Made by a program: the position numbers and the translations under genes. 64,000 nt of DNA from the NCBI RefSeq assembly GCF_019649055.1, contig NW_026570229.1, positions 1,674,001-1,738,000 on the forward strand, in the 5' to 3' direction. Shown here piece by piece: positions 1-64,000 of the stretch; positions within the stretch are counted from its first letter, which is position 1, and the number at the start of each line of letters is the position of its first letter. The notes under the pieces are model-generated. The model made no database searches and was not told the origin of the DNA. It saw nothing but the letters and a program-made list of their open reading frames with translations. This DNA comes from Paramacrobiotus metropolitanus (Eukaryota; Tardigrada; Eutardigrada; Parachela; Macrobiotidae).

Positions 1-225
1 ATCTAATTCATACCCAACTCCGTTCACACAAAGTTTCCTTCTGCTTTCATGTTGCGTGATTTAACTTCGAAGAAGCGAAGTACGATCAAACTTGAACAAT
101 CCATTAAGGAAAGAAAAATACATGGAGGAATCAGATTACAGAACACAGCACGTGCTTTCATTAAAGTGCACGAATCTGCCATGGATAATTACAACACATT
201 AATTGCATTATATATTTTGCCCCAA

Positions 226-789
226 TTACCGAGCGTTTACTTCCGTTGGGCAACGAAAATCCCAGACGTTTCGCTGCTCTTCTGAAGTCATCATCAACTG
301 CGCTACGAGTACCGCTTCTTTTTTTAATCCGATACGCACTGACACCAAAAATTCAACATACTGCAACTCTGCAAGTGTGTACTCTTGTATGGTCACTGCA
401 TAATCACCTTCAGTTTCTTCCGCCACAGTATGAGCAATCGTTAGACTGTTCAGAATCAGCTCAGCTTCGAACGAAAGAAACGTTAGATTACGATTTTTAC
501 TGACAGGAGCCTTATAAGCAATTTTATGCGGGAATGATAATATTCGACCGCTCTTGGGCAAATCTCGAGGATCTCGAGGATAGTATCTCAGATTTATGAC
601 GACATCGGATAAACGATTTTGTATCGAATCCGCTGTCACTGCTATCACAACTACCCTCACCTGCTTTCCGATGATGACGATGCCGACTGCTTCTGGATTG
701 TGATGAGCTGGCTGATGGTTGACTGGGTTGCCTGCGCCAGTAACATCGGCCTCAACTGTAGATGAAGGTGGAGCAGCCTCCACCTTCAT
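226..789 (-). CDS. Unrecognised ORF, possibly part of a gene
   Basis: A 187-codon open frame whose first codons lie inside the inverted repeat at 733-818. I do not recognise a family. The composition looks moderately protein-like (mixed charged and aliphatic residues, no low complexity after the first 30 residues), with no signal peptide or membrane segment. Because the start codon sits in one arm of a hairpin, the true 5' end is uncertain; the frame may be an internal exon. It could also be a chance ORF. Confidence 0.25.
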   Translation of the reverse strand: MKVEAAPPSSTVEADVTGAGNPVNHQPAHHNPEAVGIVIIGKQVRVVVIAVTADSIQNRLSDVVINLRYYPRDPRDLPKSGRILSFPHKIAYKAPVSKNRNLTFLSFEAELILNSLTIAHTVAEETEGDYAVTIQEYTLAELQYVEFLVSVRIGLKKEAVLVAQLMMTSEEQRNVWDFRCPTEVNAR

Positions 790-818
790 CTACAGTTGAT
801 GCCGAGGTTACTGGCGCA
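733..818. repeat. Inverted repeat, 41-bp arms
   Basis: Arms at 733-773 and 778-818 are reverse complements with two mismatches, separated by only 4 bases. A second hairpin follows 67 bases later. Such tight fold-backs occur in foldback elements, but also as chimeric artefacts of amplified or palindromically joined reads. Confidence 0.85.
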
Positions 819-884
819 CTATCCGGTATTTCGGTGGCATGGTCGATGAGGTAACTTTCAATTACGGTGCGGTCACGGATTAGG

Positions 885-945
885 GTCACGAAACTGAGAT
901 TATCGGGAAACCCTCCAGGTTTCCCGATAATATCAGTTTCGTGAC
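885..945. repeat. Inverted repeat, 28-bp arms
   Basis: Arms 885-912 and 918-945 are reverse complements with one mismatch and a 5-base loop. The arm sequence is unrelated to that of the neighbouring hairpin at 733-818. Confidence 0.85.
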
Positions 946-1182
946 TTAGCTAAAGCTGAAAGGTCATCGGTGCCGGTGAAGCCGGCATCCTTCAACTGGT
1001 TCACGGTGGCTTCGGCAAGGTTCAAGGTGCTCTTTAATTCTTCGATAAGCATCCCATTTATTGCTATCACATTTTAATATATCATTACTATCACATTTTA
1101 ATATCAAATTATTATCACATTTTTCGAATGCCGCTGTTCCATCAACGCAATATTTTTTTGTCCATCCACATGTACTGTTATT

Positions 1183-1785
1183 TTACATGGAAGTGGAAGG
1201 AACAAAGGAATGAGAAAGGGCATGCAAGGTGCAATAGTACGAGCACGGTACTGAGCCAACTGCCGTATTTAACTTGGCCTTATTTCTGTCGGTATTACCG
1301 GCTTGTCCAGTATTTCTGTATGACCTTTGATAATGCTTAATCATAAACTTACTGTCAGCAGAAAAGCGGATTAACTGACGTTTATAATACGATGACTTAC
1401 TGCTGCGTCGGCGTTTGCGCTTGCTGTTCAACCGCCACTCAATCCGCCCTAGCGCCAGTAACAGCTCCTGATGCTGATAATGCTTCTCCTCCCAACGAGA
1501 GTATAAAGTAATCGTTTCATGATAACGTTTGGCGGAGTCCATCAGGATTAAGGCCACTTTGATAAATGTGGTGAGAATATTGACGGTTATGGTGACCAGC
1601 ATATATCCGGCCAGAACGTCGGCAAGCACCTGGCGTAAAGTACTGGCTTCCGGGCGGAGCTCATTACCATGGTTCGGATGAAATTCGGGGATGGACTTCT
1701 CGCCTAACGGTTTCAAGCCTGCAGTAAGCCAAAAGTGTAAAAGAAGAAAGATTGCCCTGAACGTCAATTTCTCCAGCACCAACAT
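1183..1785 (-). CDS. Hypothetical ORF with hydrophobic segments
   Basis: A 200-codon open frame. Residues about 8-24 are hydrophobic and residues about 52-82 form one or two membrane-like stretches. They are followed by a basic segment (Lys/Arg/Ser-rich near residue 120) and a hydrophilic tail. I do not recognise the family; a single exon of a divergent multipass membrane protein is possible. No flanking exons could be joined convincingly. It may be a chance ORF. Confidence 0.3.
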   Translation of the reverse strand: MLVLEKLTFRAIFLLLHFWLTAGLKPLGEKSIPEFHPNHGNELRPEASTLRQVLADVLAGYMLVTITVNILTTFIKVALILMDSAKRYHETITLYSRWEEKHYQHQELLLALGRIEWRLNSKRKRRRSSKSSYYKRQLIRFSADSKFMIKHYQRSYRNTGQAGNTDRNKAKLNTAVGSVPCSYYCTLHALSHSFVPSTSM

Positions 1786-3847
1786 CTTTGAGTAGATGCA
1801 AAAGCAGGCGCAGCTTTACGACTGACAGAATGATGTCTTATAGATAAATTTAACGAGGTGTTACAAGCCGTCTTGGGTTTACTTTGCTGTCGAATCAATA
1901 ACTGAAGACTGAAGTGAAAACAACATTATCCATGAATTAAATACTGACATTTGGGTCTATAATCCGGCAACGTCGCACGCTGAATTACTGCATTAGTACG
2001 TGCACGACATTCACCAGATTACCAACGTAAAAAGTGCGAAAACAAGAATTGTATGCCATCCAGACCGGCTTACGCGTAATTCTTGTAAAGAATCCAGGTG
2101 GGACACAAGATAATTATAGCGAATCGATAATTTTTTCGCCCGACAGTGCCTCGATTAAAGCGCTTAATTCCACGGATCTATCCTCGCGCGTACATTAAAT
2201 TCTCAATAAACAATGAATGGAATCGCACAGCTTATTGGGCCGTAGCTAATCTTAATCCGCTTACATGCGTACATAGGCATGGTAATCTGCAGTTCTGCGA
2301 GGCTGCGGGGTTTGGTCAACTACGCTTAACCATGCTAGCATGAAACCAGCTACGTGCTGACATTAACGCGCTGCTCTTATTTTAGCAGATCATTTCACCC
2401 TTCTGTTTTTTCTTAATTCCTGTGCGACTTAAATCTTAATTGTTTGCCATCAATTTTTGCAAATACCTATGGGTAGCTGCTAAAAGCAGCTAAAACTTCG
2501 CCCAGAAGTACTGTAATGGTGGTATGTTTAATCCCCCCAAGATTCACATAACAAATTAAATGCCATCAACCCGAAATACGTGTATGTACCGGAACTCCAA
2601 CTAACAGAAAGGAAAAAAATTCACTACAGTCTACAGATACAGTCACAGTAACAACCATCAATAACAATAAGTTTTACCTGCAGCTGCTTAACACTGTAGC
2701 GAGCAACAAGCGCAATCGAAAAAATGTTTTGGTTAAACAAAGCAATAAAATTAGTATTGATTTTCCAATATGGAATTTATAGTACTAATACATATTTAGT
2801 CGTTGTTTGGATGACGTATGCATTTCGAAATCAATCACTGGAAAAGAGTGAAAACGTTTATTACTGAAAAAATGGAAACGCTTGGGGTTTTCGGTCCGGC
2901 TTTAAGGAAAGTGGCCCGGTCCATGGTGTCGAAAATGATATACATGCACTACAACCTTCGCTTCCGCGCACTCCGAATCGCCTTTTTGTAATACTTTATG
3001 GCATTCTAAAGCTAAATACTTGGCTAAAACCGCGGAAAATGCTAAGCGATCGAAGCATGCTTGGTTAGCTCCGCGATACAACTTGTTCCCGCTGCGTTCG
3101 AAATATACAGGCCATTGGGGGAAGGCCTGAAATGCTTAGTGGCCGTATAGGTTATAGAATCGCTCAATCTACCGGGCAACCACGTTCTAAGAGTTTTTCC
3201 GCCAGCGACTGTCTATCCAGATTCAAAAAGGGAACGTGCTGTGCGTTATGGGCACCTTGCCGGACACTGACGGCTTGTCCGAAGTGATTTTGTTGAAACT
3301 TTAAATGTCATTTGCTGTTTAATACGTTTTGTTGATTTGTACTTCCTGTACTTTGGCATTTGTGAGTACCTTACCTTTTAATTCGAGAGTGGACAGAGCC
3401 GTTGGCTGTCTTTTTAATGTTTCAAACTTTAATTATGACGTAGCGTACCAGCGCTTGCATTTATTGTTATTTGGGAGGCAATGTTATTGCCAATAAAAGC
3501 ACTGGAAAAAAAGCAGATAAACAAAAGGTTCACGACATCATGACAAGTACCAAATCGCAAACGATTTTAGGTTTCCATGCAAAATATTTTGTATCGGATA
3601 AAGTTGCTACAAAAATCCGAAAGAAAGTTTCCCAAAACACAAACCAAACAAAACTTGGCTGTACTGAAAACATAGTCGCCATAGTGGGCAGATGTTTATA
3701 CAAACGGTATAATGTTTAATTGGTTTCCTTCGTGTTCAACAACAATGATTACCTACTACGGTTACAAATTCCAAAAACAACCAAAATCATTCCCTTCCTC
3801 AAATTTACTTCTGCCCGGCAAGCTTTATACAAACAGCTTTTAAAAAA
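1786..3847. other. Intergenic, no supported gene
   Basis: About 2 kb of AT-rich sequence. Short frames such as 3471-3719 (+) are lysine-rich and lack any recognisable motif or splice partner. I see no RNA gene or mobile element here. Confidence 0.5.
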
Positions 3848-6108
3848 CTACCAATGGTCTTCTGAGCAACCGCTAGCACACTTCAAGTGAACACAAGAAC
3901 TCGGCTGTTGTGTCCATTTGCGGACGACATATTGTGGAACCAACCCATAACCGCAACATTTACCGAGTAGTGGTGTAAGGCCTGCGAAATGAATCCAGCT
4001 GTCCTGAGTTGCATCATAGTACATCGCTGTATTGTTGAATAAATGGAGTTTCCCATCAAAGGTAATTAATCGAAGAAAGTCGGATGATATAGCCCATTGC
4101 TTTGCATCTGAATAATTAACCGTAAGGTGTACTGTCAAGATGCAACCTGAAAGTGTACAACTCACATTTTGTCTGCCATTGATTGGTTCTTGGATTGTAT
4201 GCCTCAAAACAGTCGACAAAAAATTCTTTAAACTTGCGTTTATGCTTCGAGCCTATTCCACCTAAGCATACCAAAAACAAACACACAATATTACATAAAA
4301 GCCGGTAGTACAAATATCTGTATGTATACCATACCAATGACGTATATCAGTCCATCGGGACTAACAGCGACGCAGCTTTGGTATCGTTTTGACGGCATTT
4401 TCGGCAACGTTTTGATCGTTTTTTCGCGTGGATTGAAGCAGTATGCGGCATCCGAAAGACGGCCTTTTTTATCAACTTTATAAGAAAAGTCGTGGCCGCC
4501 AAACTTGTAAATACATCCGTTATCGCCTACCGTCATCGCAGACGACAGTAACACCTTCCCAGGAAGAGTGGCCTGTGCTTCCCATTCCTTAGAAAGCTCA
4601 TTATAGCACATGAAGCACTGCGACTGGTCGCCGCTGACAAGGACATACATTTTTTCATTGGTCACTAGCGGACCCTCGCACCGTCCGACGGGGAGCGGGG
4701 TCAAGCGCTCCCATTGGTCCGAATCGGAATCATACCGCCACACGCTGCTACGAGCGATGACATCGTCGTATATCAATTCGTAGATGAGCACACTACCGCT
4801 CGGCGTGACGATAACTGGTAAATTGCCGGGTTGTTTTTTCTGCGATGGAGGCAGCAGTCGCACAGGAATCCATTCCTTTGCAACCGGATCAAAGCGATGA
4901 ACGCACTTTAGTCTGTAATCACCGCCCACTGCAACGAGAATCGGCTCTACAAGGAACAAACATTAAATGCTGTAATTGTGAGCTTCCTGTATGCATGTTG
5001 TACTGTACGATTTCCGGTGCTCATATGGCGTTAGCCGAATTATTCCGTCCGTGACCTTTTGGAACTGTTCCACTGGTGTATTTTCAGGATCCATATACAA
5101 AGTACGAACTGATTTGGATCGCTCAGGACTTAGAAACGGGGCTCGAATCAACGGTAGAATTTCGCCGACGTTGAGAATCCGCTGAGCTGGATATTTGTTT
5201 GACCAACGTAGCACAGCATCCGCCACCTCGTCCTCGCTCTTTGCATACAAATCGTCGGAAGCAATAAGTTCGATTAGCTGTAAAATATTTTGCTTTCATA
5301 GACAGTTAGTCCTCTTTAATGCTCGTTTACTAACCTGCGATTCGCTAATCTGTAAGAAATCATCACAGCGTGAAACAGCTGAAAAATGTTTCACGACAAA
5401 TTCTTCGCAGAGTTTTACTAGATCGCGGCAGGACAGGAATTCTGCAGTGCGCTGTACGGTCAACCAGTTTCCGGTGTTCATGTTTCGCTTTAAAAATTCC
5501 TTACATGCGCTAACGATCTCCGATACATCAAGGAACAGTGCAAATTCTAGCAATGACAACACATTATCGGCATCCAAAGAGATTTCTGACGAACATATGT
5601 ACCGGACAATTCTGCAGTTAAACACACTCAGTGAATATTCATAAACCCGGCCTAAAATAATATATTGAAACTTTACTCGAGCTGTTGCAGCGAGAGATTT
5701 TTAGCAGTCTTCTTACGATTAAACACTATTATACTTTTACAGAATTAAAATGCATAACCGGGCCGTCTGTGCGTTTTTAAACCGAATTCTGGCCAAAGCA
5801 ACACTTAATTAGTTGCTACGATGCATTTTTTCCTTTTCGATGTGCACTTACTGGTATAATACTTCATGAGGAACATCTTGGATCTTGATTTGTTCTTCGT
5901 GAGATTCTTTCATTTGCGAAGCAAACATGGAGCGAAAATAGGCACTTTTAGCCGCCAGAATTGCACGATGGCAGGGAATCCACTGGACTGGCTTTGATGG
6001 ATCGTTCTCTCCTCTGAGCGACACGTCAGAACGTCCATTAGGAACATCCGGAGCTGGCTGCAGAAAACTCGAAGGCGAAAAATTGGAGCTGGAACTTGTA
6101 GGCTCCAT
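3848..6108 (-). CDS. BTB-BACK-kelch protein (KLHL-like), six exons
   Basis: Likely a Cullin-3 substrate adaptor. Exons (5' to 3'): 6108-5852, 5611-5335, 5277-5004, 4946-4335, 4261-4166, 4107-3848. All introns are GT-AG (57-240 bp) and the phases agree, giving 591 aa. Residues about 28-120 are a BTB domain (motif PCHRAILAAKSAYFRSMFAS, then IVRYICSSEISLDADNV). BACK follows to about residue 235. Kelch-type blades start at VAVGG near residue 273, with further blades at FGG and IYVIGG followed by paired aromatic positions (Y or F, then W). The first kelch blades are degenerate, with weak GG doublets. The start is the Met of a Ser-rich N terminus before BTB. The donor I chose for exon 3 (GTACAA) has an alternative 5 bases upstream in another phase, so that junction is least certain. 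Confidence 0.9.
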
Positions 6109-7755
6109 TTATGTCTTCAGAGAAGGAACAACTTTATACAGAATACTCAGATTATTTTTGCTGAACTGGGATTTTAATTAAGTCTGTCTGTGCAACATAA
6201 AAGAGTGGCATTTTTGCGGTCTGAAAGAACATTTTCCAAATAACGGACAAAGTCTATGATTCTATGTAATTGTAAATCCGTACCGGACCGTACCCGTATA
6301 AAATTTATAAGAAAACAATTGTTTTCACTTCATAAATTGCTTCCAGGAATCCAGGCCGTTCAGTACATGTGATATGGACGTTACGGACGGAACCATTTCG
6401 ATCGATAAAGCGACCACGGCTTGCTTTACTACTCAACTCTGGATAGTGGAGTCTATGTGTAGAGCATAAATGTAAAGACACGTACATCTTTGAAGGGTTA
6501 ATGCTGTAATACTAAACACTGTCTACGGAAGTACGATGGACTTGCGGGTCGATGCGTAGTACAACCTCTGGCTTTTGAAACTACGAGAACGTTTGGACCG
6601 CTAGCAAAAAAATTTTTGCAAAGATCTGTCAAGAAAAATTTGCGAATGCAGTGGTAACCCTCGGCCGGAGAGTTTTTGCGTCAGAGAATCAGCATTGAGA
6701 TACAACGCGGAAGTGCGGTGTATGTCCTCGGAACATTTAATCAGATGCGAGACAACGAGGACGTTTTTTTAGCTTTTGTTTTTTTTAGCTTGTGGCACAC
6801 GGATTTGTCTCCTGCTTGTGCCGATGTTGTACGAAATTTTCAACTGGAATATTTTATTTAGACACGGTGCAGTGACTCGCAAGGCGTTTGTGTAATTGTA
6901 CATAGTTGTTAGCTGTAAGTACGTAAATTCATTATTCTGTAATCGTAGATCAAACTTGTTATCTAATTATCGCTTAATTATACAGCAATTATACAGTAAT
7001 TATTCTGTACAGTACATTAGTACTACAGAGCTCTCTGTACTCGAAACGCACTTTAAATTGGTTCTGTAAGATACAGACTACAGATCCGGGAGTTCTGTAA
7101 AAGTGAATCTTCCAATGGTACAGCGCTGAATCTTAGAGAGCGTTACAGAGCAACGAGACCACGGACTCTAAAAGCGCCCAGTTACCGTAGTTGAATTGGT
7201 CAACGATTTATTTATTTTTCACAACAATTTTGTGGCCGTTTCCTTTCTGTTTTTCTGGCGGTTTTAAGTTTTGTTAAGTTGAAGAAATCAAACGACTGGT
7301 GAAAAAGCGAAAGGCAATTGCACGTAAAGTACGCCGAGGTGGAATTTTGCCATTCCTCGCGCTGACGGCTATGGCGAAGTTGCCTGTTGCCATCGATACA
7401 AATTCAAATATGTACAGTCGGAGGGAGGCGAACCAAGTCACTCAAAGTATGCTTGTGCAACTTTTCGCATTTCTCGATTCTGTCAGAAAGAGACAGAAGC
7501 AACAAGGAAAATGGGAGCAATCCTTTATTGAGTATCAATAAAGCAACCACAAAAACCAACAGAAAACCAATGCAGAAAACTGAAGGAAAAATGTAGCATG
7601 TCCAATCGTGATTATGAGCGGCGTGCTGCAGCTGCGTATCAGCTGAGGCCGCAAAGCATGGAATCGCTCGTAGGCTGGGCTCCACCCCCACGAGTGTCAT
7701 AGCGAGTGCGCTGATTGGTCAGCGTAGACAAAGTATACCGGCTGAGCTGTGAGCG
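6109..7755. other. Intergenic, no supported gene
   Basis: Upstream flank of the kelch gene. Several short ORFs occur on both strands (for example 6676-6861 + and 7299-7541 +), but none shows a family motif. The last part, before the transposon, is GC-richer and ends in a TATA-like context. Confidence 0.5.
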
Positions 7756-7757
7756 TA

Positions 7758-8695
7758 CAGAGGGTTATTCAGCCAAGTGTGTTCACTTTCGAAAAAAAAT
7801 TCTTATAAATCGGCTTTTGGTTGGAGTGTCGCCATAAACATTTTACTAAAACGACAAAATAGTTTGACTGCTTTTCGCAAATTTTGGTAAGAATCCAGCT
7901 TCGAATGCATCTTTTATCGGCTGTTGACCAGAAGACTTCGACTTCAAATCCTTGACCAGTCGAAATTTCGCTTTTATTTGGCTGGTTTCAAAAGGCAAGT
8001 TTGTTTCTCGAATCTACACGTTTACGACTTGAAAAAACGCTGATCCGGATTACTTTATGGGGAAATCGATGTAATACTTTCGGGGGTAAGTGTGTAGGAA
8101 CGGTTGGAAAAAACGCGAAAAAGGGAACAAACCCGCGGGAACCATGCCCGTTGTGCGAATTCTTACACACCGAACTGAAGCAATCCTTTTCGTCCTCCCA
8201 CAAACCAAAGCTGTAGTGCAGGTCTTTATTGATCGCTTTAAAGGTCTACTGTTCGCGAAGAACGTTCCGTGGCTCGAGCCAGGCGGGGAAGAAACCTTCA
8301 TCCCGAACCAAGATGGTGCTCCCGGGACGCAGCGCCGCCCCAACCGGGGCAGCTTCCCAATCATGGAAAAAACCAGTTGATCCATCAGAAAAATGGTTGT
8401 TGAATACCCCTGGCACGTTTTGGATGGAATAGTTGGTGAACCCAAATTTTAAGGGATTTTTTATTCAAAGGCACGGCAGTTGCTATACCTGAACTGGTCG
8501 ACTGTTGGCAACATGTCTGTCAGGCATTTATTTTTTTCTTGTGTCAAAGGATAATGAAATCTAAACTTAATCATATTTTTATTACGACTGAATGTTGTGG
8601 CTATCCGATAAAATATTTGGAAAAGCAATATGATCTTGTGGTGACTAAATATAATTTTTTTAAAAAGTGAACACACTTGGCTGAATAACCCTCTG
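7758..8695. mobile_element. Tc1/mariner-like transposon with TA duplication
   Basis: A 938-bp element. The 32-bp terminal inverted repeats at 7758-7789 and 8664-8695 are identical and begin CAGAGGGTTATTCAGCC. The element is flanked by TA at 7756-7757 and 8696-8697, the target duplication typical of Tc1/mariner (IS630 superfamily) elements. Its interior holds no full transposase. Open frames on the minus strand near 8000-8440 are broken by stops and I could not recognise a DDE/D motif. It is most likely a non-autonomous or internally replaced copy. The perfect repeats suggest recent insertion. Removing the element restores a TATAAG string at the insertion point. Confidence 0.85.
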
Positions 8696-8697
8696 TA

Positions 8698-9256
8698 TAT
8701 AAGCGGCACGAGTGGCGTGGCCACCTGCGTGCGGGCGACAGAGCAAGCCACAAGAGATGTCTACCGCCTCGAGTGTGCGGTCTCTGACAATTTTAAACTT
8801 CTCTATCACAGAATTTGTTAAAAATGTTGTTAAAAAATGTATGCACTGTCGATGCGCTGTAGTTCAGGTAACCGGATTTTGACCTTTCATTTTAAGAATA
8901 AAAATTCATCCCATCACATCACCGTCCCATCACTCATCACGTTTATTTATCACGCCCGCAACTGTTCGGCATAATGGGATTGTGAGCAGGAAAACGGCGT
9001 GATTGTGAAACTGTGGGATGACGTGATGACAACCCTAAGTTGACACACCCATGGAAACTAATCAGCTGTCCTGATGGCATTAATACTCGTAGAATTCTCC
9101 ACGCAAACACTACCGGATGTTGAGTTAACCTTTGGTTCATCTGTTACAGCAACATGCACAACAGGAATCACAAACTGATTTGCTGTTAATACTCTGTTTG
9201 GCTCTTAACCACACATTCATGAGCACGATGACAAGCTAAATCAAATTACTTGTTGC
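8698..9256. other. Intergenic, no supported gene
   Basis: Sequence between the transposon and the 3' end of the intronless GPCR. Only a short CATCACATCACC-type simple stretch near 8908-8940 was noticed. Confidence 0.5.
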
Positions 9257-10258
9257 CTAATGCGTCGTCGTAATCCTATGCGGTTTGCACACCCGGTTTC
9301 GGCACGCACCCACTTTCTCCCGGAATCCCCGCAGTGCCATGGCAAACAGTATAGGATCCAATGCCGGCTGCAGCGACCACAGCAGCTCCACCGCCACGGA
9401 GAACCGGGTGCGCCGCACCCGAAAAAACAGTATCAGACAGTAGTTGATCACCTGCGGCGTCCAGCACACACAAACACACCCCGTCAGCAAGGTCAACACC
9501 AGGAACGACCGGCTGCGCACGGACCGCAAGCTCTGCCCGGTGGGTACGCGAGGTCGCCGCGCGGGACCCTCCCCGTCGTCCTCCGGGAAAACCTCCCGCA
9601 GCGTCCCGATCCTTCGACGGCGGAAACGCCAGTACCAGATCAGTGGGTACGCCGTTACGATGATACACAGCGGCGCGATGTAGAACAGTCCCACCATCGC
9701 GTAAATAAAACGTTGCTGCAACAGGTTCGCCGCGTTCACCACGCATAGGACGTTGTCCTTCGGTGTCCGGTACAACACCCCATCGACGATCAAACCCGGT
9801 AGGACAAACAGGTTAATGTACACCCAGGGCAGCGCACAGATGATCTTCGCCGTGGTCTTCTTGTGCTTCTGCTGATAGCTAATCGGGAAGAGCACCGCCC
9901 ACAGCCGGTTCGTCGTAATCAGGACGTGGCACTGCATCATTAAAGTGTCGGAGGAGAAACGCGCGAAGATGTAGGCCTCGCAGAAGATGTGGGTGTGGGG
10001 TTGGTGGGGGTCGAAGGTCAGGATGAGTTTCAGCGGGACGCCGACGGTGGCGTGGAAGAGGTTGGCCAGGTTGAGGTTGATTAAGTAGGTGATGAAGGGG
10101 TTGCGACGCATGGCGTGATCGGTGAGGAAGATGATGAGAACCAGGGTGTTCAGGCACAGGGTCACGGTGAAGATGGAGAGTTCTGTGGGGAGAGCGTAGG
10201 CGAGTGGGGAAAGGGATGGGGTGTATGAAGCATTAGATTGATTCATTGCTTCTCGCAA
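9257..10258 (-). CDS. Rhodopsin-like (class A) GPCR, intronless
   Basis: One 333-aa frame with seven hydrophobic segments. The N terminus carries NQS and NAS glycosylation sites before TM1. TM2 holds NLNLANL. The TM3 end reads NRLWAVLFP in place of the usual D/ERY. TM6 has CWTPQ. TM7 reads QPALDPILFA, so the NPxxY Asn is Asp and the Tyr is absent. A basic third loop precedes TM6 and the tail is short. It resembles the two-exon GPCRs at 25.8-36.1 kb in these altered motifs, so it may belong to the same lineage-specific orphan family. It is clearly GC-richer than the surrounding DNA, and the absence of introns suggests a retrocopy origin. The ligand is unknown. A second Met (residue 5) is an alternative start. 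Confidence 0.85.
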   Translation of the reverse strand: MREAMNQSNASYTPSLSPLAYALPTELSIFTVTLCLNTLVLIIFLTDHAMRRNPFITYLINLNLANLFHATVGVPLKLILTFDPHQPHTHIFCEAYIFARFSSDTLMMQCHVLITTNRLWAVLFPISYQQKHKKTTAKIICALPWVYINLFVLPGLIVDGVLYRTPKDNVLCVVNAANLLQQRFIYAMVGLFYIAPLCIIVTAYPLIWYWRFRRRRIGTLREVFPEDDGEGPARRPRVPTGQSLRSVRSRSFLVLTLLTGCVCVCWTPQVINYCLILFFRVRRTRFSVAVELLWSLQPALDPILFAMALRGFREKVGACRNRVCKPHRITTTH

Positions 10259-11209
10259 AACATATCGGACAATAAATTACTGGCACATTCTTCTCGGTCC
10301 AGAAAGCGTACGTGTAAAACCGTTACTGTAAAGCCGAGCAATCAACCGTTTTTTTTCTGCTTAAGACGTTCATCAAGCGAAAATCATGCTTCTCTCCGTA
10401 AATTACTATGTATACTGCAGTTTTAAAAAAAATGGTAGTCTTCCTCCGGACAAGATAATCAGGTGTTAACGCCAACAGAACGCACTAATGGTTTGACTGC
10501 AATAGTAGGTTGATCGGACGACGCCAAAATTTCAAGGCGATGCAAAGACTGTCGTGTAATGTGGTGCCGGCTGTTGGGAAATGAGATCTTTCCGGTGTCG
10601 CTCCCTTTAATCAATCACGCAGTCACGAGCAAATTACACTTGGCTATCATTTTTGGCTGCGGCCAGTACGCACGCTGGCACGCATCAATGCAGCAAAATT
10701 GGCCTTAACGGCTAATTACAATATAAATTTGACCAGCCGGAAACAAGCAAAGATATGTACAGACTGTAGTATACAAGCGTTATTTCCCGATCATCATGCC
10801 AGGCCTTTCCTGTTTCCGCTCATCATGTAGCTGAAAACTGGGCGCGTTGATCTTGTTAACGCTACCAGAGACAAGATGCACATTCGACACGCTAACCAGT
10901 AGCGGCTTTCCCCGTTTTCCCTGACGCGCTCCTGACGTGCTCGTGTTCCTTGTTTACTGGAGTAATATGACGTGGAAAGTATCTACTGATGGGGCTAATC
11001 AAAGTGAGCAGACGGATGTTGACAAAATCCTTGCGCATATTTGGGCTCTTTATTACGTGAGGTACATGTGATTCCCCGGGGACACAACTATGTCACACGC
11101 GGTACTAAAATCGGCCTTATTATGAGAATTATCCATGCAGTACTACTCGTGAAACGAGAGAAAGGACAGAAAAGAGAGAGCAGTTAAAGAGAGCTGATTA
11201 GAAGATTCG
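10259..11209. other. Intergenic, no supported gene
   Basis: Upstream of the GPCR and downstream of the protease gene. I see no ORF with family features, no RNA gene and no terminal repeats. Confidence 0.5.
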
Positions 11210-13116
11210 CTATGTGTCCATCGTGCTAGATATCCAGTCGAGGACTGCCGAGGGACGAGCGTACACCGTCGGTACCCATGGATGCCCGCATCCACTAAAA
11301 TACACACACAAGCACCGAATTATTCATGTAGTTGCTGCGAGAAATATGAAGACGGTAAAAGTTTCCCAGTTATGCAGATTGCAGACTTACAGAGACGACA
11401 CAAACGATGTAATCCCGTACAGTGTCCACTGTCCGGTCGTGTCGTCACGGCACACCAGGGGACCGCCGCTATCACCGGAACAACTGCAAAGTACAACGTG
11501 CGCAGTTTAACAAACATAGGAAATGCAATGTTAAACAAGGCTGGGAGAGGTCAGTTTCCTCTAGGCAGCGCACAAGCCGAAGCCGCGTAAAATCACGTGG
11601 TGAAAAGGTTCATCTTGTTCAGTACCTGCTTTTCCCGGATGTCAGCGTGCAGATCATGCGGTCCGTAATCACAGCGTAGATTCGTTTGCAGGTGCTCTGC
11701 GAGTAGATTTGGACGTCTACTTGGCGGAGAACGAACGGATACACCGGAGCGGAGAGATTCTTGGCGGTACTGCAATTTAACCAAAGTTTAAAGATACAGC
11801 AGATGAAAGCACTACATAAAGATATTCTAAAAAACAACTGAGTTCATACAACCAAAATAATTGTAGGAACTGTGAAGACTGTAAATACCTGCCCCAGCCA
11901 GTTGTGTAGCATGTCGTTCCAGCTGGCGGATCGCTGGATGCGTTAACCGGCAAACACACCGGTTGAATATGCTCACTGAAATTCATTGCCTACAAAACCG
12001 CCAAAGTGTGAACGCAGTAAATTATAAGATATTCGTAGCGTGCAATGCATAAAAGAGTGGAGACGTACGCGTTTTGTTTTCAGCAGACAGTAGTCGTTGT
12101 TGACGCGATTACCGGCTGCACCGTATTGTGGATGGACATGTACACTGTCCAGCGCCAATGAGATTTGATTGGGTTCACTTATTGAATTAGTATTGTGGTC
12201 GCCAGCCACCGCTACGAGATTCTCCGCTAAACTGCATTTACACAACAGAATACTTTACTACAGTGCCGAGTGGCGGACATGAACGGAGCTTACTTACTAG
12301 GGCGTGCAACAATGTGCCGCGGTTACGATCCAGCGATCGGATATCTGAAACACTAATTTTATTATTCTTCCTTCGCATTGGCTGTTCATTTTTAAACATG
12401 TACGCAAAGAATGTAAACTGAGGGCAAATCCTGCTTACAATGCTTCCTCCGCAATGGAACCATAATCCTGATAGGTTGGCGCGCCGATGAACCAGGGCCA
12501 CTTGCCATGGCCAACTGTGCGGCACTGCCTGCAAATATCGACAGATCATTATTATACCTATAACCTAATTTACGGTATCTACAAACATTAATTTTTTCTG
12601 CGACGCTTTTCTCATTTCGAACATTGTGTTGTAAAATTGTCCGGAATGCAAAAGACGTCGGAGTACACTGAAGTTTTCGGGAACAGTTTTCCGCTTGTGT
12701 TATGTACAATTGGTATTATGGCATGCAAGAACTAGTGGCGCAAAACACCGGTTTTCGAGATGCAGGCTTAAAAAACCAGTTCTTATGGCCCGAGTTAGAT
12801 GTCCAGCTTTATCAATCCAGCGAAATAATGTCCTAATTGTATATGACGTTGCATTATTTACCTCGTCTCCCCCGACAATTCGATTATTAGGATGCTCCCC
12901 AACCCACACTTTCTCCCGCATCAAAAGATTCAGAATCGGGGACATCATTAAAAATGGTGCCGCTCCCGTTTGGTAATTCGACGATGATGATGCCGGTAAG
13001 AGCGGTGGAATAGCGGGAACTCCACACGTTGAAGACACTGCTATATCAGCGAAAATAACCGCCAGACAAATCTGGATATACATCCTTATAAAATTTTGGC
13101 CAGTCATTTTGTGCAT
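11210..13116 (-). CDS. Secreted elastase-like serine protease (S1A), eight exons
   Basis: Exons (5' to 3'): 13116-12862, 12528-12439, 12344-12298, 12231-12069, 11989-11889, 11769-11626, 11483-11391, 11294-11210. All GT-AG introns agree in phase and the stop is TAG, giving 325 aa. A signal peptide (about residues 1-29) precedes a pro-region starting CGVP. Activation should cut before IVGG at residue 80. The triad is visible: H126 in TAAHC, D177 in NDYCLL, S272 in SGDSGGPL. By alignment to chymotrypsin numbering, the S1 pocket has Ser189, Val216 and Thr226, the combination of pancreatic elastase 1 and not of trypsin (Asp189). It probably cuts after small aliphatic residues, in the gut or in defence. 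The pro-region cysteine could pair with the catalytic domain. Met4 is an alternative start. Confidence 0.92.
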
Positions 13117-14451
13117 TTTCCCGCAATTTTTGTTAATTAATAAACCAAGCTGATTCTGTAGAAATTAACCGGTTGGCTGAATGTGGCATTTGGTGTTATA
13201 CAACTCGGCAGAAGGTGAACAGTCGCGATTTGTGTCAGAACAGTGGTCAGACGATTCCAGTTTGATAACACAATCATGCAGTCTGGTACATTCGCAATCC
13301 GTGAGATTCAAGCGATCAGAAAAACTGCTAAATAAAGCAGCGCTGCAATTAGCATCTGATTTTATATGAATCTTCTAATGGATTCTCCAAACTGATAACA
13401 GTAAATCAATTCAAATCGTCTGGCTAATCACGCCGCTAACAGGAATCGCTGGGCAAATACTGGATACTTTCCCGGAAATGTTGACGAAAAATATGTAATA
13501 CCGCCGATCACAGAAGGTCTTTAGAACAATACATTAAAGATATGTAATGTTTGCGGTGCTATCTTCCGCAGTGATAAGCAATGTGTGCTTACCGCAACGG
13601 TGGTTTCCTTCGTAATTCGTTACCCGGCATCAGCTGTTGGATTATTTGCACAGATATTCAGCGGTTTCGTGTCTTCTATGTAATAGTTCGTAGTACATTG
13701 GCATTCCTGGTGGTATGGAAATACTCTTTAAGACGGTTAAAGTCAGTCTTTACATATGCACATACGTCAGCCAGATTTTCAAGTCGTTTGAAGTTTTTGT
13801 ACCAGTATTTAACATTATCATGGTTGCGTACTGTATACGGACACTTTTTAATTTTATATAGAATATTTGTCGCCTTAAAAACCTGAAATGTCCAAGTATT
13901 TTATAAAAGTTATATGAATTTTACTTTATTCGAAATATTCATATCAGGGAGCACCACAAACTATATACGCATAAATTTAAATTTTGTTTAGCTTATTGAG
14001 GTTGTTGTTAAGGGTTCACAACTTCACATATATCAGTCTACTTTGGATGCGCTGATCAGACTATTGTTATCACCAAACTGGAATGTCCTTGTTGAAAGCT
14101 GCGGGTACCTGTACAGGCTGTACTGACAACTTCAACAAGGTGCTGGCATAATCTGCAAGTCATAATAACAACGACCACGTGCCCGTCACAAAGGAAGCAG
14201 AGGTCAAAACATCTGTTAACAGTGTACATACTGATAAGCCTTTCGTAATCTGTCATTTCTATTGTTGTATGTGGAACCTCTGTGTGCATCTGCTACAGCG
14301 TACAACTAACAATTAGGACAAATGTACAACAAATTAGGGTATCAGTTTATTAGGTTCATTTCCGGTGTTATTTAAATGCTGCACGGTGTCTTCGCAATAG
14401 TTCGAATTTGCTTGTGCTCGATTTTTTTTACTGGCAGATTCTTGTTTACTA
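13117..14451. other. Intergenic, no supported gene
   Basis: AT-rich sequence separating the protease gene (transcribed leftward) from the first DUF4773 gene (rightward), so it probably holds both promoters. The ORFs at 13581-13886 (+) and 14056-14289 (-) show no recognisable features. Confidence 0.5.
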
Positions 14452-15335
14452 TTGATCTGTAGCAGAAAAGTGACCTTATTGTTCTATAGCCACAACATCA
14501 TAATGTTACTGTGGTTTGGATTGTGTTTGCTGTTAGCCGCTGCTAAAGCTCAGTCCGGCACGTCTGCATTATTTAATGTATACTTGATATATTTTAATAA
14601 TGCAGTTTTTTCTGATGCAGAGGAAGACTTAATTCCGGGAAAATTTCCCATTCCCTTGGATGCGCCGAAACTAGAGGAGAATCCTGTGCATCAGCTGGCC
14701 AAAGCCAATCCCGGTCAAGGATGCTACTGCGACAAGGTGTCGGCGATGTGTGCCTGTTGTGAGGAGATGAAGTTACCGCGCGTCCATCTCGACGAAATTG
14801 GTACAGTTATGCAGAACCAATTTTACAGTTTTGATGATTCATACTAACGGTGTTGCAGGCTGTGCCGAAATTGTTTATATGCCGCAATCACTGGGGGCGT
14901 CTTTCATCCTGGAAGTGGATAACTTCATCCTCGTTAACAAGACCGTTTCCGGTACGTAAACGCTTTCCACTCGATATATTTAATTAAAGCTCTCAGTCGA
15001 CATAGAAATACATGTGATATAGCAAGATAATGATATGGAGATAATAATATAGCGAAGTCCGTTATTCAGGAGAAGCGTTTAAGGCTCTTGTTGCTCTATA
15101 TACAGCACGTGACCCGCCACCCCTATGCTACACCATTCCGCAGATCCCGCTGGATGCCCAGCTGTGTCTGCAGGTGTACGATCTGGACTTCAACTGGGCC
15201 AAACTGGATATTAGCGGCTGTGTTAATTTCCAGGGAAAAATCGAAGGCTTGTCGATTTTGACCATCAAGCTGGGCTGCTTCAATCTGCCGCTGAAGGAAG
15301 CGCCGCACGGACTGCACGAACGGGAGGAACTATAA
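14452..15335 (+). CDS. Secreted DUF4773 protein, copy A (intact)
   Basis: Exons 14452-14800, 14859-14951 and 15106-15335 with phase-1 junctions; 223 aa, or 206 aa from Met at 14503. The inner Met is the better start because it begins a clean signal peptide (MLLWFGLCLLLAAAKA). The domain opens with CYCDKVSAMCACC, the clustered cysteine motif of DUF4773. GCAEIVYMP and DPPPLCYTIPQIPLDAQLCLQ-type blocks follow, with a C-terminal HEREEL. The first intron is 58 bp and contains the perfect branch-point string TACTAAC. The family is known as secreted invertebrate proteins of unknown function. Copies at 20.2, 27.7 and 39.8 kb share the exon sizes 93 and 230 bp or the same phases. It faces the GILT-like gene at 16.2 kb. 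Confidence 0.85.
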
Positions 15336-16198
15336 ACACCGTTCGCGTTTCTCTTTGAACATGCAGCAGTTTTTATTGGCTTTTGTTGTGTTTATGCTGA
15401 ATATGATGTTCGTAGCAAAATCCGCCGTCATTTACTGACACTTTAGTATTATTACTTTTCAATTTCCGTGTGCTGTATTAGCAAGTTCTGATCTGTGATA
15501 TCAGTGATAAATCCATTGTACAGAATTGCAGTGCAACTTTTATCAGTGTGGAGGAAACCGATATGCAAGTTTTGAACAAATCATGTCTTTGTTGTGCACT
15601 TCAGTATTTCTAGTCCGTTTTTTCGTTGTGTTACGAATGGAAATAAAAAAGCGTAGAAGTACTGCATTTGAGTAGGATACAAGCGCTTCCATTAGTATAG
15701 CGTAGATATCGTAGATACGAGCACGCGTATAAGCAAATTCCAATAAAAGCCCATAACATCATTCCTGCTCAGCTGACTTAAAGAGGCATACTTACATACA
15801 AGTGTACATCTTCGTATGTATTCAGCGTAATTAGCCAAAAAATTAATTAGGGCGTTTCGTTGGTTTATATCCAGCTTTTTTTTAGTTGCAACACGATCAA
15901 GCAACATTGTCATGTTAGAAGAAGGCAGGTCATTAATAAACAAAAACTAGTTTGCATCTCCAACGTACGTAAAAACTAAAAATATCAAAACAACGAAATA
16001 AAAATCTTTGCACGTCGCGTCTGCCCAACCAATCACAAGACCAGGTATGCCCGGATTGCCGAAGTCTGAGTCTTAGGTGAAATCACACGCCGATTGCCGT
16101 TAGTATTACAACCAGTTTATCAGTAGCACGGGACTGGCTTCCTAATTCCCTACAAACGCAACATAATCACATAAGCATCGATAACGTACAGTTATTTA
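15336..16198. other. Convergent 3' spacer of unit A
   Basis: Sequence between two convergent genes, AT-rich, with AATAAA-type strings (near 15642 and 15999) usable as polyadenylation signals. No gene is seen. Related spacers occur at 20690-21566 and 27908-28744. Confidence 0.5.
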
Positions 16199-17309
16199 CT
16201 AGACGATATTATGTACCGTATATGTCTCGCAGATAAGGTCTAAAAGGTCAATCAGTGCCTGCGACTGGATGTGTTGATTGTGCACCTACAAAACAGCCCA
16301 TTATAGTTATTCTGCATGCTTAAATTGCCGGGCATTAAAAAACCGAGTTTTTCGCAAAGAAAAACGAGGCAAAACGTAATCTGCAAATTTACCCCGTTGA
16401 CGACTATCCACGGAACGGCGGTCAGCTGGGGATCCAGAGATTCGGTGCGCACGCCCATCACGTGCTCCAGCTGGTTTCCTTCGGAGCTGGTGGAGCAGGT
16501 GTCGATGGGGCGAAGTCGATGTCTTGTTGTTTGGCACACTGCAACGTCAACCATCATCATCAGCAGTACAATACAAAATTTTATACAGTGGGTGTATCTC
16601 ACATCAGGTCCGGCGGAAGACGGATCCGTCGCCGTTTCCATGCAATTAATCAGCGTTAGCACGCGGGGAATATTTGTCGCCGGGTCCACTACGTTTTGCG
16701 GGATGTACTTCAGCGCACATGACTACAAAACAAATTTTAAGTGCTCTCCAAAAAGAATAATTGCAACTGAAACCTAAAAGAAACACTACCGAATGTGGAC
16801 AAAATGCACCAACAACCGCGCAAATTGTTTAGCATATAAATGCATTATACTTCTATCGTAAAATTTACCTCGACAATGTTTCCGACGCATTCGCGAGGTC
16901 CATGCTGACAGGTGAAATCCCAGTTATCTCCGTCTTTCGTTTGCTGCAAAGAAAATAAAGTTTGATTTTGACACTACGCTGAGTGTTCCATTAAGCTGCA
17001 GGATACCGTTGCTTTCCCGTAGGGGACCATAGATACGTTTACAATACTGATGATCTGCTGCACGGTCGGGTATAGTTGATTCTTAATAAACGCGATACTG
17101 TTGGGGCACAGAGTTTCGTAGAACACCTCCAGCAGCACTGGCTCCGCGTCGGCAGCTCCTCGGTGGTGATGATGGTGGTGGTGATGACGGTGATGGTGAT
17201 GATGGTGGCGATGGTGGTGGTGTCGGTGTTCGGGAGATTTCGACCAAGTAACAGTCAGTGCCAACGCTAAGCTGCACAGCAACAGAAGAACTTTACCAGA
17301 AAACACCAT
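16199..17309 (-). pseudogene. GILT-like thiol reductase copy 1, frameshifted in exon 4
   Basis: Five exons: 17309-17007, 16943-16869, 16722-16603, 16538-16393, 16285-16199. A signal peptide is followed by a His/Arg tract (19 His in residues about 28-49). Next come the active-site region YETLCPNS (C68, with Ser at 71 instead of the second Cys) and VPYGKAT. The GILT signature CQHGPRECVGNIVESC is split over exons 2 and 3, and PWIVVNG lies near the C terminus. GILT enzymes reduce disulfides in lysosomes. Exon 4 is 146 bp, against 147 in copies 2 and 3. A run of five C (coding strand) is four here (16507-16510), which breaks the frame before DTCSTSSEG. It may be a real pseudogene or a homopolymer sequencing error, since the rest is intact. 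Confidence 0.85.
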
Positions 17310-17672
17310 CTTGTCGGTTGCGCGTTGATAATAGAACCAGGATTGAACTAAGCGGCAAAATGAAACAAGTTAAATCCTCTGCGTAGAGACCGTGTTGTTA
17401 GTGATCAGGCGAAGTGTCAGATGATACTCCGAATGCGCATAATGGGCAACGATTACACTGTTGGCAAGACAATGGCTTATCACTCAGACTCGCTTTATCG
17501 GCATCGCACGCAAATCATCATGATTCGAGTTCAAAGACCGTTGTGTTTCACCTGCCGACGTACCGTTACATTGTGTTAACATTTGTATCTCGTTCTGCGG
17601 GATCAGAGATGTCTATGTGAGCATGTGGAAGTTCTCCAATATGCTTGCGGATCTCCGGTCTTTTGCGCCTAA

Positions 17673-18441
17673 CCAGGGCACATTTTCCGGGTCTAAATTC
17701 AGAAAATTCTGATCTTTTGTAGAAAGGTAGAGTACTACCCTAGCATGCTTAAAAAATAACTTTATCTGCAAAGGCTAAATAGGCGTGGCCTACCAACACT
17801 TAAATTATTACATAGTATTGCATGCTATATGTATTATCTTATTTATCTATTATGTACTAGTCTATCTATCTGTACTGTACTACCGTATCTCGCATTAGTC
17901 GATGACTCGATGCTGGCTTTTTTGTAGTTTTGTTTTGATCTGCGGGCGCGGCAGTAGATGGGGACTCTTTCAGCACGCGTGCCCATGCAGTTCAAGCCAT
18001 TTTATTATTTCTCTTACTCAAAATGTTTTATAATATTACCTAAACCGTTAACAAAGAATGCTTGTACGGATGTGCTGGCAATTCAGTCGATAACGAATTT
18101 TGAAAATCTATGAATTGGCAACAGCGGGAGTGACATCGCACACGCGCGTTAATGACATCGGTTCTAGAAAGTAAAAACTGGTAGGACCATTAAGTACTAA
18201 TGCAAAACCCGCAAAATTTGGTTATTACGGAAAAAGCCTGAATGAGTACTGCACAGATGGGCTGTAACATACGCCTAACAATAATAAGTCCGTAGTACTA
18301 TGTACCAATTTAATTATGTTTGGCCACGCCCCTTGAGCCTTTGCAAATGAAATTATTTTTTCAAGCAAACTGGGGTAGTACTCTACCTTTCTACAAAAGA
18401 TCAGAATTTTTCTGAATTTAGACCCGGAAAATGTGCCCTGG
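17673..18441. mobile_element. Non-autonomous DNA transposon, long TIRs, TAA duplication
   Basis: A 769-bp element. Terminal inverted repeats start CCAGGGCACATTTTCCGGG. The first 75 bp are nearly identical and similarity continues to roughly 145 bp (left arm to about 17817, right arm from about 18296). TAA flanks both ends (17670-17672 and 18442-18444). A 3-bp TWA duplication is typical of PIF/Harbinger elements. No transposase frame lies inside. It sits upstream of GILT copy 1, between array units A and B. Confidence 0.75.
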
Positions 18442-18875
18442 TAAAACAACTACTTTACTCGTAGTGATACCCACAACTGAAAACAGCCGGCAGTCCGTTT
18501 TCACTGAATTTGGCATACGCCATACGGTATGTCGGCTGTCGCTGACTGGTACGGCTTTTGTCTGTTTGCTTAATGAAAATTTTTGGCTTGACCGACTCTG
18601 CTGTAAGCATCACATTTTTTATTGTTCTAAATTTTAATTTATTCAAGAAGTATAGCGGTGCCCTTTTTGTTATTTTGATTGTTATCAGTAACTTGTAAGT
18701 AAAAAATACAAAAAGCAGTAAACCTACGCAATCATAAAAGATTGTACAGTGTAGAGATATACAGGTAATGGTGATTTTGGTTTTTTTGCCGGCCCGGTCG
18801 TAGTGAGTCGTGACAGTGTCCACGGCCCATGACATTGCCCGCAACATAGTCTGTTGCGGTTGTAAACATAAAAGG

Positions 18876-19637
18876 GGCTGACGGTTGCTCAGCTCAGCAC
18901 CCTCTGTACTTACCGCGTCACCCGGCTGGAGCTTTACGTTGTTGACGTGTGGGAGTAGGATCACGCCTGGACGTACATACGGGTGGATCCTGACTGTCTG
19001 CCTTCCCCCTGCGACATACGGGAATATCTAGTCAATCAGTGCTGTGATTTGCTGTTCTCTCTAGTTATGTGCGGTATGATGTTACCTAGCCGAAGTCTAT
19101 ACAAATCCATGTTCTCACTAATATCATACCAGTCAGTTACCAGTTCTGATTTCTGACTTGTCTAGTTACGATTTCCTTGTGCTGTGGACTGTGATGAGAA
19201 TTGAATAAAGAGACAGCAATACTTGTTCCTTTGATGAACACGATCGTTCTCAGATTATTGCATAGAATACAGGTTTTCTCGTGTCACAATCGACCTAGTT
19301 CTTGCCGATCCTCACAGAACCTACGACCGGAAGTTGTGGTTAAAGTGTTCCTGCTTAGAGATTCCTGGTTCCTGAGTTCCTGAACGTACCTATCGTTCCA
19401 TCTTAGTTTCCTGTAACAGTTGAGACAGAGTCTGCCTACCGCACTGAGCATACAGGCGTGGAAGAGTAAAGATTGTTCATGGAGCCTTAACCGGCGTGAA
19501 CGTTTATACACGACAATGGGGCTAAACATGGTGCTTATGTACCGCGCCTGGTTTAACCGTATATATTGCCGCAACGTCATACTCCAGCCGGGTGACGACA
19601 GCAGGTACAGCGGTGTTGAGCTGAGCAACCGTCAGCC
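18876..19637. repeat. Diverged inverted repeat around a 630-bp spacer
   Basis: Segment 18876-18943 and the reverse complement of 19571-19637 share GGCTGACGGTTGCTCAGCTC and TCACCCGGCTGGAG with scattered differences between. Both arms read outward into similar ORF fragments (LQPGD...ELSNRQP), so this is one repeated sequence in opposite orientations. I could not define outer boundaries or a target duplication. Confidence 0.6.
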
Positions 19638-20044
19638 AATAAATTTTACATCATTAGGTTTTTTGCAGTTTAAATATTTTTAATCAGATCATACATGCAA
19701 CGTGTAACGCCGTACGGCGACAATATGTACCTTATGGTTTAGCGTTAAATCAATTCCTGGTATGCGGTAGAGAGGCGGTGCCGGTGCAAACACGCTCATT
19801 GGCTGTGTGAGTGGCCAAACAACAGAGAACTAAGCATAGCGCTAACAGGGCAAACTACAGGTGCGCAGTTATAACAGAATCTGTAGTACCGAATTTCATG
19901 GTGCAGAGCGCTGGCGGCAATAAGTCACTGCAGTAACAGATTTCCACGTGACAGCTAACATTTCCATGTAGAGCACATTTTTCTGTACATTTTGGTTATG
20001 GTCTTGGTTTTGCTAACAGATCATTAGCTGCATGAGCAGTATTT

Positions 20045-20097
20045 AAAGTCGCTGTTTCGAACATGTGCTTAGTGACAGAAACAGCGACTTCCGGAAA
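20045..20097. repeat. Short hairpin
   Basis: AAGTCGCTGTTTC near 20046 and GAAACAGCGACTT near 20086 form a 13-bp perfect inverted repeat just upstream of the truncated DUF4773 copy B. Confidence 0.6.
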
Positions 20098-20212
20098 CTC
20101 GTAGGTTTTCACGAACTGCCGTCCGTACGCGGCTGCCCTGTCGCATAACGTCAATTATGTCTTTTATTTCTGTTTCTTATAATTTGGATGATGTATATTA
20201 ACGGTGTTGCAG

Positions 20213-20689
20213 GGTGTGCCGAAATCGTGTATATGCCGCAGTCACTAGGCGCGTCCTTCATCCTGGAAGTGGATAACTTCGTCCTGGTTAACAAGACCGT
20301 TTCCGGTACGTCGAACGCTTTCAACTCGATGTACTTCAATGTGAACTCTGGTAACATATAAATACATGTGACATCGCAGATAATGATAAGGAGATACAGT
20401 GTATGGCGAAATCGGTTATGCAGGGCAAGCGTTTAAGGCTCTTGTTGCTCTATATACAGCACGTGACCCGGCCCCGCTATGCTACACCATTCCGCAGATC
20501 CCGCTGGATGCCCAGCTGTGTCTGCAGGTGTACGATCTGGACTTCAACTGGGCCAAACTGGACATTAGCGGCTGTGTGAATTTCCAGGGAAAACTCGAAG
20601 GCATGTCGATTTTGACCATCAAGCTGGGCTGCTTCAATCTGCCGCTGAAGGAAGCGCCGCGCGGACTGCATGAACGGGAGGAACTGTAA
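20213..20689 (+). pseudogene. DUF4773 copy B, 5'-truncated
   Basis: Only the last two exons are present: 20213-20305 (93 bp, GCAEIVYMPQSLGAS-type) and 20460-20689 (230 bp, ending HEREEL stop). Both have the same sizes and phases as copy A and near-identical protein sequence. I could not find the first exon, with the signal peptide and the CxC...CACC cluster, in the 1.5 kb upstream. That stretch holds repeats instead. Unless an exon lies further away, the gene cannot make a secreted product. It faces GILT copy 2. Confidence 0.75.
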
Positions 20690-22355
20690 ACACCGTTCCC
20701 CCTTTATCTTTGAACAGGGAATTGTCTAATGACCTTTGCTGTGTTTATGCTGAATATGCTGTTAGGAGCAAAATACGCTGTCATTTGCTGACACTAGTAT
20801 TCTTACTTTGTAATTTCCGTGCTGTAGTACCATTAAGTTTTGATCTGTGATATCAATGATAAATCCACTGTACAGAATCGTATTGAAAATTTGCAAATAG
20901 ATATATTACTTTTGAACTTTTGCACAACTCATTGCTTTTACATGAACTTTAATATTTTAGTCCGCTTTTTCGTTGTGGTTCTTGTGAGTGAAAATAAAAA
21001 GCGTGAAGTTTAATTACATTTTTCTATTAGTATGAAAACACAGCATAGCATAGACACAGAAATGTATGTACGTATGTATGATAGATACAGAACTGCAACT
21101 ATTCTGTATAAGCACTTTCAACAAAAACCCACAATATTTATTCCGTTACGCTAACTTAAATGCAACATATACGAGTACATCTTCGTTCTCGGCGTAATAA
21201 ACCTAATTATTTAAATCAAAGGATTTAAACCTAAAGTTAAATTTAAGTCATTTTGCGTATGCACTTTTCGGCTTTTGACCAATAAAGAGAGTAAACCTAA
21301 AAATTAAGCTAACGGAAAAGCGTCATTAACCCATTTCATTGGTAATCCAACTTTTCAAAGGTTCCAGCCCATTTCATTGGTTAATTGGTTATTCAGCTTT
21401 TTAAAGGTTGCAGTACAATTTACAACAATTTTCACGTTAGAAGAAGATCATTAACCAAAATACACTGTCTGCATCTCACATGTACGTTACGGTACTTAAA
21501 ATAAAAAATTAGCGAAATAAAAAGGTCTTCCCATTGCATATTTATAAAACCAAAGTATTTAACCAGTCACAAGGCCGGTATTTCCGGAGGCAGAACACTC
21601 TTCGGTGATATGCAATGCCGGTTACCGGTAATATTAGGCAAACTTATTCGTTGCACGCGTCTGGTTTGGTTCCCTAAAAACACAAAATAATCACATGGAA
21701 ATCGGTTACATCCAGCTACATATTTGCTAGACGGTGTGTCACTGTGTACCGTATATGTATCGCAAATAAGGCCTAAAAGGTCATACAGCGCCCGCGACTG
21801 GGTGTGTTGATTGTGCACCTAAAAAAACGTTAAGTCTATGGCATCGTTTGTAACTGTGTCAAGAAAAAGGCAGAAAACCAGGCAAACCGTTTTTTAAAAG
21901 TTTACCCCATCAACGACCATCCACGGCACGGCGGTCAGTTTTGGATCCAGAGATTCGGTGCGCACGCCCATCACGTGCTCCAGCTGGTTGCCTTCGGAGT
22001 TGGTGGAGCAGGTGTCGATGGGGGAGAAGTCGATGTCTTGTTGTTTGGCGCACTGTAAGTTAACCATCAGCATAAGCCGTGTACGACAGAAAGCAATACA
22101 GTGGGTATGCCTCACATCCGGTCCCGCGGAAGAGGGATCCGTCGACGTTTCCATACAGTGGATCAACGTCAACACACGGGGAATGTTTGTCGCCGGGTCT
22201 ACTACGTTTTGCGGAATATACTTCAATGCACACGACTGCAAATTTACAAATTTTACTTTTTAGGCCGACATTTTACTTACAGTTTTTACTTTATGAAGTA
22301 CAGTTTTTATAGTTAACATAAACCTGGCAAAACTATATCTTACCTGGCAAAACTA

Positions 22356-22542
22356 ATTTTGCGCGTAAATGCACATAACCATGAAGACCGTTTTGACACG
22401 GATCCAGACTTCTACGATTTTTTTCAAATTTTAAAATGAATTTTAAAATTTTTGAAATTCATTTTAAAATTTGAAAAACATGCTCGAATAGTGGATCCGT
22501 GTCAAAACGATCTTCATGCTTATGTGCATTTACATGCAAAGT
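22356..22542. repeat. Foldback repeat in the GILT copy 2 intron
   Basis: Outer arms at about 22367-22406 and 22492-22531 (containing GACACGGATCCA and its complement) pair almost perfectly. Inner arms built of AAATTTTAAAATGAATTTT-type sequence fold on themselves, so nearly the whole 187 bp forms a hairpin. The right half and the following 100 bp are related to 46861-47060. Confidence 0.8.
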
Positions 22543-22649
22543 TCGAAAGGGATCGGTCCATAATGAGACTTTTGGTACACCTGAATGCATTTAAACTTTT
22601 TGGAATTTTGTGACCCTCATAACTCCGCAACCGGATGTTGCGCGCGAAA

Positions 22650-22700
22650 ATCTGCAATATCTGCAATATCTGCAATATATTTAATATCTGCAATATCGGT
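22650..22700. repeat. Short tandem repeat, ATCTGCAAT unit
   Basis: Four to five near-perfect 9-10 bp copies of ATCTGCAAT(A) in the intron between exons 1 and 3 of GILT copy 2. Confidence 0.8.
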
Positions 22701-23679
22701 ACATCTGTGATATGTGACTTGTGTAACAGCGTTTTTTCGTTGCGTCGTTCTGTATACTACTGAAGTAGTACTGAAATTCGGAACCCTGAACGTCAATTGA
22801 AGCAAATCGCTGTCGATATACTCAGCGGATCGTTCTTAAAAATTCGCCGGACTTAAACGGATTTCACGCCTATGTACACCAATCATTTGCCTACACAATG
22901 TCAAAAAGCAACCCAAAAAAGTGTTTAAAAGTGCGCGAAAGCGAATATTCCCGTCAATGTACTACATGATTTTAGTGCTATGTACCGGGCCAAATCCCTT
23001 AAGCTGCAGGATACCGTTGCTTTCCCGTAGGGGACCATAGATATGTTCATAATACTGATGATTTGCTGCACGGTCGGGTATAGTTGATTTTTAATAAACG
23101 CGATACTGTTGGGGCACAGAGTTTCGTAGAACACCTCCAGCAGCACTGGCTCCGCATCGGCAGCTCCTCGGTGGTGGTGGTGGTGGTGATGATGACGGTG
23201 ATGGTGATGATGGTGGCGATGGTGGTGGTGCCGGTGTTCGGGAGATTTTGACCAAGTAACGGTCAGTGCCAACGCTAAGCTGCACAGCAGCAGAAGAACT
23301 TTACCAGAAAACACCATCTTGTCGGTTGCGCGTTGATAACAGAACCAGGATTGAACTAAGCGGCAAAATGAAACAAGTTAAATACTCGGCTTAGAGACTG
23401 TGTTGTTGTTGATCAGGTGAAGTGTCAGATGATACCCTGAATACGCATAAACATGTCTTGTACGGGCACCGATTACACTGTTTGGAAGACAAAGACTTAT
23501 CACTAAGACTTGTTTTATCGGCATTGCAAGTAAATCATTATGGTTTTGACGATGAGTTCAAAGACTGCTTTGTATCGCCATATGTAGTAGAATTTGGAGG
23601 TTTGCTTATTACACGCGAACGGAGCGAGCGTGGATGCTCGGGTTAATTCATTTTGGGCAAAAGTTTGATTATATAATTA

Positions 23680-24124
23680 CCGTAATTATCGAATTTGTGG
23701 CCCTGGGGTGCAAATAGTTCGAAGGTCATGGCGGAGGGGGGCTTCTTTCGGGGGGTGGCATTATTTTTCAAACGGCATATTTTGAAAGGGTGCAATATAC
23801 TTCAAACAATTGCGCATCGTTTTCTAGTGAAACTGAACGCAGTAGTTACCGGTATATGCAACTACAATATTACGAACAATATTTTGGAGCATAATTATTC
23901 CTTTTGGAGCAGATGTCCGTTTACTGTTTATCAATCATTTAACAACAATTGTTAGGAAGAAATTTGCGGTATACCTATAATTTTGCAGCACTTGACATTT
24001 AATAACGGCCCCCTGGGGCGTAAATTCGGGGGGTCGCATTATTTTTCAAACATGATCGGGGAGGGGGGCTCATTTCAGGGGGGGATCTTATTGCGGGGGG
24101 GAGCCACAAATTTGATAATTACGG
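23680..24124. mobile_element. MITE with TA duplication and G-run interior
   Basis: A 445-bp element bounded by 21-bp inverted repeats (23680-23700 and 24104-24124, one mismatch; CCGTAATTATCGAATTTGTGG) and flanked by TA on both sides (23678-23679 and 24125-24126). Next to each end lies a G-rich block with runs of six to seven G and a shared GCATTATTTTTCAAAC string. There is no coding capacity. The TA duplication points to Tc1/mariner-type mobilisation. Confidence 0.75.
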
Positions 24125-24564
24125 TAGACACAATCATGTCTCTAACCGTCATACCCAAAGATGCAGGCATAGACAAAACTATCACCAAGTAGTCAATATT
24201 GTAGTAATCCCAGCAAAACAATAAGCCAGAAGTAATTATAAAGGCGATAAAAAGCGACAGCAGCGGCTACTACGTATTGCAGAAGTACACGTTATTAGGA
24301 TTATTCTATGTTTGATGGAACCGGAAAACGGCGGCTCGTACACATAGAATTTAACCTAAAACGATGTGGTCGACACTGACAGAAAGCCACTAATATTAAA
24401 CGAATAGAGCATGTACCAGTGATAATAAGAACAAGTTGATCAGTTATACAGTATAAGACAGGATCAACATTATACACTGGACCGGCATACTTGTAAGCAC
24501 ATTTCGCGATCGGTAAACTGTTTAGAAGCGCGCATGGTGGACGGTATGGCTGCTTTGGAGGTAA

Positions 24565-25317
24565 CTACTTGCATCCATCGCAAGAATAGACCCCGCAACT
24601 GATCGGATCCTTACGGCACTTACACACGCCGTCCACGCAATGGCCACCACTGCGGCAGTAGTGCACAATACAGTACAGGGCGCATACCGTGTCCGAGCCC
24701 AGGGTGATCGGCCCGAAGCCCATTCCTCCCAAGACGCCACAGGTAATTTTTGTGTTCTCCAGGGCTTCTGTATAAAGCACACATAATGTTCATCGAGTAA
24801 GATACTGAAATGGCTGAAGTTACAATATGTTTACTAACAAGATTCCGGATTATTGATGTACCAGGTCATTTCGTTTAAGTAAAGAGTATTGTGGTTGAAA
24901 TGTTACGGAGAATCCGCAGTTTCATTGTATCGCCTGTGCATAATTAGAAGACCTTGCCCATCACTCACCGGTGGTTGTGGTGACTGCAGCTGCAGTTGTA
25001 ACATTGGCGGTCGTTGTAGTTTTAGCCGTGGTAGTGTGAGCCGGTGTAATGACCACCACTTCCATCGTCTGATAGCGCGGAGTAGTTCCTGTGGTAGTAC
25101 CCGCTGCTGTAGTTGGCTTACCCGTAGTGCTTGCTACTGGTGCTGGTGCGGGCGCTGGTGTAGTAGTAACTGGAGGATTTGTGGGGTTAATTGGATTAAT
25201 CATCGTATATGGAGCAGCTGTTAAAGGAGGAGCTCTGGTGGCACCCATGGAAAAATGGAGCTCCACGGAAACTATAGCCTCAATAAGCAGCACTGTGCAA
25301 AGTATAGTATTCGCCAT
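24565..25317 (-). CDS. Secreted Thr-rich stalk plus CS-alpha-beta defensin
   Basis: Exon 1 25317-24969 and exon 2 24767-24565, phase-1 junction (GTGAGT donor), 183 aa. Residues 1-19 are a signal peptide (MANTILCTVLLIEAIVSVE). Residues about 25-116 are rich in Thr, Ala and Pro and should carry O-glycans (mucin-like). Exon 2 encodes a cysteine-rich domain: C126, C145-x3-C149, a GG doublet then C160, C165-x-C167. This is the C...CxxxC...GGxC...CxC order of invertebrate defensins, with C154 extra. A tail adds C174, C179 and C182, for ten cysteines in all. An antimicrobial peptide released from, or displayed on, a glycosylated stalk is the likely role. The first exon is shared with the macin gene at 30.5-32.8 kb. 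No protease site between stalk and domain is obvious. Confidence 0.85.
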
Positions 25318-26700
25318 TTTGTCGTAGAAAATTTAATCGTAGGTGGTTAATTCTAAAGGCAAGTGCAAAAAGTTTTGTGTCCGGCAGGTGTGTTATCCAG
25401 TGTCTTTTTCCGCCAAAGCTGATAGACACAACATTTATTAAGTACGGCTCCGACATTTTATGTTTATATGGCGACAGAAAGGTCACAAAGAACGGCAACT
25501 GCTGTGCTTCGTGCCTGGGAAAACCGCTAATAAAATCAAGGACAGTATACCCCGGCTTAGAAAGTCGGCTCCTGATTTGAATGTCTGACATTAAGTGAAA
25601 GTTATGACTATGGGAAGAGTAAGCATTATAAAAGGTGTTTTACAACACCGACAATGAAAAAGCACTAAAACAGTATCATAGCAGTAAATGGAGCCAAACA
25701 AATAAAAGGCGTTTCTTCGTTTTATGCGCCCCGAAATTCCGTTTCGATCCAGTGTCACACACAGCCCAGGTTCTGCTTCGTAATAACGGTGACGCGACAC
25801 GGTTCAGAAACAATGTATTTCAGGGTTTGACCAACTTTATCGTGGTTTGACTCTTGTCCTGAACAAACACACCGGTAATGTGTCACTAACTGTCTTTCGT
25901 AATTCTCCCATGGTAATCAAAAGGAGAATGGGATCGAGCACCGGTTGAACGAGATACAGTGCCAGCGTCAAATTAACCACCGTCTCGCTACCGTAGTCAC
26001 GGTCGAAAGCGTACAACGTATAGTATACTTCGTATGGCGTCCAGCACACAAGGACGCTTAAGGTCAACGCGGAGAACACCCAAAAGGAAGCATGCTGCGA
26101 TTCAGCATAACCAGTTCTAGGCTTTTCCGTAACTGCGCTGCGCTGCTTTTTTAACCGGAAAGTAACAAATATCCACGAAGCCGCCATAATGACGATGGGT
26201 GCATCATAAATCAGCAGCATCACTCCTTTTTTCCACATAACAAGAATCTCTGGTATCTGTAACAAAGTAAGGTTAAAAAATAGCCAGTTAATATAACGAT
26301 CCAGATATCTGAACGCTTATGCGTTTATTGCTCGGTTTACGGCAAATTTCCGCAGTTGTACCTGTGGCATTTCTGTAGAAAACATTTGATCATAAAATAT
26401 ATAAAACAGCAGTTGAAGGGTTTTCGCAGTTCGCGGCGGTAGCACAGAAGCGTTACCACGAAGGAGTTCAAAAGAAGAGCTAAAATACTGCATACGGCGG
26501 TGCAAATGTACTCAAAGCCCCAAACAACTTCTAACGTGGTTAGACTGTACTCAAAGCCCCAAACAACTTCTATCGTGGTGAGACTGGCATTCGTGGATAA
26601 ATTCAAAGCGGGTAGTGTTTACGCAGACATTTGCTGGTTGAACACCTTCCGGTTCATCGGTAAGACGCAATGCGGTCATTTCACCCGATCTGTATCGTAA
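24780..26700. repeat. Segmental duplication unit, copy 1 (peptide leader plus GPCR)
   Basis: From the stalk exon (24969) to just past the GPCR start (about 26700) this DNA matches 32377-34490 in direct orientation. The match is nearly base for base across 25440-26260 versus 32960-33780. Differences include a GPCR deletion and a 39-bp tandem duplication here. Related, more diverged stretches lie at 27490-27654 and 34620-34760. Confidence 0.85.
25837..26606 (-). pseudogene. Class A GPCR, array copy 1, deleted TM2-TM4
   Basis: Exon 2 (26256-25837) is intact, with TM5-TM7 motifs VMLLIYDAPIVIMAASW, CWTPYEV and VQPVLDPILLLIT, and a good CAG acceptor. Exon 1 (26606-26362) keeps TM1 and then jumps from KPFNCC directly to the segment before the donor. 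Relative to the copy at 33.4-34.5 kb about 300 bp is missing, covering TM2-TM4. A 39-bp tandem duplication repeats the SLTT(I/L)EVVWGFEY block. Compared with copy 2, a one-base gain before NLSTN puts the original start out of frame. A functional receptor is not expected. Confidence 0.85.
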
Positions 26701-27057
26701 TCCGATTTAGCTAAGACGAATAAAGCGCAAAATTATACTTGGGGTCCTGAGCTGGAAACCGTTAGCTACCTAGTTTTCTTCCCGAGAAACGCCAGCCAAC
26801 CATAAGCTGTTTAACTGAGGCACAACTACTGTGTTGACTCTCTGAGCTGAGCTAACAAAATGTCTTAGTGGCCACGTTTACGTTCACTTTACAGCTTAAA
26901 CGAACAATCGACAAATGCAGCAGCTACGGAAAATCCGCTTCTTTTTGCACATATGTAATGTTTGTGTAGTTCGGTATTATTATTCGTGATTTTAACGTTC
27001 AGTCGATCAAGTTACAAGTGACTGAAACGTGATCTACCGGATGCTTCAGCTTAATTA

Positions 27058-27306
27058 TTAAGCTATCGAAAAAACTGACAGGTTATGTCTATACTGGATG
27101 CACTGAAAGTTTGGATGATGTGGCATATAGTTACACATATGGCACGTTTTCGTTGTCACTCTGTAACTGAAAACCGGCCCATCTTTTCGGTCTGCATTTC
27201 CAGAAGCAGCGGTCGGTGTTCTTGTACCTACCCGGGCGGGCGCCGTCGCTCTGGCTTCTATCGCAAAGGGGTATTCTACAGAAACTAGAGCCAGAATAAT
27301 CATCAT
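27058..27306 (-). CDS. Diverged peptide-leader paralogue (possible remnant)
   Basis: An 82-codon frame starting with a hydrophobic signal-like segment (MMIILALVSVEYPFAIEARA), then a short Ala/Thr/Arg/Pro stretch, then TKTCHMCNY and one more Cys. The VSVE string and the position relative to conserved upstream DNA (27480-27654 matches the 5' flank of the defensin and macin genes) mark it as a third paralogue of the shared leader exon. The long Thr stalk is absent and I found no cysteine-rich second exon between 26700 and 27058. It may be a decayed copy or a short secreted peptide. Confidence 0.45.
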   Translation of the reverse strand: MMIILALVSVEYPFAIEARATAPARVGTRTPTAASGNADRKDGPVFSYRVTTKTCHMCNYMPHHPNFQCIQYRHNLSVFSIA

Positions 27307-27677
27307 TGTTCAAAGTACAGTAAATCGTCCTTCTGGCTAGAAGAACATAGGGTCGTAACTTACAAACAGCTGCATACAGTTATGCTGTGTTTGGCAGCTT
27401 TTATGCCAAAATCCTTGTCCTCGAGGCTTCTTTATGAGCCGCAGACGATAGTCGTAAATATTTACTACGTGCAGACGCGAGAATTTACGTTTATATTGCG
27501 ATAGAAAGGTCACACACAGCGGCAACTGTCGAGAGTGTTCGTATCTGGTAAAACCACTAATAAAGTCGGCTTTGATTTGAATGTCTAATCTTAAAACCAG
27601 TAACGGTTAAGGCTATGGGAAGAGTAAGCATCATAAAGAACGTTTTACAACACCGACTCTTGTTGCTATCTATACAG

Positions 27678-27907
27678 CACGTGATCCGCCACCGCTGTGC
27701 TACACCATTCCGCAGATCCCGCTGGATGGCCAGCTGTGTCTGCAGGTGTACGATCTGGACTTCAACTGGGCCAAACTGGACATTAGCGGCTGTGTTAACT
27801 TCCAGGGAAAAATCGAGGGCCTCTCGATTTTGACCATCAAGCTGGGCTGTTTCAATCTGCCGCTGAAAGAAGCGCACCGCGGACTGCATGAACGGGAGGA
27901 ACTGTAA
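27678..27907 (+). pseudogene. DUF4773 copy C, last exon only
   Basis: A 230-bp open exon from the CAG acceptor at 27675-27677 to TAA, nearly identical in protein to the last exons of copies A and B (ARDPPPLCYTIPQIPLDGQL-type start, HEREEL end). The DNA directly 5' of about 27654 is not DUF4773 sequence. It is the 5' flank of a peptide/GPCR unit, so a recombination joint lies there and the first two exons are gone. It faces the intact GILT copy 3. Confidence 0.8.
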
Positions 27908-28744
27908 AAACGGTTTCCGTTCCTCTCTGAACATGCAACTGTTTAATGACCTTTGTTGTGTTTATGCTAATTATGCTGTTCGTGGCAAAATCCAATGTCT
28001 TTTGCTGACACTGTAGTATTTACTTTTTAATTTCCGTGCTGTATTAGAAAGTTTTGATACCAATGATAAATCTGTGATATCAATGATACATCCTTTGTAC
28101 AGGATCGTAGTAACAAGTTTTCCAAGTAGAGGAGATCGATATGCCAGATCTGCCAAATTATTTTCTTTGTTATGTACTTCAGTTTTTCTAGTCCGGTTTG
28201 GTTCTCGGTTTCTCGGTGTGGTTCTTACAAGGGAAAACAGAAATTGGAATGTATTTAATTACATTTTTCTATTAGCATAGCATAGACATAAGCACTTCCA
28301 ACAAAAACCCGTAACATCATTCGTTCCCGTTAAGATAACTTAAATGCAGCATACATATCTGCGTTCTCAGCGTAATTAACCTAAAAATCAGGCTAACATA
28401 AAAGCATAATTATCGCGCTTTATTGGATATCCAGCTTTTTTCGAATGTTGCAACACAATTAAGCAACAATTGTCACGTTACAAGAAGACCATTAACAAAC
28501 AAAAACTCGTTTGCATCTCATGCAAATCTGTACGTAAAATAACAGAATAATGAAATAAAAATCTGCGAAATCTCTCGCATGTGCACAATAACAAGACCAG
28601 CTGTCCTGGAGGCAGGACAATCTCAAGTGATATCAAATACCGGTTGCTGTTAGTATTAAGCAAACTTATTCGCTGCACGCGTCCGGTTTGGTTCCCTAAA
28701 AACACCAAATAATTCCGTAGATATCAATGAAATACGGTTACTTC

Positions 28745-29859
28745 CTAAACGATTTGTACCGTATATGTATCGCAGATGAGGCCTAAAAGGTCATACAGCG
28801 CCCGCGACTGGATATACTGATTGTGCTTCTACAAAAAAACCAGCATGAAAATCTTGCAGTATGCAGCATTTCACGAATCCGTTCCGCTGCACGATGCATA
28901 ATTTCTACGCGAACCGACATCGAGGGAAATCATCTTTTGAATGCTTACCCCGTTGACGACCATCCACGGCACAGCGGTCAGTTTCGGATCCAGAGATTCG
29001 GTGCGCACGCCCATCACGTGCTCCAGCTGGTTGCCTTCGGAGTTGTTGGAGCAGGTGTCGATGGGGGCGAAGTCGATGCCTTGTTGTTTGGCACACTGCA
29101 ACGTCAGCCATCATAATCAGCAGTGCAATAACAAAATTTTATACAGTGGGTATGTCTCACATCAGGCCCCGCGGAAGACGGATCCGTCGCCGTTTCCATG
29201 CAATTAATCAGCGTTAGCACGCGGGGAATATTTGTCGCCGGGTCCACTACGTTTTGGGGGATGTACTTCAACGCACACGACTACAAACCAGCAAATTTTA
29301 AGTGTTTTCCAAAAAGAATTGTTACATGAAACTCGCTAATAAAGAAACAAGACCGAATGCGTACACAATGCACCAACAACCGCGTAAATTGTTTATCATT
29401 ATACTTCTATCTTAAAATTACCTCGACAATGTTCCCGACGCATTCTCGAGGTCCATGTTGGCACGTAAAATCCCAGTTATCTCCATCTTTGGTTTGCTGC
29501 GAGAAAATAAAATTAGGATTTTGATGCTACGCTGAGTATTCCAATAAGCTGCAGGGTACCGTGGCCTTTCCATAAGGAACCATGGATACGTTCATAATAC
29601 TGATGATCTGCTGCACGGTCGGGTACAGCTGGTTCTTAATAAACGCGATACTGTTGGGGCACAGAGTTTCGTAGAACACCTCCAGGAGTACGGGCTGCGC
29701 ATCGGCAACTCCGCGATGATGATGATGGTGGTGATGATGATGACGGTGATGATGGTGGCGGTGGTGGTGGTGCCGGCGTTCGGGAGATTTTGACCAAGTA
29801 ACGGTCAGTGCCAACGCTAAGCTGCACAGCAGCAGAAGGATTTTACCAGAAAACACCAT
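28745..29859 (-). CDS. GILT-like thiol reductase copy 3 (intact), His-rich
   Basis: Five exons: 29859-29560, 29496-29422, 29280-29161, 29095-28949, 28828-28745. All junctions are phase 0, giving 241 aa. Signal peptide residues 1-20, then a His/Arg tract with 17 His. The thioredoxin-like active site reads LCPNS (Cys with Ser in the fourth place). VPYGKATQTKDGDNW leads into the signature CQHGPRECVGNIVESC, an exact fit to CQHGx2ECx2Nx4C. PWMVVNG and a conserved C-terminal QSRALYDLLGLIC follow. GILT proteins act in lysosomes or are secreted, and take part in antigen processing or invertebrate innate immunity. The Ser in place of the second Cys is seen in some invertebrate members and should limit the dithiol mechanism. 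This is the only copy of the three with complete exons and frame. Confidence 0.92.
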
Positions 29860-30512
29860 TTTGCCGGCACGTGCTATTAGCGAAACAAGGACTGTGGAAA
29901 ACGGTAGGGTGCAACAAGTTAAGTACTCGGCATGGCGACTGTGTTGTTGGTGATCAGGACATCAGGTGAAGTGTCAGATGATACTCCGAATGCGCATAAA
30001 CATGTCTGCTGTGCATAGCGATTACACTGTCCGAGTACAATGCCTTATCAACAGACATGTTTTATCGGAACGGCACGTAAATCATGATTTGAGTCCAAAG
30101 ATTGTTGTGTACCGCCTGGCTGTTGTGCTGTGTTAACGCACGAAACTCTTGTGCAGTTTCTTCTGGATCGACTCGACTTTGTGAATTGTAGATGTTATTG
30201 TAGGTACATGCGTTAAAATCAAATCTAGTACTGCGTTAAAATCAAACCTAAATTTTGAAGTTACATAACAGTATCGTTATTATTAGAGCTATTTAATCGT
30301 ACTAGCGGTTTTTTTTAAAAATATGGAGTTAGTGTTATTCTTTTACAACAGGCCGATACCATCACATTCCCTGTTATCCAAAGAACAATCAGTTGTTTTC
30401 TTAAGCAGCAGCGTTTTATGTGCTCTCCAATAACGTTACATATGTACTGTTCCACATCATTATCGCCCAGTCGATTATTAATTAGAAAATCGGGACAGCT
30501 CGATTGACTGGA

Positions 30513-32821
30513 CTAAAGTCCGAGCCAGCAAGTGAACGCGTCCTTTACAGCAAAAAACACTTGAGCCAGGAATGGGGTGGGATCTGTATCGTCCGTCAGC
30601 AAGTTCAGTGGAGCGCATTCGCAATGATATCCTCCACTGCAGACTCCACTGTACGGCATGCACTGGCCATTCGCTTTGCCTTTGCATTTCTGACAGAATT
30701 CAGCACAGCTTTTCCACAATATCCCCGTGAAAGCAGCCGTTGCCGGAGTGCAGCGACTCCAGTTGTCGTAGCAGCTGTGCGTGTAGCCGTCTGCAAATTT
30801 GGACGTCAATGAAAATCAGTTTACCTAAAACGCTTGCTTTAGTGTGGACAGCAGTATCTTTAAAACATAAACTGCCATATGCACAATAACGATAATTTCA
30901 ATGTTTTAAGTTTAGTAATGCTATGAGTGTATTGTGTACTGTGATATATGGTTCTGTTGGTTCTCGTGATCCCTTTCTTTTCATATTTTCTACCTTCTTA
31001 GCAACTATCTTGTCTTCTCTCCTAGCTACGCTTCTCGACTTTCCTATTCATTCAGTTACTCCCGATCACGCTACGATTCTGACAATAAAGTTACGATACG
31101 CATTCACAGTACATACACTACATGTACTGTCCCTTCTCATGTGAGATTTTATTTTTCAATATGTACATCAACGAGCACCACTCAGTCTAATACCATCAAA
31201 TGAAGAATTTGTCCCAGTTAACACGAGAAGGGACTGTGCTTAATATGCTCATAGCATTATCCCGCATAATCTCCAAACTTAAACGTTGAAACAAAAAACA
31301 AGTGGAACGACTCTCGCCTGTTCGCATAAACAGTTTCTTACCGATCTCTTTCAACAAAACAATTGTGCCATTACAGTATGTGCCAAATGTCTCGCATGTA
31401 ATGGGAACAAAATGACAACGATCAGTAAGCGACTTGTACGTCCCCATCTCATGTTAATTCCCACTTCCCCTTTCTCATGTTAATTGGAATAAATTCTTTA
31501 TTTGATTGTGTTTACTGAGTGTGTGCTCGTTGATGTAAATACTGTGAATACAGTAATAGTATAACTGCATCCTATCAAAAGCATTACACTCACTCAGAAC
31601 TTAAATCACAAGTGCACATGTGCCTTTTCTACGGTTCAGAAAGCGATTCGACAACAAAGGTATGTTTTATCTACACATTTTGCGCAAGTGGCAGGGCTTC
31701 AGCAAACTGTAGAGCACGCGCGTTTTAGCAAACCCTTTATTTCACTTTAATTACTTATTATCATGTTCACACTCGTTACAATGTTACAATATCCTGTTCA
31801 GACAGCTTATTTCTCGCAAATAAGATAAATGAATTCTAGAGAATGATGCTGGTTTGTTAAGGCTGTTAATTATTTGTTAGAAATAAAGTTTGCTGATCAC
31901 CCCAAAAGGTTATCGACCCCAAATTTGGTTCTTGCAAGGTCATTAAGGACAAGGGTCTTATACAAGCCAAAGAGGTATACATCCATTGAAACTTTCATTT
32001 TCATTCCAAATGATTTAACTATGCGGCATTTAACTTTGCTTACGAGATGCCCACATCATATACTCGCTACTCCCGCTAATGCACTCACCCGGAACTTAAA
32101 TCACAAGTGTTTGCCTTCCGTTATTTTATTCCGCGTTGCGGCTCTGGTTCTTGACCCCTTACACTTTCACTCTGACCCCTAAAGGTCACTCTGACGATCA
32201 TAAACGTTGAAATACCTATGTGGCTATGTCCTACTGCGCCACATATGTTTTTCTCACCGACTCAGGAAAGCTTTCATCAGTTACCATTGCAGTAACCGAT
32301 TTCGATACTGATACTTCAAGGGAAATTAACACTTGTCACTGTACTGCCTCCTTCTACGACCTGTCTGATAACTCACCGGTGGTGGTGGTGACGGCAGCTG
32401 CCGTCGTCACGTTGGCGGTGGTTGTTGTTGTGGCCGTTGTAGTGTGAGCCGGTGTAATAACGACGACATCCATGGTTTGGTACTGCGGAGTAGATCCTGT
32501 GGTAGTATCCGCGGTTGTTGTTTTGGCCGTTGTAGTATGAGCCGGTGTAATAACCACAACATCCATCGTCTGATACCGCGGAGTAGAACCTGTAGTTGTA
32601 CCCGCTGTTGTAGTCGGCTTACCCGTAGTGCTCGGTACTGGTGCTGGTGCGGGCGCTGGTGTAGTAGTAACCGGAGGAGAATTGGTTGGGTTTATTGGAT
32701 TTCTCATCGTATATGGAGCAGCTGTTAGAGGAGGAGCTCTGGTGGCACCCATGGAAAAATGGTGCTCCACGGAAACGATAGCCTGGATAAGCAGCACTGT
32801 GCAAAGTATAGTATTCGCCAT
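30513..32821 (-). CDS. Secreted Thr-rich stalk plus macin antimicrobial domain
   Basis: Exon 1 32821-32377 and exon 2 30790-30513, phase-1 junction identical to that of the defensin gene, 240 aa. Exon 1 encodes the same signal peptide (MANTILCTVLLIQAIVSVE) and Thr/Pro/Ala stalk, but with the TTTGSTPxYQTMDVVVITPA block present twice. Exon 2 matches macins (hydramacin/theromacin family): C155YDNWSRC162, TGILWKSC177, C181, C184, C192, C199, YHC205EC207 and a late C236-W. Ten cysteines is the theromacin number. Macins permeabilise or aggregate bacteria. The intron is long (1.6 kb) and contains a MITE, so an additional small exon cannot be excluded. A separate start just before exon 2 lacks a signal peptide. 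Confidence 0.82.
31165..31536. mobile_element. MITE-like element with about 75-bp inverted ends
   Basis: The sequence from 31165 (ACATCAACGAGCA) and the reverse complement ending at 31536 align over about 75 bp with moderate divergence, including GAAGAATTTGT/AAAGAATTTAT and GTTAACACGAGAAGG/ATTAACATGAGAAAGG. The total is about 372 bp, with no coding capacity. No clear target duplication is visible. It lies in the intron of the macin gene. Confidence 0.6.
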
Positions 32822-33355
32822 TTTGTCGTAGAAAACTGAAACGTAGGTGGTTGATTCTAAAGGCAAGTGCAAAAAGTGTTGTGTCCGGCAGGTGTTTTAG
32901 GCAGGTGTGTTATCAAGTGTCTTTTTCCGCCAAAGCTGACAGACGCACAACATTTATTAAGTATGGCTCCGACATTTTATGTTTATATGGCAACAGAAAG
33001 GTCACAAAGAGCGGCAACTGCTGTGCTTCGTGCCTGGGAAAACCGCTAATAAAATCAAGGACAGTATACCCCGGCTTAGAAAGTCGGCTCCTGATTTGAA
33101 TGTCTGACATTAAGTGAAAGTTATGACTATGGGAAGAGTAAGCATTATAAAAGGTGTTTTACAACACCGACAATGAAAAAGCACTAAAACAGTATCATAG
33201 CAGTAAATGGAGCCAAACAAATAAAAGGCGTTTCTTCGTTTTATGCGCCCCGAAATTCCGTTTCGATCCAGTGTCACACACAGCCCAGGTTCTGCTTCGT
33301 AATAACGATGACGCGACACGGTTCAGAAACAATGTATTTCAGGGTTTGACCTACA

Positions 33356-34462
33356 TTATCGTGGTTTGACTCTTGTCCTGAACAAACACACCGGTAATGT
33401 GTCACTAAATGCCTTTCGTAATTCTCCCATGGTAATCAAAAGGAGAATGGGATCGAGCACCGGTTGAACAAGATACAGTGCTAGCGTCAAATTAACCACT
33501 GTCTCGCTACCGTAGTCACGGTCGAAAGCGTACAACGTATAGTAAACTTCGTATGGTGTCCAGCACACAATGACGCTTAAGGTCAACGCGGAGAAGACCC
33601 AAAAGGAAGCATGCTGCGATTCAGCATTACCAGTTCTAGGCTTTTCCGTAACTGCGCTGCGCTGCTTTTTTAACCGGAAAGTAACAAATATCCACGAAGC
33701 TGCCATAATGACGATGGGTGCATCATAAATCAGCAGCATCACTCCTCTTTTCCACATAACAAGAATCTCTGGTATATGTAACAAAGTAAGGTTAAAAAAT
33801 AGCCAGTTGATATAACGATCCAGATATCTGAACGCTTATGCGTTCATCGATCGGTTTAGGGCAAATTTCCGTAGTTGTACCTGTGGCATTTCTGTAGAAA
33901 ACATTTGATCATAAAATATACGAGTATAAAACATAATGATGATAGGCAAACAGGCAAGATTGGTGTAGATAATCACGATAAAAATGAGGCAAACAGCTAA
34001 GAAATAACTGTGGCGATGTTTAAAAGAGAACGGAAAAGCCACCGCCCAGACGCGATTCCCGGCGACGAGCGCGTGAAGGTTCAACGGAATGCCAGCGACC
34101 ACCCAATACATATACTGAATAAACGCCGACACCGATTTGCCCACCAGGTTCCTATTAATGAGATCTTTGGTGATATTTATCCAGCCGAGAATGCTTATTA
34201 ATCCATCAGAAATAAGTATAACAATCAGATAGCAGTTGAAGGGTTTTCGCAGTTCGCGGCGGTAGCACAGAAACGTTACCACGAAGGAGTTCAAAAGAAG
34301 AGATAAAATACTGCATACGGCGGTGCAAATGTACTCGAAGCCCCAAACAACTTCTAACGTGGTTAGACTGGCATTCGTGGATAAATTCGAAGCAGCAGTG
34401 TTTACGCAGACATTTGCTGGTTGAACACCTTCCGCTTCGCTTGTAAGACGTAATGCGGACAT
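33356..34462 (-). pseudogene. Class A GPCR, array copy 2, lost splice acceptor
   Basis: Exon 1 (34462-33881) is full length: glycosylation sites NLS and NAS, TM1 through TM4, NRVWAVAFP after TM3, and a donor CAG|GTACAA. Exon 2 (33775-33356) carries TM5-TM7 with CWTPYEV and QPVLDPILLLIT. Both frames are open and would give 333 aa. The acceptor is CAG in copies 1 and 3 but reads CAT here (33776-33778). The next AG, 8 bases on, would shift the frame. Either the intron is not removed correctly or an unusual acceptor is used. Otherwise it is the best preserved partner of copy 1. If the acceptor change is a sequencing error, this is a functional gene. Confidence 0.8.
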
Positions 34463-34940
34463 TTTTCACGATCTGTATCGTAATCCGATTTAGCTACAAG
34501 CCGAATAAACAGCAAAACAATTTTTCGAACACTGAGCTGGAAACCGTTAGCTACCTGGTTTTCTTCCCCGAGAAACTCTTCCCGCTAAAAGCTTACAGTA
34601 AGATCGTATTTAGCAGAGATACAACTGTCGAGAGTGATCGTATCTGGTAAATCCACTAATAAAGTCGGCTTTGATTTGAATGTCTAATGTTAAAACCAGT
34701 AACGGTTAAGGCTATGGGAAGAGTAAGCATCATAAAAAACGTTTTACAACACCGACAATGAATGCGCTGAAAACGTTATCGAAGCAGCAAATGGAGCCAA
34801 ACAAAGAAGATGATTTTACAGATTTTGGTCGTCCCATAAATCTGCCAACATGTCATCTGTTTGTGTTTCGGCCAAGTACCGTCGCCCAGGTTGTTCTTGA
34901 TTACAACGCAACACGGTCAGACAGCTGATTCAGCCTAACT

Positions 34941-36056
34941 TCATCGTTGTTTGACGGTTGTCCTGAGTAAACGCACCGGCAGCGTATCGCTGACTGCTTT
35001 TCTTAATTCTCCCATGGTGATTAAAAGGAGAATAGGATCGATCACCGGTTGAACGAGATACAGCGCCAGCGTTAAATTAACCACCGCATCGCTGCCGTAG
35101 TCGCGGTCAAAAGCGTACAACGTATAGTACACTTCGTATGGTGTCCAGCACACAATGACGCTTAAGGTCAACGCGGAGAATACCCAAAAGGAATTCGCGG
35201 CATGCTGCGATTCAGCGTAGCTATTTCGTGGCTTCTCCGAGATCGCATTCCGCTGCCTTTTCAATCGGAAAGCGACAAATATCCAGGACGCTGCCATCAT
35301 CACGATTGGAGCATCATAAATTAATAACATTACTCCTTTTTTCCACATAACAAGAATCTCTGGTACCTGCAAAAATAAAATAAACAGTCATTAAAACGAT
35401 TCAGGTAACTCAATGATGATTCGTCGTCCTACAATTTAGAGCACGATTTTGTTGTTGGTGTTACAAATGTGCAGTTGTACCTGTGCAACGTCTGTAGCAA
35501 ACATGTCATCGAAAAATACATCGAACATGATAACGACCGGCAAACAGATTAAATGGACGTAAAATATGGCGGCACATATAAGACACACAGCAAAAGAATA
35601 ACTGTGGTGCAGTTTGAAAGAGAACGGATAAGCCACCGCCCAGACGCGATTACCGGCGACGAGTACGTGAAGGTTCAGCGGAATGCCCGCAACCACCCAA
35701 TAAATATACTGCATAAACACGAACACCGCTTTACCCATCCGGTTCTCGTCGATGAAATCTTTGGCGATGTTGATGCAGCCGAGAAGGCTGATTAATCCAT
35801 CAGCAATTAGTATGGAGATCAAATAGCAGTTGAATGGTTTTCGCAGTTCCCGGCGCACAAGCAGAAACGTGGCCACGACAGAGTTCAAGAGAAGAGATAA
35901 AATACTACATACAGCAGTTAAGCAGTACTCGAAGCCCCAAACAATTTCCGTGGCACTGGTGGCGGAATTGGATATCCCAGAGTTTGTGCTAAAGTTCATA
36001 TAATGTAGACCTTTCAGTTCTTCCGTAAACGGTAATACGACTGCGGACATTTCCAT
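34941..36056 (-). CDS. Class A GPCR, array copy 3 (intact)
   Basis: Exon 1 36056-35481 and exon 2 35366-34941, phase 0, GTACAA donor and TTTTTGCAG acceptor, 333 aa. The N terminus has an NFS glycosylation site. TM1 is AVCSILSLLLNSVVATFLL. TM2 contains LIADGLISLLG, so the TM2 Asp is kept. TM3 ends GNRVWAVAYP instead of DRY. TM6 is VIVCWTPYEV and TM7 VQPVIDPILLLIT, so NPxxY is DPILL. The C-terminal tail is short. Same family as copies 1 and 2, and probably related to the intronless receptor at 9.3 kb. The ligand is unknown. Linkage to secreted peptide genes in the same duplication unit is notable but may be passive. Confidence 0.88.
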
Positions 36057-36848
36057 AGGTAGACGCTCCGCATCGTTATTCTACTTAAATGTGGAGTTTT
36101 TCAACGTTGTCATATGTACGATATAAAATAACATTTCTGCTACCAAGATGGCAGCCGTTAGCTTGTTTTCCTACGCGCCAACCGCCTAATAAAATGTTAC
36201 CGTTATGTGCTAAAGGTACTGGTTTGCCTGTGGTATTGGTTTGAACTAGCTGACACTGTCACAAAGAATATGCATACAGCTTAAGTAAACAAACCAGCCG
36301 GTGCAGCGTTAACGGAAATTCCAAACCTCTGGGGTGTGTTTTGCAAATACCGTATGGAAATGTTTCGCAGTTCGGTAAAATTCCTTGTTGTTTCAACTTG
36401 TATGCCTAATATTATTATAATGCAATTACGCAGAAGCAAAACATGGGATCGATTATACTACAGTGCAGCAGTCGCGCCAGTATATAATATTTTGGCGCGA
36501 TATTTAGTTTAGTTTAGCCTTAGGTCTATACAGATATTGAAACAAATTTTTATTTCCAGTACGCATACCAAGGAAAAGAGTTCTGGCATTTCCGGCTATA
36601 AACTAGCTATCTTTCGTAGAGCGAAATCACGATTACGCAGACTTTGGACTGCCGAATGGAAGTGCAGCAGAATACTATCACGGAATATCTACAAATACAC
36701 AAAGCAGCAATAGTGTAAAGGTGTACTCACATGCAACGATAAGTTGAACTACATGGATAACCAGCACGAAGCCTGCACCGTTTTCGAGTACGGTACGGCT
36801 CCATTAGTTCCTACAAAGTAGAATTAAAAAAGTTGATCTGCTTGCTGC
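36057..36848. other. Divergent promoter region
   Basis: About 790 bp between GPCR copy 3 (leftward) and the F-box gene (rightward); it should hold both promoters. I see no ORF or repeat of note. Confidence 0.5.
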
Positions 36849-39034
36849 ATGAGTGGGGAAATGTGTTGGATTTGCAGACATCGAAAGGTCGCTCCGCATA
36901 AGTTTAATGCAGTGGATGTAAAAAATTCCAGCGGACTGTACGAGCTTGGCCACGTCGCCGACGTAAGAGAAGACCGTCTCCTCGTGGATTTCCACAGTGC
37001 TGGTCGACGGTCGGAATGGGTGGAATACGGGGAAGTATACCAGAGTCAAGGCTTCTCGTTTCCGCTGTCTCTACGAGGCGCTATAAAATCACATCATCAT
37101 GCTCCAATGGAAGCCCTGGTTCGCGCTGCCGGCACCCGTGTGTGGACCTGGTACCCCGCGGAATTCGTAACGATGCACGCGTACTGGGCAGAATTTGCCT
37201 TAATGGCCGTCTCTGTCGACAGCGATCGGTACACGGAGCTGGTGCCCATTAACCACATCCGCGTTGTGGTTTCGCCAGATGAGCGGAAAAGGCAGCTTAT
37301 CGAACAGCAGACATTCATCCGTCAGACATACGATTTGCCATTTGAACTGCGGAATTTCAGTGCAGTGCCGATTCGTATGCGAGATGTTCTACAGAGGAAT
37401 GTACAGGATTGGGCGTATCCGGTGTTTGTTGACAGCGACAACCTTACCGTTGTTCAAAGACGCACAGACAGCCTGACTTTAACAGAAGCTAGGGCAGCGA
37501 TAAAAGGTACGTAATGCAAGGATGTAGCTTAATTCTAGAGCGCTGCAACATGGACTTGTAGAATTTATGTAATGTCAACAGTTCAGCTACCATGTACCGG
37601 CTTATTGAAAAAATAATTTTATATCTGTTTAAAATATACATAAATTCCTGCAATATTTCGATGGTGATTAAGCAACGCCTGCTGTTATCGCATAACACAA
37701 GTAATACTCGCATTTGTCTAATGTAAGTGATTGATTATGTTTTGGACTTGTGAGTGCCCGTTTTCCCCCATTGTCTTGAGCGCAGCCTCTTGGTGCAAAT
37801 GTACCGAAAATTCGCCATGCTGCTTTAGTCTCACTTCTACCGCCTTTCATTCTGTATAAAAGGGACAACCTAAACGTTTTCTTCAGCAACCTTTATTTTC
37901 GACAGTTTCGCTTATCTTGATAAGCTGAGACTTATCGATCCGATTGCTATCCGTTTTCATAAAAACAGCAGTCCTTCCGATTGGTTCTCACGAAAATTAA
38001 GTTTCTACAATTCAATAGACAATTTGCTTCTTCACTGTTGAAAACGTTTATCCCCGAACACAGTACATAAAAGGAAAGTGAAAAGTACGAGAGTTTTTCA
38101 TATTGATTTTTTTTACATTTCTCTCCAGCAACCCGCTCTTTACCAAGCAGCATGGCACAGCAGTTTATCCGTACCTGGAAACGGTTTCAGTGCGGACCCA
38201 TTTGACATCGATTCTACAGAAATCCCCAGCAGTGCTCATGTTAAGCAACTGCCACATGAAACCTTAACGGAGATTTTCCAGTATCTACATCCATTGGAGA
38301 AGGTGAAATACCGTGGCGTCTGTGCGAAATGGAATTCGGTTCTAAGCCAGGAAGACACATTCAAACTGGTTTCCGTATCCGCCAAAGCATTCCCCACGCT
38401 CGGCAGCTGTGATTCCTGTGATGACATGGAAGAGTACCGGTTATCTGCGGTTTGCATAACGGCAACCTGTCTTGTAAAATGCATATCGCCGGGAACGCGG
38501 TGGGTCGTCGTCCAGGATGCCGGCGGACCGGAAGGAGATATCGTTGATTACTGTCTGGAAGACTACATCTTGCTAATTAAAGACATTTGCCAGCAGTTAG
38601 GACCCCGCACCAACATCATTGGAAGGCCGCTGTTTGCATTACGCATCACCGAGGGGTATCTTAGTTTGCAAACGACGAATATAGAACGTGACCTTTGTGA
38701 TCTTCTGGAGAAGGACATTTCCGTGGATGTTACGGAGCTGTCTTCTTGGATTACTAGTGTCGCACCGGGTCAGCAAGGCGATAGCGCGCTAGCACGCCAG
38801 ATTAAACAGGTTAACTACGGAAAAAGCCATGTAGAGTTTTATTTGCCGGAAAGCGTTTTTGGCTTTACGGTTCTGGTTTTGGCTCTTGTAGATTTTAAGG
38901 AACTGCCAACGCAACGATCAGGACCGGCAGTGGACGTTGCCGGATCTCGGACGCTGCGGTTTGGGGACGTTGAGCAAGCTGGCTATTCTTCTACTGGATC
39001 GTGCAATGCGCGCCCATCAGCGAAATGGGACTAG
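36849..39034 (+). CDS. F-box protein with a novel N-terminal region
   Basis: Exon 1 36849-37506 ends phase 1 at GTACGT; exon 2 38151-39034 starts after AAGCAG in matching phase, giving about 513 aa. The stronger-looking CTCCAG at 38128 would break the frame. The N-terminal 220 residues contain two barrel-like beta-rich stretches (LLVDFHSAGRRSEWVEY and RVWTWYPAEF), reminiscent of Tudor/agenet-type folds. Residues about 250-292 are an F-box (QLPHETLTEIFQYL...VCAKWNSVL), the Skp1-binding module of SCF ubiquitin ligases. A long C-terminal region of unknown fold follows. I believe such proteins form an expanded tardigrade family, from recall only. The last 45 residues may be off-frame: 38892-39041 in another frame reads more like a protein. 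Confidence 0.75.
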
Positions 39035-39760
39035 CACATGAAGCCATTCGGATTTGCTGCAAACTTGGTTGATATTACTATTACTCCGGAGCAAAGCCGG
39101 TGTCCCATTTTCGGCTGGGGTGAACTTTTATCGTGGATATTAAAACCTGAACAATCGCAAATGGATAACTGTATGGTTCGCATTAGTAACTAAAAGCAAC
39201 TTTTTTCAGTTAGTTGGTCGATAAATCAATCGCGACACTCAATGTATAATACCGTAACTGTTTTAATGGCAGTGTTTAACCCGAAGAAGGATAGTCATTT
39301 TAATTACAAAGTACTACACGTAGTATTTTCTTACTATTGGGAAATCTAATTGCGAGTAGTGCTACCGCCCAGCCTGTTTTCTCACTATTACACTTTACTC
39401 ACTATTCTATGTTCGCGTAGCCATATTATACTGACCTGTTCGAAAATTGATGACTCATAAGAAACTATTGAAAATAATATTTCTACCCACATAATACAGT
39501 ATATTATGTTCCTACATCCACGGCGCGATGTAGAAACAAGCACAGCTTGCAAAAAAATGCACGCGAGAGCAGAAAATAAAAAAAGATATGCGGGTATTAC
39601 AAAGTACAGATACTGTACAAAAAATGAAATCAAATCCATGGAGTGACGTATTGCGATGCGCCGGTGCCGGTACTACGCGTTAGAACGCGCGCCCGAAAAA
39701 CCGAAATCCCATTCGGCACATACAGATTAACGGATACCCCGTTCGTCTTCAGAAAGGCGC
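39035..39760. other. Convergent 3' spacer, no gene
   Basis: Between the F-box gene and DUF4773 copy D, which converge here. The ORF at 39388-39639 (-) is hydrophobic by composition but has no family features. Confidence 0.45.
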
Positions 39761-41000
39761 TTAAGAAGTGAATTTGGACAGCGTCTCCATCATCCAGGAT
39801 CCGCGGCCGTACACGAAGCGCGTCCCGGAGGAATTCAGCGGGGTGAAAGTGAACGTCCGCTGTCGGATGACATCCCACAGCGGTCCCCGCCCCCGCATGT
39901 ACATCGGGATGCGGAAGCAGCCGAGATCTTTCTCGTAGATGTCGATATCCGCCAGCTCTGCCTTGACCCGGATACAGCCCGACACGCTGCTGGCGGTGTA
40001 GTCCAGGTTGTAGAACTGCAGGCACAGATCGGCCGCCGAGATGTGCGGGACGCCGTAGCAGATGGCCGGCGGATTTCGAGCTGCAGAGAGCACATATAAT
40101 ATGTAAGAAGTGAGTGCTATTTAAAAAATGTTTATGTGTATATTTAATAGCGGGCGTACCGGAAATGGTGCGGTTGATCACCACGTGGTCGTCGATAGTG
40201 AAGAGTAGCGAGAAACCGATGTCATGTCGTAGGTACACCATTTCCACGCATCCTATTTTTTAAAAGCAAGTATGCACATGGGAATACACATTTCTGACTA
40301 ATAAAATATGTTAATTATAACATGCATAAGTATTACTAAAACTTTTAAATTTTTAATGAACGTCAGTTTCTATCCTTCGCATACTTCTATATAAACAACG
40401 GTACAAGTCATCAAAATTATTTCATCACAGCAGGATAACATTTACATTTTGAAGGTAAAAAATAATACATAAAAAATGAAAAATCTGACGCAAAATGTAC
40501 CGAAAAAACGCAGTCTTCATACAGTAATTTTTTAAGAAATGACTGACGATGAAATAATTATACGTACGTACATGCGTAATGCGCAGACTGTTTTATTCAT
40601 ATTCTTAAGCGAAAAGAATTTTGTTAGAAGAGCACAGGAATAATTAATTATAAGTTTATAACCCCACGTACCAGTATCATTGATGTTAAAGCGCGGGATA
40701 TCCAAATGTCGACAGCAAGCGCATGTATCGTTTAGGCAGAAACAGCCGTTATCCTTATGTTGTACTGCCAATGCCGAAGCTCTGGAACGGTCCGCAAAAT
40801 TTATTTTCTGAAGCCCTACGTAAAATAACATTTTCATTTCAAGTATACAAAAATAATTTTGTAACGTTCCGCTGACACATTTACTTACCGTAAGCATAGC
40901 CATTAAATTGGTCTGTGTTGTGGTGTCTTGATGGCAAAACCACGCTGTACACATTGGCCACAAATACCAACATAAAAAGCGTCCCGATTAAAACTGTCAT
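39761..41000 (-). CDS. Secreted DUF4773 protein, copy D (intact, diverged)
   Basis: Four exons: 41000-40889, 40815-40672, 40252-40160, 40080-39761; every junction is phase 1 and the protein is 222 aa. The start Met opens a signal peptide (MTVLIGTLFMLVFVANVYS). Exon 2 has the cysteine cluster CFCLNDTCACC followed by LDIPRFNINDTG. Exon 3 is 93 bp as in copies A and B (GCVEMVYLRHDIGFSLLF). Exon 4 starts ARNPPAICYGVP and extends about 30 residues further than in the other copies. It is more divergent than A-C and lies outside the tandem array in the opposite orientation, so it looks like the older member or a separate subfamily. Function unknown; probably secreted. Confidence 0.87.
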
Positions 41001-41292
41001 TTCTGTTAGGATGATAAAATTCCAGGGAATGGTTTTTTAAAATGTTTAGAAATAAACTCCTATAGCAGTTTTATTAGTTTTATGCTTACAGTCACTGTAC
41101 ACACTGCTGCATGCTCAATAATCTGACGAACTAGTGTGGAAAATGCGCGTGAAGAACAGCAGCAAGTTTTGAACGCTCCGATCAGTCACAGAATTCTCGA
41201 AACCGATGTTATCTGGTTTGTTTAATCACAACTCTGCACACTGCCATGGAACAAAGTGCAAATCGTTGTAATGTACGAGTACAGCACAACTG

Positions 41293-42966
41293 TTAATTAG
41301 TGTTGCCGGCGTCATCTTGAACTATGATCGAGAGTATATAGTCGCGCAAATCCAACGGTTCTTGGTTGTTCTTAGCCGTTTCATATTCTTCCTTCTCCGC
41401 TTCCGATTTCGCCCATTTGTCATTGCGTTTCAACAGTCCACAGAACTGATCTAACAGTACCGGGCGAATACGCGGTGACGTCAGCAGCGGCGGCTGATCC
41501 GGATGCAGCTCGGAAAGGTCACCGGTTTCGGCGGCTTTTTTCTTGTTGAGAATGCCATACAGATCCGTAGCGACGCTGACCGTCAAATTGCTGTCAACTG
41601 AAATTAAGTAATGGCAAAACGATTACTTACTAATATTCCAATAATTATATCTGTATAGTACATACTCTGTATGTACGAGTACATAATTATGTACGTATGT
41701 ACTCGTATTTTTATTTTACTGTGTGTTACGCGATTCGCATTAGTCGCGAGTATAAAAATCTCCATCGATGTTTTTTTCTAAGTGAAATAGAAAAGTCCGA
41801 TATTCCGTTTCCGCTGCTTGTTACTCTAAAAAGCGCAAGAAGCTTTGCTTTGTTTCAGCAAAGTGTGTAAAGTACGCATGGGAGAGTCAGTCAGTGCGAC
41901 ACACGGGGCACAAAAATCGTTTTTTTTGCCAAGCAGCGTCCATCCATCAGTGATGTCCCGGGATACAAACAACTGAAACAACCATAAAATCTACTCTACA
42001 GATAGTTAAATTTCATTACGCTTCATTAGGGAAGAAAAGTTAGCTGCTTTGATGTTAAACGAAATCACCAGTAAACCGTCGAAATTATTAATGTGCAGCA
42101 GGTAGCGTGTCGTGTACGGTAGTGCGTCCAAAAACTTCTTTTTTCTCACTATGCGATATAACGCCGTCCGCCTAATGGCGTGGATGCATATACTCGCATC
42201 AAATAATTATGGTAGTGCAGTGGCTGCTATACTGTATCTGTAGTGTTTGAAGTCGCTCAGGAAGCAGCAATCGGTAATAAAAATAATTAATATTTGCCTG
42301 GTTATAATATCAGTCTTGCTAATTTTTTCTTGATGATCCAACTATCAATTAAGCTTCATCATTTTTAAGCCTAACTAAATGTCTGCATAGTGGGCTCAGG
42401 TTGATGGACTCTGCTTGTGAGCGATGGCTGGTAAAATCAGTTTTATCCAATTTCCAGAATATTGCGCCGGCTTTATCCCTTAATGTGGCAGCCAGGCGAA
42501 AACGGAATAATTTTCTAAATCGTATGGCTAGCGTACACCGAAAGGTCAGCCTCACTGTATTTTACACAGTTTTTATAATATAAGTAGTAATTCTGAAATA
42601 CGCGTGCAACTGACATTTGACTACCGTAGTCGGCGTTTTTCCACCCTCCATCAGCTGCACCCGCTGTCCGGCACTCCGCACCACATCATCCAGATGCCGC
42701 TTCGCCCGGCAACTGTAGCGGAATCCATAGGCGTGCGCTTTGGACTCCGCACGGCTCCAGTCATAGTGGTGGTCATCGTACAGATTCCAGGAGTCCGCTG
42801 ATTGTGGTGGCTGCCACGCGGGGTGCAGTGGTGGTGTACTGTGTGTATCGGCATCGTCGGCTGCCGGATCTGATCGCTGCAGCGGGGTTTCCAAGGAGTC
42901 GGGAATACACGGTAGCTGGCCGTAATACTTGACGTAGTTGACAATGTTTTTAACGTCCGTCAGCCA
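41293..42966 (-). CDS. Unrecognised gene, 3' part (two exons modelled)
   Basis: The last exon 41597-41293 reads DSNLTVSVATDLYGILNKKK and ends in a hydrophilic, acid-basic mix with IIVQDDAGNTN before the stop; it looks clearly coding. An upstream exon 42966-42645 (WLTDVKNIVNYVKYYGQLP, then a Pro/Asp/His-rich linker and RYSCRAKRHLDDVVR) ends at a possible GTGGAA donor in phase 1, matching the phase of the last exon. The joint spans about 1 kb and the donor is weak. The 5' end is not found; a fragment near 43027-43105 (RLTDGFMTINTLKPEPH) may be a further exon but its phase does not fit. I do not recognise the family. Confidence 0.45.
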
Positions 42967-43601
42967 CTACACGTGAAATAGAAACCGTATGGCCCAGAAC
43001 TGAAGTACTCAGTTGTAAATGGTTGCAGTTGAAAAGGTCACTTTTACCATGAGGCTCCGGTTTAAGGGTATTTATGGTCATAAAACCATCGGTCAGCCGG
43101 ATTCCGAAATTTTGCTAATTTTGATAGGTAAGAATTGTTCCGCAACAGTGTGCGCTTAGTAGTTATCAGTAAGTACTGTAATTAGTTATCTTTCTGCAAG
43201 CTACAGAACTCAAGAATTTCGTTGCCAAGCGCGGTGATGTGGATACAAAGCTACAAGCCTTACCGGTGAACAAAAAGATTTGACTGGTGAACGCTACGAG
43301 TACAAGTATTGTTCATCTGTAGAGAATTTTTGTCAACTTTACATTTGGTCTTTCTTATGAGCAGACAATTACTAAAGTAAATTTCACTCAATTTCACTGA
43401 ATGGATTTACTGGTCTTCTGAAAGCGCACTATCACTGTGAACATTTTTTTTATTTTGTAACGCTAATACGATTGCTTATAAACCGGTATATCCTTCCGAA
43501 ATTCGTGAACTCCCTGCCTGCATGCAAGGAGGCAAAAGTAGGCAGAATAAAAGGCGTCATACAGTAATTATTGTACAAGATAAATAAATTTATTTTGGAT
43601 T

Positions 43602-44515
43602 TTATTTGGTTGGCGGCGGCAATGTTAACGTCGATCCACTACAGCGTCCATTGGTCAGTGCACTGCCGGCCGAGCAAGTGCAGGGAGCTTCACAGGGTTT
43701 GCGGGCGCTGCAGATGGCGTTCGTGCAGGATGGCGGCTTCCGCTCCGACATTTTCTTCACATCTGCATGGGAATAACGTGTTTTGTTCTACATACATTTG
43801 TACGCATCAACCGCAATAAATAAAAGATACTAGCACTCGTATATTTATATGTCCTTAAAAAGTAAAATCACCGCAGAACAAGTACTTGTACTTGGAGACT
43901 ATAGTTTTCGTACTATCGTATGAACTAAGATCGTCTGCAGTTATTTATAAAAAATAAAATAGCTTACAGGTACTCGTAATTAAAAAAATTTTGGACAAAG
44001 CGTTTGCGTTGCGTTTGGGCAAATAGCATAAACGTAAATACAGTATCTCCACTTCGTTCTCTTGGGAACAACGGCTTTGGGAACAATATGCGAGTAGCAT
44101 ATTTCGAGGACGCTTTATTAAAAATCATTATTAATAAATTCTTTCTTATTATTACTTAGATTATTATTTATTAAAATTTCGAAAATTAATTTGATATACG
44201 GTAGTTACTGAGAGAGCTGTAAATGACTGTCGGGTTACCTGTAATAGTGTCGTTGGCTTTCTGTTCGGGTGTTTTGGCACTGGTGGTCTGGTTCAGGACC
44301 GCTTGCACCAACATCTTCTTGTTCTGATCCGCCAAGGGATCATTGACCGTGAAGTGCCGGCTATTGGCCAGCGCATCCAACGGGCCGAGCTGATTAAACA
44401 CCGCGATGGCCGGCGCAACCGCGCCAGCTTGACCGACACTGTTCTGCTGGGCTGCCACCAATCCGGTGAAAGCATAACCAACAAACACGACATATACGAC
44501 ACCTGCTGTGTACAT
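43602..44515 (-). CDS. Small secreted six-cysteine protein
   Basis: Exon 1 44515-44239 and exon 2 43762-43602, phase-1 junction (ACAG|GTAACC and CATGCAG|ATGTG), 145 aa. The Met at 44515 begins a signal peptide (MYTAGVVYVVFVGYAFTGLVAA). An upstream in-frame Met at 44572 is less likely. Residues about 23-92 are hydrophilic and cysteine-free (QQNSVGQAGAVAPAIAVFNQ and on), resembling a propeptide, with an NQT site. Exon 2 holds six Cys at 105, 110, 116, 120, 122 and 133 (C-x4-C-x5-C-x3-C-x-C-x10-C) and a Pro-rich tail. I do not recognise the spacing as a named family. A host-defence or inhibitor-type peptide is possible. Exon layout (secreted leader exon plus Cys-domain exon in phase 1) parallels the defensin and macin genes. 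Confidence 0.78.
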
Positions 44516-45193
44516 TTTTGAAAAATCGATCGTGATGTGCAAAAACAATTCAAAATATTTTTGAAATATCAACTCGAACGCACGATATATTTATTTATAA
44601 ACGCATGGAAATACCGTGGTCGCCGCGGAACAACAAACAGTGACAAGAAAACGCATGAATTTCCAATCAGCTATCTGTAGGAGGTCTAGAAGGTGCAACG
44701 CATCAGCGATGACGCGTGAAATGTGAAAATTAATTTCCGCCCGGTGTCGGTACTTTCCCAAATTGTTCTGTCGGTGGTAATTAAAATCGGTAATGCGATC
44801 ATGAATATTTCCGTGTATTTGTTCTTACGAAACGGCATTTGAGCAAGCGTATTTTTCCGGTCATGTATTTTTGCATCATTTGTTAATGGAAAATATGGAC
44901 TTTGCTAAGAAATTCTCCACAGCAAAATGCCGCTGATTACGTCATGGAAATAATAAATCAGCGCACCGAAATATAGTAAGGTTATTTCTTATTTTCCTTC
45001 TTGTCGCGATGTACTGCGGGAAACACGCAAAAGCGGTTATCTTGTTAAGCATTCGACAGTTGTGCATTGTAAAACAGATTTCTGACAATCTTTGCAGCAA
45101 ATAGCGGTATAGCCCTTTCCAGTCGGTTACCGGTAGATTTTGATTTTTGCAGTTTAGCATTGTGGCAAGACGATACAAAAAAAAGAAACACGT

Positions 45194-48100
45194 TTAGCGT
45201 TTTTCCAAGCGGAACATTTTCTTGAACGCCGCCCGGAAATCCGGCGAGAAGATGGTGTAGATGACCGGGTTGAGGGTACTGTTGACGTAGCCCAGCCAGA
45301 GGAAAAACGCCTCCCAGAAGGTCGACACCAGGCAGGAATCGCCGCAGGTCGGCCGTACCAGGGCGTACACGAAGAAGGGTAACCAGCAAATCACAAACGA
45401 CAACCTAGGAGCAAAAAATAACGATGCTGACTAGGATAGTCAGTTTTTATCTAATACAGATAGAAGGCAGCCAGCTGATAATCTGTATTTTAATTTACAT
45501 TTATTCGGCATAATTATATGTACGTATATATATGTATGTACATATACATTTATATATATACATACGAGTATATGCATACACATGGTATTATGTATATGTA
45601 TACAATTTATGCGTATATAATATCATTCTGTGTATTTAATCTGTATGACGTTCTGGTTTCTTTGCATACCTGAACGTTTTCCGTATTCCGGTCGTTTTAC
45701 AATAATTATGGTCTTCGCATACCGGACACCAGAGACATGATATTTCCGCGTTGGTCCACGTGACAGAAACTTTTTAAAAATTTATATCGTGATGATCATT
45801 GTTTTTATGCATGTTTGTACATGCGATTAATAAAACATTATCTGGATTTCTAAAGTGGAAAAACGCGGAGAATACCGTGTCTGGTACGTGAAACCATATT
45901 TGTGAAAATGTCCGGAATGCGGAAAACGTCGCAGTACAGAAAATAAATTGTAGACATATGGAAAACAGTATTTGTTTTATAAAGAAAATAATAATAATAA
46001 CTTTTTTATATAGAAAACAATAAATTATTGATAAAATTAATTATCGAATGCACACTGTTCGGCTGTCTGTGATAATACTACGGAAACGCTTGCCGGCATC
46101 TAAGTTTAAATTTGGTTACTGTAGTTTTGCGCCACATTGACTATGTTTCTTAAATAAATAAATTAAATACACATTTAAATATACATATGTATGCTCACTG
46201 TGCTCTACCTAGAATTTATTGCGCAGTTGTGGTTTTTTGTTAGCAGAACTATGGTTCGCAACACTAAATATTTGTATATATTATGTATATAAACGTACGT
46301 AATAATAGCCAGCGTCGTAGCCGCTTTCTTCTCGCGTTTCAGCAGTGTCTGATGCCGTATAGACATATTACTGCTGGTCTTCTTGGCCAGCTTCTCCGGA
46401 TTATTCGGCGGCAAGAGATCATGGCCGGAGCTGGCCGTCAGGCACGCCTGGCCGTTGGTGCTGTACTCTGTGCAGTGGTTGCGCAGCGGCTGGTGCAGGG
46501 TTGACATGGGCGGGGTCTCCTGCTCGTCGGAGTTGGTCTGGGTGCTGCTGTTGCGCGCCCGCTCCGCCGGCTCCGTCAGGACCATTAGAAAGCGGCCCTT
46601 CCTTCTGCGGTTGGGACGCACGGACGCCAGTGGGGCACTAACCGTCCGCTTCCGGTGGGGAAGTTTTAGCCGGGATACCCAGGTCCCGTTGTAGAAGGTG
46701 CTCACCTGCCGGGACAGAAACGTTAAGGTCGTTATTGGGATTGAGCTTTGTAATTATGCCACATGGCTTGTAATACTCCCGCTGACCAAAGGAAGAGATT
46801 ACATCGCCATCTTTCTTACACCGAACACGTTCTTACGTCTCCCAAGTTTCTCTAATTTTCATATGGATTTCAAAAATTTTAAAATTCATTTTAAAACTTA
46901 AAGAAGCTGTTTAAGACCTCTGTTTCAGTATAAGAACGATCTTCATAGTTATGTGCACCTATATGCAAAATTTGCAGAAAAGCGGTCCATAACGAGATTT
47001 TTGGTAGATCTGTTTGCGTGAATTTGGGTATTTTAGAAAATTTTATTTTGGCCCTAACGGAATTTTAAGATGGGCTGGTGCACATCTTCACTTCTGCTTC
47101 GTGTTTTTTATTCGACGGCTTATTCTGTTAGTACATACCTGGATGGGCGGGGCCGTGGCTGAGCTGGGCGTGGACGCCGGGGTCTGCTGCTGCGCCGGAT
47201 GCAGCGGATACACACTGACCGCGTCCTTCTCAATCCGCATCTCCTGCAGCGTACTGTGCAACGTGTTCTCCAGGCGTTTCCGCACCCGGCTGCGGGTGCG
47301 CTGGTAGATGAGCCCATACAGCACCAGGATGCCCACCAGGGGCCCGTAGAAAGCCACCATGGTCGCGATGATCTGAAAGGACACATCCTGGCTGATCAGG
47401 CACAGGCCCTGCTGGATGCGGTCCATGTACTGGGCGTCACGCCACCCGAAGACCGGCCCGACGGACAGCATGAAGGAGACGCTCCAGATGACGCCCAGCA
47501 CGCCGTACATCATGACCACGCTGCGGCCCTGGATGTAGCGCATGTTGGTGATGGAAAAGTAGCGGTCGATGGCGATGGCCACCAGGTGCAGGATGGAGCT
47601 GGTGCACAGCCATACGTCCAGCACGGCGTACAGGTCGCAGGCGATGGAGCCCAGCACCCATTTGCCCACGAAGTCGGTTATGGCGGCAAACGGCATCACC
47701 TGTAAACCGGTATACATTAAATTTCTTACAACTTTCACCGATAACTGGAAAAATTTGCAATGGGCAACAGGAACAGATCCAAAGCGTATAAATCGCCGGC
47801 ACCGGGTTCGAACAGAGAAGCGCTTGCTTGTGTAATATGGGGTAAAACGGAACATCTACCTTTCATAGTTCGAAATTGAAGAAAATTGGCGGTTTGGCAC
47901 GTTAGAGTCTTCGTTATCGGAATTAACTAGACTAGGTACAATGTATGACTAAAAATTTGAAAATCGGTCAGTCGGTTCGCGGTTCGAAATTTATTAATAA
48001 AACCTACAAACATGGTGTGGAACTGGAACACATGTAATGCGTATAAATCACCAACACTGGGTTCGAACAGAGAAGCGTTCGTTTGCGCAGTATGTGTTAA

Positions 48101-51100
48101 AACGAGGCATCCAAGGCATCTAATTACTCATACATTGCAGCTTCACTGCAGTTCAATTTCTTCTTGTTTCTTACCTACTGCGAAATTTAGCGCTAATAAA
48201 AGGTCATCCGATCACATTTTTGCCAATTACTGTAAATTATTAATAGTGGGATAGCTTGAGAGGCTCGGTTATACATGTGATTAAAAAGAATCGTTTTTAT
48301 GCATTAGCCAGCAGTGACCGAAATATCTCGAACTTTAAAAACCTGGTACGTTTTTATACGAAATTGTTCTTAAAATAAACGTTGTATCTCCGGTGGCCAT
48401 TCGTTCTGATATGATTTCGCCGAGGTCAAGCAACTTGTCGGTAATAATTATGACCTAATGAGATTGGAGATTAGAATGGATAAATTTAACACCGGCAGCA
48501 GACAGCCAGGAAAACTGCAATCGCGCACGGATTCGGCTGATGCGTAATATGATCTATGGCACCAGGGTTGCCGGGCTGCACGGATGCAAGTTAACCATCT
48601 CCGGCGCAGCGTCATTATTAAAAATTGTCACGCGACCACTGACGTCAGCGGCCGTTGGAATAATCAACTCCTCACATTTCCATCGATTTTTAATCAGCGC
48701 GTCTTCCAAGCAGTGGCATTAATTATACACTTTCTCGTTCAGCAAAACACCGAATTACGGTGATTATCGTCCCATAATGCATAGTGTCTTCTGCATTATG
48801 GATGCTCCTTTCGGGTGAACACTGTTATGTTCAGATTAGAACCCGGAATTTCGTTAATATTCTTCCAAAGAGCATTTGAAGGTCTGTTTCTCTACTTTCT
48901 GAATTATGCTTTGCTTAATTCACCTTTGCTTTGATTAATTACATGCATTAGTCAAAATGCCAAAAAAATTTCTAGAAAATTCTCAAAAAGCGATTGGAAA
49001 ATATAATATATGCACAAAACATTCCACGGTTAAAAAATTGAATAATAACATCAACAAATAGTGTGCAACAGGAACAGAGAACTGCTTGTTTGCGCAATAC
49101 GTTAAAATGTATGCGTTAAAACGACACCTCCATTTTTAATCCTATATTGCATTTGCAGAAACCCAAATTTGCTAAGAGAAAATGCAAAATATATTTACAT
49201 GGAAAATATCGTTAAAAAGTCAATAAAAAACCAGGTTGCAAAAACGCAGTTGTTGTGCTGATTTTCTAAATAGCATAACTTAACAAACACGACACCCTGT
49301 CGACGCAGACGCACCTCATTAGTTATCTCACTATCTTTTTTAACCGATACACATCCATCACCGCGTGTAGGCTTCCCTAATTAAACGTTTTTGCTGCGTC
49401 TGGCGGCCAGTGACGGCATATCGGCACTTTTGACGTATTGACAAAGTGGCACACTGTACACCGCCGCATACTGTACGAATTAGCATATATGTCTTGACTA
49501 AAACCGGCCTCACGCAAACGTTTAACCTGTCGCCGGGTATAAATCAATATATTTATCCCAACGCGCGCGGGTTCCTTTAGCTGTGTTCTTTGGCAGTCAA
49601 GAGCGGTTAATTTAATTTTAGAAAAATGCACAGCGATACCGCGGCAACACATCCATCATTCTGACGTCCACGCGCGCCGGTTACCGCAAAGGTCACCGTG
49701 CGGGTATTGCCGACGGAAGCGGCTAATTAAGCGTGCGGCGCGGATAATTAACTTAGCCCGACCACTCTGCTCATTATCGCCGCGTGTGGTGCAACGCATG
49801 GGAAGCGCGTGGTGCGGCGTAACGAGGTGAGGGAATACGCTCTATTTCACTAGAGGGCAATTTTTTGTTTCCCCGGATGTGCACACTTACCGCGAGGCCC
49901 ACCAGCAGATCCGCCAGGGCCAGCGATACGATGAGCTTGTTCTGGGGAGCTTGTAGCGCTTTAGACTGATGGACGGCAACAATAACGCAGACGTTTCCTA
50001 TCACCTGTAGCACATAAACATAATGAAGTGACACCGCACGTGCTGAATGCTCCAAATGCCGGCTACATAAATTTTCTTAGATTTCTTGGGTTTCTTAGAT
50101 TTCTAAACCGGCACGAATACATATGCACGTGAAACGCAGAATACCGAGCTTATGCAGAATACTTTAAACGCGTGATACTGAAGATATTTCTTAGGTTTCT
50201 TAGGTTTTCTTCGATTTTGCAACAAGCGAAATAAATATACGGAAAATTTTTTTGAAACGCAGCATACCAAACTCATGCAAATGCTAAAAACGCCGGGTAG
50301 TGAAATTTCTTACGTTCGTTGGGTTTCTTAGATTTCCTGAAGAACAAAATATTAGGCGGTTGCAGCTGCAAAATGCAAATATAAAGGCAGCATATTTATC
50401 TACATTATTATCCTTCAAAGTTCGTTGATTTTTAGTGCGTTGCATTCTTACAAATGTTATCTTTTTATTGTTGTTTATTCTTATTCAGCAAAACGTTGCA
50501 CGGCGACGTTAAGAAACTGCAGCTCTAGCTTTTCCCCACCCCTGCACTGCATATCACATTTTCATTAAGAAATCAAGGCGGACATATGGCTGGCGCAGAG
50601 AACCCCAAAATAACCCACACAAATCATGCATCTATATACGATACACACTGTATACATTTCACTTAAATAAACACCAACGTAACCTGAACTTTAATAGACA
50701 CACAGTAGCCAACCCAGCCCGTAAATATCCGCGCTTAATTGACGCCGGTGAATTTCTTGCATTTTCGTCAGGGAATGCAATTAAAACATGCATTACAGCA
50801 TGTTTGTGCATTATCCAATTAAACATGTTTATGCATTATGTTCCTATTTTGCGTTATCTTCTTGTATATCATTTTTCCCGTCGTTATATTAAACATGAGG
50901 ACGGTGATGAGCTACAGGGAAAAAGACGGTTAGCCGGCTTCGTTCCTCGATGGTGCGGATTAGCGGGTGCACGGCAGTTGCACAGGAAGTAAGAGTTTAA
51001 TTACGCGGCACCTGATCACACCGCTTCTTGCAGGGAACACGTCCATATTACTATATACCGAACGGATGCGCACACACCGTTAATATGCTGATAGATTTTC

Positions 51101-52501
51101 GGCGAAGTCTAAGATTAGATTTTGCGCATTGATGTCATGGTAGCGATCGCGGTTGGTTAGGCCAGCGGAATTAGTGGAGGAAGGAGAGCAGTCCCTTGTA
51201 CCGAGCGGAAATGTAATAAATTCAAAGTGGTCTCAAGTCCGTTATTCGGCAAATCCGCGGCGGAACAAGTATGTTCGACTAGTTAACTTCTTAGGGACTA
51301 CCAATGCTGCAAATCCCGCAACGGTTACCGAGATTATCGAATGCAACATTTGGGTTGCTTTTCGTCAGAGCAAATCCAGTGCGTTGCAGAATTATTATTT
51401 TTTGTCTTTTTTTACGTGCTATATTTTCACCTAACTGAACTTTTCCAGCTTCTAATTAAAGCGTTTTCTAAAGAAAAAATTATATTTGGCCACATTACGA
51501 AATCCGAGAGGTTTAAGGAATTTAAGCAATAATTAAGGGCTAATTATCGTCGTGCTTCTTGTGGGCAAACTTTATTTCGAACCCGGCGAATTCGTTTTCA
51601 AAACATAATTGCACGAAAGCCGCAAAATCGTGTGAGAAGTTACGAAACCCAGGAAATTTAAGAAACTTCAGCCTGCTTTAAATATATGCTCGTTGGGTGT
51701 ACATTATGCTTGAGCCGGCAAATTGATATTATGATATGCAATAATTATATTGAAGCCGAAAAAACCTGTGGAAACCTAATAAAATTTGGTATTAACTTAT
51801 GCCATAATATTTTTACTGGTGTTTAGTTTAAGCATACTTTATATTTATGCCGGTAAGTTTATGTACAAATGCAGTTGCTTAAAAGTCCGAAAATTATTTT
51901 ATGCAAAGTTGCATTTGATCTGGAAAATTTACGCTCAAATGCAATTATATGAAAGTGAAAGAATCGTGTGAGGATCTAAGAAACCCAGTAAGCCTAAGAA
52001 ACACCCGGCAGAATTAAATGCTTTTCAATATTCCCTCACGGTACTTGTTCGCTCTATCGAGTATCGACTTACCGTGAAAATAACGAGCACCGCACTGAAG
52101 ATGAGCACCAGTATGGACCCGAAGCTCCACGTCTGGGCAAAGTCCATATCCAGCGGTTCGGCCGTGACCGCCGCATCCACCGTCCCCGGCGTCTCCAGCA
52201 TCCAGCGCGGCGGCGGCGTCATATTGACCGTCGCGTTGACTGCCGGCAGCAACCCGGCCAAGGTCATGCCGGTACGATTGCCTACCGGGGAATTAGCGTG
52301 ATGGATGTGGTTGGCGTGATGGCGGGTGTGTTCGTGCGGTGGAGCGCGTGTGGAGGAGGCCGCGGCGGCCATGGCGGCGGCGTAGCGGTTGGCCGCGGCG
52401 ATGGCCGCGTAGGAGACGTTGTAGCCGCCGCCCGGCTGCAGTGAGCCGGGATAGGGGTGCGTGGCCTGCAGGAGGGCCAGGGCGGCCCCCACGCCGTCCA
52501 T
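45194..52501 (-). CDS. Biogenic-amine-type GPCR (serotonin-receptor-like), five exons
   Basis: Exons: 52501-52073, 50004-49891, 47699-47139, 46705-46299, 45404-45194; phases agree, giving 573 aa. The N-terminal 120 residues are Ala-, His- and Pro-rich with four N-glycosylation motifs (NVS, NRT, NAT, NMT). TM1 spans the exon 1/2 joint (VIGNVCVIVAV). TM2 has SLALADLLVGLAVMPF with the conserved Asp. TM3 has the amine-binding Asp209 (AVLDVWLCTSSILHL) and D225RY. TM5 reads IIATMVAFYGPL, lacking the catechol-binding serines. TM6 is FVICWLPFF after REKKAATTLAII. TM7 is LGYVNSTLNPVIYTIFSPDFRAAFKKMF-like and the tail is very short. The TM7 and tail favour 5-HT1/5-HT7-like or D2-like receptors; serotonin is the better guess because of TM5. 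The large third loop should couple to G proteins. Confidence 0.9.
45520..45612. repeat. TA/TG-rich microsatellite
   Basis: Alternating TATG, TACA and TATA motifs over about 90 bp in the last intron of the aminergic receptor gene. Low-complexity, partly palindromic. Confidence 0.75.
46861..47060. repeat. Dispersed repeat, second copy
   Basis: Related over about 180 bp to 22456-22640: shared CATTTTAAAA, ACGATCTTCAT, TATGTGCA, GCGGTCCATAA and GAGATTTTTGGTA-type strings in the same order. Here the foldback arm on the left is missing. It lies in the intron between exons 3 and 4 of the aminergic receptor. Confidence 0.7.
47762..48125 (+). repeat. Dispersed SINE-like repeat, dimer
   Basis: Two head-to-tail units of about 250-270 bp, each with GGAACA(G/C)ATC...GCGTATAAATC and GGGTTCGAACAGAGAAGCG. 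The GGTTCGAA string resembles the tRNA-type B box. Between the boxes lies TTAGAGTCTTCGTTATCGGAATTAAC. Related copies occur at 49052-49120, 55865-56192, 58010-58262 and 61145-61490, all in the same orientation. It sits in the intron upstream of the TM3 exon of the aminergic receptor. Confidence 0.75.
49052..49125 (+). repeat. Partial SINE-like repeat
   Basis: Shares AGTGTGCAACAGGAACAGAG and TTTGCGCAATACGTTAAAA with the family at 47.8 kb, but the GGTTCGAA core is missing. Confidence 0.6.
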
Positions 52502-55500
52502 AATGATGTAGTTTCCTGTTGGAAATCGGTCAGATCAAGCACGGATTTTGCGAAACAACTAGCCGCATAAAGCAATCGCCGGGTCAAGTAAAGGTTAACG
52601 CGGTCATCATCATTTTCCTAATCATCATTTTCCGCTCGCAAAAAAATTGTATTTCTGCTCTATATATACAACACTGTTCCAATCGAAAGACACGTTAATC
52701 AAGAACGATAAAAAAAATAAGCGGCCGCCCCGAATTAACCTAGACGAATTTAAAAAATTGAAATAATCAGCACTGGGAATATTTTTTTAAAAATATGACT
52801 GTCTCAAAAAACAAGCGGGTAATTAAGATACATAGATGCCGATGGCACAACTGGCAGTTGTTCAGCGCAAATATGCAAACACCGCCGGCACGCAGCAAAG
52901 TGCGCAGCTATAAGAAATGATATATACACAGCGAGAGCGGGCGAGTATGAATGATGATGCTTATAGATTTCTTTACCGAGTGCTGTCTTAATCTGAAGGA
53001 ATGCCGACACAATATAACCCGGCAAGAGTGATGGTTATGGAACTGCCGGTATGCAGATATGCACAAGGGGGCGGAGTCATACCGTGTATCGCATCGCTAA
53101 CGCGTCACGTGGATACTACAAATTATTTAAAACAATCCGCGGACCATATTTCATTCCGGCTGTCGATTATTAATGGTTATTTTCATTGAACGCTGTGGGT
53201 GTTGCCGAGTTGGTGCGGGGGATAGGGAACAATTGCGCGGTATTTCCACTGGGACATCGCGGTTACATGTAACAAACACCCCTCTTAACGCGGCCTCATA
53301 CATTATGCAAAGTTGGCCACAATGCACGCTGCTGTGGCGGGAAATTTCAATGCATCCGTTAAGCTTATCCGCATGTCAACGCGTAGCGCGGCGGTTATTT
53401 TGGAGATAATGTGATGGGAGTGAATAACATCATGGTCTTCCTGAAAGACGGCGTGAGCATTTTCAATATTTTAATGGTATTGGACTGTTGATGCGGCACG
53501 TCACGCAAATCTCGTGCAGTGCATTTTTTTCTCCCAAATAGAAGACAAGAGTCATACAATATTTACGTAACCAAAAGCCGGATCGTTAAAACAACATACG
53601 AAACTGAATTCGGCTAAGACCAAGCTAAACTTTAATAAAAACTTTATTTTAAAATATACTAAAAATCAAATAAAAAATATGTAGGAGAGCGCAGTACGGG
53701 ATTTTTATGGCAACGTAAAAAAAAGTGTAAAAATTTTCAATATTCTATTTTCAATTGTATAGGTGTAAAAATTCAGCGCAGAAATGCGGCTTCTGTTCAG
53801 GGAACTGTTGGTTGTTCTGAAGCGCTAGAAGTGTTATTCAGCTGTTCAGGTTTACTGGCTATTTGGTTTTAAGTGGAAACTGCAGTGCGTGTGTACATAT
53901 AAAATTAAAAACGATAAAAAACAGATAAAAGTAAAACATAAAACAATTTAATGTATTTATTTATAGTAATATCTAAAGGTACATTAAATACATTATATAC
54001 TTATTATATTAAGCACTTATAACATTTATATTACTTATAATACTCATATTACTTTCAGATATTGGAGATATATCGATATATCTTAAAGCTGCTGGCTTAT
54101 TAAAATAATCATCAGCAAAGATTAGTTAATGCCTGCGCTTTATACCGTACGTATAAAAGAAAATTCAGCAGATCAGAATGCGGCTTAAACTGCTTAAATT
54201 CCAGGACAGCCTCTTCCGTGAACAAGGACGATGTTTAACCTTTAATTCTTCCCTCACATCGATAGCCGACAACCCAATTCATCGGCGAACAATCCACCCG
54301 CGAAAAGAACTTTTTTCTAAAGGTCAAGTCAAAGCCGGCAAAAGGCCACATCCGACAAGGAAGCCGCACACGCCATTCACGGCAGATGGACGTGTTGGGT
54401 CTGACCTTTGAGTGCGTGCAGGCCCACACGGGCTGCCGACTGCTACAATGGCCTTCCCCATCATTGCGGGCTTCCGGTCCGGACCCCTCTTCCAGCTGGT
54501 TAGCTGTGTAACACAGCCGCTGACAATACGCGGATTACACACTGCTGTAGGGTGAAACAAATTACAACTCTTAGCCATGTCGATAGGCAATGGATTGTAA
54601 CCGATTTCCCTCTCTCTTTTCACTGCAACACTGCCCGGAATCGATCGACGCGGGTTACCCGCACCCATAAATATATTCAAACGATATATGCGGGTCATCG
54701 GGAGCGGTGTGCAGTGTGTAGTTGATTAACTGCTGAGACAATAGCCCGACCACCTGCGTCGCTGGTCGATGGGATCTGCCGCTGTGTAGTGCACGGTAAT
54801 GGGGAGTAAACTTTTTTCCGCCTTGGTTAATTGATTGGATAAATAGATTTCCACGCCACGGAGGGTACTTGAACGACTACGTGGCAGGATTAGCCAGGTA
54901 TATAACGCGAGCAAAAAATGTCAACAGAAAATCCCGTTTTAAAAGATTTGCCGGTCGCCGAAGAATTTTTTGTAGCGTTTTTATAAGAAATTTATAATAT
55001 AAATATTCCCAAAAAGAAATAAATAAATACTGTATTAGAGTTAATTGTTTGGTTAAATGCATTTCACGCCACGAAGGGTGTTTCATTGGCTACATTGGCA
55101 GGATCGACCAGGTATATAGCTCTCGGAAAACAATAAAAAACATGTTTCAAAAAAATTTTTTATTGTCTTGCAGGCAATTAACTTTATATAAATAATAAAA
55201 ATGTAATATAATAATTTTATAAAAATGGTTTGAAAAGAACTAAATATTTTGTTGTTTTTAAATATTTTGTTGTTTTTATAGGCATCTTTGTATCTTGTGG
55301 GTAAACTGTTTTTGGTAACCGTACCGCGCACAAACTGAAACCCAAATTAACTTATATAACAGGTGCAGTTAAATTGGGAAAACTCCCGCTAACAAGCGGC
55401 AACTTTTTCTACTGATACACTTCCCACATTCGCGGCAGTTGTACATCTCGTGTTTTTGTTTGTCAGTTTCCCGTAACCGTGTTATTAAATCCCCAAAATA

Positions 55501-55864
55501 CAGGGTAGTACCTAGCTGTACGGCAACTGGTCAGCATGCGGCACGCAGAGGGAAAAATGCAATTATCGGTAATGATAGTTTACCGAGCATGCACAGGGGC
55601 AGAATTACACCCTCGTAAACCACAGTGTTCAAACAACTCTCTAACCATCGCCACGCTCCGTGATTAACGGGTTTCCACAGACACACCCCGTGTGCCTGTA
55701 TACAGCTGAAACAACATCGATTAACAACCGACCGCAAACTGGATAAAAACGTGTCCCACTTTCACAACAAAATTAACTTGCATTTATACTTGGAAGCCGT
55801 ATATACAAATATATAAGTAGGACGAAAAAAGTGGGTATCGGCGGGTTCAGAATTGTAATAACAA
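52502..55864. other. Upstream flank, no supported gene
   Basis: 5' flank of the aminergic receptor and beyond. ORFs such as 54324-54698 (-), 54178-54411 (+) and 53173-53409 (+) overlap each other on opposite strands without family motifs. AT-rich stretches near 53930-54010 and 55130-55280 are low complexity. A GGCACG(A)AGGGT-like phrase recurs at about 54856 and 55070, suggesting a short diverged duplication (CACG...GTGGCAGGATTAGCCAGGTATATA versus CATTGGCAGGATCGACCAGGTATATA). Confidence 0.45.
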
Positions 55865-56192
55865 TCCACAAACAGTGTGCAACAGGAACGCATCCAATGT
55901 CCCCAGTACCGGGTTCGAACAGAGTTGTACTTGTTTGCGCAATATGCGGTAAAACGAAGCATCCACTTTTAGTAGTCCTGCATTGAAGATCACTGCCTAT
56001 TTAGCAGGTTAGAGTCTCGTTCGTTATCGGAATTAACCAGACTACAATGTAAGACTAACAACCTGGAAACCGGCCAGTTGGTCCACGACTCCACCGTTCT
56101 AAAATTTAATTAATAAATTAACAAATTTAGTGAGCAACACAACACATCCAGTGCGCATAAATCGCCGGCACTGAGCTGTTTGCGCAATACTT
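55865..56192 (+). repeat. SINE-like repeat, dimer
   Basis: Same family as 47762-48125: AACAGTGTGCAACAGGAACG, CCGGGTTCGAACAGAG, GAAGATCACTG, TATCGGAATTAACCAGACTA, then a second shorter unit ending TTTGCGCAATAC. Confidence 0.75.
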
Positions 56193-58009
56193 TTTCACGT
56201 TTTAAGTTGAGATAATTCCATAGTAAAAAAATTCGATAACTAGTAATAAACTAACTTTTATTAAGTGCATTTTGTTTTTTAGCATAATATTATCAGCCTA
56301 ATTATTTACTTTAATTCGGAAACGAAAAAAACCAGCGAAAACCGGCATTTTTTACTGAAACTATACGCTTAAATTTTCCACGAAATCTTCGATGAATAGC
56401 ATGCACGCGGGTTTAGAAAAACACAGCGATTATTAGCACCGCAACGCGAACAGAAAAAACAACATCCCCACCGCCGCAATGCCGGTCGCGCGTCAAGTAT
56501 CCGCGCCACAGCAGCCGGGGCATTGTGATTGGGGTTATTATTGTGCCGGTTTAATCGGCGGCCCCGGCCACACACTTCACATTCTCTACAATACATAAAG
56601 GGATCCGCCGGGTGCAGGGGAGATAAAAACATGGAGCGGCCCGTTAATGTGTTCTGTCGTTTTCCGCTCGGCCGGCAACCACTGCCGCTCTGCCGAGTGC
56701 ACCCGTGGAGGACCCTTAAAGTGGCCGTTTGTCTTTTATATTGCCTACTTTTTAAACTAAACAGTTTTTTACTACTGTACGCCGCCTGACTGTGTATACA
56801 CATGTATGTGTGTACAGTGCAGCCGGGGTGATTATGCACCGGAAACGCCGCTTCGTCCAAGCGGCCCCATCGATCAAGCGGATACGATAAGACGCGGCAC
56901 GGGCCCGGTATGACGTCACGGGAGGCGGCGGTTAACCGTTCTCCACGGGGATGTAATCCGTTGACAATACGGGTCCGGTCGCGGTTATAAAAAGATATGT
57001 TTAAATAAATTACGTAAATCATCGGATCACGTGAGGGAATACGCGGCCAGTTATTACCGAGCGCAAGGAAAACTTTCCGATCCACAAAAAATGCTCCGAT
57101 GAACAACGATGAAAAATACTCCGCCGTATAAACAAAACTTGTACTTAGTTTAACTATAAAACGTTTCAGTTCCGCGCCTTTTCAATAGAATTATTTAACC
57201 TATCTGTATTTCTATTGCCCTAAAAATCGTAAAATTAATAATAATTTTCATGTACACCGGCATAATATATTTGTCGATACCGATAATTTTAGGTTTTTAT
57301 TTTATTTTTTATTGATATTGCAAAAAAAGGACAGAAATTTCTATATTACTACATATTTTATTATTATTATTAAAATTTCAGCTTAAAAGAGGGTATTTTA
57401 AGATTTATACGCAAAAATTAAATGGCCAAGGCTGTGATTGGCACTTTGGCAGTACAGCATCTCGATTGACACTCTGGCGCTGTTTTCACCGGAAACCAGG
57501 AGCTGATCAGCCGAGCGCATACCCACACGTATATGCACAGAAAGTGTCCAGATGAGAAAGAGGGCAGTGTAGCAGCTAAACGGGTTATATGAGGAAGTGA
57601 ACAATGTCCCTGACAACATTTGCGATAAATTTAATTTGTCCATTTTCGGCGAGAAGGACATGGCTCGTGTTTATTGGCAGCTACAATATTCTACAGCCTG
57701 CACACACATATCCCGTGTATTCACGCTCAAATGGCTTGATCAGGAACACGCGCATCAGACCACCATGTACTTCTCGATTACGCCCTGTATATTCGCCCCC
57801 TCATCGATCTCTCCGCAACAACAACACCACACTCAAGAGAGGAGAAAAAAATCTAACATATCCTCATACATTATGCACAGCGACGCGACAACACTGTTGA
57901 CACTCAATCAACCCACAAAAAAACTACTGCCCTGGCAAAAAAGACTTCTTCTTTAGTCTCACTTTAGATAGCGATTAAAGGTTACCATGTGCAATTTGCA
58001 GTGTAAGGG
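56193..58009. other. No supported gene
   Basis: Contains a long open frame at 56369-57106 (-, 245 codons) in GC-rich DNA and one at 57597-57956 (+). Both have skewed, Arg/His/Pro- or Gln/Thr-rich compositions and no recognisable domain, so I do not call genes. The stretch 57170-57390 is AT-rich. Confidence 0.4.
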
Positions 58010-58262
58010 GAAGAAAGTGGAAATCGGCCAGTCGGTCCGCGGTTCAAAAATTTATTATAATAAAATCAACAAACAGTGTGCAACAAGAACGCATCTAATG
58101 CGCATAAAATCGCCGGGACTGTGTTGGAACAGATAAGCGTTTTTTGCGTAATATGCGTTAAAACGAAGCATCTACGTACTTTTTTAAGCCTCGCAGTGAA
58201 GATCATTGGCTACGCATCAGGTTAGAGTCTGGTTCGGTATCGGAATTAACCAGATTACAATT
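58010..58262 (+). repeat. SINE-like repeat
   Basis: Starts GGAAGAAAGTGGAAATCGGCC and carries CAACAAACAGTGTGCAACAAG, GCGCATAAAATCGCCGGGAC, GAAGATCATTGGCTACG and TATCGGAATTAACCAGATTAC in family order. The GGTTCGAA core has decayed to TGTTGGAAC. Confidence 0.7.
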
Positions 58263-61144
58263 TTTTTCAGTCGACACTAAAAAAACGGTTTTTTTACGCT
58301 TTTACATGCGTACGCTTTGTATGACTACAGAATCACCTGGATTGCGCTTTAAGCAAATCATACATATACGGGGGAAACGGAAAATTGCCCAAAACTGTAA
58401 AACACGTGCCTCATATATAATCGCGTAATACGCTTGGACTAAAGGTTACCAGCGTGTGCGTTGTTCGGACGCGCAACTGCAGCATATTGTACAAACATTC
58501 CAACCGCGGCATATTTGGCCAGCCGACAGGAGCCCCCCTTATTAATCACGTATGCGATTATCCCTTCTAACCACATGTAATACATATATATCCCCGCCAA
58601 AATAATATATCGTCTGCGTGTGTGTACACGTCATCTGCTATGCTGCAAGCCCCAAGATTGATGATACTGCAATTGATCTAATAATAAGCCCATGCGCATT
58701 TCCCCGCTCTCAACGGCTCTCCCGCTCTGTACCCCGGCCATCCGTTGGCTGCGCGGGGGATTATCATCATCATGATCAGCTACACTACATCAATCGCCGA
58801 TACATATATATACACAAATTCCGTCTCCCATCGCGGCACAACAGACGCTCGACCAACGTGTTCTGTACACATATACACGATAAAATTAAACACTACAGCG
58901 TTTTCTTCCCGGATTAGGGAAGACGCCCGCGACAAAATCCTAATGTACCGTAGTTCATGGCGGAAGTGGTGCTGGTGACCTTTCCCACACCCCCACAGCG
59001 GATCACACCGGAACCGGTGCAGCATGACGGTAATTCCCGGCGGCAAGATTATGAAGGTTGTACAAAGTGTCCCGCATGATCATATTCATAATCCCCGGCA
59101 AACAACAACATCAATCCACCATTCCGCACACACAGGCACACAGCAGCGTCCCGTCCGACAAATTGACACTGATAGCGGCGATGAATGCGCGCGGCGTGTG
59201 TGCGGTAGGCAAATACTCTCGCTCACTCCAACAGCAACAGCAACGCATGTTTGTACTGCGCCGATTGCGTATCGCCACTCACTCTTTCGCTCTCTCTCTC
59301 TCTCCCTAGAACAGTCTCTTTCTCGTGCGGTGGGTGGGAACGGGAACCAATTACAATGGGTACGAGAGAATGGAACTGTACGTAAATTTGCCCAGAAAAC
59401 GTTTGGTGGATAACGGTGTCGCCACCCGGTCATTTGGCCATTATCAGCTGCCGGCATATTGCGTTATATATGCAGTGTTTTTCAACGTGTTTGTTTTAAG
59501 AGGGACGGGGCTCGTTAAGAGGTCAAACAAACGCCGGGCGTGCGGCGGGTGCGATACGCCGGAAATGTGTGGTCTAATTGTCAAGTGGTCCGGTTGATTA
59601 TGATTACACGGGAAGAAGGAAGGAAGCGCCTCCTTTAGCCCAGCGCGTGATCCCCGGGGGATTCGCGCCACCGGGCTTGATTGGGGGGCAGGCTGGGTTG
59701 TAAGTTGTAAGGCGACTAATTCCCGCCCTACAGATTTCCTCACATCGATTTTCCTCACATTTCTAACAACATCGTCATCATTGGCGATAATTTCGCTTTA
59801 ATCTTGAGACAAGCAAATGGCTACTGGCACGATCAACCAGGTACCCAAAACGGCGAATAAATATAAAAATCTTGTCAGCAAAAGGCCCAGGCGCTAACAA
59901 AATGCAGTCACGTGACTGCTCTGCAGCCGCTACTCACACCAACGAAAATCTTAAAATTTTATCATTATTTAAACGAGCATTTATAAAATAATTTTTTATT
60001 GCAAAAAAATAAGTTTCTCGGATTTCCAAAATAGTTTATGTTAAACAGGGTGATGTGTGCAAAAATGCATCAGGTACGCGCTGGCTACTTATAACCACGT
60101 AACCACGTTTTCAACGGAAGTCGCGCTCCCTACCGCGTCGGAAGCGCGGCGAAGTATAATTAGACGCCAGCGCGCGGAGGAATTGTCGCGCAAGGTTAAA
60201 ACAGGACAATACGCGCAAACAACAGCCTATATGGGTTCCTCCGCGTGGACCTCTCGCGGAAAGGGGAAACCGGATAGCGCCCCGTCGCGATCAACTTTCA
60301 CATCCCCGTCCGCGATCACGATGCGCCAGGATACGCTAGAAGCATCGATCGCGGTTATAAATATGGGGACAACCGCGGCGTTCTCCGGTTACCCGGCGTC
60401 GCGGCGCCAGCTTCTTATCGCAAAAACGTCCAGAGCGAGGGAAAAAGTGTGCGTGGTGTTAATCGGATAGCGGTTCTTATATAAGTCAGTGCTGGGAATT
60501 CTGCATTGATTACCGTGTTTTCGAAGTATGATTGTCTTCATAATTGACCTCATCATCAAAGACAAAATTTTCACAAAACCGTTTCACAATACCACCAGAA
60601 AACCGTAACGTTGGACGTACAAAGAAATTGGCGCGCGAAAATGCGGGAAATCCGTTATCGTTAACGTTGTCGTCCTGGCCGATACAGTACGGCTCTAAAC
60701 GTGCCGGATTTAAGGAGAAGCATAGAATAATGAAATAACAACAGTCGGATTTCGAGGCGCGTGCCGGAATTAGCCCCCGTATTGGCGTACGTACGTAATT
60801 GATGCAGCGACTACGTGTGACGTTCAGCGTGACGCGTGTGTGCGCTAATTTGCCGGTAAATCACCATCTTATACTGCTTCATCACTTCATCAGCGTACCT
60901 GTTCCAGCGGATGCGGACTGCGGTTGGTCACCTCCGCGTCGTAATCATCCAGGCCCGAGCTGAGTAAAATCCCACCCACACGGAAAATTCAAGCAGACCG
61001 CGTTATCCGAGTACCAGCCCCCGGGAAACTCACCGTCGACGCGTTACATTAACCCATTCTCCGGCAATCTGCAATATATACAATGTATACCTTCGAAACG
61101 GAAGCGGTCAGTTAACCTTCGGTTTAAAAGCTTAATAAAATAAG
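58263..61144. other. No supported gene
   Basis: Two thousand nine hundred bases with GC-rich patches (58980-59750 and 60110-60450) and a short CT tract near 59283-59311. Frames at 59024-59413 and 60057-60470 (+) look like composition effects. A promoter or 5' non-coding exon of a gene outside the window is possible, but I see no coding evidence. Confidence 0.4.
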
Positions 61145-61490
61145 CAGTAAACAAACAGGAACATATCCAATGCGCATAAATCGCCAGTACTGGGTTCGAA
61201 CAGAGAAGCGCTTGTAAGCGATAAAACGAGGGAGCGGTTTTTTTTACTTCTACATGGAAGATCACTGGCTTTTTATCAGATTAGAGTCTCGTACGTTATC
61301 GAAATTAACCAGACTACAATGTAAGACCAAAACCTAAAAATCAGCCAGTCGTTCCGTGGTTCAAAAACTGAATAATAAAATCAACAAACAGCGTGCATAA
61401 GGAACATATCCGTTGCGCATAAATTGCCAGCATAGGTTCGAACAGGGAAGCGCTTGTTTGCGCAATACGCGTTAAACAAAGCATCTGTGT
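61145..61490 (+). repeat. SINE-like repeat, dimer
   Basis: Two units: CAGGAACATATCCAATGCGC, TACTGGGTTCGAACAGAGAAG, AGATCACTGGC, TTATCGAAATTAACCAGACTA, then AACATATCCGTTGCGC, ATAGGTTCGAACAGGGAAGC and TTTGCGCAATACGCGTTAAA. This is the best preserved copy of the B-box-like core. Confidence 0.75.
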
Positions 61491-62335
61491 TTAAAGAGCT
61501 AGCATATCCAAGGTCAACAATATCTCTGCCACCCGGATATCGAACAACGCCGTCACTGGGTTAAACCAACGATTTGATACTAACAGAATGCCAAAGATGG
61601 AAAACATATTGACGCAGCATATGCCAGCAGGATATAACAATCAAATACCGGCGGATATTTCGTGCCGGTATGCTGCGGCACGCAGCGCACCGGCATCCCA
61701 AGGTTCACTATTAAAGTCTGGTCTGAAAACCGTATCAATCAGATACTGCCTGTCTGCACACGGTACAATGGGGATAACGAAAAAACCTTTCCTCTGTAAG
61801 TATCCCATAATAAATACGCGATAGACTGTGTACACACTTGTCTGCACGCGTGGGCCAATATTTTGGCGGGGATGGGCCCGACGGCATTCTAAGTACTCCT
61901 TACACCTGAATAGCGCGCCCCAAGTGCCGGCCAACAAGCCGTGATTAAAGCGGTGAGGAGGCACTTGCGCGCCGCTGATCGACAGGAATCGCGGCATAAC
62001 CGCGTGCAGCGAGATTGATTGTCTATACGCGCGAAGCTACTGGGTTTTTCCGGCACTTTTTACCGGCGCCCTGGAGTGTCGGGTTTCCTTTTTTGCCCGG
62101 TATGTTTACCCGTATTAATCAGGCACACAGCGGTCGCGCGCTGAACCAATTATTTCTTCGACGTTTTTCTGCCGTAACCTTGTGTTTAAGGGAAATTAAT
62201 CAGCCTGCAGTTTTATAGAGAAAAATACCTAGAAAATTTATTTCCCCAAAAAAATCCAGAACGTTTTTCCCGGAAAACTGGATGGCGCCCCGGTTTTTAT
62301 AAAGTAATGTTGCCGGAAGTGCTCCAATCTAAAAT

Positions 62336-62502
62336 GAATTTCGAGTATTCGAAATTCAAATACACTACCGTTTGAATTCCGAGTAATCGGAATTGCAATT
62401 GCAGGCATTCCAATTCCGAGTAATTGCAATTTAAATGGACGCTGTTGTAATTTCGATTATTCGAAATCTAATTTCCGACATTAGAATTCCGAGTATTCGG
62501 AA
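62336..62502. repeat. Cluster of short palindromes
   Basis: At least four 18-22 bp near-palindromes of the GAATTCCGA...TCGGAATTC / AATTTCGA...TCGAAATT type lie within 170 bp (62336-62357, 62375-62394, 62449-62467, 62483-62502), joined by CAATTGCAATT-like strings. No gene overlaps. Confidence 0.75.
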
Positions 62503-64000
62503 TTGCAATGCATATCATATGAATTTTAAATAATTGGTTTTTTAAAAAAGTTTTATTTAAAATTTGGATTTTAATTACAATGTACCATCAAACTACAAAC
62601 TACGGAACTGGTAGTTGTACTGCGATAATTACTTTAAGGAAGTAGGAGCAAAAGGAAATTTCTTAGAGAATTAAGAAAGAGCCTTTGCCTATTTGGCACC
62701 CGCCTGGTGTGTTGACTGTTAAACGATGATATACATTTATCAGTTCGGCGCACAATAAACTCTCCATAGCGAAAATTACAACAAAAATAGTTTTCCGTTT
62801 GAAGCTACCCCTGTTCTGGCTTTCACCGTCGCAAATGTAAAGACCAGCGATGTTGACTCAAACCTCAAAGTTAGCGCAGTCAACGGCTGCGTGCGGCAAC
62901 TACAACGACGACGCATAAAAATTTGGTCAGCTTTTCTTTGGGGATTGGGTGAAGACACCAGCACCGGAACACAGGTCATCGGCGCAACCGGCCCCGGCGT
63001 CCTTGCTAAAATAACCTGCTCTTCACAAAAGAGGGTGATTGGGAGGGAAGGACGACTTGTTACATGTAGTTCACCTTTACCTGATACAGCAGCAACTGAA
63101 ATGCATTAAATACAAATGCACCACTTCAAGTATCGTTGTTCTACATCCGCATTGCTCCTCCTGTTTGTACATCAGGATGTAAATCCCTGTGTATTTTACT
63201 TTTACACTAAAAAAGTGTAAAAATAAAAGCAAAACCGGGTTGGAAATACTTGTAATTTATTTTTAAAACTGCACCAACTTGACCGCCCAGGGCTGTATAT
63301 ACCCAGACTTCATCAGCAGTGCCGGCCGGTGGTACCAACCGGAAACGAATGCTGGATGATTAAATTTTTAAAGCTTTATATTTCTAGATGTGGCTATAGA
63401 CGCCACTTGGTTTTTGTGCATAATGCGCAGGAGATAACGACTGGTAACGTGTGTCATCACGATCCGGAACTTTACGTCTGAATGGTCAAAACAACCATAC
63501 CGCACGTATTCAAGATACCGCGCTGCACAGCTCCGTTTTTTAACATACCCGTTCTTATCTCTATGAATCATAACTTACGCACCATAGTTCGCTGCACTGG
63601 CCGTATACCAGCCAACAGAGAAAGATGCCTGACTTTTCGTATTGTTGTTTCCCAAAAAATTCCGGATTTTTTATTTGGTTTTTATGAGTGTTTTTGGTTA
63701 AAATTGTGGGCTGCATGACACGTTGTAACGATAAAAGCCGGTTAACTTTTAAATGTAGCTCACATACCGCTCTTTCAGAAACAAAAATGATCCAGATCAG
63801 CTTTTAATGCGCTAGTCAGAAATATGGCCTCATTTACTATGCTTGCGGAATGCACGAGAATTACTCGTGCGGAGTTTCAGTTATTCCGTGCACTGGCCAA
63901 ATACGGTTGCTAGAATATGGATGTTCCTTACTGTTAAAAAAGGAGAAACTCTATCCGAAACGGTAACGTTTTTTTCCACCTATGTTCTTAATTTCGCATC
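62503..64000. other. No supported gene
   Basis: The remaining right end. Only short, featureless frames and one 10-base hairpin (TTTTACACTA...TAGTGTAAAA-like, near 63200-63224) were seen. Confidence 0.45.

Follow-up and report, generated by a model that had tools for sequence, protein, structure and literature searches.

A shared leader and threonine-rich stalk exon ahead of predicted defensin and macin heads in a tandem duplication of the tardigrade Paramacrobiotus metropolitanus

The window analyzed here is a stretch of 64,000 nucleotides from Paramacrobiotus metropolitanus (contig NW_026570229.1, positions 1,674,001 to 1,738,000), and all coordinates below refer to it. Two genes on its minus strand, A (24565-25317) and B (30513-32821), are each predicted to consist of two exons (Table 1). 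The initial annotation described nearly the same first exon in both, ending at a GTGAGT donor in phase 1, and this description was borne out at the predicted junctions. The donor reads ACCACCG/GTGAGT in gene A and is identical in gene B, the predicted acceptors read TTTATACAG/AA in A and AAATTTGCAG/AC in B, and both joins are in frame, giving predicted products of 183 aa and 240 aa. These junctions are predictions from sequence; that of gene A places the acceptor within two residues of the homologous acceptor position in three relatives of its second exon elsewhere in the genome (L004-L006).

Table 1. Features of the two units and their surroundings (window positions; exon junctions are predicted).
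Feature	Position	Strand	Remarks
Gene A exon 1	24969..25317 (349 nt)	-	signal-like start MANTILCTVLLIEAIVSVE... and Thr/Ala/Pro-rich stalk; dN/dS 0.09 against B
Gene A predicted intron	24768..24968 (201 nt)	-	GTGAGT...TACAG, phase 1
Gene A exon 2	24565..24767	-	predicted CS-alpha-beta defensin head, 10 Cys
Gene B exon 1	32377..32821 (445 nt)	-	signal-like start near-identical to that of A, and longer stalk
Gene B predicted intron	30791..32376 (1,586 nt)	-	GTGAGT...TGCAG, phase 1; contains dispersed repeats
Gene B exon 2	30513..30790	-	predicted macin head, 10 Cys
Internal duplication in stalk B	32420..32614	-	copies 32420-32521 and 32513-32614; 93-nt shift = 31 residues
Homogenized tract	25013..26401		spans the promoter plus parts of the stalk exon (5') and of the GPCR gene; 94.5% identity with 32514-33920
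Partner of homogenized tract, other unit	32514..33920		pairs with 25013-26401
Relic third leader exon copy	27275..27342	-	75% over 69 columns; promoter-like flank at 27457-27657
Dispersed repeat adjoining defensin head	23676..24126		at least 39 further places (40 of 186 first-look candidates scored)
Dispersed repeat in macin intron	30940..31120		at least 3 further places, among the matches listed
MITE-like dispersed element, macin intron	31140..31560		inverted arms 31157-31232 and 31469-31544; 3' limit approximate

The stalk encoded by the first exon is rich in Thr, Ser and Pro, which together make up 47% of its 99 residues in A and 50% of its 131 residues in B. Both genes encode a long Pro/Thr/Ser-rich segment in a secreted product, as expected of a mucin-type stalk, the signal peptide being judged on hydropathy only. 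The shared stalk is a constrained coding sequence: over 116 codons of exon 1 the two genes differ at pS 0.266 and pN 0.030 (omega 0.09; p 4e-10 by a Fisher test on rounded counts), and all length differences are whole codons (1 and 31 residues), the longer being the internal duplication in stalk B. Synonymous distances between the stalk copies range over dS 0.2-0.6, and the last 37 codons reach pS 0.43 and dS 0.64, with the donor kept in both genes.

The initial annotation placed two different antimicrobial-type heads behind this one leader-plus-stalk exon, and a defensin profile match and Pfam Macin bear this out. Head A carries C29xxxC33, G42xC44 and C49xC51, the CxxxC...GxC...CxC core of CS-alpha-beta invertebrate defensins. 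As a single sequence it matched no Pfam family at E≤1; a profile of head A with its three genomic relatives (4 sequences) matched coprisin in the PDB at E 6.3e-7 and other insect defensins more weakly, at E 0.0025 and above. An AlphaFold model from 4 sequences had a mean pLDDT of 38.7, too low for use. The three relatives are 55-60% identical to head A, and each lies downstream of two exons, one His-rich and one signal-like. Head B passed the Pfam Macin threshold (PF14865, E 3.7e-11, 43.9 bits against a cut-off of 27), and a two-sequence profile with its genomic relative matched theromacin (E 3.9e-12) and hydramacin-1 (E 1.5e-6). That relative, L008, is 63% identical over 56 residues; it is a macin encoded by a single exon and has a short signal peptide of its own in the place that the stalk exon takes in gene B. 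We read head A as an insect-type CS-alpha-beta defensin, and head B as a macin, on these profile matches. The earlier view of the second exons as unrelated was too strong, as both heads belong to one fold superfamily: each has a CS-alpha-beta core, Cys 29, 33 and 44 share residue numbers, and weak matches join head A to head B (E 0.02, three sequences being compared) and to the macin relative (E 8e-4).

The likeness between A and B extends over about 1.4 kb at 94.5% identity, far above chance. The shared exon sits in an old tandem segmental duplication of which the promoter side was homogenized later. On the head side the two duplicated units did not align, and shuffled controls scored as high as the real comparison in 41 of 50 cases for the whole head-side blocks, in 70 and 116 of 200 for two intron comparisons, in 185 of 200 for the 3' flanks and in 34 of 200 for one head exon against the other. 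No remnant of the other head was found in either unit at the DNA level: in six pairings of a head exon with the other unit's block, the tail of unit 1 or the sequence beyond the relic leader, 113, 155, 113, 23, 20 and 10 of 200 shuffles scored as high. At the pS reached in the last 37 codons, neutral introns could have become unrecognizable, and it is therefore not proven that the likeness breaks off exactly at the donor.

A 150-aa search of the 169.8 Mb assembly at E≤1 found intact copies at 2 places, genes A and B, and the 4 matches of a 94-aa search at E≤10 comprised these genes again, B's internal repeat and a weak match interrupted by stops. Weak or repetitive matches may escape such searches. 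Within the window, the relic leader was the sole further copy to stand out (0 of 200 shuffles scored as high), and the intervals 1-14000, 14000-24960, 27460-32360 and 34000-64000 all fell within the range of 20 shuffles each. A mobile stalk module spread through the genome was not found in this assembly. Because an intact copy was found only twice, the stalk may be a local accident and not a functional module.

These results also recast the exon shuffling that was first proposed, of which A and B appear to be a small instance. The relatives of both heads have other leaders, which supports replacement of a leader by the stalk exon, in a set of two genes and one relic leader. However, the stalk exon arrived with the tandem segmental duplication, so a mobile exon need not be invoked. 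The matching phase had also been taken as evidence of shuffling; both introns are predicted to be in phase 1, but this is weak evidence on its own because among the introns of secreted human proteins phase 1 is the most frequent, at 49.9% (PMC5308243).

A unifying model, to which we assign a probability of roughly 0.6, is that A and B are secreted proteins in which a common leader-stalk exon is spliced to different CS-alpha-beta heads and the head is held on a glycosylated stalk. A multi-kilobase unit that includes the stalk exon, its promoter and a neighboring GPCR gene was duplicated in tandem, and later exchange between the copies would have homogenized the promoter side, at about 25.0-26.4 kb in one copy and 32.5-33.9 kb in the other. 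On the head side, the copies carry different exons within blocks containing dispersed repeats. The defensin exon would have kept a phase-1 acceptor while the signal and His-rich exons seen in its relatives were lost; the macin exon, whose relative is a single exon encoding its own signal peptide, would have acquired an acceptor close to the former signal-cleavage region. Co-regulation, secretion and O-glycosylation of the Thr-rich stalk are proposed for both proteins. As the join has no convertase site, the head probably remains attached to the stalk and would be held in a surface glycan layer such as mucus, gut lining or cuticle, so that the defense peptide is fixed and not diffusible. Tethering would rest on glycans, because no membrane-spanning stretch stands out by hydropathy in A or B (best 19-residue means past residue 25: 1.31 in A, and 1.37 at the C-terminus of B). 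A head held on a glycosylated stalk is plausible from the sequence. We regard as doubtful the broader idea that gene conversion keeps a promoter-leader-stalk cassette uniform while heads are exchanged, one glycosylated anchor serving as a surface-fixed CS-alpha-beta display that replaces free peptides.

A real possibility, though the less favored one, is that the Thr-rich segment is an ordinary pro-segment removed on secretion to free mature defensin and macin, the exon being a shared secretion leader only. In the frog dermaseptin superfamily one conserved leader likewise precedes divergent antimicrobial peptides (PMC3742671), and the three defensin relatives of head A likewise have an N-terminal exon without Cys. 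However, the pro-piece of the frog precursors is acidic, with Lys-Arg at its end (PMC3742671), whereas the segment here is Thr-rich, and dibasic and RxxR/RxxK sites are absent from stalk A, stalk B and both joins; the sole dibasic pair across both proteins, at residue 168 of A, lies within the head. A and B therefore lack the convertase site before the mature peptide that marks dermaseptin-type precursors. Strong conservation of the stalk residues and the greater length of stalk B also speak against a discarded pro-piece, although other proteases could still cut.

Since the unspliced first exon soon reaches an in-frame stop, after GE in A and GELSDRS in B, a stalk-only secreted protein could also be encoded. 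It is unlikely, in our view, that this is the whole gene, a complete small secreted mucin-like protein with the defensin and macin exons left as orphaned fragments. The stop does lie only 1 codon (A) or 6 codons (B) past the donor-spanning GGT, and GTGAGT could have arisen by chance. Yet both heads are intact open exons with ends matching those of their relatives, the acceptor of A agrees with that of three relatives, and the donors are kept although the last 37 codons have diverged. The initial annotation had named as counter-evidence a leader of its own for either head; one was sought in introns and head exons, and no suitable one was found among GTRAG donors and ORFs of at least 15 aa, the only ones accepted. 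Neither head exon has an in-frame Met ahead of the upstream stop. The introns hold 19 ATG-started ORFs of at least 15 aa (1 in A, 18 in B): two with a strongly hydrophobic start (31452 and 30878) lack a GTRAG donor in phase 1, while a single ORF, at 31447, does have one but begins weakly hydrophobic. Very unlikely is the copying of an ancestral stalk-CS-alpha-beta gene whose head diverged in place to macin and defensin with no head exchange: it would account for the common core, aligned cysteines and weak matches, but each head has far closer relatives at other loci of the genome, and the head split is far older than the stalk copies (dS 0.2-0.6) because macins have been reported in a cnidarian, in annelids and in molluscs (PMC5116183).

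The predicted splicing of a common stalk exon to two heads has partial counterparts in other systems. Arthropod and mollusc defensins and scorpion venom genes likewise join a leader exon to a CS-alpha-beta exon in phase 1, and leader exchange has been proposed for them (PMC5308243, PMC5116183). Here, in contrast, one leader serves two CS-alpha-beta families adjacent in a single tandem array, and because its exon extends into a long Thr-rich stalk, the intron lies well past the signal peptide. Head B and its relative resemble the macins theromacin and hydramacin-1; head A shares its core with insect defensins (coprisin, defensin A) and, unlike them, has four further cysteines, a C-terminal extension and the stalk. 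DEFB126, a primate sperm-coating beta-defensin, also combines a defensin core with an extended segment, which is glycosylated: the macaque tail has 20 O-glycosylation sites and is part of the sperm glycocalyx, as studied in work that PMC4735291 cites, the human sites being predicted. Its tail is C-terminal on a beta-defensin core, whereas the stalk here is N-terminal and its glycosylation presumed. Among titles and abstract openings of open-licence literature, no defensin or macin carrying a Thr-rich stalk was noticed, which is weak evidence of absence; the main text of a tardigrade immunity paper does not contain defensin or macin as terms (PMC7056985). Two lipocalin-type searches of the assembly for the secretory heat-soluble proteins of tardigrades gave 2 places and 1 place, the best of which compares with PDB entries as an ordinary fatty-acid-binding protein.

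If splicing is confirmed, this single compact locus would allow the exchange of leaders between antimicrobial families to be dated and dissected, helped by relatives that retain other leaders. It would also offer an N-terminally stalked invertebrate counterpart to glycosylated DEFB126 and make surface-tethered defense peptides testable. The antimicrobial activity that we infer for the heads need not be of the classical cationic membrane-active type, which their low charge matches only loosely. From the first Cys to the end, the charge is +1 in head A and -1 in head B, whereas the three relatives of A have +5, +5 and +3 and the one relative of B has +5. Counted over the whole exon, A has 0 and its relatives +2, +2 and 0; the macin cores carry +2 and +3.

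The two neighboring genes of the initial annotation, A with a CS-alpha-beta defensin head and B with a macin head, both lie on the minus strand at the coordinates proposed there, and their first exons are indeed nearly identical, opening with MANTILCTVLLI(E/Q)AIVSVE and continuing into a Thr/Ala/Pro-rich stalk. Exon 1 of each ends in ACCACCG before the GTGAGT donor and joins exon 2 in phase 1, as had been claimed. The predicted joins give proteins of 183 aa (A) and 240 aa (B), with signal peptides called by hydropathy alone and stalks in which Thr, Ser and Pro make up 47% (A) and 50% (B) of residues. Neither protein has a convertase-type site where stalk meets head or, by hydropathy, a clear membrane-spanning stretch; the last 19 residues of B are moderately hydrophobic (mean 1.37).

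Features of the stalk-exon locus and of related defensin loci (positions within the 64,000-nt stretch unless a locus is named)
Feature	Position	Basis or remark
Exon 1 of A	24969-25317	349 nt
Exon 1 of B	32377-32821	445 nt
Tandem array of DUF4773, GILT-like and GPCR genes	14823-36080	DNA similarity; includes stalk exon
DUF4773 copies in array	15048, 20402, 27620	DNA similarity; Pfam run on first copy only
GILT-like copies in array	16977, 22995, 29540	DNA similarity; Pfam run on first copy only
GPCR copies in array	25837, 33356, 34941	DNA similarity; Pfam on parts of first two only
His-rich runs of GILT-like proteins	16977-17366, 22925-23377, 29527-29961	
Decayed third leader	27275-27342	
Stalk-promoter-like copies	27523-27657, 34622-34756	97% alike
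Dispersed repeat	23676-24126	39 other places listed, identity 72-88%
MITE-like element	31140-31560	inside macin intron
Defensin loci L004 (with L015), L005, L006		acidic, His-rich exon flanked by signal-like exon and defensin exon
Signal-like exon of L005	L005 1180-1255	
Tandem repeats of L004	L004 1001-1421	unit ~110 bases, upstream of defensin exon

Judged by its substitution pattern, the stalk exon is coding and under constraint. Across the 116 codons shared by A and B, pS is 0.266 and pN 0.030 (omega 0.09; Fisher p 4e-10 on rounded counts), and every length difference between the copies is a whole number of codons, 31 residues of stalk B being a gain through internal duplication. Divergence is uneven, with dS 0.64 in the last 37 codons vs 0.21 in the first 79 (p 0.014, rounded counts). 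The alternative that each head has a separate leader was also checked: reading back in frame from either head reaches a stop codon with no Met on the way, so that both require a further exon on their 5' side. The closest exon with a signal-like start is the stalk exon, which lies 201 nt from head A and 1,586 nt from head B, and 0 of 19 intron ORFs examined combine a hydrophobic start with a phase-1 GTRAG donor.

The second exons had been described as unrelated, which we do not uphold, since the heads represent different families of one superfamily. Head B scores above the Pfam macin cut-off, and a search that combines it with its single clear relative in the genome finds theromacin and hydramacin-1. 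Head A has no match in Pfam; its four-sequence profile finds coprisin at E 6.3e-7 and other insect defensins at E of at least 0.0025. Counted from the first Cys, net charge is +1 in head A vs +5, +5 and +3 in its relatives, and -1 in head B vs +5 in its relative; the lower cationic charge of both heads, so counted, would speak against a plain killing role. Over the whole exon, however, head A carries 0 vs +2, +2 and 0, and the macin cores carry +2 and +3, the charge gap of head B coming mostly from its longer C-terminal tail.

Relatives of the two heads elsewhere in the genome have leaders other than the stalk exon. Searches of the 169.8-Mb assembly (533 contigs) at E<=10 placed head A at itself and three other loci. 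In each of the three, as read from the sequence, the defensin exon follows two others, one signal-like and one acidic and rich in His, and it starts at most 2 residues from that of A. The His-rich exon is a possible metal-binding pro-region. The L005 gene may be damaged or misassembled, because its signal-like exon looks frame-shifted at a T run. Head B was found at two places, itself and L008, a macin encoded in one exon together with a signal peptide of its own; the Pfam macin model gave nine places in the genome at E<=1, and only these two passed the cut-off.

Exchangeable leaders followed by a phase-1 junction are an established theme in defensins and scorpion peptides (PMC5308243, PMC5116183), and shared leaders ahead of divergent peptides are known from frogs (PMC3742671). 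As far as the literature searched shows, what is new is the combination, in which adjacent defensin and macin genes open with one shared Thr-rich stalk exon; the case comprises two genes with predicted joins. The signal-like start, Thr-rich stalk, Cys-rich head, lack of a convertase-type site and near-identical promoter suggest that A and B would be two co-expressed secreted proteins whose heads stay attached to an O-glycosylated stalk. DEFB126, whose glycosylated tail contributes to the sperm glycocalyx (PMC4735291), is the nearest functional parallel known to us.

Both genes lie in a tandem array, and no stalk exon was found after its first DUF4773-GILT unit by genome search or window leader scan. 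Aligned stretches of the A and B units are 75-81% identical, with three exceptions: the donor end of exon 1 (83%), the 135 nt of the first stalk-promoter-like copy (97%), and a tract at ~25.0-26.4 kb (94.5%), where 100-column windows give 93-100% and drop to 88%, 82% and 79% towards the donor. Other unit pairs of the array reach 84% and 89% in places. The simplest reading is an old duplication, then exchange homogenizing the promoter side. On the head side, 23580-24960 and 30119-32367 show no similarity; dispersed repeats are present there in both units and may have aided its rearrangement. The first stalk-promoter-like copy stands ahead of the relic leader; around the second, no leader exon came up in the alignments. 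In the GILT-like proteins a long stretch rich in His comes after a signal-like start, and Pfam zinc and nickel transporter matches in the first copy are probably a composition effect. The first ~300 bases of the MITE-like element have six genome copies that are 95-98% identical, which suggests recent spread.
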